From: Chitinophaga sp. LS1
GTDB taxonomy: Bacteria; Bacteroidota; Bacteroidia; Chitinophagales; Chitinophagaceae
Direction of reading: 5' to 3'
Length of the DNA stretch: 64,000 nt
Assembly: GCF_034274695.1 (NCBI RefSeq)
Contig: NZ_CP128362.1
Location: 8,000,501 to 8,064,500 of the forward strand
Below, in pieces: positions 1 through 64,000 of the stretch (position 1 is the stretch's first letter; each line of letters starts with the position of its first letter). The notes beneath the pieces were generated by a model. That model made no database searches. It was not told the origin of the DNA and worked only from the letters and a program-made list of their open reading frames with translations. The position numbers were made by a program, and so were the translations under genes.

Positions 1-2652
1 GGTAGTTTCCCATTGCAGCTGCTGGTTAGCCGGATTGCTGATAGTACCTGTTGGCAACTGTGTGTTATTGTCAGTAGAGCCCAGGGTAATGACGGCTATA
101 TTATAACCTGCCAATGGAACAGAACCACCTGTACCGTAAGTCAGCCGTGCACTCAGGTTACTCAGCCAGCTGAATGACTGCATAAAGTTTTCCTGCTGAA
201 CGTTCCATTTACCACCTATAGACCAGAAAGGTTTCGCACGTTTGCTGCGATCAATACCTAACAGGGTATAATCATCAAAGCGGGCACTACCAGACAGGTC
301 ATACTTCGCTTTGTAATTGTAAGCCACATTACCAAAGTAAGACAGGTAACGGTTCCTCTGCTCTGTGATGGCACTCAGGTTATTACCAATCTGCTGGGTG
401 TACCCATACATTGTATTGTAATAGGTGGATGGATCGATGGAACCAAAGGTATTTGCATCCTGATCATATCCATAACGGGTACTCGCATCACCTTTTGTAT
501 ACGTCTGGCGTATTTCAGAACCTGCCAGCGCTGTAATGTGATGATAACTGTGAATGGTTTTATTGAAATTCAGTTGTCCGCGCAGTGCATATTCACTGTT
601 CATAGACTGCTGGATATAATAAGTACCCCCGTAAGGAATACTATACACTGGTCTGCCCGTAGTAGAAGATATAGTAGTAAAAGTATTCATATTCATACGA
701 CCCACATAGCTGTCTATTTCATTGATCGTGCTCAGGTAATAGTTATAACGCTGATACTGACCAGATACATCTGCTGTCAGCCATGGCGTGATCTTAACAT
801 TGATACCGGAATTGAATCGGGCTGTATTGGCAGTACTCTTGTTATTGCTATAGTTTAACTCCTGGATAGCGTTATAGGTAAAGGGAAGATAACCAAGGTT
901 CGTCAGGCTGTCTGCAAATTCCGGACGGAATTTAATAGAACGTTGTATCAGGCTACCATCGCTGTTTACCAGCATATCGTATGGACGAAGAGATGTGGTA
1001 GTAGCGCCCAATGCATCTACTGCGGCCTGGTTCGTTTTTGTATTAGCAATCTGGTAGCTAAAACCTGTACTGATCGTCACCCTGTTGTTCCACAGTTTAT
1101 TGGAGAGGTTAGCTGTCAGGTTAGTATTGTCAGCATTGTTACTTCTATAAATTGGATTATCCCTGTTATGGTTGGCAGAGATGTAATAAGAATTGACATC
1201 ATTACCACCGGAAATAGACAGGTTATACTGCTGTGAGATTGCTTTGCGTAGCAGGTATTGCCTGATCTGTCCTTCATTACTGCGTTTAGAAATTTCATCT
1301 ATGGCCGCATCCGCTTCTGCCTGTGTCGCTTCGCCACGCTGTACTTTGAAGAGCCATTCCTGCACTTCACTTGGATTACTTGCATACAAAGGATCATAAT
1401 AATCACTCTGCTTGGCATCAGTAATAAATCCCTTGTTCACCAGGTCTTTTTCCAGGTCTACATACTCAGCAGTGCTCATCCAGTGCATTTTGGAAAATTT
1501 TGGCGCAGACGCCACCCCAACGGTGGAAGAAAAGTTCAACGTAGGTAACCCTTTCTTACCGTGCTTGGTCGTGATCACGATCACACCATTCGCACCTTTT
1601 GCCCCCCATACAGAAGTGGCTACCGCATCCTTGAGGAAAGTGATCTGGTCAATATCTTCAGGGTTGATTTTAGACAGTACAGTATTGTTGGCCATCTGGG
1701 AATTACCAATGGAGGTCAGTCTTTGGTTATCACCGACAGCAATCATGGGGAAACCATCTATCACCACCAGCGGTTCTGAATTAGTAGCATAGGTATTGGT
1801 ACTTCTGATCTGTACAAGACCGGTGTTCACATCTATTTTCACACCCGGTACCTTACCTTCCAGTCTTTGCATGATATCAATTGTAGGTGTAGCTGCAATT
1901 TCTTTTGCAGTGATCACACCATAAGACCCTGTCGCTCTTTCTTTGGAAATCGTCTGGTAACCGGTGCTCACACTCACAGTAACTTCATCTACATTCACCA
2001 CCTGTCTTTTCAAAGCAATATCAAGTGTGGTGGTATTGGTGATCTTTATCTCCTGTGGCTCAAACCCTACAAATGTAATTACCAGCACATCGCCCACTTT
2101 TGCATTCAGGTCAAAATACCCTTTTGAATTGGTGATCACAGACACGGGGCTATTCTTCACCTTCACAGTCGCACCTTCCAGCGGGTATCCACCGGCCTCG
2201 TGCACGATACCTTCTACAGGTACAGTACTGATCACTTCAGGTACACCAGGCAGTTTTATCTTCTTACTCACGAAGATCGTCTGCTCGCGGATCAGGTATT
2301 GCAGGGATTGATTTTTGAAGATCAGTTCCAGGAACTGGTTCAGCGGCATGTTAGTCGCTGCTACAGAAACCGGAGCGGCTTCAGACAATAATTCACGGTC
2401 ACAGAATACGAGATATCCTGTTTGCGTACGAATAGTAGAAAATGTTTTTTCCAGCGAAATATTATTGCCGGACATTGTCACTGATTGAGATCGACCACTT
2501 GCATAAACCCCCATGAATGCAACGGTCATTAATACGATGGTTAGCTTCATAACTAACATAATTTTGGCTGACAACCGGCTTCCATAAAGCCGGTAAAAAG
2601 GCATGACACGGTCGGCCCGGTCACAAAAAGCAATTTTTTGCATACCTTGCAT
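1..2652 (-). CDS. SusC/RagA family TonB-linked outer membrane receptor with STN domain (3' end outside window)
   Basis: Reading the minus strand from 2652 gives an uninterrupted frame to the window edge, so the C-terminal part of the barrel is missing. After a long N-terminal leader (typical of Chitinophaga SusC annotations; internal ATG at 2550 is an alternative start) come an STN/secretin-like domain, a carboxypeptidase-regulatory-like beta-sandwich (EGIVHEAGGYPLEGATVKVK), a TonB plug with the family phrase LVVIDGFP and the segment KDAVATSVWGAKGANGVI, then barrel strands. It would import oligosaccharides or peptides across the outer membrane with a SusD lipoprotein, expected beyond the left edge. 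The STN domain is the part that contacts FecR regulators, and the FecR/ECF-sigma pair lies immediately upstream on the same strand. Family assignment is secure; the substrate is unknown. Confidence 0.95.
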   Translation of the reverse strand, partial: MQGMQKIAFCDRADRVMPFYRLYGSRLSAKIMLVMKLTIVLMTVAFMGVYASGRSQSVTMSGNNISLEKTFSTIRTQTGYLVFCDRELLSEAAPVSVAATNMPLNQFLELIFKNQSLQYLIREQTIFVSKKIKLPGVPEVISTVPVEGIVHEAGGYPLEGATVKVKNSPVSVITNSKGYFDLNAKVGDVLVITFVGFEPQEIKITNTTTLDIALKRQVVNVDEVTVSVSTGYQTISKERATGSYGVITAKEIAATPTIDIMQRLEGKVPGVKIDVNTGLVQIRSTNTYATNSEPLVVIDGFPMIAVGDNQRLTSIGNSQMANNTVLSKINPEDIDQITFLKDAVATSVWGAKGANGVIVITTKHGKKGLPTLNFSSTVGVASAPKFSKMHWMSTAEYVDLEKDLVNKGFITDAKQSDYYDPLYASNPSEVQEWLFKVQRGEATQAEADAAIDEISKRSNEGQIRQYLLRKAISQQYNLSISGGNDVNSYYISANHNRDNPIYRSNNADNTNLTANLSNKLWNNRVTISTGFSYQIANTKTNQAAVDALGATTTSLRPYDMLVNSDGSLIQRSIKFRPEFADSLTNLGYLPFTYNAIQELNYSNNKSTANTARFNSGINVKITPWLTADVSGQYQRYNYYLSTINEIDSYVGRMNMNTFTTISSTTGRPVYSIPYGGTYYIQQSMNSEYALRGQLNFNKTIHSYHHITALAGSEIRQTYTKGDASTRYGYDQDANTFGSIDPSTYYNTMYGYTQQIGNNLSAITEQRNRYLSYFGNVAYNYKAKYDLSGSARFDDYTLLGIDRSKRAKPFWSIGGKWNVQQENFMQSFSWLSNLSARLTYGTGGSVPLAGYNIAVITLGSTDNNTQLPTGTISNPANQQLQWETT

Positions 2653-2720
2653 TTGGTTTGGTTGATTGAAAAATTCAGTTGTCCCTAAATAATTGTCTAT
2701 TCAGTGCATCCGGACCTTAG

Positions 2721-2746
2721 CCGCTCAGAATCCTACCTCTGGGCGG
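2721..2746. other. Imperfect hairpin between FecR and SusC genes
   Basis: Arms 2721-2729 and 2738-2746 pair over 9 bp with one G-T wobble. A T-run follows only on the plus strand, where no gene ends, so it is not a convincing terminator for the minus-strand genes. It may be an mRNA structure in the fecR-susC intergenic leader. Confidence 0.3.
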
Positions 2747-2798
2747 TTTTTCGTTTAGACGAACTTATATTGAAAAACAATTCACATGGTTGTGGTGC

Positions 2799-3932
2799 TT
2801 ACGGTAATACGATCAGCCGTTTACCTTCAATTCTAAAATGTACCCCTGATAGTTTTAACCCTTCCAGTACCTGTGCCAGGCTTAGGTTACGACCTATTTC
2901 GCCATAGAATCGGCTGGTTGGAATACCCTGTTCATAAACCACCTCGATATCATACCATCTGGCCAGCTGATGCATGACCGCCTCTACTCCCAAATCATCG
3001 AAGTTGAAGACCCCATCTTTCCAGGCTGTTACCTGTGCTGTGTTTATGTGACTGTTTACTGTGATATCATCGTTCACCTGCGCCTGTTGGCCCGGTTGCA
3101 ATACAACCGCTGCGGCACCTTTGTTCACCCTGATACTTCCCTGTATCAGGGTCGCTTTGATTTGCTGTTCGTCAGTATAGGCATTGATATTGAACTGTGT
3201 GCCCAGTACCTGTACTTTCATTTGGTTGGCTACTTCTACTACAAAAGGATGAACTGCATCTTTTGCTACATCGAAGAAGGCTTCACCCGTAATCGTGACG
3301 GTCCTATCACTACCTGTAAAGGCGGTGGGATATTTGAGGGAACTACCTGCATTGAGCCATACAGTGGTACCATCCGGCAATACCAGTTTGAACTGCCTGG
3401 CATTCGGCGTATGGATCATGTTGTAGCTCACGGAGGCGGCTTTGTCTGCATTGTAGCTCAGACTACCATTCTTTAATGTCACCGTGGTTCCATTCTGGTT
3501 GGCAATCACCCCATTACCGGTACTATCCAGGGCTATGACCTGGCCGTTCGCGAGGGTGAGCACGGCACCACTTTTACCGGGTTGTACATCATTCACTGTT
3601 GCGACTTCCATTGGTGGTAAAGGTCTGCGTTGTGGTTTGAAAACGTACCAGGCGGAGGCGCCCAGTACAATGATGGCCGCTGCAGCAGCAGCGCGGCGCA
3701 GGAATGGCATTCTCCTGACTACCCCTTCTTTATGTTGTAAGCGCTCCTGCATTGAAGACAGAAACGCAGGCGACGCTGGCACATAATCCACTTCTCCTGC
3801 CTGTTGCAGGATACGATGGAACGCATCGGCCTCCACTTCAGCATACCAGCTAAAAAAAGCCAGCTCCTCCGCTTCGGTCAGTGTACCGCTCCTGTATTTA
3901 TGAATTAAATGGATGATCTGCTCGTCGCTCAT
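2799..3932 (-). CDS. FecR family anti-sigma factor
   Basis: A 377-residue protein with the usual FecR layout: cytoplasmic N-terminal anti-sigma region (about 1-75, with the LAFFSWYAEVEADAF helix), one membrane segment at about 80-98 (Ala-rich, ending WYVF), a FecR periplasmic domain (about 110-290, with the hallmarks LPDGTTVWLNAGSSLKYP and GEAFFDVAKD) and a C-terminal DUF4974 domain (VEAVMHQLARWYDIEV). It should hold the neighbouring ECF sigma factor inactive until the STN domain of the downstream SusC-type receptor reports ligand. It lies between that sigma gene (54 bp upstream) and the receptor gene (146 bp downstream), all on the minus strand. Assignment is near certain; the ligand is not known. 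Confidence 0.95.
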   Translation of the reverse strand: MSDEQIIHLIHKYRSGTLTEAEELAFFSWYAEVEADAFHRILQQAGEVDYVPASPAFLSSMQERLQHKEGVVRRMPFLRRAAAAAAIIVLGASAWYVFKPQRRPLPPMEVATVNDVQPGKSGAVLTLANGQVIALDSTGNGVIANQNGTTVTLKNGSLSYNADKAASVSYNMIHTPNARQFKLVLPDGTTVWLNAGSSLKYPTAFTGSDRTVTITGEAFFDVAKDAVHPFVVEVANQMKVQVLGTQFNINAYTDEQQIKATLIQGSIRVNKGAAAVVLQPGQQAQVNDDITVNSHINTAQVTAWKDGVFNFDDLGVEAVMHQLARWYDIEVVYEQGIPTSRFYGEIGRNLSLAQVLEGLKLSGVHFRIEGKRLIVLP

Positions 3933-3986
3933 ATACTAGAGACGAACTCGTGAAAGATTCGTATACGCTGTTTTGAAAAAAAAATG

Positions 3987-4571
3987 CTAATGGCCCCTGG
4001 ACCAGACGATGAGGAGGAAGGTAAATACACCACCATGCTCATTCAGAAGCTTTTTGAGGGTATGAAAAGCTGCGTAAAAATGTTTTTTGACGGTGACTAC
4101 AGCGATCCCGCATTTGGCGGCAATTTCTTCAAAACTGAGTCCTTCCTGTGTGCGCAGCAGGAAAATCTCCTTTTTCTGAGGATCGAGGGTATCGATGGCA
4201 CGGGTGGCAATGTCATGGTATTCTTTATAAACCAGCTGATGATCACCACCGGTAGTGGCATCGTCCTGATGCCGGAAGATGGTGTCGATGGCTTTCAGGT
4301 GCACCTTTTTGCGCCGGAGGAGGTCGAACAGGAGGTTTTTGGCTACCCGGAAGGCGTAGTCTTCAAATGACCGTACCAGTAATAACTTCTCTTTTGTTTT
4401 CCAGATACGGAGGAAAGTCTCCTGCAGGATCTCTTCGGTTTCGTCCTTATCCTGGGTAATAAAGGTAATGGCAACCTGCAGACGGGGGTAATGATGGGTA
4501 TATAAATAACCATATGCCAGCTGATTTCCGTCCGCCGCTTCTCTTACCCATGTTGTGAATTGATCCGTCAA
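3987..4571 (-). CDS. ECF RNA polymerase sigma-70 factor
   Basis: A 194-residue sigma factor with region 2 (about 20-85: DETEEILQETFLRIW and FEDYAFRVAKNLLFDLLRRKK) and region 4 (about 125-180: GLSFEEIAAKCGIAVVTVKKHF). It should direct polymerase to the SusC-type locus downstream, under control of the adjacent FecR. The frame has no ATG before region 2; the only reasonable initiation codon is TTG at 4571, which follows a good -7 element by a short leader. The C-terminal tail (VFTFLLIVWSRGH) is hydrophobic, as seen in many Bacteroidota FecR-linked sigma factors. Confidence 0.93.
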   Translation of the reverse strand: MTDQFTTWVREAADGNQLAYGYLYTHHYPRLQVAITFITQDKDETEEILQETFLRIWKTKEKLLLVRSFEDYAFRVAKNLLFDLLRRKKVHLKAIDTIFRHQDDATTGGDHQLVYKEYHDIATRAIDTLDPQKKEIFLLRTQEGLSFEEIAAKCGIAVVTVKKHFYAAFHTLKKLLNEHGGVFTFLLIVWSRGH

Positions 4572-4581
4572 ATGATTAATG

Positions 4582-4589
4582 CAAAATTA
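4582..4589 (-). promoter_or_regulatory. Candidate -7 promoter element for the ECF sigma gene
   Basis: The minus strand reads TAATTTTG here, an exact match to the Bacteroidota -7 consensus TAnnTTTG, with a T-rich stretch about 20 nt upstream as a possible -33 element. It lies 18 nt upstream of the TTG start at 4571. Predicted from motif only. Confidence 0.5.
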
Positions 4590-4643
4590 TGGTGCAAGAT
4601 ACATCGAAAAGGAGTAAGAAATAAGAGTAACCCATACATAAAT

Positions 4644-4705
4644 CGCCCATAAGCCGTAGATAAGCCGCCTCTATATAGATGCGGCTTATCTACGGCTTAT
4701 GGGCG
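4644..4705. repeat. Perfect 25-bp inverted repeat in a divergent intergenic region
   Basis: Left arm 4644-4668 and right arm 4681-4705 are exact reverse complements, separated by 12 nt with an AT-rich centre. From about 4704 the sequence continues with short direct repeats of the GGCGGGTTATA / GGCGGCTTATA type up to about 4735. The flanking genes both point away from it, so it is not a terminator for either; it could form a cruciform, bind a dimeric regulator, or be a REP-like element. Confidence 0.85.
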
Positions 4706-4769
4706 GGTTATAGGCGGCTTATAGGCGGGTTATCTCCCTGACTGTATGAAGGGTATTACCTCTTTTACC

Positions 4770-4777
4770 TAACTTGC
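4770..4777 (+). promoter_or_regulatory. Candidate -7 element immediately before the HipA-like gene
   Basis: TAACTTGC begins exactly 12 nt before the ATG at 4782. The same spacing and near-identical motif precede the genes at 9163 and 45405, which suggests a leaderless or almost leaderless transcript. Motif-based prediction. Confidence 0.4.
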
Positions 4778-4781
4778 GGGT

Positions 4782-5576
4782 ATGAATCAACAACCTGAGC
4801 TTAGAACCGTTAGCGTAACAAGATATGTCACGCCGCTTCGGGAAGGTGGCTCCCTACCCGCCATCGCTGAAGCGGATGACGGTTTCCTGTATGTACTGAA
4901 ATTCCGGGGTGCCGGCCAGGGTATCAAAGCCCTGGTAGCCGAACTGATAGGAGGAGAAATAGCCCGCGCATTAGGATTGAAAATGCCGGAAATCGTGTTT
5001 GCCAACCTGGATAGTGCCTTTGGCCGTACGGAACCCGATGAGGAAATACAGGACCTCCTGAAGGCCAGCGTTGGCCTGAACCTGGGTGTCCATTACCTGT
5101 CAGGTGCTGTCACCTACGATCCGGTGGTGACTAAAATAGACCCTGAACTGGCATCGCGTATTGTATGGATGGACTGCCTGCTTACCAATGTAGACCGTAC
5201 CCCCCGCAATACCAATATGCTTATGTGGCACAGAGAGCTTTGGCTGATAGACCATGGCGCTTCCCTGTACTTTCACCACTCCTGGAATAACTGGGAAGAA
5301 TCTGCCAAAAAGCCGTTTGTACAGGTCAAAGACCACGTACTGCTGCCACAGGCCAATATGATCGCGGAAGCAGATACGCAACTGAAAGCAATACTGACAC
5401 CTGAAAAGATCAGGGGAATCGTGAACCTGATCCCTGACGTATGGTTGCAGGAATGGCCTACCGGCGAATCGCCGGATGATGTAAGACAGGTATATTATAA
5501 TTTCTTAACTACACGCCTCGCCGTGTCTGAAATATTTGTAAAAGAAGCACAACATGCAAGAGAAGCACTTATATGA
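4782..5576 (+). CDS. HipA-like kinase family protein (HipA_2 type)
   Basis: A 264-residue protein with a minimal HipA/PI4K-like kinase fold: an ATP-binding lysine in FLYVLKFRG (K40), a catalytic loop NVDRTPRNTN with Asp138 and Asn143, and a metal-binding IDHG motif at 156-159 in the place of DFG. It lacks the N-terminal domain of the 400+ residue HipA toxins. HipA proteins phosphorylate glutamyl-tRNA synthetase; whether this short branch does so is unknown. The next gene overlaps its 3' end by 23 bp and encodes DUF3037, a pairing seen widely in bacteria, so the two products probably act together. A toxin-antitoxin or defence role is inference only. Confidence 0.85.
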   Translation: MNQQPELRTVSVTRYVTPLREGGSLPAIAEADDGFLYVLKFRGAGQGIKALVAELIGGEIARALGLKMPEIVFANLDSAFGRTEPDEEIQDLLKASVGLNLGVHYLSGAVTYDPVVTKIDPELASRIVWMDCLLTNVDRTPRNTNMLMWHRELWLIDHGASLYFHHSWNNWEESAKKPFVQVKDHVLLPQANMIAEADTQLKAILTPEKIRGIVNLIPDVWLQEWPTGESPDDVRQVYYNFLTTRLAVSEIFVKEAQHAREALI

Positions 5577-5937
5577 GTATGCTGTCATTCGCGTAGTTCC
5601 CAGTGTGGTACGCGAAGAGTTTCTCAATATAGGTGTGATCCTGTATTGTAAACAACAGCGGTATCTGCAAACCATTTATACCCTGAACGAGGAAAAGATC
5701 AGGAGCCTGGCGCCGGATATCGATTTGGAGGAACTAAACGCATACCTGGTTGCCTTTGAACAGATTGCCGCAGGACATCGTGATGCGGGACCGATTGCCA
5801 AACTGGACCAACCCTCCCGTTTTCGCTGGCTGACTGCAACAAGAAGTACGATTATTCAATCATCTAAAGTACATCCGGGATTGTGTGGGGACCTGCCTGG
5901 AACATTGCAGCGCTTACATGCACAATTAGTTTTATAA
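5554..5937 (+). CDS. DUF3037 domain-containing protein
   Basis: A 127-residue protein beginning with the typical DUF3037 phrases YAVIRVVPSVVREEFLNIGVI (here split over residues 9-29) and ending with a conserved DQPSRFRWLTATRSTIIQSSKVHPG region. No catalytic motif is visible. It overlaps the HipA-like kinase gene by 23 bp and is translated in another frame, so the two are co-transcribed and probably translationally coupled. Function is unknown; by position it is a partner, substrate or regulator of the kinase. Confidence 0.88.
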   Translation: MQEKHLYEYAVIRVVPSVVREEFLNIGVILYCKQQRYLQTIYTLNEEKIRSLAPDIDLEELNAYLVAFEQIAAGHRDAGPIAKLDQPSRFRWLTATRSTIIQSSKVHPGLCGDLPGTLQRLHAQLVL

Positions 5938-6005
5938 TAAAATATTTTTTATTGCGTTATGTAATAGCCGTATTCCATATCTCTTATTGATATTAAAACC
6001 TATCC

Positions 6006-6737
6006 ATGAAACTTTACTTACTGTGCTGTATATCATTGCTGACGGCTATCCTGTCTGTACAAGCACAGGATACCATTCCCCCTGCACCCGTAGGCAGCAC
6101 GATTTACCTGCTCAACGATGTCTGGCTCATGTCTGCCGCTGACAGGTATGGCCCTATGAAATGCGATCATACCTCCATCAGCGCCTCCGAACAATTTATA
6201 ATTGTCGATGCCGGTGACAGCACCATCGCCCTGCAGGGTAGTAACGGTCGCTATGTTACATCTACCAGCCCAATGCGTTGTACCAGCACGATGATTGATC
6301 ACAACTCCCGTTTTAAATGGGTAGGCCTGAGCAACAATACTGTTGCATTGCAAAATTTAAAAGGAGAATTTGTCTTTATGGAGAGCAACCTGCTGAGCCT
6401 GAACTGCAATGCGAAAGAGATCAATACCGGTACGACCTTTACATGGAGCGCCGTGTCTGTCTCCTCACAGGAAGAGAAAACCGCCGCCGCCGATCTGACA
6501 GTCTTTCCTAATCCCGCATCCGGCAATGTCAATATTAAGTATGAATTGCAAACCGCTGCTGAGGTATTAATTGAATTTTACAATAGCCGGGGTGCTTTGG
6601 TGAAATCTTTCCTGGGTGGTTTGCAGGAAGGTACCACCCGCCTGAATGTGGGCATCAGTGACCTGGAGGCTGGCATGTACCTCGTGCGACTGACTTCTAA
6701 AGGCATTAAAGAAACGAAGAAACTAATCGTTCAGTGA
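6006..6737 (+). CDS. Secreted beta-trefoil (fascin-like) protein with T9SS sorting domain
   Basis: A 243-residue exported protein: signal peptide (1-21, ending VQAQ), a region at about 30-155 with three repeated blocks of the type GSTIYLLND / TIALQGSNGRYVT / TVALQNLKGEFVF that resembles the fascin/actin-crosslinking-like beta-trefoil, and a type A T9SS C-terminal sorting domain from about 165 (VFPNPASGNVNIKY to MYLVRLTSKG). It should be exported through Sec, moved across the outer membrane by the type IX system and left on the surface or released. Beta-trefoils of this kind often bind sugars; the ligand is not known. Its last 15 bp overlap the convergent GAF gene. Confidence 0.8.
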   Translation: MKLYLLCCISLLTAILSVQAQDTIPPAPVGSTIYLLNDVWLMSAADRYGPMKCDHTSISASEQFIIVDAGDSTIALQGSNGRYVTSTSPMRCTSTMIDHNSRFKWVGLSNNTVALQNLKGEFVFMESNLLSLNCNAKEINTGTTFTWSAVSVSSQEEKTAAADLTVFPNPASGNVNIKYELQTAAEVLIEFYNSRGALVKSFLGGLQEGTTRLNVGISDLEAGMYLVRLTSKGIKETKKLIVQ

Positions 6738-9083
6738 AGATTCGTACACCACACCTACACGCAAAGCCTTGAGACCGCTTAAGCCCTGCAGATCTTCCAG
6801 CAACAGGTATTCCAGGTCCCTGCAAAGGGTGTCCTTCTCCTGTAGATATTCGATAAAGGGCAGGTAATCATCCACATCCTTTTCATCGAAATAGATCAGC
6901 ACGATCTTATCCGGTTGGGTAAGGCGCTCTTCTGTATCCTTGACGCGCACTTTGTCAATGCGCTTCTTGATCATCTGGTAACGGATATTGTAAGCGCCTT
7001 CCACATCAAAGCGTCTTTCGTCTGCCCTGAAACTGATATCAATAGTATGGTTGTGAACAAAAATGAGTTGGGTGGTGTGTAAAACCTTAGGCATGTTCGG
7101 TAGTAAGGCACGCGTAATGCGTGCAATCGCAGCCATACTGGATAGTTGCCAGAGGCGTAAGTTCTTCAGATGAAAATGATCGAAAGGATGCTGAGGTGCA
7201 ATAGACTGTCCGATATATGCATCGTACTCTACCCCATCCGTTCTGAACTTTTCAAAGTAACAGGGGTACAGGCTTTGTAACTGGATCTTCTCTATTTCAA
7301 AATATTCGTTCACTGCTTCATTGATCAACTGCATAGATACTTCCAGTGAATATTTTTCACCGGTCGTACTGTTGTTAAAAGTTTCCAGCACTTTCAGGTA
7401 TTCATCTACCAATGGTTTGCTTTCCGGGTGTCGCACGGCCAGGTGCGAGAGGAATGGTGTTGTTTCTTTTCTTAAGAAACCATTCAGCTTATCTTCGTCA
7501 TTGGCATACAACTGGTCTGATCCCAGTATTTCCTGCCACTTACAGCACTTGTAAATCATCTCCTCCAGCAGGGATGATGGATAGCGTTCCTGTAAGGTAT
7601 TCAGGGTACCACCCAGTAATGACAGGTGAGCATCCAGGTCGGCTACAATAGCTTTGTTCCGTTCTATAGTAGAGTTGCGGATATCTACCGCACCATATAA
7701 TGGATAGACATTGTCAAAGTGAATATTGAATTCCTTATCCGCTAAATGGCGTTTTTTATCATGCAGGTATTGCCAGGCCACTTCGTTGAACTTCCATTGC
7801 ACGGCTGGCTGGATAGAGGTAAATTTTTCTTTGATGATGCCTTCTATTTCATAGTTGAACTCATCAATATAGATCTGTAGCAAACGGCCGATGGCTGCCA
7901 TGGCTGGTTGCAGCAATACAATAACCTTCTCATCAAAAGAAGCGTTCTCCCAGGTATGGATTGCCAATACTCCTACCGGTGTACGATTGTGAAATACCGG
8001 CATCAGTGCCAGTGAGCGCACACCCAGTTTACGGAAGTGATCCAGGTGGTCCTGCTGCTGCTGTTTTTCAGAAAATATATCAGGAGAGAAGAAGAAATTT
8101 GGATTGGAGAAATATCCTTTGGCCTGCCGGCGGAACTCTTCGGGAGATACACGACCTTCTCCCCATACTTCGGAGAGGATACCGGTACCGCCATTTACAT
8201 AGCCGTATACAGGTTCATTGTTCACCCTGACAAACGGGAAGAGATCAAACTCGATCTGGTTATTTTTAACCAGTGTCTTCAGTGATTTGATCACATACCT
8301 GTAGTTCTCTTCTTCCTTGTCAGGTGTACGGTTCAGGCGTATCCGCTCTATATTATCAATGGCTTTTTCGGCGGTGACGTCTGTGAGATTCAGGATACAG
8401 ATCCCTCTTATTTTGAAGAGAGACAATGGCAGCATTTCCAGCAGGATGTCATACCCCTCCCCTTCACTCATACGCATATAGAGTTCACTGAAATCCAGCT
8501 CAGGCAAAGGACCTTTGGCAGTGACTTCAATGTAATCCATGTTGATCTGCATGGCATAGTATTGCAACAAACCTGTAGCTAAGTTGATACCTGCATGTAC
8601 ATCCGGCAGTTGCGTAGGTGCCTGGAAGTTATACAGCTTCTGCAGTACAAAGGAATATAATGATTTGAGACGATTGTGTTGATAGTCGTCAGCGTTCTTC
8701 GTAGTCACATAAATATCGTGGTCATCCCGACGGTTGCGCATCAGTTCATAAAACAGGGTGGTACCGTAGAAAATAATTGGCTGAAAAGGCATGTTCATGG
8801 CCCATGCCAGCTCCCTTTCGTTCGTCATGGCAGGCGAAAGACAGGCATACATCAGGTCCAGAAGGGCCTCGTATTTGTCAATATCTGTCAATGGAATTCC
8901 CTCCTGCGACAGGTTGTATGTTTCGTAAGTGGCCAGCACCTGCTCATACAAAGTTTTCTTTGCCGTTTGCTCGTTCCTGATCCTGTCACGGAGGCGATTG
9001 ATAAACGGCTGGAATGATATAGCGGCATCCAGATCCATGCTGGATACCTCAATCCCCGATAAGTCCTGTATTATTTTTTCCAT
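6723..9083 (-). CDS. Large GAF domain-containing protein of unknown function
   Basis: A 786-residue cytoplasmic protein without signal peptide or membrane segments. A GAF-type sensory domain is recognisable around 300-420 (YVNGGTGILSEVWGEGR through SLALMPVFHNRTPVGVLAIH). A following segment, VYPLYGAVDIRNSTIERNKA, resembles the start of a nucleotide cyclase/signalling core but I cannot confirm the catalytic residues. The rest is helical and unfamiliar. It stands alone on the minus strand, convergent with and overlapping the T9SS cargo gene at 6006. GAF domains bind small molecules or chromophores; an intracellular signalling role is inference. Confidence 0.75.
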   Translation of the reverse strand: MEKIIQDLSGIEVSSMDLDAAISFQPFINRLRDRIRNEQTAKKTLYEQVLATYETYNLSQEGIPLTDIDKYEALLDLMYACLSPAMTNERELAWAMNMPFQPIIFYGTTLFYELMRNRRDDHDIYVTTKNADDYQHNRLKSLYSFVLQKLYNFQAPTQLPDVHAGINLATGLLQYYAMQINMDYIEVTAKGPLPELDFSELYMRMSEGEGYDILLEMLPLSLFKIRGICILNLTDVTAEKAIDNIERIRLNRTPDKEEENYRYVIKSLKTLVKNNQIEFDLFPFVRVNNEPVYGYVNGGTGILSEVWGEGRVSPEEFRRQAKGYFSNPNFFFSPDIFSEKQQQQDHLDHFRKLGVRSLALMPVFHNRTPVGVLAIHTWENASFDEKVIVLLQPAMAAIGRLLQIYIDEFNYEIEGIIKEKFTSIQPAVQWKFNEVAWQYLHDKKRHLADKEFNIHFDNVYPLYGAVDIRNSTIERNKAIVADLDAHLSLLGGTLNTLQERYPSSLLEEMIYKCCKWQEILGSDQLYANDEDKLNGFLRKETTPFLSHLAVRHPESKPLVDEYLKVLETFNNSTTGEKYSLEVSMQLINEAVNEYFEIEKIQLQSLYPCYFEKFRTDGVEYDAYIGQSIAPQHPFDHFHLKNLRLWQLSSMAAIARITRALLPNMPKVLHTTQLIFVHNHTIDISFRADERRFDVEGAYNIRYQMIKKRIDKVRVKDTEERLTQPDKIVLIYFDEKDVDDYLPFIEYLQEKDTLCRDLEYLLLEDLQGLSGLKALRVGVVYESSLND

Positions 9084-9150
9084 TGGTAGTTGAAGATAGC
9101 GAAAACCTGTATACGTATAGCAAATTTAACACCAACCATTCAATTCTTCT

Positions 9151-9158
9151 TATCTTGC
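9151..9158 (+). promoter_or_regulatory. Candidate -7 element before the serine hydrolase gene
   Basis: TATCTTGC starts 12 nt before the ATG at 9163, the same motif and spacing as at 4770. Leaderless transcription is likely if the element is used. Motif-based. Confidence 0.4.
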
Positions 9159-9162
9159 AAGT

Positions 9163-10338
9163 ATGAAATCACCTATCCTTCTTTTCCTGCTCGTTAGCAT
9201 TTCATGGCAAGGATTCGCTCAATCCAAACAGGGGTATTTTCCTCCCAGGGGCGAATGGCAACAAAAGGTGCCCAAAACCATGGGCCTTGACCCTGTCAAA
9301 CTCGATTCAGCTATTGCCTATGCAATACAGAATGAATCCAAAGCACCCAGAGATATGGAGCTGGCACAGGCTATTTCCTTTGGCAAAGAACCTTTCAGTG
9401 CAGGTGTCGGACCTTTTGCAGAAAGAGGTGCGCCCACAGGTATCATCGTATACAAAGGATATATCGTAAAGACCTGGGGAGATCCTGACAGGGTGGATAT
9501 GACACATAGCGTAACCAAGAGTTTTCTGAATGCCGTCATAGGCGTAGCTGTAGATAAAGGGCTCATCCGTAGTGTGAATGATACCGTGGCCAGATACGTA
9601 CCTCCTATCGAAGTATATGGATCAGGGGAATTAATTTACCCTTTCGCAACAGAACATAACCGCTCCCTTACCTGGGATGTAATGCTGCGCCAGACGAGTG
9701 ACTGGGAAGGTACCCTCTGGGGAAAACCAGATTGGGCAGACAGGCCTGAGGGTAACTATACCGAATGGATGAAAAGACCGAGACATACACCCGGTAGCGT
9801 GTGGAAATACAATGATGTTCGGGTGAATGCACTGGCGCTGGCTACTACCAGCGTATGGCGGCAACCATTACCGCAGGTGTTGAAAACGCAGATCATGGAT
9901 CCTATTGGTGCTTCGAATACATGGAGATGGTTTGGCTATCGTAATTCCTGGATCGTGCTGGATGGCGCCCCTGTTCAGTCAGTAAGCGGCGGTGGTCACT
10001 GGGGTGGCGGCATGTTTATCAATGCATATGATATGGCAAGATTTGGATTGCTCACTTTGCACAGGGGTAACTGGAACGGCCAACAGTTATTGTCGGAGCA
10101 ATGGGTGAAACAGGCATTGACACCCACGACTGCGAATACAGGTTATGGCTATATGAACTGGTTCCTGAATACAGACAAGAAGATGCTGCCCAGTGCACCG
10201 GCCAGTGCTTTTGTACATGTGGGAAATGGCAGCAACCTGATATATGTAGATCCGGAGCACGACTTAGTGGTCGTGATGAGATGGATAGAGTACAAAGCAA
10301 TGGATGAAATGATAAAAAGAGTTTTATCTGCCCTTTAA
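9163..10338 (+). CDS. Serine hydrolase, beta-lactamase class C / penicillin-binding protein-like
   Basis: A 391-residue exported protein (signal peptide 1-20, ending GFAQ). The SxxK nucleophile motif is Ser116-Val-Thr-Lys119 (MTHSVTKSFLNAVIG), the second motif is Tyr216-Asn-Asp218 in VWKYNDVR, and the third-motif region is HVGNGSNLIYVDPEHDLVVVMRW, with His in place of the usual KTG lysine. This is the class C beta-lactamase/esterase fold; members include peptidases and esterases, so the substrate cannot be fixed. Located in the periplasm or outside. It runs convergently into the phosphodiesterase gene with a 15-bp overlap of 3' ends. Confidence 0.9.
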   Translation: MKSPILLFLLVSISWQGFAQSKQGYFPPRGEWQQKVPKTMGLDPVKLDSAIAYAIQNESKAPRDMELAQAISFGKEPFSAGVGPFAERGAPTGIIVYKGYIVKTWGDPDRVDMTHSVTKSFLNAVIGVAVDKGLIRSVNDTVARYVPPIEVYGSGELIYPFATEHNRSLTWDVMLRQTSDWEGTLWGKPDWADRPEGNYTEWMKRPRHTPGSVWKYNDVRVNALALATTSVWRQPLPQVLKTQIMDPIGASNTWRWFGYRNSWIVLDGAPVQSVSGGGHWGGGMFINAYDMARFGLLTLHRGNWNGQQLLSEQWVKQALTPTTANTGYGYMNWFLNTDKKMLPSAPASAFVHVGNGSNLIYVDPEHDLVVVMRWIEYKAMDEMIKRVLSAL

Positions 10339-11571
10339 TATAGGTTGTAATACTTCGAGCCGGCCATCGACCGGTTCTGTGATTTGCAGACCCAATATTT
10401 CAGCTACCAGCGGATACACGTGTATATTGGCAAATGTACCAATCCGCTGGTGCGCTTTAAATGCAGGGCCCCACGCCATGAATACGGCATTCATATCCGT
10501 GAGATTATTATCAAATCCATGATGACCGGTATGTTGTTCGCCCCGTTTAGGCTGCGCGAAAATATAATACGCATCAGGTACTATTATGATATCACCGATA
10601 CGGTTGTATTTATCTTCTGTTCCATAATGCCATCTTGCAGGCATTTCATTTTTCCTATAAGCCCTGAAGTGGTCTTCGTGAGATTTATAATATGCATACG
10701 CTTCGTTTACCTTTGCTGTATCATCACTGTAAAACATTGCTTTCTCACCACCCCACGACATTTTTAATCCCATATCTTTCAGTTGTATAAGGTGCATTGT
10801 ATCTACAGCACTCATACCATGATCTGATACTACGATGTAGTTCACAGGCAGGTTCAATGCACTCACTGCTTTCACCATTTTACCGATGCTTTCATCGACA
10901 AACTGTACCTGTTGTTTTACCTGTTCTGACTCAGGACCATAGCTGTGCCCGGCATGATCTACCTCAGGGAAGTAAAAGGTGATCAGGTGAGGTCGTTGTG
11001 CTGCCGGCAGTTTCAGCCAGTTTACGACAGACTGAATACGGTTGTCGATACCTGTCTTTTCCTGGTAGCGGTATGAGTAGGTAGGGCGTGTATTTTGAAT
11101 AGGACTTTCCGAACCTACCCAGAAATAACTGGCGCTGACCATATGTTGCTTTTCAGCCATTACCCAGAGCGGAGTTCCGCCGTACCAGGTACCATCTTCC
11201 ACCGCGTCGCGGTTCTTCATTTCATAGGATTGTTTGCGATTCCTGTCATAGAAGGAATTGTCTACCAGCCCATGATGGGCAGGATACAAACCGGTGATCA
11301 GTGTATAGTGGTTAGGAAAGGTCAAACTTGGATAAGAAGGCTGCATGGCAGTGGCTTTCACGCCTTCGCCGGACAGTTCCAGTAAATTTTTTGCCTGGTA
11401 CTTTTCTGCATAATCGTACCTGAAGCCATCGATAGAGATCATGATGACATAAGGTTTGGCTTCCTGCTCTTTGCTGTTGGTGCGTCCTTGAACAATATGC
11501 TGTGAAGTGTCCTGTGCAAAAGCGAAATGCGCCGATAGCGTGATCAGCATCGCCAGGCAAATGTGTTTCAT
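10324..11571 (-). CDS. Alkaline phosphatase superfamily, nucleotide pyrophosphatase/phosphodiesterase (ENPP-like)
   Basis: A 415-residue exported enzyme (signal peptide 1-19, FAFAQ). The NPP active site is complete: metal ligand Asp48 in ISIDGFR, nucleophile Thr84 in PSLTFPNHYT, Asn87, the Asp205/His209 pair in FPEVDHAGHSYGP, Asp250-His251 in VSDHGMS and His351 in TGHHGFDN. Such enzymes use two zinc ions to cleave phosphodiester or pyrophosphate bonds of nucleotides or phospholipid head groups. It stands alone, divergent from the GH8 gene, with a LacI-type operator in the shared upstream region. Substrate is not predictable from sequence. Confidence 0.93.
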   Translation of the reverse strand: MKHICLAMLITLSAHFAFAQDTSQHIVQGRTNSKEQEAKPYVIMISIDGFRYDYAEKYQAKNLLELSGEGVKATAMQPSYPSLTFPNHYTLITGLYPAHHGLVDNSFYDRNRKQSYEMKNRDAVEDGTWYGGTPLWVMAEKQHMVSASYFWVGSESPIQNTRPTYSYRYQEKTGIDNRIQSVVNWLKLPAAQRPHLITFYFPEVDHAGHSYGPESEQVKQQVQFVDESIGKMVKAVSALNLPVNYIVVSDHGMSAVDTMHLIQLKDMGLKMSWGGEKAMFYSDDTAKVNEAYAYYKSHEDHFRAYRKNEMPARWHYGTEDKYNRIGDIIIVPDAYYIFAQPKRGEQHTGHHGFDNNLTDMNAVFMAWGPAFKAHQRIGTFANIHVYPLVAEILGLQITEPVDGRLEVLQPILKGR

Positions 11572-11649
11572 GTTTGTTTAGATTTCCTGAGAGGCAAAGG
11601 TCGGGAGGATTTTTTAACAATTGGGTTAAATAAGTGTTGTTTCTTTTAT

Positions 11650-11667
11650 TTTGCAATCGTTTGCAAA
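11650..11667. promoter_or_regulatory. LacI/GalR-family operator-like palindrome
   Basis: TTTGCAATCGTTTGCAAA is an 18-bp palindrome around a central CG with a single mismatched pair, matching the general LacI/PurR operator form (GCAAnCGnTTGC). It lies 79 bp upstream of the phosphodiesterase start and 129 bp upstream of the GH8 start, so it could control either or both. No lacI-type gene is present in the window. Confidence 0.6.
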
Positions 11668-11716
11668 TTCCCTATTTTTAAGATGACTATACTGACTGAG
11701 AAACTGTCCTCTTTTA

Positions 11717-11750
11717 CGAAAACCTTAAAAATCCTTATTCGAAAACCTTA
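11717..11750. repeat. Short direct repeat upstream of the GH8 gene
   Basis: CGAAAACCTTA occurs at 11717-11727 and again at 11740-11750, a 23-bp spacing close to two helical turns. It may be a binding site for an activator of the GH8 promoter; nothing else supports this. Confidence 0.4.
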
Positions 11751-11795
11751 GAAATTCCGGTAAAACCTATATCAGTCACCCTTAAAATTAACCAC

Positions 11796-13793
11796 ATGAT
11801 CCTACGATCTGCTATATTGGCGATCAGCGTATGCTGTATTGTCAATAGTTCTGTACAAGCGCAAAACAAACCTTTTCCACAGGCAGTCACTTATGCCAAT
11901 TGTATCAAACCCAGTAATGTAACGCAGGCTTCGATGAATACCAGTGTTGCGAGTTATTATGATTACTGGAAATCAAAGTATGTAAAAACGTTGTCAACTC
12001 TCTCCGGTGGTTATTATATCAAGGGAGAGATCAGCGGGGATGCAGAGGGTTATACCCCTTTGGGTTCTTCTGAGGGGCAGGGTTATGGCATGGTAATTAC
12101 CGTGCTGATGGCGGGTTATGACCCGAATGCAAAAACTATCTATGATGGGTTGTTTAAGACGGCGAGAGCATTCCATAGCTCCATCAATACGAATCTCATG
12201 GGTTGGGTAGTGGCGGATGCCACCGGTGCGCAGGGGCATTTTGATTCTGCAACGGATGGTGATGTGGATATTGCGTATTCCTTGATTTTAGCCCATTATC
12301 AGTGGGGTTCCAATGGAACCATCAATTACCTCAATGAGGCAAAGAAAATGATCACTAACGGGCTAAAAGTGGCCAATGTGACCAGTACCAATCGTTTGAA
12401 CCTGGGTGACTGGGATAGTAAGAGTGCACTCAATACCAGACCGTCTGACTGGATGCTGAGTCACTTACATGCTTTCTACCAGGAAACAGGAGATGCCACA
12501 TGGTTGACACTGATTAATAACCTCTATAGTGTGTACAATTCATTTACTGCCACCTATTCGCCAAATACAGGGCTGATCTCTGACTTTGTGGTAAAGAATC
12601 CACCTGAGCCAGCGCCACAGAATTATATCGATGAAGGACCGCAAACAAACGAGTATAATTACAATGCCTGCCGGGTGCCATTGCGGGTAGTGATGGATTA
12701 TGCATTGTATGGTTCTTCCAGTGCATATACACTGGCGAATAAAATGGCGTCATGGATTATTACTAAAAGTGGAGGCAATCCTTCCAGTATTAAAGATGGG
12801 TATAAATTGAATGGTACTACTACTGGTTCTGATCCTGAGGCCGTATTTGTAGCGCCTTTTGTAGCGGCGTCTGTGGTGAATAGCAATAATCAGTCATTTT
12901 TGAATAGTGGCTGGACTTTTTTGACTACTAAGAAATCCGGGTATTATAGTGATTCTTATAGTTTGCTTTGTCAATTGTTTATTTCCGGTAACTGGTGGAA
13001 ACCAGAGGCGACTGCGGGTACCTGTGTTCCGGTGAGTGCCAGTGGGGATGATGGCAATGTAGCGGCGAATGTACTGGATGGTAGTTTAGATACGAGATGG
13101 TCTTCATCCGGCGACGGGCAGTATCTGCAGTTTTGTCTGGATGCTGCGACGACGGTGACAGGTGCGGATATTGCATTTTATCAGGGAAATACGAGAGTGG
13201 CAACTTTTGATATCCAGACAAGCACAAATGGGAGTACATGGACGAATGCTGCGACTGGTTTAAAAAGTAGTGGTACTTCAACTGCATCAGAGAGCTTTCC
13301 TATTACACCTGTAAGTGCGAAGTATGTGAAGATCGTAGGGCATGGAAATAGTGTGAATGCATGGAATAGTATTACGGAAGTGCAGATTAAGAAAAGTGGT
13401 AGCAGTGTGCCACAGCTTGTAATTAATACTTCACCGGCTAAAAAAGCAGCAACAGAGGATGTATCACTCTTAAAAACGGAAAATGTTTCACTGTTAAAAA
13501 CAGATAATGTCTCCCTTTTAAAAACTGCTGTTGAAAAATTATCTGTTGTCAATGTTTATCCAAATCCATTCTCTCAGCGTATGACAATTCAATTCACCTT
13601 GCAGGATGCAGGGCAGACTTCGCTGATTGTGTATGCGATTGATGGACATCCTGTGCGGGTATTGGCCAATGAGATATTGAATGCGGGGCAGTATACAAGG
13701 ACTTTTAATGGTGCGGGTGTTCCGGCGGGCATCTATTTATTAAAGCTGGTGCATAATGGAAAGATGATCAATAAAAAGATCGTTAAAAACTAA
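11796..13793 (+). CDS. Glycoside hydrolase family 8 enzyme with discoidin-like domain and T9SS sorting domain
   Basis: A 665-residue secreted enzyme: signal peptide (1-22), GH8 catalytic domain (about 28-405), an F5/8 type C (CBM32-like) carbohydrate-binding domain (about 410-535, LDGSLDTRWSSSGDGQYLQF) and a T9SS type A sorting domain (about 582-665). The GH8 proton donor Glu93 lies in GSSEGQGYGM and the second catalytic region is SATDGDVDIAYSL with Asp154. GH8 enzymes cleave cellulose, beta-1,3-1,4-glucan, xylan or chitosan; I cannot choose among these. Three copies of an 8-residue linker repeat precede the sorting domain. Transcription ends at the hairpin at 13801. The operator at 11650 may regulate it. 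Confidence 0.93.
   Translation: MILRSAILAISVCCIVNSSVQAQNKPFPQAVTYANCIKPSNVTQASMNTSVASYYDYWKSKYVKTLSTLSGGYYIKGEISGDAEGYTPLGSSEGQGYGMVITVLMAGYDPNAKTIYDGLFKTARAFHSSINTNLMGWVVADATGAQGHFDSATDGDVDIAYSLILAHYQWGSNGTINYLNEAKKMITNGLKVANVTSTNRLNLGDWDSKSALNTRPSDWMLSHLHAFYQETGDATWLTLINNLYSVYNSFTATYSPNTGLISDFVVKNPPEPAPQNYIDEGPQTNEYNYNACRVPLRVVMDYALYGSSSAYTLANKMASWIITKSGGNPSSIKDGYKLNGTTTGSDPEAVFVAPFVAASVVNSNNQSFLNSGWTFLTTKKSGYYSDSYSLLCQLFISGNWWKPEATAGTCVPVSASGDDGNVAANVLDGSLDTRWSSSGDGQYLQFCLDAATTVTGADIAFYQGNTRVATFDIQTSTNGSTWTNAATGLKSSGTSTASESFPITPVSAKYVKIVGHGNSVNAWNSITEVQIKKSGSSVPQLVINTSPAKKAATEDVSLLKTENVSLLKTDNVSLLKTAVEKLSVVNVYPNPFSQRMTIQFTLQDAGQTSLIVYAIDGHPVRVLANEILNAGQYTRTFNGAGVPAGIYLLKLVHNGKMINKKIVKN
13458..13529 (+). 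repeat. Three 24-bp in-frame tandem repeats in the GH8 linker
   Basis: Units 13458-13481, 13482-13505 and 13506-13529 each encode a variant of NVSLLKTE/D. They form the linker between the carbohydrate-binding domain and the sorting domain and have diverged at third positions while keeping the peptide. Confidence 0.85.
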
Positions 13794-13800
13794 ATATAAA

Positions 13801-13828
13801 CAAGGCTGCTGACCGGACAGCAGCCTTG
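13801..13828. terminator. Bidirectional intrinsic terminator between GH8 gene and tail island
   Basis: An 11-bp perfect stem (13801-13811 with 13818-13828) and 6-nt loop, followed by TTTTA on the plus strand; A residues precede it for the opposite strand. It separates the convergent GH8 gene and the last gene of the tail operon. Confidence 0.85.
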
Positions 13829-13838
13829 TTTTACTTCA

Positions 13839-16274
13839 TTAACCATATAAGAAAGGAAATCTATACAACCCAAGGTAAGGTGCAGTTTCTCCTAATAAAC
13901 GGTTCGTACCACCTGCCACAGCATCTGTAAATGGCGTGAACGCCACTCTTCTCACCGTCATAGCCTGGTGATGCCATGCAGCCACACCTGCGGAGAGTTG
14001 TTCCGGATCAGGTAACCATGGACTGAGGCTGGATGGTTTGGAAGGAAAGGACAGACCAAATGAAAAACGGCCCGCGATGTCAGGTACATAGAAAGGATTG
14101 TTCTGGATCAGCACACCATCAATGTAGTATTCCACCCTGTTCGCATACCAGTCAATTCTAAATTCATGGAATGCATCGTCCCAGATATCTTTTCCTGCTG
14201 AAGCGCGCATTTCAAGGAACTCTTCCTGCTGGTTATCCGGTGTCTGTGTAAAACCGACACCTTCACCCAGTTCACCTCGTGCATTTGTTATTTTCAACTG
14301 ATCCCTGCGGGGTTGTTTTAAAAACTGCATTTCATCGCTGAACTTTGTCCAGCTGGAAAGCTGGTTTGGAGCGGCAGGTGTGTTTAGCTGGTAAGTACCA
14401 TTGTTTTCATCGGTATCGTATTGTACGATCACCTTCATACCTGCATAGGGGTTGATATAACTGGCCGTCAGCATGGCGTTGACTGTGTAAAAGGACCAGA
14501 CTGCATTGTTGGATGGTAGTTCGAGAGACCACTCGTTCTTCACTTTTACAAAGTAGCCATCCCCCTCGAAGTAATTACCCTGCTGATGCAGACCGCTGGC
14601 AATGCACTGGTCGTAAAACGGGTCCTGGAGTTTAGCGCTTGCATGATGGTATAGGCGGAAGAAGGGAGATACGCCAAATTGTTTGGGTAGTTTTGCTTCT
14701 ACTATATAGCGGCCGTATCCACAGTATCTCTGGGTAGTGACAGCTGCCCCTACACGGGTGTTCCAGTACTCTCCTATTAACGGGTCGCCTGATTCTGTAT
14801 GTTTTTTGGCAGCGCCATCGGTATCTACGCCATGTAAGAGGCCGTCATACCAGTCGCCATGTGCTTCGAGTACGAGCAGGCCATCTTTGAAGTAGATGTT
14901 TTTGGGAACGACGCCACCATCTGCACCGCCATCGAGGTTTTTCGACAAGGCATAGTGATTGACCTGGAACATATCGATGGTATTACCATTGTCATCAGCG
15001 AGTGCGAAGTTGAAATCATATGCACTGGTTTGCTTTGAGATGTCGTTCACGTAGATGCGAACAGGGGTCGTTGTACTGGTGTTGTTGTTATACTTTACAT
15101 AGAAATCATAACTACCATTTGCCAGGCTCTGTGGCAGTGTAAAACTGACCTTGGTGCTGGTAACTTCAATCAGGTTCTCGTGAGGAATAGTGATTACATT
15201 ACCCGCATTATAGGGATCCTGTAAATAACCTACAGGCGGAGCCAGAACGGAGAAGCCGGAATTGTCACCCAACTGGGATAAACCTGAGTTAACAAATATA
15301 TTCCTGAAAGTTCCTTTGCCAATATTTCCTGTTCCCCAGGTACTGGCGCCTATAGTCAGTTTCGTAGTGGAGCTGATCGTAGTCGGGATTGAATTTTCGG
15401 TGATATTACCGTTACCTACAGACGCACCATTCAGGTACATGTAGTTAAGCTGATTTGCGAGTAGGTTGTCAGCACTTCTTCCTATCAGCAGCTTGTTCCA
15501 GCTGTCAGGAATGATGGCAGTAGAAGAGGTGATACTTTCGCTTTCGCCTTCATCTACATTTTTCTGCTGCCAGATTATCCTCTTGCTTACATTATTTACA
15601 TATACCCCAATGCCATTTCCATTATTGTCCAGGCAGGTCATGAGCGGCCATGTACCAGTTGTAGCAAGGTCTGCACTGCTGACATAAAAGTAGATACCCA
15701 GACCATACCCGCTCTTTCCATCGCTACCCAAAATATCTAACATGGAGATATCATCCAATGTAATTTTGCTTGTCTGTGAGTCAAGATACACGCCAGTATA
15801 CCCGGATATTCTTTTCAGTACAGGGTTATCGGGCAACCGGACATTTCCATAGTTACCAAAATAGTCTTTGAAATCATTCTCCAGTGTGTAAAACAGCTTG
15901 CCACCTGGAGGGATCATGCCGGTTAGAAAGTTACCATCTTCTTTCACACAGTCTATCCTTGCATTAGGTGCATATTGTCCGCTGAGTGCATCATATACCA
16001 GTTCATTCGGTGTAGTATATAGTACATCCAGACTTCCGCCAGTTACATCACTATTCGTAAGCCGGAATACATAAGGCGTTTCATTTTCCAGCCCTTTGAT
16101 GAGCGGAGGGTTCACTATCGTACCACTCGTGAGTACAAACAGGCTGTCGGTAACCAGTGTATAGCTATCTGCTACATCCGGAGCATCCTGTCTGCGAAAG
16201 CTCAGGCTCATTGTTTGCGGGGAACCTGGCGCCTTTCCATCCGACCACATCACTTTTGTTAGCTCAATATTCAT
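13839..16274 (-). CDS. Tail-associated protein with LamG-like and GH16-like domains (putative receptor-binding fibre)
   Basis: An 811-residue protein without signal peptide, last gene of the contractile tail operon. N-terminal beta-rich region (1-130), a concanavalin/LamG-like region (about 150-340), a beta-sandwich (about 350-420), and a C-terminal GH16-like lectin/glucanase fold (about 430-790). In the GH16 active-site position the sequence is NEWSLELPS: Glu581 and Glu585 keep the spacing of the E-x-D-x-E motif, but the middle Asp is Ser583. The phrase FHEFRIDWYANRVEYYIDG is typical of GH16. By position it is the receptor-binding or surface-glycan-degrading tip of the tail. Whether it still hydrolyses glycan is uncertain because of the Ser substitution. 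Confidence 0.7.
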   Translation of the reverse strand: MNIELTKVMWSDGKAPGSPQTMSLSFRRQDAPDVADSYTLVTDSLFVLTSGTIVNPPLIKGLENETPYVFRLTNSDVTGGSLDVLYTTPNELVYDALSGQYAPNARIDCVKEDGNFLTGMIPPGGKLFYTLENDFKDYFGNYGNVRLPDNPVLKRISGYTGVYLDSQTSKITLDDISMLDILGSDGKSGYGLGIYFYVSSADLATTGTWPLMTCLDNNGNGIGVYVNNVSKRIIWQQKNVDEGESESITSSTAIIPDSWNKLLIGRSADNLLANQLNYMYLNGASVGNGNITENSIPTTISSTTKLTIGASTWGTGNIGKGTFRNIFVNSGLSQLGDNSGFSVLAPPVGYLQDPYNAGNVITIPHENLIEVTSTKVSFTLPQSLANGSYDFYVKYNNNTSTTTPVRIYVNDISKQTSAYDFNFALADDNGNTIDMFQVNHYALSKNLDGGADGGVVPKNIYFKDGLLVLEAHGDWYDGLLHGVDTDGAAKKHTESGDPLIGEYWNTRVGAAVTTQRYCGYGRYIVEAKLPKQFGVSPFFRLYHHASAKLQDPFYDQCIASGLHQQGNYFEGDGYFVKVKNEWSLELPSNNAVWSFYTVNAMLTASYINPYAGMKVIVQYDTDENNGTYQLNTPAAPNQLSSWTKFSDEMQFLKQPRRDQLKITNARGELGEGVGFTQTPDNQQEEFLEMRASAGKDIWDDAFHEFRIDWYANRVEYYIDGVLIQNNPFYVPDIAGRFSFGLSFPSKPSSLSPWLPDPEQLSAGVAAWHHQAMTVRRVAFTPFTDAVAGGTNRLLGETAPYLGLYRFPFLYG

Positions 16275-16290
16275 TTACTAATTTTTAAGT

Positions 16291-16749
16291 TTATACATAG
16301 TTATCTACTTCTATACCCGCCATTACGCCAGGGCTACCAGTCAGAGAAGGTCTGATCATATACAACCGGAACCATGCATTGGTCGTATCGTCATACTTCT
16401 CGTATACTTCGCCGCCCTGCGAAATGGAAGGACATATTACCTGTGTGCCTTTAGTTGCAGTTGGGTACTGGGCATTCAGGTAGTCATCAGACAGGGAGAT
16501 ATTTACATCCAGCCTCCATATTTTTTTCATGGAGCCGGCTACTTCCTGGAACTGCTGATAGAGTGTATTGAAGGCTTCGAAGTCAGCTTTGTTATCCAGC
16601 AGGGTGCGAAGGCCAGAGATGTTATCCACACCGATGGTGTCTTCTGATTTGTGGAGAAAGCTGTCCAGCCAGTCCCAGAACTGATCCTGCGTGGGATAGG
16701 CGCCGGTTTGAAACCATCCTTTTAGTTTATTTCGTTCGCGTATTGCCAT
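16291..16749 (-). CDS. Phage tail fibre/collar-associated protein
   Basis: A 152-residue protein starting with RERNKLKGWFQTGAYPTQDQFWDWLDSFLHK, a segment (quoted in parts: KLKGWFQTG, QFWDWLDSF) that recurs at the N terminus of many Bacteroidota phage and prophage tail-fibre proteins. The middle part is a helix-forming region that could trimerise; the C-terminal part is beta-rich. It sits between the collar-domain protein and the GH16-like protein with 1- and 16-bp gaps, so it probably links the baseplate to the terminal adhesin. No enzymatic motif is visible. Confidence 0.65.
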   Translation of the reverse strand: MAIRERNKLKGWFQTGAYPTQDQFWDWLDSFLHKSEDTIGVDNISGLRTLLDNKADFEAFNTLYQQFQEVAGSMKKIWRLDVNISLSDDYLNAQYPTATKGTQVICPSISQGGEVYEKYDDTTNAWFRLYMIRPSLTGSPGVMAGIEVDNYV

Positions 16750-16750
16750 G

Positions 16751-17605
16751 TTATTTTATTTTCTGGATGTAGAGTGTAGCTATGAAGGGAGGACGGTTTT
16801 CATGGGGTTGGTTTCCTCCGGTGGTGGCCATACCACCGGTAAACGTACCGGCGGTTGGTGAGTAACCACCTGAGATACCATAGGTTTTGGTGGTTAATAC
16901 TCCGGTTTGCTCTACGGCTACTTCAAAACTATGCTTGTGCTTCGGCATCTGCGACTCAATCAGTGTAACGGTTTCCAAACCACCGGTTTTACCCACAGGA
17001 CTATAATCTGTCCTGCTTGGGTCGTAACCTACAGGGAATTTACCCATCCGGTTTTGGGTACCATTATTACCGTTACAGATTGCCCAGCCGTCTCTTTCAT
17101 TAACACCCAAACCGGTACTGGTGAAATTGTCTGAAATGTATTGGGCATCACAATCCACTTCGATAATATCTCCTTTCTTCCACAGTTTATTTATCTGCTG
17201 TGTAAATGAAGCCTGCATATTGGCAATTGTATCTCTCAGACTCAGCAGGGTTTCTATTCGCTGCAGGTTGCCATAGGCAATACCACCAGATGCAAAACGT
17301 GCTCTTTTTGTGAAGTATACATTCCTTGTCACCTGATCAGCAAAGAGCCTGCTTTCAGAGAGTTCTTCTACGATCCATGTGGATTGTTTGGGTCCTCCTA
17401 CAAATGGCAGCAATTCTCCATTATAACTGATCCAGCCGTCTGCTACATTATTACCTACTTCTTCCATACCTGACACGATCACCCCATTGCCGATCATCTT
17501 CGATAACCCTGCCAGCGCATCGTGGTAGGACGACTGCATAAAGTCAAGCGTATACTGGGTCATGGGGAAACCACCCAGGTTTGTTAATTGTTCTATTTTG
17601 TTCAT
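16751..17605 (-). CDS. Phage tail collar domain protein (short tail fibre-like)
   Basis: A 284-residue protein whose C-terminal half carries a tail-collar/microcystin-dependent-protein-like domain: GWAICNGNNGTQNRMGKFPVGYD followed by the ending PHENRPPFIATLYIQKIK (key residues GW.ICNG, NR.GKFPVG, NRPPF). Such domains fold as trimeric fibre tips and contact receptors or other fibres. The N-terminal part attaches to the baseplate, by analogy. It follows the gpI-like gene with a 4-bp overlap. Confidence 0.8.
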   Translation of the reverse strand: MNKIEQLTNLGGFPMTQYTLDFMQSSYHDALAGLSKMIGNGVIVSGMEEVGNNVADGWISYNGELLPFVGGPKQSTWIVEELSESRLFADQVTRNVYFTKRARFASGGIAYGNLQRIETLLSLRDTIANMQASFTQQINKLWKKGDIIEVDCDAQYISDNFTSTGLGVNERDGWAICNGNNGTQNRMGKFPVGYDPSRTDYSPVGKTGGLETVTLIESQMPKHKHSFEVAVEQTGVLTTKTYGISGGYSPTAGTFTGGMATTGGNQPHENRPPFIATLYIQKIK

Positions 17606-18087
17606 ACTCTTTGAATTTTGTAAGCCATACCAGCCAGCTTATAGGTATCGATCAGTGCAGACATCTCATTTTCATTGAAGGTAATGGTGGCTGGTACCAG
17701 TACATAAAAATCTACAGGTTCATTGCCAATTTCGGCTTCAGTAAAGAGATAGATAGGTTGTGCTTCTGTTTCGGTATACAGGAACTTTGGTTTGGATTCT
17801 TCTTCCTGATATATTAAGGTCACTTCATTACTCACCGCATCTACAATACGGATACCTCTGTCAGCCAGATCATACCGATCATTGAGCAATTTTTCCATAT
17901 ACACTACCTGTGGTGTAATGCTCAATCTATACAGGTTGGCATCACGATTTCGCCGGAACTGCTGATACAATATGTTAACAGGATAGGTAATAGCCTGCAG
18001 CCATGAAATATGTAATATCTTTCTGAGCCGTGGCGGCATCATTAACCTGATCAGTTTGTGATAGTCAATGTCAAATATGCTGCTCAT
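17602..18087 (-). CDS. Putative baseplate wedge protein (gpI-like position)
   Basis: A 161-residue protein, overlapping the baseplate J gene by 4 bp and the collar gene by 4 bp. It starts with a helix-rich region (LIRLMMPPRLRKILHISWLQA) and ends in a beta-rich part. In Mu- and P2-type tails the gene after J encodes the wedge protein gpI, and this protein fits that place and size, but I see no decisive motif. The call therefore rests mainly on gene order. Confidence 0.6.
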   Translation of the reverse strand: MSSIFDIDYHKLIRLMMPPRLRKILHISWLQAITYPVNILYQQFRRNRDANLYRLSITPQVVYMEKLLNDRYDLADRGIRIVDAVSNEVTLIYQEEESKPKFLYTETEAQPIYLFTEAEIGNEPVDFYVLVPATITFNENEMSALIDTYKLAGMAYKIQRV

Positions 18088-18926
18088 CGGATCGTGCTTT
18101 GAGGAGTGAATGAAATATCCAGGTCTTTCTCATCTACTATCCGCAGATATCCGGCATCGGGGTTATACTTTACATCAAAAGCGGTGTAGGGCAATGTACC
18201 ATATTGTGCCTGCGCCTGTACGATATGTGGGATCACCACACCGTCTACCTGTTGCAGGGCATCTACCAGGTAAGCCAATACCAGTGTACCATTGAAAGGT
18301 AAGTTCTTCAGGTAGTCTTTGACACGTGCACGGACAGGGTCAGGATTCGTACCATCCAGTCGTGCACCGTCACTTCCCAATACCAATGGATTATAGTAGA
18401 TGATCAGTTGCAGCTTCAGACTATCAGGAGGCAGGCTTTCCACAATAAGCGGTGTTACACCTGCATCCTTAATTTTGCTCATATATGTTGCGAATGATTC
18501 CAGCTGTTGTGCCGTAAGCGCCTTCAGATCGCCTTCCACAATGCGGGCTACTTTCAGCCGCAGACCTTTGGCCTGCTCGACTACAGCACTATACGCAATG
18601 ATCTTTTGTTCGGCCACCTGATCGTCTGTTAGTGCAGAGTTATCGTAGTAATCCGCTTCGTAAGCCAGCTCCGATCCATATTGAAAGTCTCTTGCCTTGT
18701 TTGCATACCAGCGCAGACTGTGTGGTGCTTTCTCATTGATCAGTGTCGTTACTTCAGACTTATGCAGATCAAAAAGATTCTCCAACGCCCAGATGCTCAC
18801 GGCTACAATATAGGTCCAGAGCCTCCATACGGCCACCTTGCTACTGCTGTTGAGCATAGAGAGCTCTGTTGTACCTGTGATACGGCTGATAATATCATCC
18901 TGTATTTCGGTGATTGTTCTTGCCAT
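18084..18926 (-). CDS. Baseplate J-like protein
   Basis: A 280-residue protein with the baseplate-J layout: helical N-terminus (ITEIQDDIISRI, then SSKVAVWRLWTYIVAVSIWALENLF with key residues W..W), central region and a C-terminal part PVRARVKDYLKNLPFNGTLVLAYLVDALQQVDGV (core: VKDYLKNLPFNGTL), which is characteristic of gpJ/Mu gp47 homologues. It forms the wedges of the baseplate that trigger sheath contraction. Homologues in this phylum are sometimes mislabelled nucleotidyltransferase; no such motif is present here. Confidence 0.8.
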   Translation of the reverse strand: MARTITEIQDDIISRITGTTELSMLNSSSKVAVWRLWTYIVAVSIWALENLFDLHKSEVTTLINEKAPHSLRWYANKARDFQYGSELAYEADYYDNSALTDDQVAEQKIIAYSAVVEQAKGLRLKVARIVEGDLKALTAQQLESFATYMSKIKDAGVTPLIVESLPPDSLKLQLIIYYNPLVLGSDGARLDGTNPDPVRARVKDYLKNLPFNGTLVLAYLVDALQQVDGVVIPHIVQAQAQYGTLPYTAFDVKYNPDAGYLRIVDEKDLDISFTPQSTIR

Positions 18927-18940
18927 AATTGTTTTAATTT

Positions 18941-19237
18941 TTAACTGATGCGGAAGTCCAGCTGTACACCCATGTAGCCGATGCCTCCCATTACGATGGC
19001 AGCGTCTTCGGTGGTGTAACCATTAGAAGGGACCACGCCTTCTTCCTGCAATTCCTGCCATACACGCATATCGATGATGTCGATATCAGGGATGAATAGT
19101 GTTTCACCAGCGATGCAGTCATCTGTAATGCTGCGGGCATTGGCGACAGCAAAGTCGAAGAGGGCGGCTATGCTTCCTTTTTCCTGCATGGAAATGTCTA
19201 GCAGGCATTGATGGGGTTTTACATTAACTGTCTCCAT
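18941..19237 (-). CDS. LysM-like tail protein (gpX-like)
   Basis: A small protein of 98 residues if started at 19237 (101 from the ATG at 19246). The N-terminal half, VKPHQCLLDISMQEKGSIAA followed by ANARSITDDCIAGETLFIP, is a LysM-like fold, matching the gpX family that sits at the tail tube/hub interface. It overlaps the upstream gp25-like gene, which supports translational coupling. Phage LysM proteins of this class act structurally rather than as peptidoglycan enzymes. Confidence 0.7.
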   Translation of the reverse strand: METVNVKPHQCLLDISMQEKGSIAALFDFAVANARSITDDCIAGETLFIPDIDIIDMRVWQELQEEGVVPSNGYTTEDAAIVMGGIGYMGVQLDFRIS

Positions 19238-19517
19238 AGGTAGCATCGATGTTTAACTGACCGGCGTCAGAAAGGGTGATTTTTTTAACAGTCATACCGT
19301 CGGCGATGAACTGGGTACGTATTTCGGCGAGCAGGGAATGGTAGTCATTGTCCTGTAGGAAACCGAAAGCGTCTATACCTGTATCGGGAGATTCCTTGAA
19401 GGTGGCCCGGTTGTTCATGAGGAGAATTTCCTGGTGCTGAAGATCGCTGAAGCCGGTAACGAAATCACCGTTGCGGACGTCGAGGTCCAAGTCTGTGTTG
19501 TATAGGATGTCTTTCAT
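19224..19517 (-). CDS. gp25/gpW-like baseplate wedge protein
   Basis: A 97-residue protein with the pattern of small baseplate wedge proteins (T4 gp25, P2 gpW, Mu gp46): an N-terminal DLDLDVRNGDFVTGFSDLQ, a central helix with LLMNNRATFKESPDTG and a C-terminal strand region VKKITLSDAGQLNIDATY. It connects the hub to the gpJ wedges. It overlaps neighbours on both sides (4 and 14 bp), typical of tightly coupled structural genes. Exact family is inferred from size, pattern and position. Confidence 0.65.
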   Translation of the reverse strand: MKDILYNTDLDLDVRNGDFVTGFSDLQHQEILLMNNRATFKESPDTGIDAFGFLQDNDYHSLLAEIRTQFIADGMTVKKITLSDAGQLNIDATYGDS

Positions 19518-19738
19518 GATAAAAATCCGTTAAAAACTCCGGTTACAGGCCCGCCTACAGAATCCTGCAACCCGGGAGGGATATAATTGATTTGAGCTGT
19601 TTTGATATAAGTATCAATCGCTTCTGCCAGCTTGCCAGACAATGCATTCAGCGTTTGCTCTTCATCACCATCCGTATTCTTCATATTTTTGAAAGCATTT
19701 TTTATCGCTGCTTCCAGCATACTTTTATTCAGTGACAT
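19514..19738 (-). CDS. Small conserved phage protein of unknown function
   Basis: A 74-residue protein: a helical N-terminus (LNKSMLEAAIKNAFKNMKN), an amphipathic middle (LAEAIDTYIKTAQINYI) and a Gly/Pro-rich end (VGGPVTGVFNGFLS). Proteins with this layout occur next to spike and gp25-like genes in Bacteroidota prophages. I cannot name a function; by position it may belong to the spike or baseplate assembly. Confidence 0.6.
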   Translation of the reverse strand: MSLNKSMLEAAIKNAFKNMKNTDGDEEQTLNALSGKLAEAIDTYIKTAQINYIPPGLQDSVGGPVTGVFNGFLS

Positions 19739-19742
19739 AGGT

Positions 19743-20207
19743 TTATTTTAATAGCTTCGCTAATCGTTTTTTAATATTCATGAAAGCAGATTTATTCATC
19801 GGCGCATAAATAGTTACAATCTCATCCAGCAGGTCATCCAGGCATTTCTTCAGGGATTCATCACCCGCACTCACTTCGAGTCCGTCTTTATCCATCTCAA
19901 AGAATTTATCTTCTACGAAGTATTGGATCTTATCCACCTTTTCCATACTGATCACTACAAAGTAATTGCTCTCCTGTATCCGTGCCATGAGCACACTGCT
20001 ATCTACCTGTGGAAAAATCAGTACGCCGTCATTATCCCCTATCACAGACCGCAGTCTTACATCTGCTATTTCCAAACCAGTGGCAGTGGCGGCTACAATG
20101 GTGCCTTCCTCCTCATCTACTTCCTTTACAATAGCCGGAATAATAATGGTATCAGTATGCGACAACTTCTTCAGCGCATCTATCAATTCACGTTGTGTCT
20201 TCGTCAT
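19743..20207 (-). CDS. Putative tail spike / baseplate assembly protein V-like
   Basis: A 154-residue protein with an OB-fold-like N-terminal half (IVKEVDEEEGTIVAATATG, then DVRLRSVIGDNDGVLIFPQVDSSVLM), the signature arrangement of Mu gp45 / P2 gpV spike proteins, and a short C-terminal helix. It would form the trimeric needle beneath the hub that punctures the target envelope. It is shorter than P2 gpV (about 211 residues) and no His-x-His iron-binding tip motif is visible, so a separate tip protein may be used. Confidence 0.65.
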   Translation of the reverse strand: MTKTQRELIDALKKLSHTDTIIIPAIVKEVDEEEGTIVAATATGLEIADVRLRSVIGDNDGVLIFPQVDSSVLMARIQESNYFVVISMEKVDKIQYFVEDKFFEMDKDGLEVSAGDESLKKCLDDLLDEIVTIYAPMNKSAFMNIKKRLAKLLK

Positions 20208-20213
20208 AGGGTT

Positions 20214-21251
20214 TTAAATTTTAAGACCTATTTCAGTCAGCCGCCGGCCACCCGACGCACCGAAAGTAACTTCTGTACTTTCGACGCGGTAGGTGCCATT
20301 ACGGACAGGGAACTTCGTATCTGATATCGCAGCCTTACACCCGGGAAAAACATAGGGTTGCAGAAACGCCACCAGCTTACCTTCATAGCCATCATATTTC
20401 AGTGTTTTCAACTTATTTTCTGCGGCTTTTTTCAGGGCATTCATATCTTCAAAATGAGAGATATGGATCGTGGTTTCAGCGCCGTTCTTATCACCAGCTT
20501 CGGCGGTGTAAGGTTTGTTCTTTTTATCAATGTAGATGGCTTTGACCAACACATGCGCATCACTGGCTTTCCTGAATTTGAGCTCATCATCCCTGATCAC
20601 AGTATAACCGATCTGATAACCAGCATCGTCCTTCACGTCCTCGTAAGTCAGTGCATCACCGGCTTTGCGGCCACGGACGTATTTGCCTGCTTTCGGATTT
20701 TTGAGATGATCAAAACCGGCATACAATAATTTGCCTTCGAAATAGACGTTCAGGTACAGGTTCTTTTTCAACCAGTCGAGAATATCGGTGCCTGTCATAC
20801 CTGAGAAATAAGCCTGGTTCAGGTTAAGATCGGGTATTTCATTACTCAGGAGGATATCAGTGCCAGCCGTAATTTTAGTGAGCAGCTTTTTCAGGGTGAT
20901 GGCTTTGTTACTATCCAGTATACCTTTTTGTTGCAGTTGCCAGCTATAGCCTTCGCACTCTATTATACAGGGAGTGGCAGCATTGATCCTCCTGACGAAT
21001 CCTTCAAATTCCAGATTAAGTACATCGTCATAACCCAGCCAGATTTCAACTTTATTGCCTTCTGCAAACTGATCGGCTGAATTCACAACGGACTTTGTTG
21101 GCAGCTTACCGGTATATCGCAACACAGCAGAAGCAGGAATAGTAATAGTGGCAGTATCAACGAAGGAATGCAGGCTGCGTTTGACTTTGACTTCTTTTAC
21201 GGAATAGAATGTGTAGCTGCCGATCTTGATTTCACATTTCAGGATAAACAT
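20214..21251 (-). CDS. Baseplate hub protein (gpD / Mu gp44 / gp27-like)
   Basis: A 345-residue beta-rich protein resembling phage late control gene D proteins: N-terminal barrel (KRSLHSFVDTATITIPASA, VEIWLGYDDVLNLEFEGFV), a middle domain with LLTKITAG and GMTGTDILDWLKKNLYLNVYF (core TDILDWLKKN), and a C-terminal barrel ending VFPGCKAAISDTKFPVRNGTY. It should form the trimeric hub between tube and spike. It lies between the DUF6046 and spike genes with gaps of 0-6 bp. Confidence 0.78.
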   Translation of the reverse strand: MFILKCEIKIGSYTFYSVKEVKVKRSLHSFVDTATITIPASAVLRYTGKLPTKSVVNSADQFAEGNKVEIWLGYDDVLNLEFEGFVRRINAATPCIIECEGYSWQLQQKGILDSNKAITLKKLLTKITAGTDILLSNEIPDLNLNQAYFSGMTGTDILDWLKKNLYLNVYFEGKLLYAGFDHLKNPKAGKYVRGRKAGDALTYEDVKDDAGYQIGYTVIRDDELKFRKASDAHVLVKAIYIDKKNKPYTAEAGDKNGAETTIHISHFEDMNALKKAAENKLKTLKYDGYEGKLVAFLQPYVFPGCKAAISDTKFPVRNGTYRVESTEVTFGASGGRRLTEIGLKI

Positions 21252-21782
21252 CTAAGCTTTGTTTAAGATGAATTTCAAATCGCTGATGAGGTTCATTTCA
21301 TAAGCTTGTATATTTTTTGTACCTGGTGATGGAGGAAAAGAAAGATCGGTGATCACTACTTTTTCACCTTCGTCAAAGATGAGCGAGGTCAGTGCGCAGA
21401 CAATAGGCAGTGCTTCGTTCCTGTTATACAGGTCCAGCAGGTCGCTGATTTCACCATCAGGAAAAGCGTTGTCCTCGCGGAGAATAATGCCTTTGATGTT
21501 TATTTTATAATCCTCTTTGCTGATCATTTCCTTCACCGTACCGGACCGGTTTACCAGTGCTGTTTGTACAATTGTCTTTTGATTGCTGATACTGATAACG
21601 GGGTTATACAGTTCAAGTGGCCCGATCTTTACCGCCATGAAATAGGCTTTGTTCCAGGTTTCTTTGCCAAAGTAACTGGTGCCCCGTTTGTTCATATCAG
21701 GCTGTGTGAGCACATTAAGGGTTTCGGGGGTATAGCCAAAGGTGCTGGTGAAGGTGCTGCTGATATCGATATTTAGTGCCAT
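21252..21782 (-). CDS. DUF6046 domain tail protein
   Basis: A 176-residue protein with the pattern of DUF6046 phage proteins: an N-terminal flexible region, a beta-rich core (GPLELYNPVISISNQKTIVQTALVNRSGTVKE, core NPVISISNQKTIVQTAL) and YKINIKGII followed by a C-terminal beta-hairpin region. It is placed between the tape measure and the hub, where P2 has gpU and Mu has gp43; a tail-tip or hub-adaptor role is likely from position only. Confidence 0.7.
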   Translation of the reverse strand: MALNIDISSTFTSTFGYTPETLNVLTQPDMNKRGTSYFGKETWNKAYFMAVKIGPLELYNPVISISNQKTIVQTALVNRSGTVKEMISKEDYKINIKGIILREDNAFPDGEISDLLDLYNRNEALPIVCALTSLIFDEGEKVVITDLSFPPSPGTKNIQAYEMNLISDLKFILNKA

Positions 21783-21784
21783 AA

Positions 21785-23644
21785 TTAAGCTTGTTTTAAA
21801 ATATTAAGCAGTGCATCTGTCACCTGTTGCTCCATGTTGGTAATGCCTTCGCCCACAGTGTTGGTGGTAATGTTGATGGTTTCGAAGAGCTTTTGCAGGG
21901 TGATGTTTACAGTACGTGCGCCGCCGGTGGTGATGCCAGACACTGTGTCTTTGGTATTGTCCATTGACATCTTTTTGCGGGTGGCATCAGGTTCAAATGA
22001 AACAACGGGGGCTTTGTCGGTTCCTTTGCCGGGAGGAAGGGGTGGTAACGAGGAGTAGGATGCACCAGTGCCACTGGCTGATCCGCCTCCGAAATTTCCC
22101 TGCCAGCTGCCGGAGCTACCATTGCCGGGGCCTGCATTTGCCTGATCTTTTTTCTTATTGACCTCAGCATTGAAAGTATCGGCGACCTTATCGCCTAGGC
22201 CCATGATGTCATTAACATCTTTTTTCATCGCTGCTGCGGTGCCGGAGAAGGTCAGCCCATCTATCGCCTGCTGGCCTGATTCCATGGCCTTGCCCCAGTC
22301 ACCGGAGAAAACATACCACACTGTTTTTGCTAAGCCCCACAAACCGGAGAGCAGATCTTTGATAGGTTCAATGGTATAGTCCCATATAAACTGGCCAAAG
22401 GTTTTGAGCACTTCCCATGCAGCCATGATACCACCTCTGAACCAGCCGAAAGTATTCCAGGCATAGATGATGATACCGATCAATGCACCGACAGCCACGA
22501 AGATCGCTCCTATCCCACTGGCCATCATAGCAGGTCCTAATAATTCAGCAGCGAGTGTCCATGCTTTGTAGCCGAGGACCACGCCAGCGACTACAGTGGT
22601 GAGGAAGCCTACCAGTTCTGAGTTTTCAGCGATCCATCCTGCTGCGGCACTTAACCAGCCGACGAGCGGTATCAGTGTGTTGTCAATAAAGTTGCTGACG
22701 GTAGGCATGAGGGCATTGCCGATCGTACCTCCTGCTTCGCTCATTTTTTCCTGCAGGTAGTGCCATTTTCCGGTAGCAGTTTCGCTCTGTTCTTTCATCA
22801 CGCCGAAGAACTCTCCACCTTTGGACGTAGCGGTCTGTAAAGCGGCTACAACGCTTTCTGTAGAGACTCCTCCTGCTGCCATGGAAGCCTTTAGTTCTTC
22901 AATGGATTGGCTACCGTTTGCAGCCATCAGCTCAAGTGGTTTGAAACCTGCTTCGTTCATGGCTTTCAGGGAATCTTCGGTCAGATGACCTACCTGTTGC
23001 ATATCCCCAAAGGCTTTGGTAAGGGAGTCCATTTTTGCCTGGTTACTGCCGCTTACATCACCTAGCATATTCATGGCAGGCATCAGCTTTTCGGCAGCGA
23101 CACCACTTTCAAGCAGGGTCTTTGCATTTTCCTGTAGCTTGTCATTGTCGAAGAAAGAGGTGGCTGCCATCTGGTGGATATCTTTCAGGATGTTGGCGGC
23201 GGCGGTGGAGGAACCTGTGAGCCGTTGAAAACCGAGTTGTGCCTTTTCCGCTGCCATGCCCATTTCGAGCAGGTCTGGCGAGGCTTTGATCATTTTGTCA
23301 AGACCAGCATCCGTTTTCTTTGTGATGTTCTCTTTCCATCCTTTTTTATTGAGAAAGTCGCTTCGATCCTGTATATCCTTTTTATCTTCTTCCCACTTGA
23401 GTTCTATTTTGTCAAGCCGGGCGATGGTGAAAGGACTTGTTGTTTTCTTTTTCAGGTCTTCGATCCGCTTAAACTTGTCTTCAATATCACCTAATGAGGC
23501 GCCAAGCTTTTTGTTGGATGCTACGAATATATTGTTGTCATCGATCGTATTCTTCATCCAGGTACCGATCTTACCGAAAGCAGCATCTGCTGCTTTCAGT
23601 AAGTCTTTATAGGTATCGGTTGTAATAGTAGTCAGGTCTGCCAT
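21785..23644 (-). CDS. Tail tape measure protein
   Basis: A 619-residue protein with a tape-measure N-terminal domain (about 135-320: ILKDIHQMAATSFFDNDKLQ, LLESGVAAEKLMPAMNMLGD, LKAMNEAGFKPLELMA), a hydrophobic helical stretch (about 330-440, two or three membrane-like helices) and a low-complexity Gly/Ser-rich region near 500-540. At about 0.15 nm per residue the tail would be near 90 nm. It acts as the ruler inside the tube and is ejected on firing. It follows the tail-chaperone genes, the canonical order. Confidence 0.92.
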   Translation of the reverse strand: MADLTTITTDTYKDLLKAADAAFGKIGTWMKNTIDDNNIFVASNKKLGASLGDIEDKFKRIEDLKKKTTSPFTIARLDKIELKWEEDKKDIQDRSDFLNKKGWKENITKKTDAGLDKMIKASPDLLEMGMAAEKAQLGFQRLTGSSTAAANILKDIHQMAATSFFDNDKLQENAKTLLESGVAAEKLMPAMNMLGDVSGSNQAKMDSLTKAFGDMQQVGHLTEDSLKAMNEAGFKPLELMAANGSQSIEELKASMAAGGVSTESVVAALQTATSKGGEFFGVMKEQSETATGKWHYLQEKMSEAGGTIGNALMPTVSNFIDNTLIPLVGWLSAAAGWIAENSELVGFLTTVVAGVVLGYKAWTLAAELLGPAMMASGIGAIFVAVGALIGIIIYAWNTFGWFRGGIMAAWEVLKTFGQFIWDYTIEPIKDLLSGLWGLAKTVWYVFSGDWGKAMESGQQAIDGLTFSGTAAAMKKDVNDIMGLGDKVADTFNAEVNKKKDQANAGPGNGSSGSWQGNFGGGSASGTGASYSSLPPLPPGKGTDKAPVVSFEPDATRKKMSMDNTKDTVSGITTGGARTVNITLQKLFETINITTNTVGEGITNMEQQVTDALLNILKQA

Positions 23645-23665
23645 TGTTTATTATTTTACACCATG

Positions 23666-23866
23666 CTATCGGGACAGCAACGACAATCCTTTCAATTCCC
23701 GTTGCCGGATATCATGCAGTTGTGCAAATTTCTCTGCCCATTGGGCGTCGGATAATTGCGAGGTGTCAACCTGGGGCAGATAATATTCGAACAGCGTTTG
23801 AATATAACCGAAAGGGTTGCTATCAAAATCGCCGGACGCCTCGCTTAGAGCTTTTCCACTTCTACT
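23666..23866 (-). CDS. Tail assembly chaperone C-terminal extension reached by -1 frameshift (GT-type)
   Basis: Between the chaperone stop at 23845 and the tape measure start at 23644 the -1 frame is open. A run of six A on the minus strand (23871-23866, codons AAA AAA = Lys96-Lys97) precedes it. A -1 slip there continues through KSRSGKALSEASGDFDSN, then NPFGYIQTLFEYYLPQV and ends at TAG (23666), giving about 66 extra residues and a fusion of about 163. No ATG starts this extension. Lambda G/GT, P2 E/E' and many other tails make such a fusion at exactly this position, where the extension binds the tape measure protein. Frameshifting itself is inferred. Confidence 0.75.
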   Translation of the reverse strand, partial: SRSGKALSEASGDFDSNPFGYIQTLFEYYLPQVDTSQLSDAQWAEKFAQLHDIRQRELKGLSLLSR

Positions 23867-24156
23867 TTTTTCGCTTCCAGCAGTTTATCCAGCTGCCCGC
23901 CCAGACCGTAGAGATAGGATTTATCTTCTACGATCTCCTCATCGCCACCCAGCCAGGTAGCTTTGAGAATAGTTTCGTGGTACGCCAGCGGATCGCCGGA
24001 GATGAGTGTCATGGCATAGCTGACTTCATCCCTGTTGGGTTTTCTGCAATAGCCTACTTTACCGTCGGCAGCTGTGAGTTTGAATACATCTTTGTGTTTT
24101 TTCTTCCATGCATCGATGTGTTCCTGGCTAACGGCAAGCGATTTTTCTACTGTCAT
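23845..24156 (-). CDS. Tail assembly chaperone (G-type, zero-frame product)
   Basis: A 103-residue, largely helical protein rich in charged residues (HIDAWKKKHKDVFKL, DEVSYAMTLISGDPLAYHE) placed between the tail tube and tape measure genes. Size, composition and position match the tail assembly chaperones that coat the tape measure during tail assembly. Its 3' end contains an A6 slippery run and overlaps an open -1 frame (see 23666-23866), so a minority of ribosomes probably make a longer form. Confidence 0.78.
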   Translation of the reverse strand: MTVEKSLAVSQEHIDAWKKKHKDVFKLTAADGKVGYCRKPNRDEVSYAMTLISGDPLAYHETILKATWLGGDEEIVEDKSYLYGLGGQLDKLLEAKKVEVEKL

Positions 24157-24192
24157 GATATAGGTTTAAATAATTGTGGTGAGTTTAAAAAA

Positions 24193-24615
24193 TTAAGCGT
24201 TTTGTTTCAGGCCCATGAAGATGATGGGTAGTGTGAGCTCCATGAATTTGGCGCCCTGTTCCCAGCCTTTTTCAAATTCCTTGAACTGGAAGCCCTGAAT
24301 GATATCAGTGCGGGGTACGGAGGTCGTGTCTTTTACATAGGTCACTACGATCTCGGCGCTGAGGTCGAGGATGTCTCTGCCGCCTGCATTCTTCACAGCA
24401 TCGGCGAGGATATCGTATTCAAATTTCAGCAGTTTGATTTCACCTTCATAGATACGTTTACCACGCTGGATGCCGATAGGTTCATCGCCGGCGCCATGCA
24501 GGTGTTCTTTCTCCTGGGATAATTTGTATTTAATACCCCGTATACCGGTCAGTTCTTTACCGAGCAATACTACTTTCATGTTTGCCCAGGTCACTTCTTT
24601 GGTGTCAAAAATCAT
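24193..24615 (-). CDS. Phage tail tube protein
   Basis: A 140-residue protein that matches the Mu/P2-like tube fold: KVVLLGKELTGIRGIKYKLSQ at the start, then EIKLLKFEYDILADAV and a final strand KFMELTLPIIFMGLK. Placed directly after the sheath gene and before the chaperone gene, the standard tube position. It would form stacked hexameric rings inside the sheath. It is not similar in sequence to the eCIS tube proteins at 61764-62701. Confidence 0.8.
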   Translation of the reverse strand: MIFDTKEVTWANMKVVLLGKELTGIRGIKYKLSQEKEHLHGAGDEPIGIQRGKRIYEGEIKLLKFEYDILADAVKNAGGRDILDLSAEIVVTYVKDTTSVPRTDIIQGFQFKEFEKGWEQGAKFMELTLPIIFMGLKQNA

Positions 24616-24649
24616 GTTGTTGTCTTTTAAATGTTGGGGTTAACAGCCA

Positions 24650-25819
24650 TTACTGGTTCAGTGCAGGATTGGTGAAGCCCAGTAATATTTCGATGGTTTT
24701 GGTGTAGCCTACAGGTACGATAGCGGCTTTCACTGTGATTTTACCGGTGCTCAGTACATTCTGATTTGCATCAACGTAAGCGCTAAAGGAGCTGATTTCG
24801 TCAGCCATAGAGGTGTTGACAGCTGTTTCAATCCTGCTTTGCAGGTACTTGATAACAGGCACGCTGAGTTTACCATCGGCGTCGATGGCCACTTCGTCAT
24901 TCAGTTCTTCTACATAGGTCTGATAACACAATGTGATAGCCTTGTCTACAACACGACCGGATGCGAGCTGACTGTAATCGTCGGTGGTCGGGGCACACAT
25001 AGGATCGTCGTTGATGTAATAACCGGAGCGACCTACGAATGTGCGGAAAAAGATGTAACCTTTGTCATGCAACGCATCAACGCCAGTGATGTCTTCAATC
25101 TTTTTACCGGCGATATAAGCGCCTGTAATTGGTAATGCACCATCTTTGACACGACCCAGGTTACGCTGTACCGGCACAGCTGCTGCACGACCCAGTACAA
25201 GGCCCACAGAAGCGCCATTGGTACGTGCACTACCGATTACGATACCGACGCGGTTATCAGAGAAGGTACGCAGATTTTTCAGGGTCTCAGGATGTTCGAT
25301 GTCTGCATTGACACCTTCCAGTAAGATCCGTACAGGCTTGAATTGTGCTGCATAAGTTTCTGCAAGCTGCTGTGCTTTGGGCACCGCATCAATCGTACCA
25401 GCGTCTAATCCATCTTTCATGAGTGGCAGGTAAATGTCGGAAGGAGTGAAACATACACCCAGCAGTCTGATACGTCCCTGTGCAGCATTCAGCAGCTTCA
25501 CAGCTCCTTCCGCATTGGTTGGATCTACAATCGTTGCCTGGTTTACACCGTCGCCAACAAGCATGATGTACAACTCTGCACCTTCACCAGCCAGGTCATA
25601 AAATTCCTTGATGCGGGCGTATGCATCAAAATTTAAATTGGTGTCTTTGATACCCAGGTTTTCGGCATCGCTCAGGCTATAGATCACCTTGGGTTGATTC
25701 AACGAAATCAATCCGTTTTCTAAACCCGTCAGAATTAAACCTGCAACCCCATCATCAGTCACAACGGTTCTGCCAAGATTGCCGTTGCCTAATGTAATTG
25801 CTACTTTTGGTAATCCCAT
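24650..25819 (-). CDS. Contractile tail sheath protein (DUF2586 family)
   Basis: A 389-residue protein of the DUF2586 sheath family, starting LPKVAITLGNGNLGRTVVT and containing the conserved middle GVNADIEHPETLKNLRTFS, RVGIVIGSAR, the segment GYIFFRTFVGRSGYYINDD, and a C-terminal domain with VPVIKYLQSRIETAVNTSM. The sheath shortens to drive the tube. Its presence shows that the island encodes a contractile, myovirus-type tail. It is unrelated in sequence to the eCIS sheath at 58229. Confidence 0.88.
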   Translation of the reverse strand: MGLPKVAITLGNGNLGRTVVTDDGVAGLILTGLENGLISLNQPKVIYSLSDAENLGIKDTNLNFDAYARIKEFYDLAGEGAELYIMLVGDGVNQATIVDPTNAEGAVKLLNAAQGRIRLLGVCFTPSDIYLPLMKDGLDAGTIDAVPKAQQLAETYAAQFKPVRILLEGVNADIEHPETLKNLRTFSDNRVGIVIGSARTNGASVGLVLGRAAAVPVQRNLGRVKDGALPITGAYIAGKKIEDITGVDALHDKGYIFFRTFVGRSGYYINDDPMCAPTTDDYSQLASGRVVDKAITLCYQTYVEELNDEVAIDADGKLSVPVIKYLQSRIETAVNTSMADEISSFSAYVDANQNVLSTGKITVKAAIVPVGYTKTIEILLGFTNPALNQ

Positions 25820-25858
25820 TTTTTACTTTTTTAGGTCCATTTAAATTGTGAAAAAATA

Positions 25859-26290
25859 TTACTTACTATTGCTGTAGCTCGCCTGGCTAAACAGATCATA
25901 AATATTCTGCTTCTTTGTATTGCCATCCAGCTCACGCAAAATGATACTCTGCAATTTTTGTAACACAGCATCCTGCAGATCGGGAGATACTGTTGATAAT
26001 GCGCGGACAAAACAAGCTATTTTGCCTTCCAGTGAGGTTTCCTCTTTGCAGGTTACGAGAATGCTAAGGGTATCGATACCTGTTTCGAGTGCTGCCAGTA
26101 CTTTGTTTTTAAGGATAGTATCTGCATCACCGGGGATGATCGCTTCCAGGAGATCTACCACGGGGCTTTCCAGGGCAGCTTTAATAATCCTGGTAACGCG
26201 CAGCGCTTCTTCAGCATGTGCTGCAATAAAAGCGTCGAATTGTTGTAATGCGTGTTTGATCTTTGTTCCTGTTTTTTTACAGAATGCCAT
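25859..26290 (-). CDS. Conserved helical protein of the tail operon, unknown function
   Basis: A 143-residue, mostly alpha-helical protein (FDAFIAAHAEEALRVTRIIKA, VVDLLEAIIPGDADTILKNKV split over 20-70). No signal peptide or catalytic motif. It lies between the small membrane protein and the sheath gene, transcribed with them. In tailed phages this place can hold lysis or neck genes, but nothing in the sequence decides. Unrecognised. Confidence 0.6.
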   Translation of the reverse strand: MAFCKKTGTKIKHALQQFDAFIAAHAEEALRVTRIIKAALESPVVDLLEAIIPGDADTILKNKVLAALETGIDTLSILVTCKEETSLEGKIACFVRALSTVSPDLQDAVLQKLQSIILRELDGNTKKQNIYDLFSQASYSNSK

Positions 26291-26324
26291 AGGTATATAT
26301 TATTTAATTGGTGTACTTTTTTAG

Positions 26325-26352
26325 AAAGCCCCCTCTTGACAGAGGGCGCTTT
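26325..26352. other. Stem-loop within the tail operon leader
   Basis: Arms 26325-26336 and 26341-26352 pair over 12 bp with one mismatch. T-runs follow on the plus strand only, so for the minus-strand operon it is an mRNA hairpin between the first and second genes rather than an intrinsic terminator. It could block antisense transcription or protect the downstream mRNA. Confidence 0.5.
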
Positions 26353-26375
26353 TGTTTTTAAATAGGGGGACAATA

Positions 26376-26618
26376 CTAACGTCTCTCCAGTACGCTTTCC
26401 AGGCGCTCCATGACCTTTGTATTATTTTCTATCACTCCCTGCATTTTGTCACGGTCATCGTTGAGATATTGGGTGAGACGATCTTCCAGTTTGATCTGGC
26501 GTTTCCACAATAACCATGCAATGCCGATGAGAACGATTACAGAGAAGGCCTGGTCTCCAAGCCGCTGGTAGAGAGCGTTTCCGGGGCTAACATCAATGAA
26601 TTCATTTAATAATAACAT
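26376..26618 (-). CDS. Small membrane protein, holin-like
   Basis: An 80-residue protein with one membrane segment at about 24-38 (FSVIVLIGIAWLLW) followed by a charged coiled-coil tail (residues 40-80: KLEDRLTQYL, KVMERLESVLERR). This one-TM plus coiled-coil layout is that of BhlA/UviB-type holin-like proteins in phages and bacteriocin clusters. It is the first gene of the tail operon. No endolysin gene was found in the island, so a role in particle release is only a suggestion. Confidence 0.6.
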   Translation of the reverse strand: MLLLNEFIDVSPGNALYQRLGDQAFSVIVLIGIAWLLWKRQIKLEDRLTQYLNDDRDKMQGVIENNTKVMERLESVLERR

Positions 26619-26855
26619 CTGAGGGTTAACAATTTAGGTTTTAAAAGGATCGATGCTTTTTCGTGTGTGTTGCAAGCGATAACAATACAAAGGAACAGCT
26701 TTTTCGTACGGTGAAAAAATCGCGAAATAATGCTTATACTTTTATTGTGCATTTAGATTTCAGTGTCTGTATAATCATTGATGCGATGAATTTTTAAGAT
26801 GCAGATTAGATCGATATTTACAGTGTTGTTAACTCTTAAAAAATATAAAAAAGAA

Positions 26856-27344
26856 ATGAACAGTTTATTTGCGCAACTTTTTACATCTCTGCAAACCCAC
26901 ATCGCTACAGCAGTTCCGGAGATACAAGGTATTTTACCAGAGATGGGGCAAACAGAAATTTATAGCAGTGTACCTGCTATATGGCCATGTGTATTTATTG
27001 ACTTCAACAGTGTCACTTTTACAGAAATACTCAATCAGGGACAACGGGCAAATGGTGAGCTCCAATTGAGGTTAGTATATTATGTACTCGCTGATGATGG
27101 GGTTACTTTTTTAGACACGACGACCGTGATGGGTTATTATGAAGTAGAAAGAAAATTGCACGAAGCATTGCAGGGATGGAGTAGTGATGGCATCAATCCG
27201 CTGAGTAGAATTAAAGTAAATACGGAGGTAAGATCGGATGCATTCAGGGCAAGGGTGCTGACGTATAGTCTGGATTTTGAGGAGTATTTGCCTGTGAGTA
27301 CGGTCCCAGGTTCAAAACCACAACTGGCAATTAATGTACTTTGA
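26856..27344 (+). CDS. Putative tail completion/terminator protein, divergent from the tail operon
   Basis: A 162-residue protein from the ATG at 26856 (an upstream in-frame ATG at 26799 exists). Its pattern, IYSSVPAIWPCVFIDFNSV near the N-terminus, then LQLRLVYYVLADDG and ARVLTYSLDFEEYLP, resembles Mu gp37-type and gpU-type tail completion proteins that cap the tube end. It is transcribed away from the tail operon, an unusual orientation for a structural gene, and ends before a pair of terminators. Confidence 0.6.
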   Translation: MNSLFAQLFTSLQTHIATAVPEIQGILPEMGQTEIYSSVPAIWPCVFIDFNSVTFTEILNQGQRANGELQLRLVYYVLADDGVTFLDTTTVMGYYEVERKLHEALQGWSSDGINPLSRIKVNTEVRSDAFRARVLTYSLDFEEYLPVSTVPGSKPQLAINVL

Positions 27345-27455
27345 GTGTCAGCAACAATATACATTACGCCCAAATGAAAAAGAGGTCATAAATAAATAAA
27401 ACCGCTGAGAATCGCATAAATGGAGACCTGGTTCCATTAGGTATCCGAATTAAAA

Positions 27456-27483
27456 GAGCGTGTATCAATTAAGGTACACGCTC
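27456..27483. terminator. Stem-loop, first of a tandem pair
   Basis: A 9-bp perfect stem (27456-27464 with 27475-27483) around a loop that includes CAATTAAG. It resembles the second hairpin at 27487 in loop sequence and stem apex, but is followed by a weaker T/A run. Confidence 0.6.
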
Positions 27484-27486
27484 AAT

Positions 27487-27526
27487 AAAAAAAGCCTGTA
27501 TCAATTAAGATACAGGCTTTTTTTTT
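27487..27526. terminator. Strong bidirectional intrinsic terminator
   Basis: An 11-bp GC-containing stem (27491-27501 with 27510-27520) and loop CAATTAAG, flanked by seven A on the left and nine T on the right, so it can end transcription from both the divergent tail-completion gene and the regulator-like gene at 27548. Confidence 0.9.
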
Positions 27527-27547
27527 CAGGGTTAACAATCGTTGACA

Positions 27548-27859
27548 TTACCACGTCAACCATGGATAGAGCAGCCGTAGTTGCCTGAGGTCGGGTTGTT
27601 CTTTTTTCATAATGGTTTCCAGTCGGTCACTGTTACATTGCATCCGGTAAATAATATTACTGTTCTTGATGTAGAACTCTTTGGATAACTCCTGTACAGC
27701 GGCATCATACCGTTTATGCTGCAGTTTGATGTAATAATAATACCGGTGCAGCAGGCATTCGTCTCTCAGGGCGATCATATCGGCAGAGCGGCCTTTACGC
27801 ACTGTTTTGGAGACAGGATTTTCTATGAAATGATTGAAAAGGGTGTTTTGTCCTCGCAT
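27548..27859 (-). CDS. Small putative regulator or phage-associated protein
   Basis: A 103-residue basic protein (RGRSADMIALRDECLLHRYYYYIK divided at residues 23-45, and KEFYIKNSNIIYRM) ending QLRLLYPWLTW. Similar short proteins occur in Bacteroidota prophages and look like DNA-binding adaptors with a helix-turn-helix-like middle (YDAAVQELSKEFYIKNSNII). I do not recognise a named family. It sits beside the tail island and downstream of a DnaA-box palindrome, so control of the island is a reasonable but unproven guess. Confidence 0.5.
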   Translation of the reverse strand: MRGQNTLFNHFIENPVSKTVRKGRSADMIALRDECLLHRYYYYIKLQHKRYDAAVQELSKEFYIKNSNIIYRMQCNSDRLETIMKKEQPDLRQLRLLYPWLTW

Positions 27860-27983
27860 ACGTTTAATTTCTTTGTTTGTGATTGATTAACCGCCGTGCT
27901 GCATGGATGCCGGTAAATGGTTATTTTGTTCTTCAGTATCAAAGTTAGCAGGTCACTTACTATACTTTCTGCGTAGTGAGGGG

Positions 27984-28007
27984 TATGTGGATAAAGTTAT
28001 CCACATA
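27984..28007. promoter_or_regulatory. Palindrome of two perfect DnaA boxes
   Basis: TGTGGATAA (27986-27994) and TTATCCACA (27997-28005) are two perfect copies of the DnaA box in opposite orientation, 2 bp apart, with the palindrome extending to 27984-28007. It lies 125 bp upstream of the small gene at 27548-27859 and after the stop of the PorP gene. It may bind DnaA or another dimeric regulator. Confidence 0.65.
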
Positions 28008-28049
28008 TTTCCAGGGTTAAATATGCATTGAAAAACAATCAGTTGTATA

Positions 28050-29051
28050 TTAAAAATGACGAGGGCATTGTACCTTATTCATGCTGGCGCTACTGGGGAT
28101 GGTAATGCCTAAAGAGAGCTCATGTGACCCCCGTTGATATCGTGAAATTCCACTGGTCGAAAAGTCGTAAGAATAGCCAATTCTGAAGTTGTCATTTGCA
28201 TAGACCTCCATCATCAGGCTAAAGGCATTGTTAGGGTCTAAATTGGGCTGTAAATTCGTATTTCCGGGATAATTGAACCCTGTACGGTAAGAGGCACCCA
28301 GCCACAAAGTCTCCTGCAATAAAACGAAGACATTCACATCGACATTTACAGGTCCTTTAAAGTCGCCTTTTACCATGATGGAAGGTTTTAACTGCACTTC
28401 CTGGTTTAGTGAAAATATGGTACCCGCGGAGAGATACAGGTGCCTGGATTTGCGTAAGGTAGAATACAACAATCCATTCCCTAAAAAGATCTTGCCGCTG
28501 GTATAAGCAGAAAATAAATTCAATACAGACACACCTACAAATGAAGTAGCGGAGTTATAATAAAGGCCGACCCGTGCATCAGGTACTAATGTAGATTGAC
28601 GACCCAGTATTACGTCAGGATCATCTGCATCTACATATTTACGATTGCTGCCATCCACACTGTAATTCGTGACACCGACACCCAAACCAACTGCCAGTGT
28701 TTTTTCACCTTCCCAATCCATAGGCATACGGTATGAATAGTTCACAAACAGTGCTGTGGAAGATTGCGGACCTAATTTTTCAAAAGCCGTTAACACCCCC
28801 CATCCGACTCTTCCATCTGAATAATCTGTCAAACCATCCGCCGAGATCGTACCAGTGACCGGTGCCCCCGGAAACCCTGCCCACTGCTGCCTGTAGCTAC
28901 TGTGCAGGTATAGTTCTTCCTTGTATCCTGCATAGGCAGGATTTACACTCAGTCCGTTAAAAACGTACTGACTGAACTGCACCTCCTGCTGTGCGTGCGC
29001 CCGCAGGAAGAACAGGAAGAAAACTAATATGGTGATACTCCTTTGTTTCAT
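28050..29051 (-). CDS. PorP/SprF family type IX secretion-associated outer membrane protein
   Basis: A 333-residue exported beta-barrel (signal peptide 1-20) with PorP/SprF hallmarks: QEVQFSQYVFNGLSVNPAYAG at the N-terminus (key: FSQYVFN, NPAYAG), SSYRQQWAGFPGAP, and a C-terminal FRIGYSYDFSTSGISRYQRG followed by SHELSLGI. These proteins anchor partner surface proteins secreted through T9SS. Its partner is the CHU_C protein encoded 4 bp upstream in the same operon, a classical sprB/sprF-type pair. Confidence 0.95.
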   Translation of the reverse strand: MKQRSITILVFFLFFLRAHAQQEVQFSQYVFNGLSVNPAYAGYKEELYLHSSYRQQWAGFPGAPVTGTISADGLTDYSDGRVGWGVLTAFEKLGPQSSTALFVNYSYRMPMDWEGEKTLAVGLGVGVTNYSVDGSNRKYVDADDPDVILGRQSTLVPDARVGLYYNSATSFVGVSVLNLFSAYTSGKIFLGNGLLYSTLRKSRHLYLSAGTIFSLNQEVQLKPSIMVKGDFKGPVNVDVNVFVLLQETLWLGASYRTGFNYPGNTNLQPNLDPNNAFSLMMEVYANDNFRIGYSYDFSTSGISRYQRGSHELSLGITIPSSASMNKVQCPRHF

Positions 29052-29055
29052 TCTC

Positions 29056-31698
29056 CTATCTCGTAATCAGTTCTATATATCCCTTGTATAACTGTGGCCC
29101 ACCAGCCATATTAATCCTGAGCACATAGTAATAAATGCCTGCACTCAGCCCCTCTCCTTTCCAATTGTTATTGTAATTCTCACTACGATACACCTGGTTG
29201 CCCCAACGATTAAAGATCTCCAGTTGCGATCCGGGATAGAGGTCCAGTCCTTTGATCACGAACTGATCGTTCTTTCCATCGCCATTGGGAGTGATCACAT
29301 TAGGTACAAAAAAAGTCGCACTGATGGCAGGTGTGGCCACTGTACTTGAATTATTTGAATTGTCAGGATCTGTTTCGCTGGCAGAAACAATGGCCGTATT
29401 TTGCAATACACCCGCTGCTGTAACACGGGCCCTGAATGATAAGGTAGCTGATTTCAACACCTTCAGTGTATCGATGTTCCACACTACTTCATTCACGGCC
29501 GCATTGTAGGTAACATAACCTGTAGAAGGTGTAAGTGCTGTGGCAAAAGACAGGTTGTATGGAAAATCATCTGTGATGATCAGGGAAGTGGCATTGTCCA
29601 GTCCTTTGTTATACACGGTGAGCAGGAAGGAAATTTCATCCCCGATACCGATGGTGCCGACTGTTTCCAGTGTCTTCACAATGCTTACATCCGCGGTGGG
29701 TGCTTCGGTGAAGGCTACGTAACGGGTACAGGTTGCTTTTGTACTGGCGTCGGTGACAGTAACATATACACTGCCATTGGGTTGTGCGTTGGCAGAAATC
29801 GTACTGTACTTACCGTATGCATCTGCATGGGTACTGGTAGTAGTGCCATCAGGAAAGCTCACGATGACAGATGCATTGGGGAGTGTAGTGCCGGTGATGA
29901 CAATCTGCCCACCTACCTGTTTTACAGGTGTGTTGATAATAAACAGCGAGATCACAGATACCAGCTTTACCCTGATAGCCGCAGAGCAGGTATTCGCATC
30001 TTTTACAGTGATGCTGTAAGTACCTTCCGGCAATCTGCCAATGGTGCTGGTAGTTGCTCCTGTACTCCATTGCAGCGTATATGGCCCTACCCCACCAGTC
30101 GCAACGGCGGTCAGGCTACCCGTCGCATCGCCGGGGCAACCAACGGATATTTGTGATACGGTGATACCGATTACATCCGGTTCTGTGATGATGGCAGTTT
30201 GTGTATTGGATACACAACCATTGGCACCTGTTACCGCAATACTATAAGTGCCGGGAGCCAGTCCTTTGAATACAGAGTCTGTCTGCCATGCACCGCCATT
30301 AATGGCATATTGATTTCCGGTGCTGGAAGCAACTACCCTGATAATACCATCTTTCAACCCATTACATGTCACGTTTGCAGGTGTGAGGGTGAAAGTAGGG
30401 GCAGAGGAGACATAGACTTTCTTTGTCGCAGAGTCAGTACAACCAGTTGTCACGACCTGGTATTTAATCGTGGCGATGCCTCCTGATATCCCATTTACGG
30501 TGCCACTGCCATCTACAACGGCAACGGGGGTATTATTGCTACTCCACGTACCTCCGGCTACCGATACGTTTAGGGAAATCTGGTTATTTTCACACAGGGT
30601 ACTGTCTCCGGTGATGGTAATGGCAGTAGTGGGTACTTTATCTTCATTGGCTACGATGTGTACGATTTCGCCGGCAGCTACAGAAATAGCATTTACGGTG
30701 GCTGTGGAGCCATCAGGATCATAAATGGAATAGCTGCTTAGCTTCCAGCCACAAACACCTGTGGCGGTCAGGTTATAGGTGCCGGCAGTAACTGGTATAA
30801 TCACACTATTATCTTTCTGAGTAGTCCGGATCCTTTCGCCATCCAGCCAGCTGGTAGTGGTACGGCTATAGATCGTGGTATTGTTACTGCTCCAAACAGC
30901 ACCATCATAGGCGGTCGTTTTAGTCAGATCAGATTTTGCGGTGGCATCTGTGGTCCAGGTGGTGCCATTGTAATAAGCTCCATTCGCATAGATGTAACTT
31001 TGGCCATCAATGGCGATATCGGTGTATGCCGTGGTACTTATATTCGTAGGCGTACCGCCGGTAAACGGAATAGTATATACCCCGTTCCCTACATAGACAA
31101 CGGTGCCGGTATAAGGCTGAATATCCAAACGGGTAGCTGCGGCACTGATACCCAATAGTTGCGCCCAGCTATCGCCATAGGGTGCGGCAGTACTGGTATT
31201 CGTCAGGATACTGCCATCTCCCCTGGTAATGGCGATACGGCCACTGCCATAGGCGATATCCACCGCAACAGTACCTGCGTGAAAAGAAGGGCGATAAATT
31301 GTATTGAGGGTAGTACCGTCGAAGAAGTAAGCCGTACCGGTAGCATCCACACTTACAAACTGACCGGTGCCGGCGCCATCGATGGCCACTGCCTGGTAGC
31401 TCGTACTGGTCCACTGACTACTTCCTGAAGGACGACGATAAACGGTATAGCTGGATTGGAGACTGGCCCATAGCTCTCCCCGCTCACCAGCGCCAATGTC
31501 GCTGATGGGATTCAATGTAGAAGGAATGTCATTGAGAATAAAATCCGTGCTTCCATTCAGTGAGAATTGGAAATCGGGCGATATGGTATCATCCTGGCTG
31601 TTAACGTGTAAGTAGATGTAACCTTGCTGTGGGTATGCTGCTTGCACGAAAAGTAAGAATATAAGTGACCATAATGTACTCCAGGCAGGTCGAGGCAT
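29056..31698 (-). CDS. Giant gliding-motility-associated (CHU_C) surface protein
   Basis: About 880 residues from the ATG at 31698, chosen because it directly precedes a signal peptide (MPRPAWSTLWSLIFLLF); an upstream ATG at 31761 would add 21 residues. Regions: a propeller-like N-terminal part (to about 360), Ig-like domains, SprB-type repeats (TVTGANGCVSN, ATGGVGPYTLQWSTGATT), a DUF11 domain (about 690-790) and the C-terminal type B sorting module (VITPNGDGKNDQFVIKGLDL to GLSAGIYYYVLRI). Secreted by T9SS and held by the PorP/SprF protein downstream; likely an adhesin. Confidence 0.93.
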   Translation of the reverse strand: MPRPAWSTLWSLIFLLFVQAAYPQQGYIYLHVNSQDDTISPDFQFSLNGSTDFILNDIPSTLNPISDIGAGERGELWASLQSSYTVYRRPSGSSQWTSTSYQAVAIDGAGTGQFVSVDATGTAYFFDGTTLNTIYRPSFHAGTVAVDIAYGSGRIAITRGDGSILTNTSTAAPYGDSWAQLLGISAAATRLDIQPYTGTVVYVGNGVYTIPFTGGTPTNISTTAYTDIAIDGQSYIYANGAYYNGTTWTTDATAKSDLTKTTAYDGAVWSSNNTTIYSRTTTSWLDGERIRTTQKDNSVIIPVTAGTYNLTATGVCGWKLSSYSIYDPDGSTATVNAISVAAGEIVHIVANEDKVPTTAITITGDSTLCENNQISLNVSVAGGTWSSNNTPVAVVDGSGTVNGISGGIATIKYQVVTTGCTDSATKKVYVSSAPTFTLTPANVTCNGLKDGIIRVVASSTGNQYAINGGAWQTDSVFKGLAPGTYSIAVTGANGCVSNTQTAIITEPDVIGITVSQISVGCPGDATGSLTAVATGGVGPYTLQWSTGATTSTIGRLPEGTYSITVKDANTCSAAIRVKLVSVISLFIINTPVKQVGGQIVITGTTLPNASVIVSFPDGTTTSTHADAYGKYSTISANAQPNGSVYVTVTDASTKATCTRYVAFTEAPTADVSIVKTLETVGTIGIGDEISFLLTVYNKGLDNATSLIITDDFPYNLSFATALTPSTGYVTYNAAVNEVVWNIDTLKVLKSATLSFRARVTAAGVLQNTAIVSASETDPDNSNNSSTVATPAISATFFVPNVITPNGDGKNDQFVIKGLDLYPGSQLEIFNRWGNQVYRSENYNNNWKGEGLSAGIYYYVLRINMAGGPQLYKGYIELITR

Positions 31699-31876
31699 AA
31701 CTATATGGTGAATAAGCGGGATGATGGGATAGCCCCCCCTTTCTAAATACACAGTTCTCAAAACAAAGATATATTATTTGATACAATTATACAATATGAT
31801 TAAATAATAATATTAATTTATTGAGGCATAGACAACAACGAAAATTTTGCAAGCTAATTTTTCGGTAAATTGCATC

Positions 31877-32437
31877 ATGGATTTATTAGGTTTTCTGCGT
31901 CAGGAATTCGATCTGCCTGCCAACATCTGCTCAGAACTGGAACTGGCTTTCACCTGCGAGACCCTTCCCAAACACCATAAACTTCTGCTACCGGATTCTT
32001 TGTCGAAAAAAGTATACTTTATTGAGTCCGGATTGCTACGGTCTTATTACACAAAAGACGACAAAGACATCACCCATTTCTTCTTTTCTGAGAATTCGTT
32101 TAGTCTTTCAATTGAGAGCGTCTTTTATAACACGCCCTCCCCCATCGGCCTGGAATTGTTAGAACCCTCAACCCTCCGCTGGATCTACTTCAATGACCTG
32201 GAAATTTACATCAACAAATATAACCAACTGGAAAAACTGATGCGGATACTCCTGATTGACGTCATGAAAAAATTGTCAGAAAGGTTGTATATGACTCAGT
32301 TTCAGTCGGCCCAGGAAAGGTATAAAACCATACTGGAAAAGCACCCTGACATACTATTGAGAGCCCCATTAGGTCATATCGCATCTTACATCGGCATCAC
32401 CCAGCAAAGACTGAGTGTGATCAGGAGTCAGAAATAA
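31877..32437 (+). CDS. Crp/Fnr family transcriptional regulator
   Basis: A 186-residue protein from the ATG at 31877. The cyclic-nucleotide-binding-type barrel (about 20-120) contains YFIESGLLRSYYTKDDKDIT and FFSENSF, the usual phrases of Bacteroidota Crp-like proteins, and the C-terminus has a helix-turn-helix (GHIASYIGITQQRLSVIR). Residues for cAMP binding are not conserved, as is common in this group, so the ligand is unknown. A -7-like TAAATTGC lies 11 nt before the start. It is divergent from the CHU_C operon and upstream of the efflux operon, which it may control. Confidence 0.9.
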   Translation: MDLLGFLRQEFDLPANICSELELAFTCETLPKHHKLLLPDSLSKKVYFIESGLLRSYYTKDDKDITHFFFSENSFSLSIESVFYNTPSPIGLELLEPSTLRWIYFNDLEIYINKYNQLEKLMRILLIDVMKKLSERLYMTQFQSAQERYKTILEKHPDILLRAPLGHIASYIGITQQRLSVIRSQK

Positions 32438-32533
32438 GCACAACAATATCCTGTATCGGCATGTTTTTTAATATAGATTAAAAATTACTCCGGAATCTTA
32501 TTGAAATTTTGCCATATAATTAATGTAGTGCTT

Positions 32534-33568
32534 ATGTTACAGAAATGTACCTGCTGGCTAGCTGCCATCGTCATCTTTACCAGCAGTTGTCATACAGGAG
32601 GCAAACCATCCTCCACCCAGGATGCTGCCATTCCCGTGATCACCCAGACCGTTCAGAACACCACCGCCAGCCATGCCATCAACATCAGCGGCAATATAGA
32701 AGGTAGTAAAACCGTACATCTTGGTTTTATGGTAGCCGGGAAGATCAATTATATCGCTGCCGACGAAGGACAGACCATTGCCAGCGGGCAATTACTTGCC
32801 AGTCTCGACCCGCAGAACTATGCCATTGCCAAGGAAATGGCGGATGCCAGTACCAACCAGGCACAGGATGAATTCAATCGTCTGAAACTCATGTATGACC
32901 GCAAGAGCATCAGTGAGAGCGACTTTAGCAAGATCACCAATACCCTTGCACAGGCACGTGCACAGCAAAAACTACAAGCCAAGAACCTTTCCGATACAAA
33001 ACTCTTTAGTCCTATCAGCGGGGTTTTACTAAAGAAGAGCGCTGAAGCGGGTGAGATCACCAGTGCAGGAATGCCACTCTTCACCGTGTCAGATATTCGT
33101 ACTGTGAAGGTGAATGCCTACATCCCGGAGAGTGAACTGAATAATGTGAAGCTGGGACAGGAAGCTGCTGTACTGGTAGGCGCCGTGAATGAAACCTTCC
33201 ATGGTAAGGTTACTGAAGTGGGTGCTGCCGCCGATGCAGCTGCCCGCGCCTTTACGGTAAAGATCACCCTGGACAATCCTCACCTCCTGATCAGACCGGG
33301 TATGATCGCTGAAATCAAACTGGCCAGCGGCAATGTGAGCAATATCCTCGCCATTCCGGTGGAAGCGGTGATGCACGACATCGACGGACAAACCTACGTG
33401 TACGCAGTAGATCCGCAGCGCCACCAGGCTTTCAAAAGAAAAGTAAGCGTCGGCCAACTTAATGGCAACCTGATGGAGATCACCTCTGGCCTGAATGCCG
33501 GCGAACAGATAGTGACCGGCGGTCAGCAAAAACTCAATGACGGTGCTGTTGTTTCTCTCTCTAAATGA
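32534..33568 (+). CDS. RND efflux periplasmic adaptor (membrane fusion protein)
   Basis: A 344-residue lipoprotein from the ATG at 32534 (lipobox ending FTSSC at residue 19). HlyD-like layout: barrel-sandwich halves (IEGSKTVHLGFMVAGKINYI and LFSPISGVLLKKSAEAGEI around a coiled-coil hairpin at about 95-155), beta-barrel domain and membrane-proximal domain (LNAGEQIVTGGQQKLNDG). It joins the inner membrane pump to the TolC channel. The following pump gene overlaps its stop by 4 bp (ATGA), so the three genes form one operon. Confidence 0.95.
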   Translation: MLQKCTCWLAAIVIFTSSCHTGGKPSSTQDAAIPVITQTVQNTTASHAINISGNIEGSKTVHLGFMVAGKINYIAADEGQTIASGQLLASLDPQNYAIAKEMADASTNQAQDEFNRLKLMYDRKSISESDFSKITNTLAQARAQQKLQAKNLSDTKLFSPISGVLLKKSAEAGEITSAGMPLFTVSDIRTVKVNAYIPESELNNVKLGQEAAVLVGAVNETFHGKVTEVGAAADAAARAFTVKITLDNPHLLIRPGMIAEIKLASGNVSNILAIPVEAVMHDIDGQTYVYAVDPQRHQAFKRKVSVGQLNGNLMEITSGLNAGEQIVTGGQQKLNDGAVVSLSK

Positions 33569-36500
33569 TCTTCATCATGAATCTTGTACAATCTGCTTTA
33601 AAATATAAACAGGTGACGTTATCCGTACTACTGCTCGTATTTGCAGTAGGCGTGAACTCCCTGCTCACCATGCCCAGAAGGGAAGACCCGAAAATCACGA
33701 TCAGGCAGGGGCTGGTGATCGCTTACTTTCCCGGCGCCAATTCTGCGCAGGTGGAAGACCAGGTGACGAAAAAACTGGAACAATACCTTTTTCAATTTGA
33801 AGAAGTAAGAAAGGATAAGACCTACTCTACCTCACAGGATGGCATGGTCATCGTGAATGTAGAACTGGGAGAAAAAGTAAAGAACCCGGATGTATTTTGG
33901 AGCAAACTGCGGCACCAGTTATTGGTAGGTAAGTCTATCGACTTTCCGCAAGGTGTACGCGGACCCATTGTGAACTCTGACTTTGGGGATACGGAAGCAC
34001 TCGTGATTGGTATTGAAAGTGATGCCGCGACTTATACCCAGCTGAACGAATATGCACAGAAGATGGAAGATGCCATCCGGACCATCAAAGCATCTTCCAA
34101 GATCAAACGTATTGGCGAACAGAAAGAACAGATCACCGTTACTTCCAATTCTGAAAAGCTGGCACAATATGGTATCAATGTAACACAGGTAACACGCGTG
34201 TTGCAATCACAGAATACCATTATGGCGACAGGGGATGTAAAAACAGATGTGACCAAGGCACCACTGTATACGACTGGTTACTATAATACAGAAAACCAGA
34301 TTGCCAACCAGATTGTGGGTACGACGAGAACAGGTGCGACTGTGCGTTTGGGAGATGTGGCCAGTATCAATCGTACTTATGCAGATCCTTCTTCGCTGAT
34401 CACGGTGAATGGACACAAGGCCATGATGCTGACCGTGCAGATGCTGGAAGGCAACAACATTGTAAAATTTGGTGAAGCGGTGCAGCAGAAACTGGATGAG
34501 GTATCCAAGCTCTTACCATCCAATGTACATATCACTACGGTTGTGAATCAGCCGGGGTTGGTAGATGAAAACGTTTCTCACTTTATCAGGGAGTTCTTCC
34601 TTGCGATCATATCAGTCGTGATCGTAGTGATCTTATTGCTACCATTACGTATTGCGGCAGTAGCTGCTATGGCCATTCCGATGACCATTGCGGTGACATT
34701 TGCCATCATGCACCTCCTTGGGATAGAGTTACACCAGGTGTCACTGGCCGCATTGATCGTAGTATTGGGGATGGTGGTGGATGATGCGATTGTAATTGCA
34801 GATAACTACGTAGAATTACTGGATGAAGGAAAAGACAGATGGACGGCGGCGTGGAAAAGTGCAACAGACCTGGTAGTACCTGTGTTGGCAGCAACGGTAA
34901 CGATCATCGCTTCTTTTATGCCGATGGTAATGATCACAGGTGCAGTAGGTGAATTCATTGTAGCGTTGCCGATTACAGTAGCCGTGGCATTGGGATCTTC
35001 CTTTATAGTGGCGATGGTGCTGACACCGTTGTTGTGCTTTACTTTCATCAAAAAAGGGTTGCACAGTCCGGAGAAAACGAAGAAGAGAAAGTCCTTGCTG
35101 GACCGAATGCAGCATGCATATAACAGTGCATTGGACTGGTGTGTGGTGCATCCGAAGACGGTGATCATTGGTAGTTTATTGACGATTCCATTGGCTGGTT
35201 TATTGTATACAAAAGGGATCAGACAAAAGTTCTTCCCTGCAGCCGAAAGGAACCAGTTTGTAGTAGAGCTGTGGATGCCGACAGGCACCAGACTGGAAAA
35301 GACGGATGATGCGATACACAGGCTCACTGCATTGATCAAAAACGATCCCCGTGTTACATCATATGCTACGTTCTCAGGTACGAGTGCGCCGCGTTTCTAC
35401 TACAACTATTCACCGGAAGTACCTGTGAGTAACTACGGACAGATTTTAATTAACACAACTACAGAAGCAACTACCAATGCCCTCTCTTTGGAGCTGGAGC
35501 AAAAGGTAGCTGCTGCTGTACCGGAAGGTTTGCCACAGGTAAAACTGATGCAACAGGGCTCTGTGCTAAAGTCTCCGGTTGAAGTGCGTATTATAGGAGA
35601 TGACATCAGCAGACTGAAACAGATTGGAGAAGAAGTGCAGAAAATCGTTCAGAATACCAAAGGTAGTTATCTTGTAAGAAGTGATTTTAGGGAAGACTAT
35701 TATGGCGTAGGCATTCAGCTGAAAGATGAAGCCAACAGGCTTGGCTTTGCGACAGCCAGCATAGCACAATCAGTTTATACAGGTTTTAGTGGTTACCCTG
35801 TATCTACAATGTATGAGGGAAACAACCCGATTGACATTGTATTGAGGCTGGATGAAAAAAGCCGTCGCAGCTTTAGTGACCTGGAAAACATGTACCTGGA
35901 ATCTCCGGTTACAGGTGCCAGTGTCCCCCTGCGTCAGATAGCTTCCCTTATTCCTGAATGGCAGACAGGTAAGATCATGCACCGTAATGGTGTAAGAACA
36001 TTGACCGTGCTGAGTGAAACGGCAGACAATGTATTGCCTGCCGACCTGCTGAAAGCCATTCAACCAGCTATCAGCAAACTCACGCTGCCACCGGGTTACC
36101 AGATTGTATATGGTGGTGAAGATGCGAATAAGAAAGAGACATTCAGTCAGATGATGGTTGTACTGGCGATCAGTCTTGTAGCCATCTTTTTCATACTGCT
36201 CTTCCAGTTCCGCAACCTGAAAGAAGCCACCATCATCATGCTCACTATTCCGCTCAGTTTATTTGGTGCCATGGCAGGGTTGTACATGACGCATAACAAC
36301 TTTGGGTTTACGGCTTTTGTAGGCTTAATCAGTTTGTCAGGTATCGTAGTGCGAAATGCCATCATACTCGTAGATCATACCAATGAACTATTGAAGCATG
36401 GCATGGACATACGCACAGCAGCGATTGAATCAGGCAAGCGCAGGCTGCGACCTATCTTCCTCACTGCGATGGCTGCTGCAATCGGGGTATTGCCTATGAT

Positions 36501-36636
36501 CATTTCCGGCTCTCCTATGTGGAGTCCGCTGGCCAGTGTGATTGCCGTAGGGGTGGTATGGTCTATGATCGTCGCCCTGCTCACCGTACCCGTTTTATAT
36601 ATCGTATGGATCAAACCGACTTCCGATGAAAAGTAG
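33565..36636 (+). CDS. RND family efflux pump, inner membrane subunit (AcrB-like)
   Basis: A 1023-residue RND permease of normal length, with 12 membrane segments in two halves and two large periplasmic loops. The proton-relay acidic pair Asp406-Asp407 lies in the fourth segment (VVDDAIVIADNYVELL), and the second half has SLFGAMAGLY and GIVVRNAIILVDHTNEL. It exports drugs, dyes, bile-like compounds or lipids using proton-motive force; the loop sequence does not fix the substrate, and metal-export motifs of CzcA type are not obvious. Central gene of the operon, overlapping both neighbours. Confidence 0.95.
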   Translation: MIFIMNLVQSALKYKQVTLSVLLLVFAVGVNSLLTMPRREDPKITIRQGLVIAYFPGANSAQVEDQVTKKLEQYLFQFEEVRKDKTYSTSQDGMVIVNVELGEKVKNPDVFWSKLRHQLLVGKSIDFPQGVRGPIVNSDFGDTEALVIGIESDAATYTQLNEYAQKMEDAIRTIKASSKIKRIGEQKEQITVTSNSEKLAQYGINVTQVTRVLQSQNTIMATGDVKTDVTKAPLYTTGYYNTENQIANQIVGTTRTGATVRLGDVASINRTYADPSSLITVNGHKAMMLTVQMLEGNNIVKFGEAVQQKLDEVSKLLPSNVHITTVVNQPGLVDENVSHFIREFFLAIISVVIVVILLLPLRIAAVAAMAIPMTIAVTFAIMHLLGIELHQVSLAALIVVLGMVVDDAIVIADNYVELLDEGKDRWTAAWKSATDLVVPVLAATVTIIASFMPMVMITGAVGEFIVALPITVAVALGSSFIVAMVLTPLLCFTFIKKGLHSPEKTKKRKSLLDRMQHAYNSALDWCVVHPKTVIIGSLLTIPLAGLLYTKGIRQKFFPAAERNQFVVELWMPTGTRLEKTDDAIHRLTALIKNDPRVTSYATFSGTSAPRFYYNYSPEVPVSNYGQILINTTTEATTNALSLELEQKVAAAVPEGLPQVKLMQQGSVLKSPVEVRIIGDDISRLKQIGEEVQKIVQNTKGSYLVRSDFREDYYGVGIQLKDEANRLGFATASIAQSVYTGFSGYPVSTMYEGNNPIDIVLRLDEKSRRSFSDLENMYLESPVTGASVPLRQIASLIPEWQTGKIMHRNGVRTLTVLSETADNVLPADLLKAIQPAISKLTLPPGYQIVYGGEDANKKETFSQMMVVLAISLVAIFFILLFQFRNLKEATIIMLTIPLSLFGAMAGLYMTHNNFGFTAFVGLISLSGIVVRNAIILVDHTNELLKHGMDIRTAAIESGKRRLRPIFLTAMAAAIGVLPMIISGSPMWSPLASVIAVGVVWSMIVALLTVPVLYIVWIKPTSDEK

Positions 36637-37948
36637 ATGCCTTCTCACACTCATTATATTCCTGCTCACGGCACCGTTGCTGCATGCGCAGCAAACGATG
36701 CCACTCGATTTGCAGCAGGCCATTGATCTCGCTTTGCAACATAACAGGGCACTGCACATCAAGCAACTACAACAGTCAGAGAAAACAGCGAAGCTGCATG
36801 AGGATGCCATCAGGCAATATCCTGCTGTCACTGTCAGCTCTGCGTATCAATATAACCAGAACCTGGGTGCATTGAATATTCCTGCCGGGTATTTTGGATC
36901 CATCCCACTCGGGGGGACCAATATTAACCTGCCGAATGAAGATGCTTCTTTTGAACTGGGCAAACATAATAACTTCAATGCAGGTGTGACCGTATACCAG
37001 CCCATTACCCAGCTGGGTAAGATCAAAGCAGGGATGGAAGTGAGTAAGACGGATGTGTTGATTGCTGAACAGGAAAGCAGAAAGGTTTCTTTGCAAATAA
37101 GGCAGGCGATAGAAAAACTCTACTATGGTTTATTAATTAATCAGCAACAACAGATCACGGCCAATGCTAATCTGCAATTAGCGCAGATGAAGCAGTTTGA
37201 TATAGAGAGCGCACTGTTGGCCGGGAAAACTGTTGATGCCAGCAAAGCTGGTCTGCAGGCAAATGTAGCAGATGAGGAACAAAACCTGCTGAAGTTACAG
37301 ATACAGGCAGATGATTATATGGCCGATCTGCAACAGCTGACAGGTATCACTGCGGACAGTGTGGTACTGGCGGAGGTAGATTACAATCCACAACCTATCA
37401 GCGATAGTATTTCAGGTGATAACAATGTGGATATACGGCTGGCGAATTTGACCCGGGTTAAAACCGAACAGGCGATCAAAGCAGCGCAACGTAGCTACCT
37501 GCCTGATTTTGGGTTGATGGCAGGGTATACTTATCAGACAGGGAATGTGCTGTATCCCAGCAGCAATCCTTTTATCGGTGCATCATTTAAATGGAATATA
37601 CAGGATATCTTTTCCAATAAACAGGTATTGCATCAGCGCAATTTCCAGCTGCAACAGTCTGCCGAAAACGTAGCGAATACACAGGAAATTGTAAACCATG
37701 ATATTGCGAAAGCTAAAAGGCGTATAAATCAGGCAATAGCCCTGATCGCCGTAGCACAAAAAGCTGTAAATTTCAGGCAGGATGAGCTAAAAATACAGCA
37801 GGACAAAAAAGATGCTGGCCTGAATATTGAAGCTGATCTGTTGACCACAAAATCAACGCTGGCCAAAGCGCAGGCAGACCTGCTGAGTGCTAAGCTCAAT
37901 TACAGGATTGCCTTATCTGATCTGCGCATTTTGACTGGCGTTTATTAA
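36626..37948 (+). CDS. TolC family outer membrane efflux channel
   Basis: A 440-residue exported protein (signal peptide 1-21, LLHAQ) with two outer membrane efflux protein repeats: LDLQQAIDLALQHNRALHIK at the start, long coiled-coil helices, and QAQADLLSAKLNYRIALSDLRILTG at the end (key: AKLNYRIAL). It forms the trimeric exit duct for the RND pump. Its start overlaps the pump gene by 11 bp. Confidence 0.95.
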   Translation: MKSRCLLTLIIFLLTAPLLHAQQTMPLDLQQAIDLALQHNRALHIKQLQQSEKTAKLHEDAIRQYPAVTVSSAYQYNQNLGALNIPAGYFGSIPLGGTNINLPNEDASFELGKHNNFNAGVTVYQPITQLGKIKAGMEVSKTDVLIAEQESRKVSLQIRQAIEKLYYGLLINQQQQITANANLQLAQMKQFDIESALLAGKTVDASKAGLQANVADEEQNLLKLQIQADDYMADLQQLTGITADSVVLAEVDYNPQPISDSISGDNNVDIRLANLTRVKTEQAIKAAQRSYLPDFGLMAGYTYQTGNVLYPSSNPFIGASFKWNIQDIFSNKQVLHQRNFQLQQSAENVANTQEIVNHDIAKAKRRINQAIALIAVAQKAVNFRQDELKIQQDKKDAGLNIEADLLTTKSTLAKAQADLLSAKLNYRIALSDLRILTGVY

Positions 37949-37959
37949 AAAGTACTCAC

Positions 37960-38394
37960 ATGAAAAGGATCGCATTTTTATTAATTACCTTATTATTTTC
38001 CACGCAGGTATTGCTGGCACAAGACAAAATACTCGGTAACTGGCTGAATGAAGAAAAAGACGGCCGTATAGAGATTTATAAAACCGGGAATCAATATTTC
38101 GGGAAGCTGGTATGGGGGCGTGACCTCATGGAAGCGGATGGGAAGACACCCCGGAAAGACAGGACGGATACCAAGAATCCTGATGCTAAATTAAAGAGCC
38201 GGCAGTTATTGGGGCTTGTTCTTTTGACCAACTTCAAGTATGATGATGGGGAATGGACAGGCGGGAAAATTTATGATCCCAAGAGTGGGAAGACTTATAG
38301 TTGTACGATGAAATTCAAAGGAGAGAAACTCGAAATAAGGGGGTATATCGGTATTTCCATGTTTGGAAGAACGACTGTGTGGACGAGGGGGTAA
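37960..38394 (+). CDS. DUF2147 domain-containing secreted protein
   Basis: A 144-residue exported protein (signal peptide 1-21) with the DUF2147 pattern: ILGNWLNEEKDGRIEIYK, YFGKLVWGRD, DGEWTGGKIYDPKSGKTYSC and LEIRGYIGISMFGRTTVWTR. A lipocalin-like small barrel is expected in the periplasm. Function unknown. It follows the efflux operon by 11 bp and may be co-transcribed. Its stop codon lies inside the first unit of a 50-bp tandem repeat. Confidence 0.9.
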   Translation: MKRIAFLLITLLFSTQVLLAQDKILGNWLNEEKDGRIEIYKTGNQYFGKLVWGRDLMEADGKTPRKDRTDTKNPDAKLKSRQLLGLVLLTNFKYDDGEWTGGKIYDPKSGKTYSCTMKFKGEKLEIRGYIGISMFGRTTVWTRG

Positions 38395-38581
38395 GTTACC
38401 CGTGTTCCAGCTGGATAGTCCAGAATGAATGGACGAGGGGGGTAAGTTACTCGTGTTCCAGTGGTACAATCCAGAATGAATGGATAAGAGGGTAAGTTAC
38501 TCGTGTTCCAGTGGTACAATCCAGAATGAATGGATGAGAGGGTAAGTTACTCGTGTTCCAGTGGTACAATCCAGTTTGCAT
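38381..38581. repeat. Four tandem 50-bp repeats spanning a convergent gene junction
   Basis: Units begin at 38381, 38431, 38482 and 38532 and are 50-51 bp long, with units 2-4 nearly identical. Each contains GGGTAA (the stop context of the upstream plus-strand gene) and TTACTCGTGTTCC (the reverse complement of the stop context of the downstream minus-strand gene). Unit 1 carries the real stop of the DUF2147 gene and unit 4 that of the HTTM gene. Copy number may vary between strains. Confidence 0.92.
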
Positions 38582-39842
38582 GGCGGTACGGCTCCCATGG
38601 CGTATTGGCCAGGTCCGTTTTCGGATCTACCAATGGTTGTGGGTGCCGGCCATTCAGACTCACTGAACTGACTGCATATATAGAGATGTTATGTATGCCT
38701 TCTTTTGCATAGATTTCTTTGATATGCTGTGCATACTGCCAGATCATATCAGGGAAGCCTGGCAGGCTGTTCAGACTTGCATAATTGAGCCTTGCTTCCG
38801 GCTCGTCTATCCATGATTTATGTGTGTCATTGTTTACTATCTTAAAATACACCCATCCACTTTTATTGCGTGACATCATTCTCCAGCTCATGCGAAATCC
38901 TTCTTCTGACCAGTAAGGTTGTGTACCAAACAAGAGATAACGTATGGGAAGTAATACCTGTATGAGGAGGTAAATGCCCATGGCATATACGGCCAGTTTT
39001 TTCCATATAGTTAATGAGGCATTATTGGCTTTGGGTTTTAATTCAGGCCACCTTAACAATTGTCTGATCACATCTGGCGGATAAAAGAACAACATGGCAG
39101 ACAAGGCCAGGAATGGGAAGATACCGATAGTGAAAACAACTGCATTGGTAAGATGGAAAATGCACGCTGCTGCCATTCCCCAGGTACGGGTACGACGGAA
39201 TAACATCAGGGGTGTAATGAGGAAATCGAATATTATTCCTATGTAGCAGAGAAAATACCTGATCCAGTTGCTGGTCAGCGTACTTTCCAGATAACGACCT
39301 GATAACCAGTCTGGGTAGAGTTTTGCAATAGCAGCATACGTATACACAATGCCAAACTGTGCGATGAAGAACCAGCTACACCATTGTGGACAATAGCTGG
39401 ATTTGATGGAGGGACGGCGCCACACATCAACAGAGAGGCGGCGGTGTGCAGGCATCATGCACATGAAGGAACATATGAGTATGATCAGGTAATAGTGGTT
39501 GTTATAGCCACATTTTTGCATGATATAAGTGGCGGTCCAAAGTAGTGTATAGCCGATCATTGCTACCCGGTAAAAAGCTCCCAGCATGATCATGATGGCC
39601 AAAAGGCCCATCAACAGAAAATAGAAATACATACCATTCCCGGGCAGTGGCCGCAACCATTCAAATCCCATAAATGGGAAGGTGAAGGCAGGCTCTATGA
39701 ACAAAGTGCGTACCCTATCCGAGAAAATATCGTTGATAGATTGAAAGAACAGGAGGAATCCAAGGAGGATGCGAAAAATTACCAGTGGAGTATTGTCCAC
39801 CGGCTTCCAAAAGCGGGAAGTCAGGCTATCAGCATTGGTCAT
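38547..39842 (-). CDS. HTTM domain membrane protein (vitamin K-dependent gamma-carboxylase-like)
   Basis: A 431-residue integral membrane protein with several hydrophobic segments (about 20-300) and HTTM signatures: PLVIFRILLGFLLFFQS at the start, FFIAQFGIVYTYAAIAKLYPDWLSG in the middle (core YTYAAIAKL..DWL), and FHLTNAVVFTIGIFPFLALS. A soluble C-terminal domain follows. Homologues resemble the membrane part of gamma-glutamyl carboxylase, but carboxylase activity has not been shown for such bacterial proteins in general. Its stop lies in the last 50-bp repeat unit. Confidence 0.88.
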   Translation of the reverse strand: MTNADSLTSRFWKPVDNTPLVIFRILLGFLLFFQSINDIFSDRVRTLFIEPAFTFPFMGFEWLRPLPGNGMYFYFLLMGLLAIMIMLGAFYRVAMIGYTLLWTATYIMQKCGYNNHYYLIILICSFMCMMPAHRRLSVDVWRRPSIKSSYCPQWCSWFFIAQFGIVYTYAAIAKLYPDWLSGRYLESTLTSNWIRYFLCYIGIIFDFLITPLMLFRRTRTWGMAAACIFHLTNAVVFTIGIFPFLALSAMLFFYPPDVIRQLLRWPELKPKANNASLTIWKKLAVYAMGIYLLIQVLLPIRYLLFGTQPYWSEEGFRMSWRMMSRNKSGWVYFKIVNNDTHKSWIDEPEARLNYASLNSLPGFPDMIWQYAQHIKEIYAKEGIHNISIYAVSSVSLNGRHPQPLVDPKTDLANTPWEPYRHANWIVPLEHE

Positions 39843-39922
39843 ATAGCCGGAAAAATAATAGCTATCTTACATTAGTAGAGGGAAATAACGACCAAACCGG
39901 AAATTTTGTAGGTAAATATTGC

Positions 39923-39963
39923 AAATTATATGGCTACCTGCCAGGCAGGCAGCCATATAATTT
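39923..39963. terminator. Large near-perfect palindrome, probable terminator
   Basis: Arms 39923-39942 and 39944-39963 are complementary with one mismatch. It lies between the DUF5777 gene (ending at 40040, minus strand) and the HTTM gene start, and A residues at the left arm give a T-run on the minus strand. Confidence 0.6.
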
Positions 39964-40020
39964 GGGGAGTCCCTGCGGGGAGCTTAAATAAAATTGGGGG
40001 AGTCCCTGCGGGGAGCTTAA
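39964..40020. repeat. Direct repeat of a 24-bp GC-rich unit
   Basis: The same 24-bp unit (starts GGGGAGTCCCTGCGGGGAGC) occurs at 39964-39987 and 39997-40020, 33 bp apart. Each unit can form a small TCCC/GGGA hairpin. Placed just after the stop of the DUF5777 gene. Confidence 0.8.
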
Positions 40021-40039
40021 TCGGAAATAGTTGCGTAGC

Positions 40040-40927
40040 TTACTTTTTGAAATTGAAATTTCTCGTGATATTGAATCCAAAATAGATATCTCCTTTACCC
40101 CAGCTACCGTCAGTTTTAGCCAGATAATAAGGACCTACCATGCCAGCGGCATTGGTAAATACCAGCTGGAATACGTGACCTCCCGTTTCGATATCAATAC
40201 CACCGGATATGGCATCATATACTTTCGTACTTACTACCTGGTTACGCAGCAGGTAGTTGTACTCTGCGTTTACGCTCATCCGCTTCGTAAATTTCAACCG
40301 GCCACCTGCAGATACCGCGAAGAGATCGTTCTTATCTTCCGGCGTTGGCGTGAGGTTATAGTGAATCCAGGATGGCACGACTTCAAATGAGAATGCAGAT
40401 GAAAACTTTTTAGCAATGATTACCTGTGTTGTGTAGGCTGTGCGATAGCCTGCATCGAGGTAAGGCTTGTCCGTATAGCGTTGTGTATAGTTTGTGATCA
40501 GACCATACAGGCTTACAGAGATGGGCATACCTGTTTCTTTTTGCTGCAGGAGTTTATACTTCAGGGAACCATCGAAAGTTTTGTCTACAGAGCTACGGCC
40601 CAACCCAACAGAGAAGCGGTCGGTGATACCGTAATCCAATGCAAAACGAATGGAGGCATTATCCAGACCGAAGAGTTCATAAGCACCACCGTTTAGTTTA
40701 CCGAAACGGTGCATGATCATAAATTGCAGGCTTTTTTTTCCTGGCGACTCTACAGTAGGCAGGTTTACAATCTGTGTAGCCTTAAAGGTACCGGTTACCA
40801 CCTGTCCTTTTTGTGATTCAGCTACGGCATCGTCCATCATTTTCATCAGACTGCTGTCCTGCGCCATCATACGGCCGCATACGAGTAATAAAAATATGGT
40901 TTGAATGATTCTTCTTTGCATATCCAT
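40040..40927 (-). CDS. DUF5777 family beta-barrel protein
   Basis: A 295-residue exported protein (signal peptide 1-22) with the DUF5777 pattern VTGTFKATQIVNLPTVES, LQFMIMHRFG, SIRFALDYGITDRFSVGLGRS and a C-terminal strand GDIYFGFNITRNFNFK. It should be an outer membrane barrel. Last gene of a four-gene operon with a YceI protein, a cytochrome c and an OB-fold protein, a combination that recurs in Bacteroidota and suggests a respiratory or lipid/quinone-related role, though no function is established. Confidence 0.9.
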   Translation of the reverse strand: MDMQRRIIQTIFLLLVCGRMMAQDSSLMKMMDDAVAESQKGQVVTGTFKATQIVNLPTVESPGKKSLQFMIMHRFGKLNGGAYELFGLDNASIRFALDYGITDRFSVGLGRSSVDKTFDGSLKYKLLQQKETGMPISVSLYGLITNYTQRYTDKPYLDAGYRTAYTTQVIIAKKFSSAFSFEVVPSWIHYNLTPTPEDKNDLFAVSAGGRLKFTKRMSVNAEYNYLLRNQVVSTKVYDAISGGIDIETGGHVFQLVFTNAAGMVGPYYLAKTDGSWGKGDIYFGFNITRNFNFKK

Positions 40928-41469
40928 TATTTTGATAAAGCAGTACAGGCAGCAACTACCTGAACTGAGATTTCTGAAGCAATTTTATCTTTTACCAGCG
41001 AAGGAATTTTAATATCGAAATCGGAAGGTTTTACCTTGAAGTCAGCTTTACCTGTTACTTTGCCATCGGCCACTTCAAATTCCGCAGGTGCACTCACTGG
41101 TTTGGTTACACCGTGCAGGGTGAGGTTACCACTTATCTGTACTTTGTAAGTACCGGGTGTGGTGCCTACATTGCCGGTGATCGTGCCTGTGAACTGGGCT
41201 TTGGGGAACTTGTCACTTTCTACATAGTTCTCGTTGTAATGGTCCTGCATCAGTTGCTTTTCAAACAGGAAGTTCTTTTGCAACAGGGTCAGGGCCACGG
41301 TCTTTTTCCCCAGATCGATGGCTGCCACTACTTGTCTGTTTTCCGCTTTGATATCTTCCAGCGGTGTTTTGGAATAGAAGTTCACCTTTCCATTGCGCGT
41401 CATGAATGTCTGTGCTTTGGCAGGCAGGTATAACAAACTGGCCAGCGCCATTACATACATTAGTTTCAT
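40927..41469 (-). CDS. YceI family protein
   Basis: A 180-residue exported protein (signal peptide 1-19) with a YceI lipocalin-like fold: NGKVNFYSKTPLEDIKAEN at the start, SDKFPKAQFTGTI, VQISGNLTLHGVTKPVSAPA and a final strand. YceI proteins bind isoprenoid chains such as polyprenols or quinone tails. It overlaps the DUF5777 start by one base and follows the cytochrome gene by 11 bp. Longer, more divergent paralogue of the protein at 47659. Confidence 0.92.
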   Translation of the reverse strand: MKLMYVMALASLLYLPAKAQTFMTRNGKVNFYSKTPLEDIKAENRQVVAAIDLGKKTVALTLLQKNFLFEKQLMQDHYNENYVESDKFPKAQFTGTITGNVGTTPGTYKVQISGNLTLHGVTKPVSAPAEFEVADGKVTGKADFKVKPSDFDIKIPSLVKDKIASEISVQVVAACTALSK

Positions 41470-41480
41470 ATGTTCCTGTT

Positions 41481-41888
41481 TTAATTATTTTGAGCGCCGC
41501 GGGCGATCCAGTCTTTAATAATGTTGATATTGCAATCAGAGAGTTTGCTACCCCCCTGTGGCATGGCAGGATATCCGCTCGCGTGAGTGATGGTACCAAT
41601 CAGGTTACCGTTGTTTACCTGTGTTAATACTTTTGCGTAAGTGTCGAGAGAGATACCGCCGCTGGCGCTACCATTACCATGACAGCTATAACAATTAGCT
41701 GAAATAATAGGCTGTACATTAGCAGCATATTTCATGTTTACGGTATCGCAGGTAGTGCCACCACCGGTTCCGGTAGTATCGGTGCCTGTGTTGGTCAGAT
41801 CCTTTTCATTGTCTTTCGAGCAGGATGTTACCATGGTCAGGCAGTATACGATTGCGATTGCTGACAGGAGAAAGAATACACGCTTCAT
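41481..41888 (-). CDS. Lipid-anchored c-type cytochrome
   Basis: A 135-residue lipoprotein (lipobox ending VTSC at residue 23) with one haem-c site, Cys66-Tyr-Ser-Cys69-His70 in NCYSCHGNGSASGG, and a likely axial Met in GYPAMPQGG. The linker (30-46) is Thr/Gly rich. It can carry electrons in the periplasm. Operon partners are the OB-fold, YceI and DUF5777 genes. Confidence 0.92.
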   Translation of the reverse strand: MKRVFFLLSAIAIVYCLTMVTSCSKDNEKDLTNTGTDTTGTGGGTTCDTVNMKYAANVQPIISANCYSCHGNGSASGGISLDTYAKVLTQVNNGNLIGTITHASGYPAMPQGGSKLSDCNINIIKDWIARGAQNN

Positions 41889-41899
41889 AATTTATAATT

Positions 41900-42319
41900 T
41901 TATTTAGTTGAGAGAATGGTCGCATCTACCAGGCTTACGTCCATCAAAAAGCCTGTGCATTTGCCTTTAACACGGATGGTTTCACCGTTTTTAGGTAGTT
42001 GATCAGAGTTGTCTGCAAGGCTGCAGTTAACCCCACCGGGATCTGTTTCGCCAGCGGAGAGTAGTACAGAAACTTCCTTACCGTTTTGTTCTACATTCAT
42101 GACGATGCCTGTAACTTCCAATACTTTGTTCTCGTACAGTTTACCGGCAGTCTTTTCATCTTTAGCATAAGTGCCATACAGTTCTCTGGCAGTCACACTA
42201 TCATCTGTGTGGGCTTCGGCAGCGGTGGTTCTTGGTTTGTTGTACAAGTAGTAGCCTGTTCCTCCTGCCACAAGGCATAGGAATACCGCTGCGAAAAGGA
42301 TTGTCTTTTTTCGCGTCAT
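41900..42319 (-). CDS. Membrane-anchored OB-fold (tRNA_anti-like) protein
   Basis: A 139-residue protein with an N-terminal membrane anchor (6-24) and an OB-fold of the tRNA_anti-like family (about 58-137: NKVLEVTGIVMNVEQNGKEV, then GETIRVKGKCTGFLMDVSLVDATI with key G..V.GKC.G). Although the fold is named after nucleic-acid binding, exported members in Bacteroidota have no known function. First gene of the cytochrome/YceI/DUF5777 operon. Confidence 0.85.
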   Translation of the reverse strand: MTRKKTILFAAVFLCLVAGGTGYYLYNKPRTTAAEAHTDDSVTARELYGTYAKDEKTAGKLYENKVLEVTGIVMNVEQNGKEVSVLLSAGETDPGGVNCSLADNSDQLPKNGETIRVKGKCTGFLMDVSLVDATILSTK

Positions 42320-42353
42320 ACAATTTGGATTTTAAAGTTGGAAGCCTACACGA

Positions 42354-43847
42354 TTAACGGATAGATTTCGTGATGCCAATATTGATACCCATACTGGTAA
42401 TGGGCAGGTCTCCGATACCGAGTCCTTTGGCAGGTATTTTCAAATATGGTTCTACACGGAGCTTACCTATTGCGCCGAGGTTGTGCTCCAATCCTACTCC
42501 CACGTTTATTATAGAAAACCAGTTTTGAGTTGCATTCTTATAAGCCCAGGAGCTGTTCTTCAGGTCTCCGGAGGTGGTCATGTATTTATAAGCATAGTCT
42601 TCTTTCTTCATCAGGTAAGATGATACACCTGCGTTAGCGTACCAGCTTGTATTTTGACCATTTTTAATAAAGTAGCGCACATTCACTGGTATCTCGTACA
42701 TATTACAATAGCCATTTACGTTAATGATCTTCCAGTATTGGATGTAAGGAATTTTTTCCTTGCTGAAGTAGCTTCCTTCAGAGTAGTAGTTTTTGTGATC
42801 ATAGAGGAGACCGGTTTCCACAGCAAAGCTGCGGGAGATGCGGTAACCGACTATGATACCGGCGCCATATCCTACTTTATCCACGTGTTGCATTTTTACA
42901 GTGCTGATGTCAGGACTGGCGATAAGGCCGAAATAGAGGCCTGTCTGCACTTTGGCAGGGGACTGCTTTTTCTTTACTACTGGTTCTGCTGGCGTTTTCT
43001 TTACCTGCTCTTCTGCTGTTTCCTTTATTACTGGTTCAGCTGTGCTATTTACCACTGGTTCTGCTGTTATTGGCAGCGGAATATCCTGTACTGGTGTGGT
43101 GATCGTTGGCGTTGTAGTGTTACTGTCCACTGGTAATTTTTCCTGCACATTTTGCACAGGTGGAGTTGTAGGCTCACCAGCGAAAATGGAGGTACCCGAA
43201 ATTGATTTATTGACGTCTTGTTTCTTTGTATTATTTGTTACAACACCAATAACGGAGGTTGATGTATGCTTATTGTTTGTCTTTGTTGTTTTATCAGAAT
43301 TAAATCTATTATTGGTTAACCTAAGAGTAGGCGAAGCAAAAATAGAATTGGGAATAGTAGTATGAGTCGATGATTTTATCGGTGTTGTTGTATTTGTTAT
43401 TGTATTGGCAGTATTATTAGTATTTATTGTATTAGTAGTGTTGGTATTATTATTAGTATTTATTTTATTGGTAGAAGTATTAGTAGTATTGGTATTATTG
43501 GTAGTAGTATTAGTATTTGTTGTTATCGCTGTTGTTGTTGTTGCTAAAGAATTAGTTGTTATTGCTGGTGTTGTCGTTATTGTTGTTGCTATTCCTGTTC
43601 CAGTACGCGGCAGCTTACCTGTTTCCAGAGGTGGCGCGTAGGATATAAAAAAAAGTATAGTCATTAGTATGCTTATACCCAGCCATACCCACTTATTACC
43701 CCGCACGCCTTCCACTGCAGCCGGTTGTGGCTGTGCAGACTGCAGGCGACTACTGAGAGCATCCCAGTCCGCACCATCCGTTTTTAAGGGATACTGCGAC
43801 GCCGCATTGCGGAATAATTCATCCATATCGTCATCTAAAAGCTGCAT
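42354..43847 (-). CDS. Outer-membrane-barrel protein with anti-sigma-like N-terminus and Thr/Asn-rich linker
   Basis: A 497-residue protein: a short cytoplasmic segment (1-50, MDELFRNAASQYPLK and DWDALSSRL), one membrane segment (about 52-70), a low-complexity Thr/Asn region (about 80-165), a Pro/Glu/Val linker (about 230-300) and a C-terminal eight-strand-like barrel (about 300-497, GLYFGLIASPDISTV to GINIGITKS). It follows the ECF sigma gene with a 13-bp overlap. The N-terminus resembles anti-sigma segments seen in such Chitinophagaceae gene pairs, so it may control that sigma factor. The linker could span the periplasm. Confidence 0.75.
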   Translation of the reverse strand: MQLLDDDMDELFRNAASQYPLKTDGADWDALSSRLQSAQPQPAAVEGVRGNKWVWLGISILMTILFFISYAPPLETGKLPRTGTGIATTITTTPAITTNSLATTTTAITTNTNTTTNNTNTTNTSTNKINTNNNTNTTNTINTNNTANTITNTTTPIKSSTHTTIPNSIFASPTLRLTNNRFNSDKTTKTNNKHTSTSVIGVVTNNTKKQDVNKSISGTSIFAGEPTTPPVQNVQEKLPVDSNTTTPTITTPVQDIPLPITAEPVVNSTAEPVIKETAEEQVKKTPAEPVVKKKQSPAKVQTGLYFGLIASPDISTVKMQHVDKVGYGAGIIVGYRISRSFAVETGLLYDHKNYYSEGSYFSKEKIPYIQYWKIINVNGYCNMYEIPVNVRYFIKNGQNTSWYANAGVSSYLMKKEDYAYKYMTTSGDLKNSSWAYKNATQNWFSIINVGVGLEHNLGAIGKLRVEPYLKIPAKGLGIGDLPITSMGINIGITKSIR

Positions 43848-44410
43848 ATATCAAATTCCCGTATGCCGTTATTTAATTTCTTTCTTAAATGTTCTCTTGC
43901 TTTTGAAAGATTTGATTTTGAAGTGCCTAAACTGATATTCAGCTTGTCTGCAATTTCCTGATGGGAAAACCCATCTATTACATACATGTTGAATACAACC
44001 TGATAGGAAGGAGGTAATTCTTTGATCAGGATGATCAGTTCTTTATAATATAACTTTTGTTCTGCGGATTGCCCCATATCGGGTGTTTCCCATACGTATT
44101 CCGGGATACCCCCTATTTCAGGGATCATATTCTTCCTGCGCAGTTCATCGATGGCCGTGTTTACCATGATCTTGCGCATCCACCCCAGGAGCATTCTTTC
44201 CAGATCCTCTCCTTCTTCATAGGTAAACCTGTCAAACCGGTTGAATAGTTTTACAAATCCGTCATTCACCACCTCAGTCGCTCTCTCATACCTGTATATA
44301 TACCTGAACACAATTTTCAGGGCATATGCATAATACCGTTCGTACAGCAGCCGCTGGCACCTGGGCTGTGCATGCATACACCCTTCTATTATGGTCTTAA
44401 GTTGTTCCAA
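43835..44410 (-). CDS. ECF RNA polymerase sigma-70 factor
   Basis: A 191-residue sigma factor with region 2 (about 20-95: YERATEVVNDGFVKLFNRFD, LLGWMRKIMVNTAIDELRRK) and region 4 (about 125-180: LPPSYQVVFNMYVIDGFSHQEIADKL, then LGTSKSNLSKAREHLRKKL; cores FSHQEIADKL, SKSNLSKAR). The only usable start in frame is TTG at 44410, since a stop lies a few codons upstream and no ATG precedes region 2. It is followed by the barrel protein that overlaps its 3' end. Confidence 0.92.
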   Translation of the reverse strand: MEQLKTIIEGCMHAQPRCQRLLYERYYAYALKIVFRYIYRYERATEVVNDGFVKLFNRFDRFTYEEGEDLERMLLGWMRKIMVNTAIDELRRKNMIPEIGGIPEYVWETPDMGQSAEQKLYYKELIILIKELPPSYQVVFNMYVIDGFSHQEIADKLNISLGTSKSNLSKAREHLRKKLNNGIREFDICSF

Positions 44411-44570
44411 ATGAGTAGCCGTCTGTATTTAATCTATACTATTATAATACGGAATCTGTTATCCAATGGTTGCCTGTGAACAGAAATATTTTTTATCTTA
44501 TAATTATCAAGTACTTATGTAATATTCTGGGATATTAAACCTGAACGATGAAATACAGTTCTAAGCTAAT

Positions 44571-45386
44571 ATGAAATTATCACATGCTATCAGCTACTGC
44601 TCCCTTTTGCTGGCACTGGGCACTAGTTGTAACAGAAATATAGCTCCACAGGAGCGTTTTCAATCCAGCCCTATTGATCCAGATGGTAATGCCTCCGAGT
44701 GGACGATGCCATTGCGCTATGCTAACAGCCAATATACACTGTCTTATAGTATTACCAATGACTCCCGGAATATTTATATCTGTGTCATGACTTCAGACCC
44801 CGAAATGAAACACCGTATCATGAAGGCGGGTATGAGCCTTTATTTTGATCCAAAGGGCAAACAGAAGAAAAAAATGGCCCTGGTATACCCGGAAAGGAAC
44901 ATGGATGGCATAAAAGTCCCAACTGTTTACAATACAGATGGCTTTCTGAATATGGAAAACGGGCAGCATAACCTGACGGATAAGATGACGGGGATTAAAA
45001 TTGGATTAAATCCGATGGCTGATAGTGGCCTGGTATATGAGGCAGCGATACCATTGAACAGGGTGCTTGCCAATGGATTGTCAGAAAAAGCCCTCAGAAA
45101 GAGCTTTAGTGTGGGAGTTATGGTGAACCAGCTGCCTGGTAAGCGGGGTGGTCCGGGTGAAGGACAGGGTCAGGGTCAACGTCGTGGCGGTGGTGGCGGT
45201 TCTCCCAGGGTGTCATTTGGCGGAGGTATGGGCATGGGTGGCATGGGCAGCGGCATGGGTATGGGTGTAGGTATGGGCATGGGTGGTATGCGTGGCGGAA
45301 TGGGTGGTGGCCGTGGGGGTGCACAGCAGGTGGAGGAAGATGTGACCTGGACTACTTTCCGGTTTTCGGCGGAAGAAAAAAAATAA
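44571..45386 (+). CDS. Putative lipoprotein with Gly/Met-rich tail
   Basis: A 271-residue exported protein, probable lipoprotein (Cys20 after LALGTS). The middle part (35-195) has a beta-sandwich pattern that looks like CBM9/DOMON-type domains: DGNASEWTMPLRY, SYSITNDSRNIYICVMTSD, GLVYEAAIPLNRVL. The C-terminal part (about 200-255) is made of repeated GMGMGG and RGG units, followed by EDVTWTTFRFSAEE. The Gly/Met tract might bind copper or be flexible; no activity can be assigned. Confidence 0.75.
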   Translation: MKLSHAISYCSLLLALGTSCNRNIAPQERFQSSPIDPDGNASEWTMPLRYANSQYTLSYSITNDSRNIYICVMTSDPEMKHRIMKAGMSLYFDPKGKQKKKMALVYPERNMDGIKVPTVYNTDGFLNMENGQHNLTDKMTGIKIGLNPMADSGLVYEAAIPLNRVLANGLSEKALRKSFSVGVMVNQLPGKRGGPGEGQGQGQRRGGGGGSPRVSFGGGMGMGGMGSGMGMGVGMGMGGMRGGMGGGRGGAQQVEEDVTWTTFRFSAEEKK

Positions 45387-45392
45387 AATCGC

Positions 45393-45400
45393 CATCTTTG
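45393..45400 (+). promoter_or_regulatory. Candidate -7 element before the small gene at 45405
   Basis: CATCTTTG (one mismatch to TAnnTTTG) starts 12 nt before the ATG at 45405, matching the spacing at 4770 and 9151. It would give a leaderless mRNA separate from the upstream gene. Confidence 0.35.
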
Positions 45401-45404
45401 CGCC

Positions 45405-45620
45405 ATGAAATATGCCGACAAAGAGATCCAGGAGCTGGAAGAGTTCTATAAAACAGCGTCCTTACCCGATTCTATAGAATTATTCCATAGTACTACTATT
45501 ACCGATGTAAAGGCTTTTGTACATAGCCATCTGCAGATTATGAAACAGCGACAGGGTGTACCAGTTTTTGAAGGGTTTTATGACAGGCTGGTTTTATTGA
45601 AGGAGAAACTTTCACAATAG
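45405..45620 (+). CDS. Small protein of the DUF6965 type
   Basis: A 71-residue protein: EIQELEEFYKTASLPDSIEL, then DVKAFVHSHLQIMKQRQG and a C-terminal helix YDRLVLLKEKL. It matches short Bacteroidota proteins annotated DUF6965 in length and pattern. No function known. It starts 18 bp after the Gly/Met-rich lipoprotein gene and is followed by a strong terminator. Confidence 0.8.
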   Translation: MKYADKEIQELEEFYKTASLPDSIELFHSTTITDVKAFVHSHLQIMKQRQGVPVFEGFYDRLVLLKEKLSQ

Positions 45621-45637
45621 TCGAACTCTGCTATAGT

Positions 45638-45674
45638 ACTAAAACGCTTTTGCCTTCGGCAAAAGCGTTTTAGT
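45638..45674. terminator. Strong intrinsic terminator
   Basis: A perfect 17-bp stem (45638-45654 with 45658-45674) around a GCC-TTC-GGC apex, with A-rich and T-rich ends. It ends the 44571-45620 transcript. Confidence 0.9.
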
Positions 45675-45751
45675 TTATGGGATGAGGAGGATGGGGGGAA
45701 ATAACCTGCGGTAAGCTTTAAAAGAATTCCCGTAATTTTACCGCCTTAATT

Positions 45752-46684
45752 ATGAACACGCAGACGCCAATACTGGACATACCATCCACCATAAAATATT
45801 ACCTGTCACTGGACAAAAAGGTCGCGCAAAGTTTTGGAATGGATAAATATGATGAGCTCCTGCACCCCGACAACTTCGCTATATTGAGCAACGAAGGCAG
45901 TGTTAAAAACGGAGCCCCCATTAAAACAGACCATTACGCCCTGATCCTTTGTATCAGGGGCACCTGCACAAAGACGGTCGGGCCTTTCACCTTCCAGGTG
46001 ACACCACAGTCTTTGCATATTGTCTCGCCACGCTTTATCAATTCTTTTGAAAATGCATCTGAGGACCTGTTGCTCTATATGGTCATGTTTAAAAAAGAAT
46101 TTATTTCCGATATTTTTATCAAACAAAGCGTACTCGACCCTTTGATGGACCTGCACCCTGAGTGCCCACCTATCTATAGTCTTTCTGACCACAACTTCCA
46201 AAAGATCAAATCACTCTATGAGAAAATAGACCTGGAGTATAAAGAAGAAAATCCTTTCTTTCTTCAGATGATCCGGTTACAACTGGTGGAATTACTCTAT
46301 GAGGTGAACAGAACTTTTGAGAAATGTACGGACAGCCGCACGCACTACCAGCTGACACGGCAGTATACGCTTTTCATGAACTTCAGGGATCTTGTGGAAG
46401 AACATTTTCTCACGAAGAGAACGGTGCAGGAATTTGCCGACCTGCTACATGTATCGGCCAAGCATTTGAGTGAGGTGGTGAAACAGGAAACGGGGAAAAA
46501 TGCGTTGCATATTATTCATGCGAGAGTATTTTTAGAAGCGCGGTTATTGCTTACGACTTCTTCTCTCAGTGTTAAAGAGGTGTCGGACCAATTGAATTTT
46601 GATACCAGTTCTCACTTCAGCAGATTCTTTAAGAAGTTTGCGGACGAGAATCCTTCTGCTTACAAAAAAGTAGTTACGCCATAA
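45752..46684 (+). CDS. AraC family transcriptional regulator
   Basis: A 310-residue regulator with an N-terminal cupin-like sensory domain (about 30-150) and a C-terminal double helix-turn-helix AraC domain (about 205-308: RTVQEFADLLHVSAKHLSEV, then LSVKEVSDQLNFDTSSHFSRFFKKF with the signature FSRFFKKFADENPSAYKK). It stands alone between two terminators, so its target is not evident; the barrel gene at 46751 is convergent. Confidence 0.93.
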   Translation: MNTQTPILDIPSTIKYYLSLDKKVAQSFGMDKYDELLHPDNFAILSNEGSVKNGAPIKTDHYALILCIRGTCTKTVGPFTFQVTPQSLHIVSPRFINSFENASEDLLLYMVMFKKEFISDIFIKQSVLDPLMDLHPECPPIYSLSDHNFQKIKSLYEKIDLEYKEENPFFLQMIRLQLVELLYEVNRTFEKCTDSRTHYQLTRQYTLFMNFRDLVEEHFLTKRTVQEFADLLHVSAKHLSEVVKQETGKNALHIIHARVFLEARLLLTTSSLSVKEVSDQLNFDTSSHFSRFFKKFADENPSAYKKVVTP

Positions 46685-46688
46685 AACG

Positions 46689-46723
46689 AAATAGTCGTCC
46701 GACATGCTAGCGGACGACTATTT
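46689..46723. terminator. Intrinsic terminator between convergent genes
   Basis: A 13-bp perfect stem (46689-46701 with 46711-46723) and 9-nt loop, followed by T residues, after the AraC gene and before the end of the convergent barrel gene. Confidence 0.85.
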
Positions 46724-46750
46724 TCACTTAACCATAAACCCCTATACAAA

Positions 46751-47329
46751 CTAAAGTTTAAATGCGTATGCTACTCTGACACCTATTACATTGTTGGATG
46801 TTCCACCATCGACAAATTTAGAGTTGCCATCAAATTTCACGGCAGCATCCAGGTAATTGCCTTTGCCCAGTGGAATCAGGTAACCTATCTGCGGTGTGTA
46901 CACGAAAGCTGCTGACTTATCGTTGTACACGCCGGTGCCATTGGTAATAAAGCTTACGCCCGCCTGACCCTGTATGTATACATTGTTATTGCTGAACGGA
47001 TAATACTTCAAACCTAATTTTACCGGAATTAACTGCAGATCATCCAGGCCTGGTGTATTGTCGGCAAATATATTGGTGTAACCTGCGTTCAGGTTAATGT
47101 ACAATGTACGTTTTACCAATGCATAATCTGCCTGTACAGAACCACCCAGGGTCCAGTTGTAATGATCTTTGAGATTACCTAATGGAATGCCGGCCTCGGG
47201 GCCTACGCTTAATAGAAATGCGGGTCTGTCTGTCGTAACCTTATCATCCTTGCTCTGTGCCTTTGCGCCTACTGCTACTGCTAAAAATAAACCTAATGTA
47301 ACAAGTCCTTTCATTACTTTCTTTTTCAT
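46751..47329 (-). CDS. Outer membrane beta-barrel protein (porin-like)
   Basis: A 192-residue exported barrel (signal peptide about 1-24, VGAKAQ). Strand pattern: AFLLSVGPEAGIPLGNLKD, GGSVQADYALVKRTLYINLNAGYTNIF (core GSVQADY..LNAGYT), VKLGLKYYPFSNNNVYIQGQAGVSF, and a C-terminal strand VIGVRVAYAFKL ending in the terminal Phe-x-Leu. Small barrels of this type are abundant in Bacteroidota; function unknown. Confidence 0.85.
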   Translation of the reverse strand: MKKKVMKGLVTLGLFLAVAVGAKAQSKDDKVTTDRPAFLLSVGPEAGIPLGNLKDHYNWTLGGSVQADYALVKRTLYINLNAGYTNIFADNTPGLDDLQLIPVKLGLKYYPFSNNNVYIQGQAGVSFITNGTGVYNDKSAAFVYTPQIGYLIPLGKGNYLDAAVKFDGNSKFVDGGTSNNVIGVRVAYAFKL

Positions 47330-47420
47330 CGTCTTTCGTTTTAATCTTTGTCTAATGTTTATTGTATCAATCTTAAATTCTTATTGTAATGTGAGATAAT
47401 CGAGATTGAATTAAGCATTC

Positions 47421-47672
47421 ATTATCAGGATGCAATTAATCTTCAGTCCCATCTTGCATCATTCATGCATCAATCTTGTATTCTTTCTTTATTGGCCTTT
47501 AGTGGATCGTGTATAGATCAATTATCAGGATGCAATTAATTTTCTTTTCCACCTTGCATCATTCCTGTATCAATCTTGTATTCTTTCTTTATTGGCCTTT
47601 AGTGGATCGTGCATAGATCAATTATCAGGATGCAATTAATTTTCTTTTCCACCTTACATCATTCCTGTATCA
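47421..47672. repeat. Two and a half tandem 100-bp repeats
   Basis: Units 47421-47520 and 47521-47620 share most positions at a period of exactly 100 bp, and a partial third unit runs 47621-47672. Each unit starts ATTATCAGGATGCAATTAAT. The third copy includes the last 14 bp of the YceI gene, which suggests the array grew by duplication from the 3' end of that gene. The 329-bp gap between the barrel gene and the YceI gene holds nothing else recognisable. Confidence 0.92.
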
Positions 47673-48192
47673 GCTGTATATTTGCCTCGAGCTGTACATC
47701 CTCTCCCAGCAACAATCCGCCAGCTTCCAGTACAGCATTATATGTCAATCCGAATTCCCATCTGCTGATGTTTCCCTTCACTTCAAAACCCATTTTCCTT
47801 CTGCCATAACCATCTACAGCTACGCCACCATATTCTGCTTCCAGTTCTATGGGACGACTCACGCCTTTCATGGTCAGTGTACCTGCCAGGCTATATTTAT
47901 CGCCCTTCATTTTTCTGAAGTAAGCGGATTGAAATGTTATTTGTGGAAAGTGTGCCGCATCAAAGAAATCGGCGGACTTTAAGTGGGTATCTCTTTGTTC
48001 CTGGTTGGTATCTATACTGTGTACATCCAGTGAGAAATGAACTTCTGCATTGTCGATCTGGTGTGGATCGGAGAAGGTTGCACCACCATTGAAGTTATTG
48101 AAGGCACCGGTTACATTCGAGATAACAAGGTGTTTGATCTTAAACTGAACACCTGAGTGATCAGGGTCAATGATCCATTTCTTTTGATTCAT
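47659..48192 (-). CDS. YceI family protein (cytoplasmic form)
   Basis: A 177-residue protein from the ATG at 48192, where the YceI fold begins (KKWIIDPDHSGVQFKIKHLVIS); an upstream ATG at 48225 would add 11 residues. Typical segments follow: NVTGAFNNFNGGATFSDP, FDAAHFPQITFQSAYF, LTMKGVSRPIELEAEYGG and a final EANIQLIQE. No signal peptide is visible, unlike the paralogue at 40927. It should bind a hydrophobic isoprenoid-like ligand. Its 3' end lies in a tandem repeat. Confidence 0.93.
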   Translation of the reverse strand: MNQKKWIIDPDHSGVQFKIKHLVISNVTGAFNNFNGGATFSDPHQIDNAEVHFSLDVHSIDTNQEQRDTHLKSADFFDAAHFPQITFQSAYFRKMKGDKYSLAGTLTMKGVSRPIELEAEYGGVAVDGYGRRKMGFEVKGNISRWEFGLTYNAVLEAGGLLLGEDVQLEANIQLIQE

Positions 48193-48274
48193 AAACTTGC
48201 GCGATTTGTCATTAATTCCATACAAAAGTAGAACGTCTGACGCGTCGCATCAATTCCAAAAAAGCACAAAAAAA

Positions 48275-48316
48275 GACCAATTTTCCCTGTCGCCGGCGAG
48301 GCAGGAAAAATTGGTC
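48275..48316 (-). terminator. Terminator of the GH2/HExxH transcript
   Basis: Arms 48275-48289 and 48302-48316 pair over 15 bp with one mismatch; on the minus strand the hairpin is followed by seven T. It lies downstream of the gene ending at 48449. Confidence 0.75.
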
Positions 48317-48360
48317 ATGTATTCCGATTTATTGGTTTCATTCAATGAGCCATTACCTTC

Positions 48361-48446
48361 TACCTTTGCACCGCAATGAAAATTGCAGTTTTAACAGTTG
48401 TAGGTTTAAGTAATAGCCGTTTCGCCTCTGCGTCATGGCTTTTTTT
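48361..48446 (+). ncRNA. Candidate small transcript or small ORF between promoter and terminator motifs
   Basis: TACCTTTG at 48361-48368 is an exact -7 consensus on the plus strand. About 50 nt later a weak hairpin (48415-48420 with 48435-48440) is followed by a run of T (48440-48446). Between them an ATG at 48376 opens a 52-codon frame (begins MKIAVLTVVGLSNS) that runs past the hairpin antisense to the next gene. This may be a small RNA, a leader peptide or chance; no family recognised. Confidence 0.3.
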
Positions 48447-48448
48447 AT

Positions 48449-49075
48449 TTACAAACCATCCAGCTGCATTGCTTCCAATATCTGGCAATGATAAATGTAA
48501 TCATACACAGAAGTCACTTCTGTCGGGTAATTGAGTCCATATGGCCAGAAGTGCTGACTATCTCCATACAATACTGCTGTTGAATTACCAGTGAGTGTTC
48601 GCAATGTCTGCGTGGCATAGGTACCTGTATAGGTTCCACTTACGATCAGGGTATTCCACCATACACTCGTAGTGCCTACGCCTACTGTATGTGCTATTTC
48701 GTGCAGCGCAGTGGCCAGGTTCATATAATACGTGTTGGAGCCAAAACGGATACTTCCATTAATATTGCCATCGGCAGTGGATACCGAAGGCACATAGGTC
48801 ACAGTGATCGCTTTGGTGTAGGTGGTATAATGATTCATATACCATACGGCGCTATCCATGGCAGCAGTGATGAGGGTGTACGCTGCCTGCTCTGTGGACG
48901 TAGGACTACCCGATCTGACCAGCGTATAAGTCACGTTGCCAGTGACAGCAGCTTCGCTACTGGTACTGGCAACGTTATTAGATTTGATATCGGGCAGGTC
49001 TTCTGTTTTTTTACAGGCAGCTATTAAGAGCATTACAAGGCTGATTGCTACTAGCAAACGGGGTTTTCTTTTCAT
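48449..49075 (-). CDS. Lipoprotein with HExxHxxG zinc-metallopeptidase motif
   Basis: A 208-residue lipoprotein from the ATG at 49075, chosen because a signal peptide and lipobox (LIAAC, Cys21) follow directly; longer upstream readings lie within the GH2 gene. It carries His125-Glu-Ile-Ala-His129-Thr-Val-Gly132, a gluzincin/metzincin-like zinc motif, and a C-terminal QHFWPYGLNYPTEV phrase whose His may be a further ligand. It probably acts as a surface peptidase or structural domain; the family is not certain. It follows the GH2 gene by 26 bp. Confidence 0.75.
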   Translation of the reverse strand: MKRKPRLLVAISLVMLLIAACKKTEDLPDIKSNNVASTSSEAAVTGNVTYTLVRSGSPTSTEQAAYTLITAAMDSAVWYMNHYTTYTKAITVTYVPSVSTADGNINGSIRFGSNTYYMNLATALHEIAHTVGVGTTSVWWNTLIVSGTYTGTYATQTLRTLTGNSTAVLYGDSQHFWPYGLNYPTEVTSVYDYIYHCQILEAMQLDGL

Positions 49076-49101
49076 TTTTGAGGGTTTTAAAAAATTACAG
49101 A

Positions 49102-51510
49102 TTAAAATGTAACGGTAGCTGCCTCCAATCCATTTCCTGTAGCTTTTAGTACCACTGCTCCGGGTTTGTTTCCTGCTTTGATGATCAACTGAGCATGCCC
49201 GTTGAAGAGGCTGCGTTGCCATGCACCTGGTACACATTTATCAGGTTCATGACTGCTGGGATCACCATTGCCGACACCGATGATGTCTGCCTGGCCATCC
49301 AGTGAGAAGTGGATCATATCGCCGGCTACGGGCACTATTCTGCCCTTATCATCCACTGCACTCACGTTTACTACGACAGCGTCTTCGCCATCAGCCTGCA
49401 AAGTTGTCTTTGAGGGGGTTAATACAATCCGTTTAGGAGCACCGGTGGTTTCTACCTTGCTGGTGATCTTTTTACCTTTCTTATAAGCTACCGCTTCGAG
49501 GGTACCGGGTTCATAGTTCACGCTCCAGCGGAGGTGTCCATTGACCGGCATATCTTTTTTTCCAAGGCTTTTGCCATTGAGGAAGAGTTCTACATTTTCT
49601 GCATTGGTATTGATCCATACCAGTACGGGCTGTCCTTCTTTTCCTTGCCAGTTCCAGTGTGGGGCAATGTTCAGCACATCTTTGTCCGTCCACCAGGCCT
49701 GGTAGTAGTAATATACATTTTTAGGGAAGCCGCACATGTCCATGATACCAAAGTGAGAGTTGATATTTGGCCAGCTGTAGGGCGTAGGTTCACCACGATA
49801 GTCGAAGCCTGTCCAGGCAAAACCACCCATAAACCAGGGGCGTGCGGCGGCCAGTTTCCACCAGATCTCCGCAGTAGATGCCCAGGATGGGTAGGTGCTG
49901 TCATAGTCAGGTACATAGCCGTTTACGGTATCTTTTATGTAGATGCCGCGGGTGGTGACAGTGCTGGCTACTTCTGTGCCTATTACCGGTTGTTCAGGAT
50001 GATCTTTGTGATAGCCATCGATGCCGCCGAGGTTATAGTTGAAACCACGTACGGGAATTACTTCGTTCACACCATGAAATATGTTCGGCATATTTGCAGC
50101 ATAGGTGCTGGTGCGGGAAGGATCCAGCTCCTGCTGTACGAACAGGTTGTGTTGGGCAATGCGCTTGCCTATGTCGGTATATTGGGTTTGGAATTCTTCA
50201 TTACCGATAGACCAGATGAAGATGCTTGGATGGTTTCTGTCTCTCAGGATCAGCTTGCGCAATTGCCCTTCGTATTCAGGACCACTGTTTAGTAATCTGG
50301 TTTCATCCATTACGATCATACCAAGGCTATCGCAGGCATCCAGTAACTCAGGGGTAGGAGGATTGTGGCTGGTGCGATAGGCGTTGGTACCCATTTCTTT
50401 CAGCAATCCAATTCTATAGTATTGGAGGTAGTCGGGTAAGGCGGCGCCTACGCCGGCGTGGTCCTGATGACAACATACACCCTGTACTTTGATGTTTTTA
50501 CCATTGAGGAAGAAGCCTTTATCCTTGTCCATTACGATGGTGCGAACACCAAAACGCACTTTCATACTATCGATGGTTTTACCATTTGATTGTACGATAG
50601 CGACGGCACGGTATAGATAGGGGTTTTCCAGTGACCAGAGTTGTGGTTGTGTGATGGTTAAAGCCTGTGAGAGCTTTTTGCTTTCATTGATGGCGAGGGA
50701 CAGTGGTTGTGGTTTGCTTTGTGCCAGTGTCTTGCCTTCCCTGTTGGTGATCACGGTGTATACAGTGGCATTGGCAGGGGTGATATTTTCATTCTTTACA
50801 GTAGTTTCGATGGTGACGATAGCATCGTTTCCTTTTTGTGTGGAGTGAACAAATACGCCACCGTCTGTAGCGATGTGAAGGTTGTTGGTGACATTGAGCC
50901 ATACATGGCGGTAGATGCCAGCGCCTTCGTAGAACCAGCCTTCATTTTGAGTGGCGTCGGCGCGGACTACGAGGACGTTGGGTTTGTCGAATTGTAATAC
51001 ATCGGTGATGTCGTAGGAGGCGCCTGTGTAGCCGCTGAAGTTACCGCCGAGGTAGTAGCCGTTTACCCATACTTTGCTGTCGCGGTATACGCCGTCGAGT
51101 TGGATGACGAAGCGGTTGCCGGAGTCGGCGCGGGCTATGTTGAAGGTTTTGCGGTACCAGCCGATGCTGTTTTCGGGGAAGCCGCCGCCTACTGGTTTGT
51201 AGCCTTTTCCTTCGAGGTCACCTTTTTTTGAATATTGGAATGGCAGGGCGACAGCCCAGTCGTGTGGGAGTTGGATGTCTTGCCAGGTGTTATCGTTGAA
51301 TTTGGGTTCGATGCAGGTGTTGATTGCGGAACCCGATTTTGAGAAGGAGGTTTCAAGGCCATAGTTGAAATCTCTTTCTGCGTTGCCGGCGTGGCCGAGG
51401 GAGAATTTCCAGTTTGAGTCGAAGTTGATGTGTCTGCGTAGTGGTGACTGCGCAGCGGCGGTGAGGCCGATGGTTAGTGCTGAGAATAAAAGCAGCAGGT
51501 CTTTTTTCAT
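49102..51510 (-). CDS. Glycoside hydrolase family 2 enzyme (beta-galactosidase-like)
   Basis: An 802-residue exported enzyme from the ATG at 51510, which starts a signal peptide (MKKDLLLLFSALTIGLTAAAQ divided at 1-21). GH2 domains in order: sugar-binding jelly roll (about 40-190), Ig-like domain (about 200-295), TIM barrel (about 300-590) and C-terminal DUF4982 and Ig-like domains (about 600-802). The acid/base Glu lies in FIWSIGNEE and the likely nucleophile Glu in QPVIGTEVAST. It removes terminal beta-linked sugars from plant or algal glycans. It is followed by the HExxH lipoprotein gene. Confidence 0.93.
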   Translation of the reverse strand: MKKDLLLLFSALTIGLTAAAQSPLRRHINFDSNWKFSLGHAGNAERDFNYGLETSFSKSGSAINTCIEPKFNDNTWQDIQLPHDWAVALPFQYSKKGDLEGKGYKPVGGGFPENSIGWYRKTFNIARADSGNRFVIQLDGVYRDSKVWVNGYYLGGNFSGYTGASYDITDVLQFDKPNVLVVRADATQNEGWFYEGAGIYRHVWLNVTNNLHIATDGGVFVHSTQKGNDAIVTIETTVKNENITPANATVYTVITNREGKTLAQSKPQPLSLAINESKKLSQALTITQPQLWSLENPYLYRAVAIVQSNGKTIDSMKVRFGVRTIVMDKDKGFFLNGKNIKVQGVCCHQDHAGVGAALPDYLQYYRIGLLKEMGTNAYRTSHNPPTPELLDACDSLGMIVMDETRLLNSGPEYEGQLRKLILRDRNHPSIFIWSIGNEEFQTQYTDIGKRIAQHNLFVQQELDPSRTSTYAANMPNIFHGVNEVIPVRGFNYNLGGIDGYHKDHPEQPVIGTEVASTVTTRGIYIKDTVNGYVPDYDSTYPSWASTAEIWWKLAAARPWFMGGFAWTGFDYRGEPTPYSWPNINSHFGIMDMCGFPKNVYYYYQAWWTDKDVLNIAPHWNWQGKEGQPVLVWINTNAENVELFLNGKSLGKKDMPVNGHLRWSVNYEPGTLEAVAYKKGKKITSKVETTGAPKRIVLTPSKTTLQADGEDAVVVNVSAVDDKGRIVPVAGDMIHFSLDGQADIIGVGNGDPSSHEPDKCVPGAWQRSLFNGHAQLIIKAGNKPGAVVLKATGNGLEAATVTF

Positions 51511-51596
51511 GATAATGATTTTCCTTACGTGGTGAGAGGAGAGCAATATAGGAATTAATAATTGTAAAAAAGACAGTTTTTATCATATATAGGGGC

Positions 51597-51633
51597 AAAA
51601 AAAATCATCAGCCTTCGGCAGATGATTTTTTTT
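51597..51633. terminator. Bidirectional terminator after the multicopper oxidase gene
   Basis: Arms 51597-51609 and 51621-51633 (8 A and 8 T at the ends) with an inner GCC-TTC-GGC hairpin separated by an A-A mismatch. For the minus strand it ends the oxidase transcript. Confidence 0.85.
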
Positions 51634-51726
51634 CGGGAGCGGAAGAAACCTGTATCAGCAGGCCTCTCCGCAGATTATTGTAGCAGATCACAATGACAAG
51701 TAAGGTTAATATTTGCGTAGCATTAG

Positions 51727-53925
51727 TTAATATCTAAGCGTGACACCTGCGCCAAAACCCATGTCGCTATCGTAGTGAGTAGATAAAGCCAAGTAATTTG
51801 TCCAGATATACCGGAAGCCGGCCATGTATTCGCGATCTGTGTTTGCCATGAACTGGAAGCGTAGCCGGCGGGTGATAGGAATATCTTCGCGGCTTAGTTG
51901 CAGTCTGAGTTTGCCATCGGTATCGATGGAGGCATCGGCAGTAATCAGCATGGGTAGCGTATATTCGAGACCTGCATGCAGTACACCGCGTTTATTGCGG
52001 GTATTGGTCTGGCCGAATAAGTTTTTTTCTGGTTGTTTTTCACGGCGGTAGCGGAAATCCCAGCCGATATAGGGGAATAACCATTGCATGCGGCCGAGGT
52101 AGCGGCCAAAATGGCTTTCTGTTTCATAGCCGTTTTCTGCGTTGAGGCCGACTCTCCATTCTGTTTGTAAACGGTAGCGGGTATTGGCAAATTGTATGGT
52201 ACCATCGCTGCCATTGCTTTCTAATCCGACTTCTGCCATCGTATGAATTTGCCTGTCATCAGCTTCTATTTTCCGGTATGACTTTTCAGGATTTGGGAGT
52301 TCAGGATTGACAGGTGAATTTTCGTAACTGAACACACGGCCCATGCCGCTCATCATATGGTATAAGATGTGGCAATGGAAGAACCAGTCACCGCTTTCTG
52401 TGGCGGCAAATTCGATGGTATCTCTTTCCATTGGCATAATATCAAGGGTGTGCTTTAGGGGCGAGTAATCGCCCTGACCATTCAGTACACGGAAGAAATG
52501 ACCGTGTAGGTGCATGGGGTGGCGCATCATGGTATTGTTGTATAAAATGATGCGGACGTTTTCTCCTTTTTTAATGAGGATCTTATCTGATTCGGAAACG
52601 GTTTTGTTATTGATTGTCCATACGTAACGGTTCATGTTGCCGGTGAGGTCGAAATGGAGTTCTTTTATGGGACCGGCGGGCAGGGTTGTTTTTTCGGTAG
52701 CACGGAGCATGCTGTAATTGAGGGTGACAAGGTCATCGTTATTGCTCATATTACCCATGTCGCTCTTATTCTTGTCCATATGCATATTCATATCCGAATG
52801 CATGTGGTCCATATTGCCAGCAGGCTTCTTTTTGCGATCCAGTTCAGGATACATCACTGTATTCATATCCATCTGCTGTGATGACATATTCATCCCCATA
52901 TCATCCATATCTCCATTCATCTTCATCATGCCATTCATCATCTTCATCCCTTCAAAATATCTTAATCGGGGCAAACGATCTGCTGGCATGGCCATCCCAC
53001 TTCCTAACAGCACAGAAGTACTATTCGTTCTATCTTCTGAAGTAGCGAGAAATTCATACTGCATATCTTCAGGAATCGTTACTACCACATCATATGTTTC
53101 TGCTACACCTACAATTAAGCGATCTACTTCCACAGGTGCTACATCCTTTCCATCATTTGCTACTACGGTAATCTTTCCGCCTGAATAAGTGAGCCAGAAA
53201 TAAGTAGAAGAACTCCCATTCACCACACGCAATTTCACTTTATCTCCCCCTTTGTATTGTAGCAATGTATCTGTGATCTTTCCATTCGTCATGAAATGAT
53301 TATAATATACATCGCTCACATCCATTGCCAGCATGCGTTTCCATTCATTCGTTACTTTGGTACCGAATTTACCGGCTTTGATCGCCTCTCCATAACTTTG
53401 CACACTATTCTTTTTTACAGAGAACCAGTCTGACGCATTATGCAAATATCTGTCTACCGTATGTGGATTCATGTGGGTATAATCACTCAGCAGCATGGTA
53501 TATTCATTCTGTGGCTGTTCCTTCCTTTTATGAATTACAATTGCGCCATACAGTCCACTCTGCTCCTGGAGCATGGTATGTGAATGATACCAGTAAGTAC
53601 CATTTTGAATAACAGGAAATTTATATTCATGGGTTTCTCCTGCTTTGATAGGCGCCGTGGTGAGATAGGATACACCATCGTATCTATTGGGCAAAAGAAT
53701 ACCATGCCAGTGAACAGACGTTTCCATCCCCATCTGGTTGTGTACGTAGATCAGTGCGGTATCACCTTCTGTAAATTCCAATACAGGGCCGGGGCTTCCA
53801 CCATTAATGGTCATTTCATGGTGCATGTGACCATGGGCAATATACAGGTCATATCGCACAGTTCGCTGTGCAAAGGCTGCTGTATAACACAGCGACAGTA
53901 AAAGTATAGATAATAGATTCCTCAC
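51727..53925 (-). CDS. Multicopper oxidase fused to a C-terminal barrel-like domain (CopA-type)
   Basis: A 732-residue exported enzyme (signal peptide 1-19). Cupredoxin copper ligands are all present: His72-x-His74 in VHWHG, His114-x-His116 in YWYHSHTM, HPMHLHGHFF and WFFHCHILYHMMSGM. A Met-rich insert (about 330-415, with MKMMNGMMKMNGDM and MDHMHSDMNMHM) is typical of copper-resistance oxidases. After about residue 560 an unusual extension (to 732) reads as alternating strands, IGWDFRYRR, HAGLEYTLP, FMAGFRYIW-like and ending GFGAGVTLRY, similar in style to CopB/PcoB barrels. Role: oxidation or sequestration of Cu(I) outside the cytoplasm. Confidence 0.9.
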   Translation of the reverse strand: MRNLLSILLLSLCYTAAFAQRTVRYDLYIAHGHMHHEMTINGGSPGPVLEFTEGDTALIYVHNQMGMETSVHWHGILLPNRYDGVSYLTTAPIKAGETHEYKFPVIQNGTYWYHSHTMLQEQSGLYGAIVIHKRKEQPQNEYTMLLSDYTHMNPHTVDRYLHNASDWFSVKKNSVQSYGEAIKAGKFGTKVTNEWKRMLAMDVSDVYYNHFMTNGKITDTLLQYKGGDKVKLRVVNGSSSTYFWLTYSGGKITVVANDGKDVAPVEVDRLIVGVAETYDVVVTIPEDMQYEFLATSEDRTNSTSVLLGSGMAMPADRLPRLRYFEGMKMMNGMMKMNGDMDDMGMNMSSQQMDMNTVMYPELDRKKKPAGNMDHMHSDMNMHMDKNKSDMGNMSNNDDLVTLNYSMLRATEKTTLPAGPIKELHFDLTGNMNRYVWTINNKTVSESDKILIKKGENVRIILYNNTMMRHPMHLHGHFFRVLNGQGDYSPLKHTLDIMPMERDTIEFAATESGDWFFHCHILYHMMSGMGRVFSYENSPVNPELPNPEKSYRKIEADDRQIHTMAEVGLESNGSDGTIQFANTRYRLQTEWRVGLNAENGYETESHFGRYLGRMQWLFPYIGWDFRYRREKQPEKNLFGQTNTRNKRGVLHAGLEYTLPMLITADASIDTDGKLRLQLSREDIPITRRLRFQFMANTDREYMAGFRYIWTNYLALSTHYDSDMGFGAGVTLRY

Positions 53926-53981
53926 CTGATAAAGATAAACCAGGAACAGGTATAGAATTTCAGGGGAGTTGTATAAAATTA

Positions 53982-54296
53982 TTAGTTCTTACTGAAGGGT
54001 ATCCTGATAAAGTGAGATTCCCATTGTTCAATGTCATGCTTATACATCTCTTCCACCTTAAAGTGTGGGCTGGTTGGAGACTGTTCCGGAGCAGGCGCCA
54101 CACGGCAGTGATGCTTATATTCCAGTATGATCCCTGTCGAGACTATACTCTTTTGTATCACTTTAGGTGTGGGCACCTGAGGTTCCGAAACTATAAAAGG
54201 CCCCCCTTTCTTTCTTTTTCTAAATAACACCATCGAAACAGCGATGGCTACAACCGGCAGAAGGAATAATAGTTCCTTCGTCAAGTTACTTTCCAT
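53982..54296 (-). CDS. Small membrane-anchored protein of unknown function
   Basis: A 104-residue protein with one membrane segment (8-25, LLFLLPVVAIAVSMVLF), a basic stop-transfer KRKKGG and a soluble tail with His/Cys (KHHCRVAP). It follows the REC-domain gene by 8 bp and so belongs to the LytS-kinase operon. No family recognised. Confidence 0.7.
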   Translation of the reverse strand: MESNLTKELLFLLPVVAIAVSMVLFRKRKKGGPFIVSEPQVPTPKVIQKSIVSTGIILEYKHHCRVAPAPEQSPTSPHFKVEEMYKHDIEQWESHFIRIPFSKN

Positions 54297-54304
54297 AAAA
54301 AAAA

Positions 54305-54685
54305 CTAAAGTATCCCTGTTTGCTGCAAAATAGCTACCTGCATGGCGGCCTTGTCTACGGCCTGCAGGAAACGGTCATACTGAAATGGTTTTAAGAGAAA
54401 ATCGGCTGCCCTGGCATTGAATCCTTCGATCGCATATTCGCTGTAAGCAGTTGTAAACACAACTACCATTTTGCGGGGTAATGATTTATAAAAGTCCATT
54501 CCTGATACGTTTGGCATTCGGATATCAATGAACAATACGTCTATCAAATGCTCTTCCAGATATTCTAATGCTACTGCCGTGCTGGTAAATACTTGTTCCA
54601 GGCTTATAAGATCTGTTTTATTACAATATGTTTTGATAACCTGCAGTGCAGGTGGTTCATCGTCTATCGCTATTGCTTTCATCAT
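54305..54685 (-). CDS. Response regulator with receiver domain only
   Basis: A 126-residue receiver domain: acidic pair in AIDDEPPAL, phosphoacceptor Asp in VLFIDIRMPNVSGMDF, Thr in VVFTTAYSEYAIEG and Lys in FLLKPFQYDRF. LytTR-type regulators paired with LytS kinases normally continue with a DNA-binding LytTR domain to about 240 residues; here the protein ends with TGIL directly after the receiver, and the next gene carries no LytTR domain. It overlaps the kinase gene by 4 bp (ATGA). Confidence 0.9.
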   Translation of the reverse strand: MMKAIAIDDEPPALQVIKTYCNKTDLISLEQVFTSTAVALEYLEEHLIDVLFIDIRMPNVSGMDFYKSLPRKMVVVFTTAYSEYAIEGFNARAADFLLKPFQYDRFLQAVDKAAMQVAILQQTGIL

Positions 54686-55722
54686 GCCAGATCCATTGAA
54701 AGTTGTACAGAAAATTCCTCTTCATTCTCTGTTATATTTAACTGATGTCGGGAGGGGTATAGTAATTGTAACCTTTTGATGGTGTTCTCCATTCCTATCC
54801 CCTCCCCGTCTACCTGTCTTTTGCTCACTTTTCTATTGGTCACATGAAGGACCAGTTGTTGTGCTGATAACTGAATAATGATATTTATATCTGATGGGGC
54901 ATCCGGATTTACACCATGCTTAAATGCATTTTCTATGAAGGAAATCAGGATGAGCGGTGCTATCTGCAAATCATTTGTACCTACCTGTACCTGGCTATGA
55001 ATAGGTGCTGTATTTCCCAGTCTGGCCTGTTGTAGTGAGATATAACTGGTAATATACTTGATCTCACGTTCCAGTGGTACCTTGTGTTGGTTGGCATCTC
55101 TGAGCACATAGCGCATCAGTTCAGATAACTCTATAATTGCATCCGGTGCGGCATCGTCCTTGATCAATACCAGAGAATAAATACTATTCAGGGTATTGAA
55201 TAAAAAATGCGGGCTGATCTGTCCTTTCAGATGCATGAGCTCATCATTGTACCGGGCCGTCTCTGCCAGAAACCAGCGGTTTCTGATACGCAGTAATACT
55301 GATGTAAGTATGACGATAGCGAAGAGGAATATATGATGCCTGATCTGCTCAGGAAAACTTCCTCCGTTCGGCATAGGTCCCATCCCATGTGCATCCGGCA
55401 TTGGCATCGGTGGTACAGGCGCAGGCTGCCAGGGTATATGTCCCGTAAGCAGGGAAGGCAGTACACAAATCATAATGAATGCCAACACAATACCTGTCAA
55501 ATATAATGCATACCTCCGCTTAAAATATATGACGGGGATCAGCCAGTAATAATTGAGATAAAATACAAGCAGCATGAGTGCATTGCCGATCAGGTCCCTG
55601 ATATCAGGACGGGAAAAGTATCCCGTTTCCTCAGGCGGCCTGGGAGAAAGCAACAGGGGTACGAACAAAAATGCCATACTCCCAAATATGTGGTACCATA
55701 TGTACTTGCGGTCCCTGGCCAT
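54682..55722 (-). CDS. LytS/YehU-type sensor histidine kinase
   Basis: A 346-residue kinase with four hydrophobic segments (about 10-150) and a His_kinase domain: phosphoacceptor His in LKGQISPHFLFNTLNSIYSL, then REIKYITSYISLQQARLG, and an ATPase domain with LILISFIENAFKHGV (N box) and GEGIGMENTIKRLQLLY. It passes phosphate to the receiver protein encoded next. The ligand is unknown. Confidence 0.93.
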   Translation of the reverse strand: MARDRKYIWYHIFGSMAFLFVPLLLSPRPPEETGYFSRPDIRDLIGNALMLLVFYLNYYWLIPVIYFKRRYALYLTGIVLAFIMICVLPSLLTGHIPWQPAPVPPMPMPDAHGMGPMPNGGSFPEQIRHHIFLFAIVILTSVLLRIRNRWFLAETARYNDELMHLKGQISPHFLFNTLNSIYSLVLIKDDAAPDAIIELSELMRYVLRDANQHKVPLEREIKYITSYISLQQARLGNTAPIHSQVQVGTNDLQIAPLILISFIENAFKHGVNPDAPSDINIIIQLSAQQLVLHVTNRKVSKRQVDGEGIGMENTIKRLQLLYPSRHQLNITENEEEFSVQLSMDLA

Positions 55723-56317
55723 GAATGCTGATACTTTTTAATTTATCCCTCCCGGTAAATACCTTCCCCCCGGAAGGCAGTTATGGATACTATGCAATTT
55801 GCCAATTTTACAGATTCCCAAATGAGGAATGAGGTAAAATGGCATTTTTTGTAGGTATAAAGTTGAATTTACCGTATTTCTACGCATGAAGTTCCGGAGA
55901 AATACTGGCTCTATATTCATAGTATGGATGTAACTTACGTGGAAACTAATCGAACATGGAAAAAAATTAAAGCAAAGGATTTGTTTGAATTTCAAGATTT
56001 AGTTTTAATTTCACGACATCATTTACCTTTTTACCCCAAAAACGATAGATAGCATATTGACAAACCTAAAAGGTAAATGAATCACAGCATCCATTTTTTG
56101 AAAGAACCTGGTAATTTTCAACTGACTTATTTATTTACCCCAAAACACAACTATTCAGTAATGAATTATCACTGATTTTTCATAGAACTGTAGCGCGTCT
56201 GTGAACAGAGAGTTCCCCACTATAAAGGGAATCACGCATCTATTACTGTACTTTACGCATATCATCCTGCATGATATAGTGTCTGGTTATTCCATGTCGT
56301 TAATTAATCAATTAACA
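55723..56317. promoter_or_regulatory. Intergenic control region of the kinase and eCIS operons
   Basis: A 595-bp divergent gap with no convincing gene. It holds an inverted repeat CATTTACCTTTT (56020-56031) with AAAAGGTAAATG (56068-56079), 36 nt apart, and a direct repeat TTTACCCCAAAA at about 56030-56042 and 56134-56145. These may be operators for the eCIS operon starting at 56318. No clear TAnnTTTG element was found. Confidence 0.45.
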
Positions 56318-56908
56318 ATGATTGATCGTGCACTTTTGTTGTTGAAAGAAGAGCTGGAATCTTATCTGAGCATTACTGATGCTGCAGCGACTGTTGTTAT
56401 TGACAACATCGGTCTTTTTGAAACAGCTGCCGGTACACAACTACCGGACAACATCGTACTTACCCTTGTCAACCTTGAGGAAGAAAGTACGCTAAAGAAT
56501 AATACACCTCTGAAGAAAGGCAGCAGTAGTGCTATATACCAGAATCCACCGGTGTTCCTGAACCTGTATGTACTGTTTGTATGTAACTACGGTGGTAGCA
56601 AATACGTAGATGCATTGAAGCGATTGAGCTACGTGATCCAGTTTGTACAGGGGAAAAGTTCTTTTCACTATGCTTCCGATACCGGCAGTTTGCCACCCGG
56701 CGAAGATGTCCTGGATATGAAGTTTACCCTGGAGCTTTATACCCTGACCTTCGAACAGATCAACCATCTATGGGGATCTCTGGGTGGCAGACAAATGCCA
56801 TTCGCTATGTATAAACTCCGCCTCATTGCACTCACGTCGAACAACAGACTGAGAGAAGTACCACTCATTGAAGAAATAGAAAATAATAACGCCCCCATAA
56901 ACAGGTGA
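56318..56908 (+). CDS. DUF4255 protein, eCIS cap/tail terminator (Afp16/Pvc16-like)
   Basis: A 196-residue protein from the ATG at 56318 (MIDRALLLLKEELESYL, the usual DUF4255 start); ATGs at 56294 and 56201 are alternatives. Further hallmarks: DNIVLTLVNLEEESTLKN, PPVFLNLYVLFVCNYGGSKYVDALKRLSYVIQF (cores LNLYVLFVCNY, YVDALKRLSYVIQ) and a final MYKLRLIAL. In Afp and PVC particles the homologue caps the tail end opposite the baseplate. First gene of the eCIS operon. Confidence 0.88.
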   Translation: MIDRALLLLKEELESYLSITDAAATVVIDNIGLFETAAGTQLPDNIVLTLVNLEEESTLKNNTPLKKGSSSAIYQNPPVFLNLYVLFVCNYGGSKYVDALKRLSYVIQFVQGKSSFHYASDTGSLPPGEDVLDMKFTLELYTLTFEQINHLWGSLGGRQMPFAMYKLRLIALTSNNRLREVPLIEEIENNNAPINR

Positions 56909-56915
56909 TCTAACC

Positions 56916-58193
56916 ATGCAAACTATATATAAGATATTGTTTGAGGTAAAGGTGCTGCATGAATTCTATCTCACCAATCCAAAAGGTGATTCCATATTTG
57001 ATCTGGACAACCAGGCAGACCGCCTGGTATTCCTCATTGACAGGAGGGATAAAGATGCTCCGGCTGTCAATAGCGATATCAGCTTTGAAGTGCCATCTGC
57101 ACTGAATCAGCTGTTCAGAGATCATCATCTGCGCCTGCTCCCCTCTTACTCCGGTTGTAAAGTTGGTATTGAAGTCACTGCCTCTTTTCTGCCGGACGGC
57201 ACGCGGGTATATACACCCAAAATACCGCTGCCAGCGGATTTGCCGGTCACAATACTCCTCAGGGTGAAAAATCCCGGCTTTCATACCATTACCAATTCAC
57301 GTATTGTTAATCCTGTGCCAGCCACCTATTACTTTAGTAATGATAGTGTGCTCAGTGCGCTTAATTTTCCTGCGCTTAGCAGCCGCATTGCAGACTTTAC
57401 TGCGGGGTATGCATATGAACAGGGAGAACTCGCGACGATCGCCCCCAACAGCGTTAAGGCATATTATATTGATAATAATGCAGACAAGTGGTTGCCATTG
57501 CATGGCAATGATTACGTGAATGAGGGTGATCGTTGTTTGCTGCCACTGAGATTTAATTTTACTTTTCCTGCTGGTGCAAATGTGACACAGGCCACCTTCA
57601 CACTCAAAGATAGCGGAGGAAATGTGGTGAATACTTTTGTTGCTCAAAATGCGGGTGGTTTACAAAAAGTAGCACTCAACTACAGCGATCTTTCCCTGGT
57701 TAACTATATTAAATATTCGCTTGAAGTAGCAGGTGACAATAGCTTTGCCTGGCAACATGCTGTGATCTTTTCCGATACAAACAGCTGGGCGACCCTACAA
57801 TTCAAACCACGTGTAACGAATGCGGCGTTCAATCTGCTGGATGATCAGGGTTACCTCATCACCCGCAAACCACCGGTGGGCAATATTAACGACCCACCCG
57901 TGTTCGAGCTGAGGATTCCCAGCAGGTTGACCTACTGGCGTTATGTGCATGCAAACAGGTTACCATTTGATCAGACCAATTACCCCGATGAATTATTGAA
58001 TTACCAGAACGGATCACTCATCAGCAAAAGCCCCAGGAATTCCACTTATCAATCCACTTATTTTCAGAAACCGGACAATTCATTTTTCTTCCTGCCAAAC
58101 CCGGAAGACTATGGCATGATTCGTAGTGAAAATAAACAGCTATTCACAGAGATTATGCTACCCACTTCAAAACTCTTTCCGGTAGCACCTTAA
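56916..58193 (+). CDS. Unrecognised large eCIS-operon protein
   Basis: A 425-residue protein with no signal peptide or membrane segment. The N-terminal part (MQTIYKILFEVKVLHEFYLT, split) and the middle (FNFTFPAGANVTQATFTLKDSG, then VAGDNSFAWQHAVIFSD) are beta-rich, resembling tandem Ig-like or sandwich domains; the C-terminus FTEIMLPTSKLFPVAP is short. It sits 7 bp after the cap gene and 35 bp before the sheath gene, so it is probably a structural or cap-adaptor part of the particle. I know of no defined function. Confidence 0.6.
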   Translation: MQTIYKILFEVKVLHEFYLTNPKGDSIFDLDNQADRLVFLIDRRDKDAPAVNSDISFEVPSALNQLFRDHHLRLLPSYSGCKVGIEVTASFLPDGTRVYTPKIPLPADLPVTILLRVKNPGFHTITNSRIVNPVPATYYFSNDSVLSALNFPALSSRIADFTAGYAYEQGELATIAPNSVKAYYIDNNADKWLPLHGNDYVNEGDRCLLPLRFNFTFPAGANVTQATFTLKDSGGNVVNTFVAQNAGGLQKVALNYSDLSLVNYIKYSLEVAGDNSFAWQHAVIFSDTNSWATLQFKPRVTNAAFNLLDDQGYLITRKPPVGNINDPPVFELRIPSRLTYWRYVHANRLPFDQTNYPDELLNYQNGSLISKSPRNSTYQSTYFQKPDNSFFFLPNPEDYGMIRSENKQLFTEIMLPTSKLFPVAP

Positions 58194-58228
58194 ACCTTCA
58201 ATCTTTAAAATTTTATAAACAAGAACAT

Positions 58229-59635
58229 ATGGCAGAATATAAAACCCCGGGCGTCTACATAGAAGAGATTCCCAAATTGCCCCCTTCCATCGCTTCCGTA
58301 GAAACAGCTATTCCTGCCTTTATCGGCTATACGGAAAAGGCCCAGTGGAAAGTGGCCGGCGACCTCACAAACAAACCATGGCGCATTGAATCCATGCTGG
58401 AATACGATCTGTATTTCGGCGGCGCCAAACCTGATGCTGGTATTGAAATCACCGTCGATACTACACAGGGCAAAGTAGATATTCAGGGGGCCATCAATGC
58501 AGAACTCAGCTCCAAATACCTGATGTATTATTCCCTGCAAATGTTCTTTATCAATGGTGGCGGACCATGCTATATCACTTCGGTAGGCGGTTATTCCGAT
58601 GGAGATGTGATCCTCGATGCCGATCTGCAGGGTGGTCTTGCTGAAGTAGAAAAAATAGATGAAGTAACCCTCTTACTTTTCCCTGATGCGATCAACATGG
58701 TCAGTGCAGGTAACTACTATGCATTGTATGCCCTTGCTATTGCACAGTGTGTAAAACTGAAAGATCGCTTTACTGTACTGGATGTTTATCCTGATCCTGC
58801 AAATGCCGGCAACTGGCGCCTGGATGTGGATTTCCTGCGCAATACGCTCTCAGGTACAACGGATGATCTGAAGTATGCCGCTGTTTATTTCCCCCGTATT
58901 TATACAAGAACTGATTTCACTTATAACGAAGGTGATGTAAAGATCATCAGCAATGGCGCAGGCGATATCGGAGCTACCCTCACTGAACTCAAATCAAATA
59001 ACAACGCTTACTACAACATGGCCCGCGGCGCTATCAACGATATCCAGATGCTGCTGCCTGCTTCGTCTGCTGTAGTAGGGGTATATGCGACTGTCGATAA
59101 CAACCGCGGTGTGTGGAAAGCACCTGCCAATGTAAATATCGAATACGCAGTTGCTCCTGAAATGCTCATCACGCAGGAAGATCAGGAAAGCCTGAATGTA
59201 GACACTACCGCCGGTAAGTCTATCAATGTGATCCGTTCTTTCCCGGGCAGGGGGCCAGCTATCATCTGGGGTGCACGTACCCTTGCAGGTAATGACAACG
59301 AATGGCGCTACATTCCTGTACGCAGGTTCTTCAACATGGTAGAAGAATCGACCAAGAATGCCGCTCAGCAATTCGTATTCGAGCCCAATGACCGTAACAC
59401 CTGGATCAGGGTACGATCTATGATCGAGAACTACCTCACCCAGCAATGGAAGGCCGGCGCACTGATGGGCACTACCACCCGCGAAGCATTTTATGTAAGG
59501 ATTGGTCTTGGTGAAACCATGACTGAACAAGACATATGGGAAGGCCGTATGATCGTGGAAATTGGATTGGCGGTAGTAAGACCTGCCGAGTTTATCATAC
59601 TCCGGTTCATGCATAAAATGCTGACGGAAGCATAA
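58229..59635 (+). CDS. eCIS tail sheath protein
   Basis: A 468-residue sheath protein with the standard Afp/PVC/T4-like signatures: YKTPGVYIEEIPKLPPSI at the N-terminus, AIPAFIGYTEKA, and the C-terminal sheath domain SFPGRGPAIIWGARTLAGND, then WRYIPVRRFFNMVEESTKNA and the end VRPAEFIILRF. It forms the contractile outer layer. Different in sequence from the DUF2586 sheath at 24650. Only one sheath gene is in the window (Afp has three). Confidence 0.95.
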   Translation: MAEYKTPGVYIEEIPKLPPSIASVETAIPAFIGYTEKAQWKVAGDLTNKPWRIESMLEYDLYFGGAKPDAGIEITVDTTQGKVDIQGAINAELSSKYLMYYSLQMFFINGGGPCYITSVGGYSDGDVILDADLQGGLAEVEKIDEVTLLLFPDAINMVSAGNYYALYALAIAQCVKLKDRFTVLDVYPDPANAGNWRLDVDFLRNTLSGTTDDLKYAAVYFPRIYTRTDFTYNEGDVKIISNGAGDIGATLTELKSNNNAYYNMARGAINDIQMLLPASSAVVGVYATVDNNRGVWKAPANVNIEYAVAPEMLITQEDQESLNVDTTAGKSINVIRSFPGRGPAIIWGARTLAGNDNEWRYIPVRRFFNMVEESTKNAAQQFVFEPNDRNTWIRVRSMIENYLTQQWKAGALMGTTTREAFYVRIGLGETMTEQDIWEGRMIVEIGLAVVRPAEFIILRFMHKMLTEA

Positions 59636-59660
59636 AATTTAACCTTTCAAACGATTTGTT

Positions 59661-60659
59661 ATGGACATACCGCAAAAACAACAATCCACCAATACAGATA
59701 AATGTAAGGACAAGGATAACGCCACCCAGAAGAGCATCAATACCCAAAGAAGTATTGTGTGCAGCAATCTCTATGATACTGCTGCGTCGCTGGGTAAGGC
59801 GGAGAAAAAATATGACGGCGTCAGCGAGCTGCTGAATGAAAAGAAATGTCTCTTTGTAAAAACAGAAGACAACTACCGCCGATATCGCAACCTGGAAATG
59901 ACCACCGCCACTGAGCTGCTCATAACCAATGAATCACTGAAGTCTAACATGGACACCTACAAAAAGTGGAATACCGCTTTGGGGGCTGCCCTGAAAGACA
60001 TTGCGAAGAAAGCAAAAGAAGTAAAAACAAAATTCGCTGACCTGAAAGATGCTGCCGGTAAACTGGACAGCGCTATCAATGACAGTTGCAACTGCTCCCA
60101 GTACAAAGCACTTACCGGCAAGAGCCGTGAGAACTGCAACTGTGGCGAAGGTGGCAAACAGGTGATCGCTGCCTGTGCTCAATCAGAAGAGATCCTGAAT
60201 GATCTGGTGAATATGCCGAAAGCACTGGCATCAGACATTGACACCATCTTCCAGAGTGCCGCTGATGTAGCAGGTATCCAGCTCTTTTCTAATCTCGAAA
60301 CATTAGAGCCACTGGAAAAAACCCTCTCTGATCAATCTAAACTGTTTGAAGCACACATCAGTGGTGTGATGAAAACACGTAAGACAGACCTGGATAAACT
60401 ACAGGATGATGTGGTGAAACAGGTACAGGAAGTGACCAGGGCTATAACCGATCGTCATTATCAACGCAGTATACTGGAAGGCTATTACGATGCGGCAAGA
60501 CATCTGTGCTGCCCTCCTTGCGATTGCGTACAGGTAGGCGAAAGCAACTATTCACCCCGGCTGAAAGGATGTAGTGATGCCATCTGCAACATCTGTGATG
60601 AAGTAAAAGATGCCTTCTGCTGTAAACCTGTCAACCAGGAAGAAGAAGCTAATTGTTAA
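59661..60659 (+). CDS. Cys-rich coiled-coil eCIS-operon protein A
   Basis: A 332-residue, mostly helical protein without signal peptide. It contains 18 Cys, in clusters: DSCNCSQY and ENCNCGEG (about 145-170) and a C-terminal cluster HLCCPPCDC, GCSDAICNICDE, FCCKP (about 275-320). Long helices lie between. It lies between the sheath and tube genes and is followed by a related gene (60677). The spacing of Cys could bind zinc or form disulfides after release of the particle. I recognise no named family; a structural or cargo role is a guess. Confidence 0.6.
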   Translation: MDIPQKQQSTNTDKCKDKDNATQKSINTQRSIVCSNLYDTAASLGKAEKKYDGVSELLNEKKCLFVKTEDNYRRYRNLEMTTATELLITNESLKSNMDTYKKWNTALGAALKDIAKKAKEVKTKFADLKDAAGKLDSAINDSCNCSQYKALTGKSRENCNCGEGGKQVIAACAQSEEILNDLVNMPKALASDIDTIFQSAADVAGIQLFSNLETLEPLEKTLSDQSKLFEAHISGVMKTRKTDLDKLQDDVVKQVQEVTRAITDRHYQRSILEGYYDAARHLCCPPCDCVQVGESNYSPRLKGCSDAICNICDEVKDAFCCKPVNQEEEANC

Positions 60660-60676
60660 ATTCTAAAACCCCGCAA

Positions 60677-61729
60677 ATGTCTACTACCTATAATTACGAT
60701 GCATTGGCAGCTGGCTGGGACGCAAAGATCGCCGATTGCTGCAACACCAACACCTCCAGCGATGGCGGTTGTACTGACTGTTGCTACGACACCTGGCAGG
60801 ATCAGCTGAAAGACGTGACGCAGCGCTCTGCTTCCGTTACTGAAAAAACTACACAGCTCCAGAATAAGATCGCCTTTATTTCAGACAGACGCAGCCGCTA
60901 TAAAGGATGGCTCGATGAACTGGATAAAGCTGAAAACCTGGCACGCAATATCTGTCACCAGCTGGAAATCATCGCTACCCAGGCAGACAAGATCTGGTAC
61001 AATGCCAGCAAAGCCTGCAAGGCGATTGAAACCCTCTTCTGTATGATCAGGGATTTCTACGGCCAGGTAGATTATGTAAAGAAAAGATACGATGACCTGC
61101 AGATCTGCATCCAGAAGAATGACGATCCTGCCCTTGAAAAAGGCAAAGGCATCCTGAAAGCGCTCGATGACTATGGCACCAAACTGAATGCCATTATCGC
61201 TACCCGCGACGCCCTGATTGCACAGGCCATCGAAGCTGTAAAACTTGCTAACCTGATCATCGACGCAATAACCAGCAAAGACTGCACCTGCGATTTCAAA
61301 CCATGTGATGGTAATTACCAACCATTCAAAACACAGCATGACGGTAAGAACTACTATGGTCTTAAAACCGTCATTACTACCTGGTATAGTGTATTGGGTT
61401 GTGCCAGCGGTTGTCCTGGCGAGGGTACGAATCCTGCAGCAGCTACCACCGCACCCGTGAAGAAGAACACCGGTCCTTCATCCGATGACGATTGTGGTAC
61501 TGATAATGGCAACGATACCTGCGAACTGACTCCCATCCTCTCCTTCCCCATCTGTGCGGATAGTTACCGTACGACAGTAAAAGCCCTTTTTGACAAAGAT
61601 GATCAATCGCTGCTGACCCTGTCTAAAAAGCTGAAAGAAGCCAATAAAGACAAGGAAGCACTAGACGCCTGCAAGAGTAGTCTCACCAACGCGATTGCAG
61701 TAGTAGATCCAAAATCAAGGTGTAATTAA
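60677..61729 (+). CDS. Cys-rich coiled-coil eCIS-operon protein B
   Basis: A 350-residue helical protein from the ATG at 60677 (an upstream ATG at 60653 overlaps the previous gene). It has 19 Cys: ADCCNTN and GCTDCCYD at the N-terminus (about 20-40), KDCTCDFKPCDG (about 205) and CASGCPG, DDCGTDNGNDTCEL near 250-290. Helical coiled-coil stretches at about 40-200 and 305-345. Same layout as protein A, so the two are likely paralogues. Placed 29-35 bp before the tube genes. Function unknown. Confidence 0.6.
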   Translation: MSTTYNYDALAAGWDAKIADCCNTNTSSDGGCTDCCYDTWQDQLKDVTQRSASVTEKTTQLQNKIAFISDRRSRYKGWLDELDKAENLARNICHQLEIIATQADKIWYNASKACKAIETLFCMIRDFYGQVDYVKKRYDDLQICIQKNDDPALEKGKGILKALDDYGTKLNAIIATRDALIAQAIEAVKLANLIIDAITSKDCTCDFKPCDGNYQPFKTQHDGKNYYGLKTVITTWYSVLGCASGCPGEGTNPAAATTAPVKKNTGPSSDDDCGTDNGNDTCELTPILSFPICADSYRTTVKALFDKDDQSLLTLSKKLKEANKDKEALDACKSSLTNAIAVVDPKSRCN

Positions 61730-61763
61730 TCAAATTTTATCACGCTCAAAAATATAAATGCAT

Positions 61764-62234
61764 ATGGCAGCTAAAGGCGATTACCCAATTCCTAAATTCC
61801 ATTTCCAGGTAGAATGGGGTACAGATTTCAGGATGGGATTTACCGAAGTAAGCGGTCTTGATTTCGAAACCGAAGTGATAGAATACCGCGAAGGTAACAG
61901 CAAGAAATACAATAAGTCTAAACAGGCAGGCTTGCGCAAGTTCAGCAATATAACGCTGAAGCGCGGCACCTTTGAAGGGGACTTTGACTTCTATAATGAA
62001 TGGTCCAAGACCTATTACTTCCAGGAAGGTAACAAAACAGGCTCCAAATACCGCAGAACGGTTACCATCAAACTGCTGAACGAAAACCATGAAGCCATCA
62101 TCACCTGGAAACTGCTCAACGCATGGCCGTCCAAAGTGCAGTCTACCGACCTGAAAGCCGATGCCAATGAAGTGGCCATCGAGACAATGGAACTGGTACA
62201 TGAAGGACTTGAAATCATGGAAGCTAACAACTAA
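61764..62234 (+). CDS. eCIS tail tube protein 1 (Afp1/Pvc1-like)
   Basis: A 156-residue tube protein from the ATG at 61764 (ATG at 61758 two codons earlier). Family features: PIPKFHFQVEWGTDFRMGFTEVSGLDFETEVIEYREG (cores FHFQVEW, FTEVSGLDFE, EYREG), TLKRGTFEGDFDFYNEW, and VTIKLLNENHEAIITWKLLNAWPSKV (core ITWKLLNAWP). This is the Hcp-like/T4 gp19-like fold that stacks as hexamers inside the sheath. Confidence 0.95.
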   Translation: MAAKGDYPIPKFHFQVEWGTDFRMGFTEVSGLDFETEVIEYREGNSKKYNKSKQAGLRKFSNITLKRGTFEGDFDFYNEWSKTYYFQEGNKTGSKYRRTVTIKLLNENHEAIITWKLLNAWPSKVQSTDLKADANEVAIETMELVHEGLEIMEANN

Positions 62235-62236
62235 TC

Positions 62237-62701
62237 ATGGCAGAAAATGTAGCAAATTCCTTTTATCAGGCCGTGAACTTCCACTTCAGGGTGGAGTTCG
62301 TAACCGACAAGGAGAACATTGATGTGCGCTTTCAGTCAGTAAGCGGACTAGATGCCACGCTGGATACGGAGACGATAAAGGAAGGCGGCGAAAACCGCTT
62401 TGAGCACGTGATTCCGGTGAGAAGAAAGTACGGCCCCCTCGTATTGAAGAGGGGGCTGTTATCTCCCTCGCAAAGCGCGATGCTGACCCAATGGCTGAAA
62501 GACGCCTTTGATCATGAGCAGGTGAAACCCATTCAACTGCTACAGGTATCACTGCTGAATGAAGACCATGAAACACTCATGCTCTGGAAACTCAGCAATG
62601 TATGGCCACGCAGCTGGAAGATAGGTGAGCTGAATGCTGAACGGGGAGAGGTACTGATCGAAACACTGGAACTCAATTATAACAGATTAATCTTCGAATA
62701 A
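62237..62701 (+). CDS. eCIS tail tube protein 2 (Afp5/Pvc5-like, tube initiator)
   Basis: A 154-residue paralogue of the preceding tube protein: NFHFRVEFVT, FQSVSGLDATLDTETIKEGGEN, PLVLKRGLL, and LMLWKLSNVWPRSWKIGELN. In Afp/PVC the matching protein forms the first tube ring on the baseplate. Separated from tube 1 by 2 bp. Confidence 0.93.
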   Translation: MAENVANSFYQAVNFHFRVEFVTDKENIDVRFQSVSGLDATLDTETIKEGGENRFEHVIPVRRKYGPLVLKRGLLSPSQSAMLTQWLKDAFDHEQVKPIQLLQVSLLNEDHETLMLWKLSNVWPRSWKIGELNAERGEVLIETLELNYNRLIFE

Positions 62702-62702
62702 C

Positions 62703-62885
62703 ATGCCTATAGAGATCAGAGAGCTGGTGATCAAAGCCACCGTGACCGATGATGCAAATGCAGGCAGCGGCAGTGCCGGCAAGTCAGGCAGCGGTGATAA
62801 CAACAGCGTATCACCAGGCGAAGAAATGATAAAGGATACCCTGGACAAGATCATGGATGCTATAAAAGATAGAAATGAGCGATAA
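62703..62885 (+). CDS. DUF5908 small eCIS protein (Afp6-like position)
   Basis: A 60-residue protein starting MPIEIRELVIKATVTDD, the DUF5908 signature, with a Gly/Ser linker (about 22-35) and a C-terminal helix. These short proteins are found between the tube and LysM genes of eCIS loci. Overlaps the next gene by 11 bp. Confidence 0.85.
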   Translation: MPIEIRELVIKATVTDDANAGSGSAGKSGSGDNNSVSPGEEMIKDTLDKIMDAIKDRNER

Positions 62886-63570
62886 TAATCACCTGGTAAA
62901 GCTGAAGATACACTCCTTCCCCAACCGTGACTTTACGGGTGCAGAAACGGTATTTACCGTGCCTGTAAACCCGGAGTCGTTCACCAAAAACTACAAGGTT
63001 GACCTGGATGAAAGAAGAGGGCATGGCAACAGTGGTACGGATGTACGATTCAAATCGACTGCACCTGAAGAGTTGCGGCTTGAATTTATCCTCGATGGTA
63101 CCGGCACTATGGAAGGTTACCTCGATGCACTGAAGACCGTGCCTGTACACGACCAGCTACAGTCATTTCTGAAATGCGTGTACAACATGGACGGCAATAT
63201 TCACCGCCCACGTTTCCTGCTCATCATCTGGGGATCAGAGATTAAGTTTCGCTGCGTACTCTCCAATCTTGATATCAATCATACCCTCTTTACACCAGAA
63301 GGTAATCCACTGCGTGTAAAGCTGAATGCCACCTTCCTGAACTATGTAGCCAGACAGGAACGACTGGCACAGGACAGGCAAAGCTCCCCTGACCTGACCC
63401 ACTATAGAAAGGTAGTACAGGGAGACAGGCTGGACAACCTGACCAATACTATTTATAACGATCCCGCCTATGTGATGCAGGTGGCGAAGGTAAATGGCCT
63501 GAGCACCATCCGTAGCGTCAAAGCAGGTTCCGAACTTTATTTTCCACCCTTTGACCAAACTGAAAAGTAA
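62875..63570 (+). CDS. LysM-containing eCIS baseplate protein (Afp7/Pvc7-like)
   Basis: A 231-residue protein: N-terminal domain VKLKIHSFPNRDF and FTVPVNPESFTKNYKVDLD, a middle GNPLRVKLNATFLNY, and a C-terminal LysM (about 175-228: HYRKVVQGDRLDNLTNTIYN, VAKVNGLSTIRSVKAGSELYFPP). It joins the tube to the hub/spike (T4 gp53-like). Stop overlaps the spike start by one base. Confidence 0.93.
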   Translation: MSDNNHLVKLKIHSFPNRDFTGAETVFTVPVNPESFTKNYKVDLDERRGHGNSGTDVRFKSTAPEELRLEFILDGTGTMEGYLDALKTVPVHDQLQSFLKCVYNMDGNIHRPRFLLIIWGSEIKFRCVLSNLDINHTLFTPEGNPLRVKLNATFLNYVARQERLAQDRQSSPDLTHYRKVVQGDRLDNLTNTIYNDPAYVMQVAKVNGLSTIRSVKAGSELYFPPFDQTEK

Positions 63571-64000
63571 TGGAAGAAATACTGATACCAAACGACTCAC
63601 AGCATGATGTAGCTACCTATACGCTACTCGTGGATGGTACAGCAGTATCACCGGACTACCAGATCCTTTCCATTACTGTTACCAAAGAAATTAACCGCAT
63701 TCCCATGGCGCGTATTATTCTGCGCGATGGGGAAGCTGCCGATAAAACATTTGCCATCAGTGATGAAGACCTGTTTGTACCAGGCAAAAGTATTGTGATC
63801 CGGATAGGAAGAGATGGCGACAATCAACAGGTATTCAAAGGCATTATTACCCGTCATGCCATCAAGATCAAAGAGAATGGCAATGGGGAACTACATATTG
63901 AATGCAGGGACGATGCCATGCGCATGACACTGGGCAGGCATAGCCGCTACTTTGAACAGGTAAAGGACAGTGAGGTATATGACACACTCATTAGCAAATA
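63570..64000 (+). CDS. VgrG-like eCIS hub/spike protein (Afp8/Pvc8-like), 3' end outside window
   Basis: The ATG at 63570 opens a frame that runs off the right edge (about 143 residues visible). Features of VgrG/gp27-type hubs: VATYTLLVDGTAVSPDYQIL, VTKEINRIPMARIILRDGEA, VFKGIITRHAIKIKENGNG and LHIECRDDAMRMTLGRHSR. It forms the trimeric spike under the tube. Genes for gp25-like, PAAR, wedges, tape measure, fibre and AAA+ ATPase should follow outside the window. Confidence 0.93.
   Translation, partial: MEEILIPNDSQHDVATYTLLVDGTAVSPDYQILSITVTKEINRIPMARIILRDGEAADKTFAISDEDLFVPGKSIVIRIGRDGDNQQVFKGIITRHAIKIKENGNGELHIECRDDAMRMTLGRHSRYFEQVKDSEVYDTLISK

Follow-up and report, generated by a model that had tools for sequence, protein, structure and literature searches.

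The R-type tailocins of Pseudomonas syringae are headless contractile tails that were co-opted from a relative of phage Mu, and several independent events of such co-option have already been described in PMC12090994. According to PMC5411513, BceTMilo of Burkholderia cenocepacia, a P2/KL3-like defective prophage that keeps its lysis genes, has its breakpoint where the tail genes end and the head genes begin. Contractile tails also occur in Bacteroidota as the Bacteroidales injection systems, which carry an FtsH/AAA ATPase as described in PMC7394362, and as other extracellular contractile injection systems (eCIS). Furthermore, deposited phages with records of 22–40 kb, namely the Flavobacterium phages FPSV, fF4 and lotta/pippi and the Winogradskyella phage Peternella, are homologous to the locus reported here, with 24–31% identity in the sheath and 34–44% in J.

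Here, we analysed a window of 64,000 nucleotides from the soil bacterium Chitinophaga sp. LS1, in which positions 13839–27859 constitute a headless contractile-tail island of 17 minus-strand genes, a divergent tail-terminator-like gene and p103. Whereas it shares the headless contractile tail with the P. syringae tailocins, it belongs to another phylum and to a tail lineage with a DUF2586 sheath, which is matched once in its own 8.67-Mb genome. A sequence-only reading had proposed a headless contractile tail encoded by one minus-strand operon. The first part is borne out, as profiles recovered the tail gene set and neither terminase phrog_38 nor head-protein phrog_267 had a match in the whole 8.67-Mb genome; the second gives way to two divergent units, with the plus-strand frame at 26799–27344 being the tail-terminator-like gene. 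All 17 minus-strand ORFs were found at 13839–26618, closely spaced, and all reading frames in the window are open. The island also extends beyond the interval first noted, to include p103, and a second hairpin (around 27482–27525, read by eye) separates p103 from the terminator gene. No tRNA gene was found in the window and no regulator was recognised within the island. The features are as follows.

13798–13831, minus: terminator-like hairpin of 14 pairs, after the last operon gene
13839–16274, minus: tip/receptor-binding protein, 811 aa, GH16-like C-terminal domain (PF00722, Glyco_hydro_16, 7.2e-7 over 38 residues)
16291–16749, minus: p152, small fibre/attachment protein (role by position)
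16751–17605, minus: tail collar fibre, Gp10_C (PF21939, 7.1e-6; phrog_8469 tail fiber, 1.5e-15)
17602–18087, minus: gpI-like baseplate protein (by position; conserved in genus loci, no named family)
18084–18926, minus: baseplate J-like protein (by position; phrog_38413, 1.2e-72, unnamed family)
18941–19246, minus: LysM-like small baseplate protein (by position; conserved, no family match)
19224–19517, minus: gp25-like baseplate protein (by position; conserved in genus loci)
19514–19738, minus: p74, small baseplate-region protein (conserved in tail-only islands)
19743–20207, minus: spike-like protein (by position; phrog_5275, 6.8e-4, unnamed family)
20214–21251, minus: baseplate hub (phrog_4930, 8.1e-61)
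21252–21782, minus: DUF6046/baseplate hub-associated protein (PF19512, 6.9e-27; phrog_5233, 2.8e-13)
21785–23644, minus: tape measure protein, 619 aa (PF20155, TMP_3, 2.6e-12; phrog_9959, 1.7e-23)
23666–24156, minus: tail assembly chaperone (phrog_19076, 8.1e-22, unnamed family)
24193–24615, minus: tail tube (phrog_4579 tail protein, 1.9e-11; adjoins the sheath in genus loci)
24650–25819, minus: contractile sheath, DUF2586 (PF10758, 1.9e-57; phrog_907 tail sheath)
25859–26290, minus: p143, phage protein (dN/dS 0.04–0.06)
26376–26618, minus: TM80, one-span membrane protein, holin/spanin-like (weak phrog_214 spanin, E 0.076)
26856–27344, plus: tail-terminator-like gene (ORF listed from 26799; phrog_6911, 1.9e-20, unnamed)
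27548–27859, minus: p103, retained phage early-region protein (phrog_17154, 1.7e-12, unnamed)

The names J, gpI, gp25, LysM, spike and p74 were given according to the order, size and conservation of the genes; none of the six is named by Pfam, and PHROGs returned unnamed families for J and spike only. Profile searches against solved structures gave weak matches of J to a 'Baseplate component' (E 0.093) and of the hub to entry 7aef (E 0.044), which we take to be an Algoriphagus eCIS, and no useful match for the sheath, gp25-like, spike-like and tube proteins. Pfam and PHROGs profiles give no family match for p152; it was matched in all 20 genus loci, in the more distant ones over its first 36–82 residues only. 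The tube gene also matches phrog_9206, labelled 'major head protein' (1.7e-29). We read this label as wrong, because head-bearing relatives possess a tube gene 3′ of the sheath plus a separate head protein. The chaperone consists of a 103-aa ORF (23845–24156) and a conserved extension in the −1 frame to about 23666, which is open and similar in all 11 loci translated. Since no slippery heptamer common to the loci was found at the junction, we only infer the −1 frameshift itself.

For the tail-terminator-like gene, 26856 is a more likely start than 26799. In the head-bearing genome G200 its homologue is found next to Phage_tail_S, Mu F and Portal_Mu genes, and place and neighbours point to a putative tail-terminator role. 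p103 sits at the same place in the head-bearing relatives G066, G200 and G332, and is matched over part of its length in phages of Bacteroides and Porphyromonas, where some of the matching entries are annotated as transposase. p143 has no match among phage records; in many relatives with head genes, its homologues are located between head protein and sheath. Among the 20 proteins scanned (19 from the island plus PorP), no head or portal family was found apart from the phrog_9206 label.

Of 79 Chitinophaga genomes, 21 encode the sheath: 13 have the tail only, five have MuA/MuB but no head, and three have head-bearing Mu-like prophages; headless islands are thus present in 18 of the 79. A sheath with 100% identity to that of LS1 is encoded by [Flexibacter] sp. 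ATCC 35208. Both phrog_38 and phrog_267 were matched in three of the 21 sheath-bearing genomes and had no match in the other 18 whole genomes. MuA had no match in LS1 (G000), while eight of the 79 genomes were positive in the same search. The 12 other tail-only islands of Chitinophaga show the same gene order, with one unmatched gene each in G017 (p143) and G030 (tip), so that the island is not a chance assembly. Five genomes carry it at the same chromosomal location (site A), and comparisons with three genomes gave dN/dS of 0.03–0.33 for all 19 island genes, indicating purifying selection. Together with the missing terminase and head-protein matches, this supports the earlier idea of domestication. 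That reading had named a head-bearing prophage at the same site as evidence against it; no such prophage was found: among the three head-bearing relatives in the genus, G056 has a single flanking gene in common with site A, and G034 and G066 have none at the thresholds used. No exact empty counterpart of site A was identified; where PorP is 59–63% identical (12 genomes), the next 1.5 kb contains no match to p103 or GH8. A direct repeat spans the island in one of 20 loci tested, and one island is common to two species, at different sites.

The block of head and packaging genes that head-bearing relatives have between terminator and lysis/p143 region is absent from headless loci, which nevertheless keep the terminator. 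The ancestral order, as read from the head-bearing relatives, would have been p103 in one direction; terminator, Phage_tail_S, Mu F, portal and terminase in the opposite one; and protease, head protein, p143, sheath and tail again in the first. Loss of the head and packaging block between terminator and lysis/p143 region would have left the tail terminator as the only gene retained of the divergent block. Of 57 genomes of the family with a J match, 20 from outside the genus were retrieved, and 18 of these entered the trees. The sheath and J tree (73 loci, several viral ones repeating genome loci, e.g. L224 and G051; nine of 44 viral-collection loci with no sheath/J or undetermined, and the near-duplicate G053, were omitted) requires at least four changes, and one common headless clade is rejected (AU p 6e-5). 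A seven-protein tree needs three changes, and the short terminator and p103 tree does not reject one headless clade (AU p 0.127); in the latter, and in contrast to the tail trees, the MuA-bearing islands group with G034 (support 65) instead of G066. The relatives suggest that headless tails arose several times in the family of the host.

Most unusual are the headless elements with retained MuA/MuB, and in some of them both genes are under strong selection. As a difference from the P. syringae tailocins, it is possible, and we propose it tentatively, that the same head block was lost three or four times in one family and that transposable headless elements make up two of the lineages (five Chitinophaga genomes; genus g71), their MuA/MuB modules accompanying a DNA-free contractile tail as sole particle. 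These would be mobile tailocins spreading by transposition and recombination, not by infection. Inspection by eye of the flanks of five loci revealed no clear end of the MuA elements.

The earlier reading of a GH16-like tip stands as far as the domain is concerned. A profile of 19 tips, which include repeats of the same locus (e.g. L212 and L030), aligns with beta-glucanases along some 43 positions, with a best E of 1.8e-5, and the solved-structure search likewise matches the tip to GH16. The catalytic motif is altered, however: the E-x-D-x-E column reads E-W-S-L-E here, without the aspartate, while seven of the 19 aligned tips keep the motif. Having lost this residue, the LS1 tip more likely acts by binding than by catalysis. 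Outside the two closest genomes, divergence is fastest in tip and tape measure (37–63% and 32–67% identity; the G030 tip being unmatched), compared with 64–85% for J among tail-only genus islands. Between G000 and G046, dS is 0.46–1.12 for the genes at 16291–21251, 0.06–0.27 for the other island genes and 0.22 for PorP and GH8, which points to exchange of alleles while the site itself stayed fixed.

The reading we favour, with moderate confidence, is that of an R-type tailocin-like contractile tail, domesticated from a prophage that had head genes of the Mu type. The island holds genes for sheath, tube, tape measure and baseplate, several of the baseplate parts being assigned from position only, and a variable receptor-binding part in tip and collar fibre, as expected for an R-type tailocin. 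The presence of fibre and tape measure and the absence of the ATPase Cis15 also fit the phage/R-type bacteriocin criteria given in PMC12210884. The operon would most likely produce DNA-free tails, with the tube built on the tape measure, the sheath capped by the terminator, a baseplate bearing hub and spike, a collar fibre, and a GH16-like, sugar-binding tip. Analogy with R-type tailocins suggests that this tip would bind a surface glycan of related bacteria, after which the sheath would contract and the tube perforate the envelope. The bacterium has probably retained the tail genes as a weapon against its bacterial neighbours.

How such tails would leave the cell is less straightforward. The small holin-like protein noted earlier is present as TM80, which is kept in all 12 other Chitinophaga tail-only islands (dN/dS 0.13–0.18). 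An Amidase_2-type endolysin, named from the Pfam match of the G030 copy, lies beside TM80 in all eight other tail-only loci of the genus and is lacking from all five site-A genomes, so that the LS1 clade differs from BceTMilo in this respect. Since this endolysin is gone here, release would have to rely on a lysin encoded elsewhere or follow a non-canonical route. A lysis cassette for release is expected of R-type tailocins, and PMC10598620 describes some eCIS loci that lack one. The missing endolysin, together with five of 12 tail-only viral-collection loci that likewise lack it and keep TM80, and the selection on TM80, would also fit a cell-associated or non-lytic contractile system acting in or on its producer, e.g. 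in programmed cell death or contact killing. We consider this unlikely but the strongest of the alternatives; no membrane-anchoring or secretion gene was recognised in the island, and another chromosomal lysin could replace the lost one. A search of the LS1 genome for this amidase, run with no positive control, found nothing. Among the 20 proteins scanned, no T6SS membrane-complex family (TssJ, L, M) was found.

An effector-delivering eCIS would be in keeping with the eCIS loci described for 89% of sequenced Chitinophaga (PMC8213781). This identity is nevertheless very improbable, given that no AAA+ ATPase (Cis15/Afp15) or other eCIS-specific family was found among the 20 scanned proteins, that headless islands occur in 18 of 79 genus genomes only, and that the nearest relatives are phages. 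Equally improbable is a satellite whose tails serve the heads of another phage: the selected MuA and MuB of some headless relatives and the island shared by two species would suit it, but no small terminase, portal or head–tail connector was recognised, and the lack of phrog_38 in 18 headless Chitinophaga genomes argues against a helper of the phrog_38 type. A functionless prophage remnant in decay, as the loss of head, replication and lysin genes might imply, is already disfavoured and the least probable of all, with all window frames open, 19 of 19 genes under purifying selection at dS up to about 1.9, and the chaperone extension kept.

Titles and abstract openings, mostly of the non-subscription literature, yielded no report of a Chitinophaga tailocin or of a MuA-bearing headless tail. 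As headless tails of Bacteroidota and their head-bearing relatives are found in the same family, the steps of domestication, namely head loss, lysin loss, transposase loss and tip change, become directly comparable. The MuA-bearing headless elements, in turn, pose the question of whether a tail-only element can be a mobile element.

The sequence-only reading had proposed a headless contractile-tail island in the window, and this island is real: 17 minus-strand ORFs fill positions 13839–26618, and profile matches cover the sheath, tube, tape measure, hub, DUF6046, collar and tip. The 17 minus-strand genes stand, but the proposed interval (13839–27344) is not minus-strand throughout, since a divergent gene on the plus strand falls inside it, and p103 has to be added:

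26856–27344, plus strand: divergent tail-terminator-like gene of inferred role ("terminator"; phrog_6911)
27548–27859, minus strand: p103, a conserved phage early-region protein (phrog_17154), part of the island

All 22 headless genome loci examined (own locus included, G053 left out) contain both genes, which are therefore counted as island members. Phage tail chaperones are usually produced via a -1-frame extension. Here, such an extension lies in the 200 bases that separate the chaperone ORF from the tape measure, and in 11 of 11 loci its frame is open and its sequence similar. Because these 11 loci share no slippery heptamer that could be found at the junction, we only infer the frameshift from the conserved extension. 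Beside the island (28050–31761) lie a T9SS PorP/SprF gene and a 901-aa gene; the two are also paired in genomes that have no p103 next to them.

The sheath is present in 21 of 79 Chitinophaga genomes. Thirteen of them are tail-only (own genome, G053 of the same species, G046, G045, G049, G075, G068, G035, G069, G017, G076, G077 and G030), five are headless and bear MuA (G051, with homologues in G018, G063, G060 and G012), and three hold head-bearing Mu-like prophages (G034, G056 and G066). Directly upstream of p103 in the five MuA-bearing genomes are an XRE-type regulator, MuA (phrog_310), MuB (phrog_296) and a DnaA_C protein. Of the 79 genomes, eight have a MuA homologue, namely these five and the three head-bearing ones. 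In 18 of the 21 sheath-bearing Chitinophaga, genome-wide searches for the terminase (phrog_38) and head protein (phrog_267) gave no match; in the other three, both matched. Since phrog_38 also matches in 6 of 14 control genomes, its presence is unspecific, while its absence is still informative. IMG/VR stores these headless islands (L207, L208, L211–L220) as viral contigs of about 10–18 kb.

Across the family, 57 of 394 genomes have J, the predicted baseplate protein. Among 20 loci fetched within the family outside Chitinophaga, five are headless and have p103 and the terminator: three from genus g71, which also carry MuA and MuB, and two from genus g15. Another 13 contain genes for the head protein, the terminase or both; L140 has just J and the gene after it, and the L131 locus is truncated. 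Class-wide, J occurs in 21 of 395 genomes, 18 of them outside the family, and phrog_38 in 12 of these 18. Fifteen further loci fetched in the class comprise 10 with head genes, four that are not classifiable, and G729, a genome from a different family, where p103 (6.5e-9) and, weakly, the terminator (4e-4) are matched beside the sheath and phrog_38 gave no match genome-wide. G729 seems to carry a headless tail in another family of the class. Its locus (L266:12571–17456) also has a regulator-like ORF, a gp25-like ORF in the divergent block and, read by eye, ORFs that resemble an amidase and a spanin.

The headed genome G200 reads p103 (forward), then terminator, Phage_tail_S, Phage_Mu_F, Portal_Mu and terminase (all reverse), then protease, head protein, the phage protein p143 and sheath (all forward). 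G066 and G332 share its terminator/p103 relation. Headless islands retain the terminator without the remainder of this head/packaging block, so that headed relatives reveal, at gene-order resolution, the predicted place of the lost block. In G200, the phage Mu F protein is fused to a PBECR2 nuclease-like domain (L143:6845–7984).

A tree of sheath+J was built from 73 loci, of which 41 are headless and 32 headed. On it, headless loci require at least four changes, and grouping them in one clade is rejected (delta lnL 505, AU p 6.1e-5). The four headless groups each have support 100:

Group 1: 24 tail-only loci, beside G200 (support 97.8)
Group 2: 8 MuA-bearing Chitinophaga loci, beside 8 headed loci including G066 and G385 (support 100)
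Group 3: 7 g71 loci, with 4 headed loci (weak, 69.3)
Group 4: 2 g15 loci, with G332 (moderate, 86.2)

A 7-protein tree again places the tail-only islands beside G200 (support 74), groups the MuA-bearing islands with G066 and G385 (support 100), and weakly joins g71 and g15 (support 51), which would give three changes instead of four. The placement of G200 next to the tail-only islands has support of 72–98, not 100 throughout. In the short terminator+p103 tree, one headless clade is not rejected (AU 0.127), which counts against several losses; tail modules may have been exchanged on one headless chassis, or heads may have been regained. Taken as repeated loss, the trees suggest that heads were lost three or four times.

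Between the own genome and G046, G045 and G049, dN/dS is 0.03–0.33 for the 19 island genes and 0.006–0.09 for the flanking PorP and GH8. As the compared islands are headless at one site, selection on island genes postdates head loss. For pairs of MuA-bearing headless elements that share a site, dN/dS is 0.06–0.07 for MuA and 0.04–0.05 for MuB, so the transposition genes are also maintained after head loss. Divergence of the tape measure is as rapid as that of the tip. Nine genes in 16291–21251 have dS of 0.46–1.12 against G046, compared with 0.06–0.27 for their island neighbours, a sign of recombination within the island.

Insertion sites are many. Those shared are site A, which is the site in the window (five genomes: own, G053, G046, G045, G049), and those of G035/G068, G018/G060, G012/G063 and G076/G077; the remaining loci are single. 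MuA elements are unmoved within shared-site pairs. The G069 and G017 islands are 95.4% identical in DNA across 12.3 kb at different sites, and the genomes are 84.1% identical (single 4-kb locus compared), which points to interspecies transfer without MuA. A dispersed hairpin repeat has a 56-base arm, copies of which flank the G069 island on both sides, an arrangement found in 1 of 20 loci tested. In G015, G021 and G016 the left and right G069 flanks adjoin with the island absent. When eight Chitinophaga genomes were searched for the repeat itself (about 190 bases; L053:19560–19752), five of them each gave at least 38–60 matches.

At the end of MuA-bearing headless elements lie 4–8 tandem ORFs of about 320–365 aa (L059:465–5449 in G051; L063 in G012; L061 in G063) with signal-peptide-like starts and a common N-terminal motif. 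At the same site G012 has eight and G063 four, and five of the eight best match one G063 gene. Such exported-looking putative fibres are at odds with a tail assembled in the cytoplasm.

An Amidase_2-type gene adjoins TM80, a holin/spanin-like one-span membrane protein, in 8 of 8 other tail-only islands of the genus, as does a CHAP-type gene in the five MuA-bearing loci, in three loci of g71 and, at 37% identity, in two of g15, each Pfam name being taken from one copy. Neither type had a match at E 0.01 in the five site-A genomes. The amidase is also absent from 5 of 12 tail-only viral-collection loci; L213 and L217 stand apart from site A in the sheath+J tree, and in these two it looks to have been lost separately. 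Profile matches support kinship of the tip to GH16. The motif E-[IV]-D-[MI]-E, which we take to be the GH16 active site, is found in 7 of 19 tip sequences; in the clade of the window (six sequences), S, G or A replaces its D.

By the composition criteria in PMC12210884, which separate R-type bacteriocins from eCIS, the predicted gene content fits the former and not the latter. The best reading of the island is a putative tailocin-like weapon with a predicted particle, targets and release. Its kind is already known, since PMC12090994 describes independent co-option of tails, including those of Mu-like phages. New, as far as literature searches reach, are the phylum, the apparent parallel series of head losses with the terminator retained, and the retention of an intact-looking transposition module by some headless elements.
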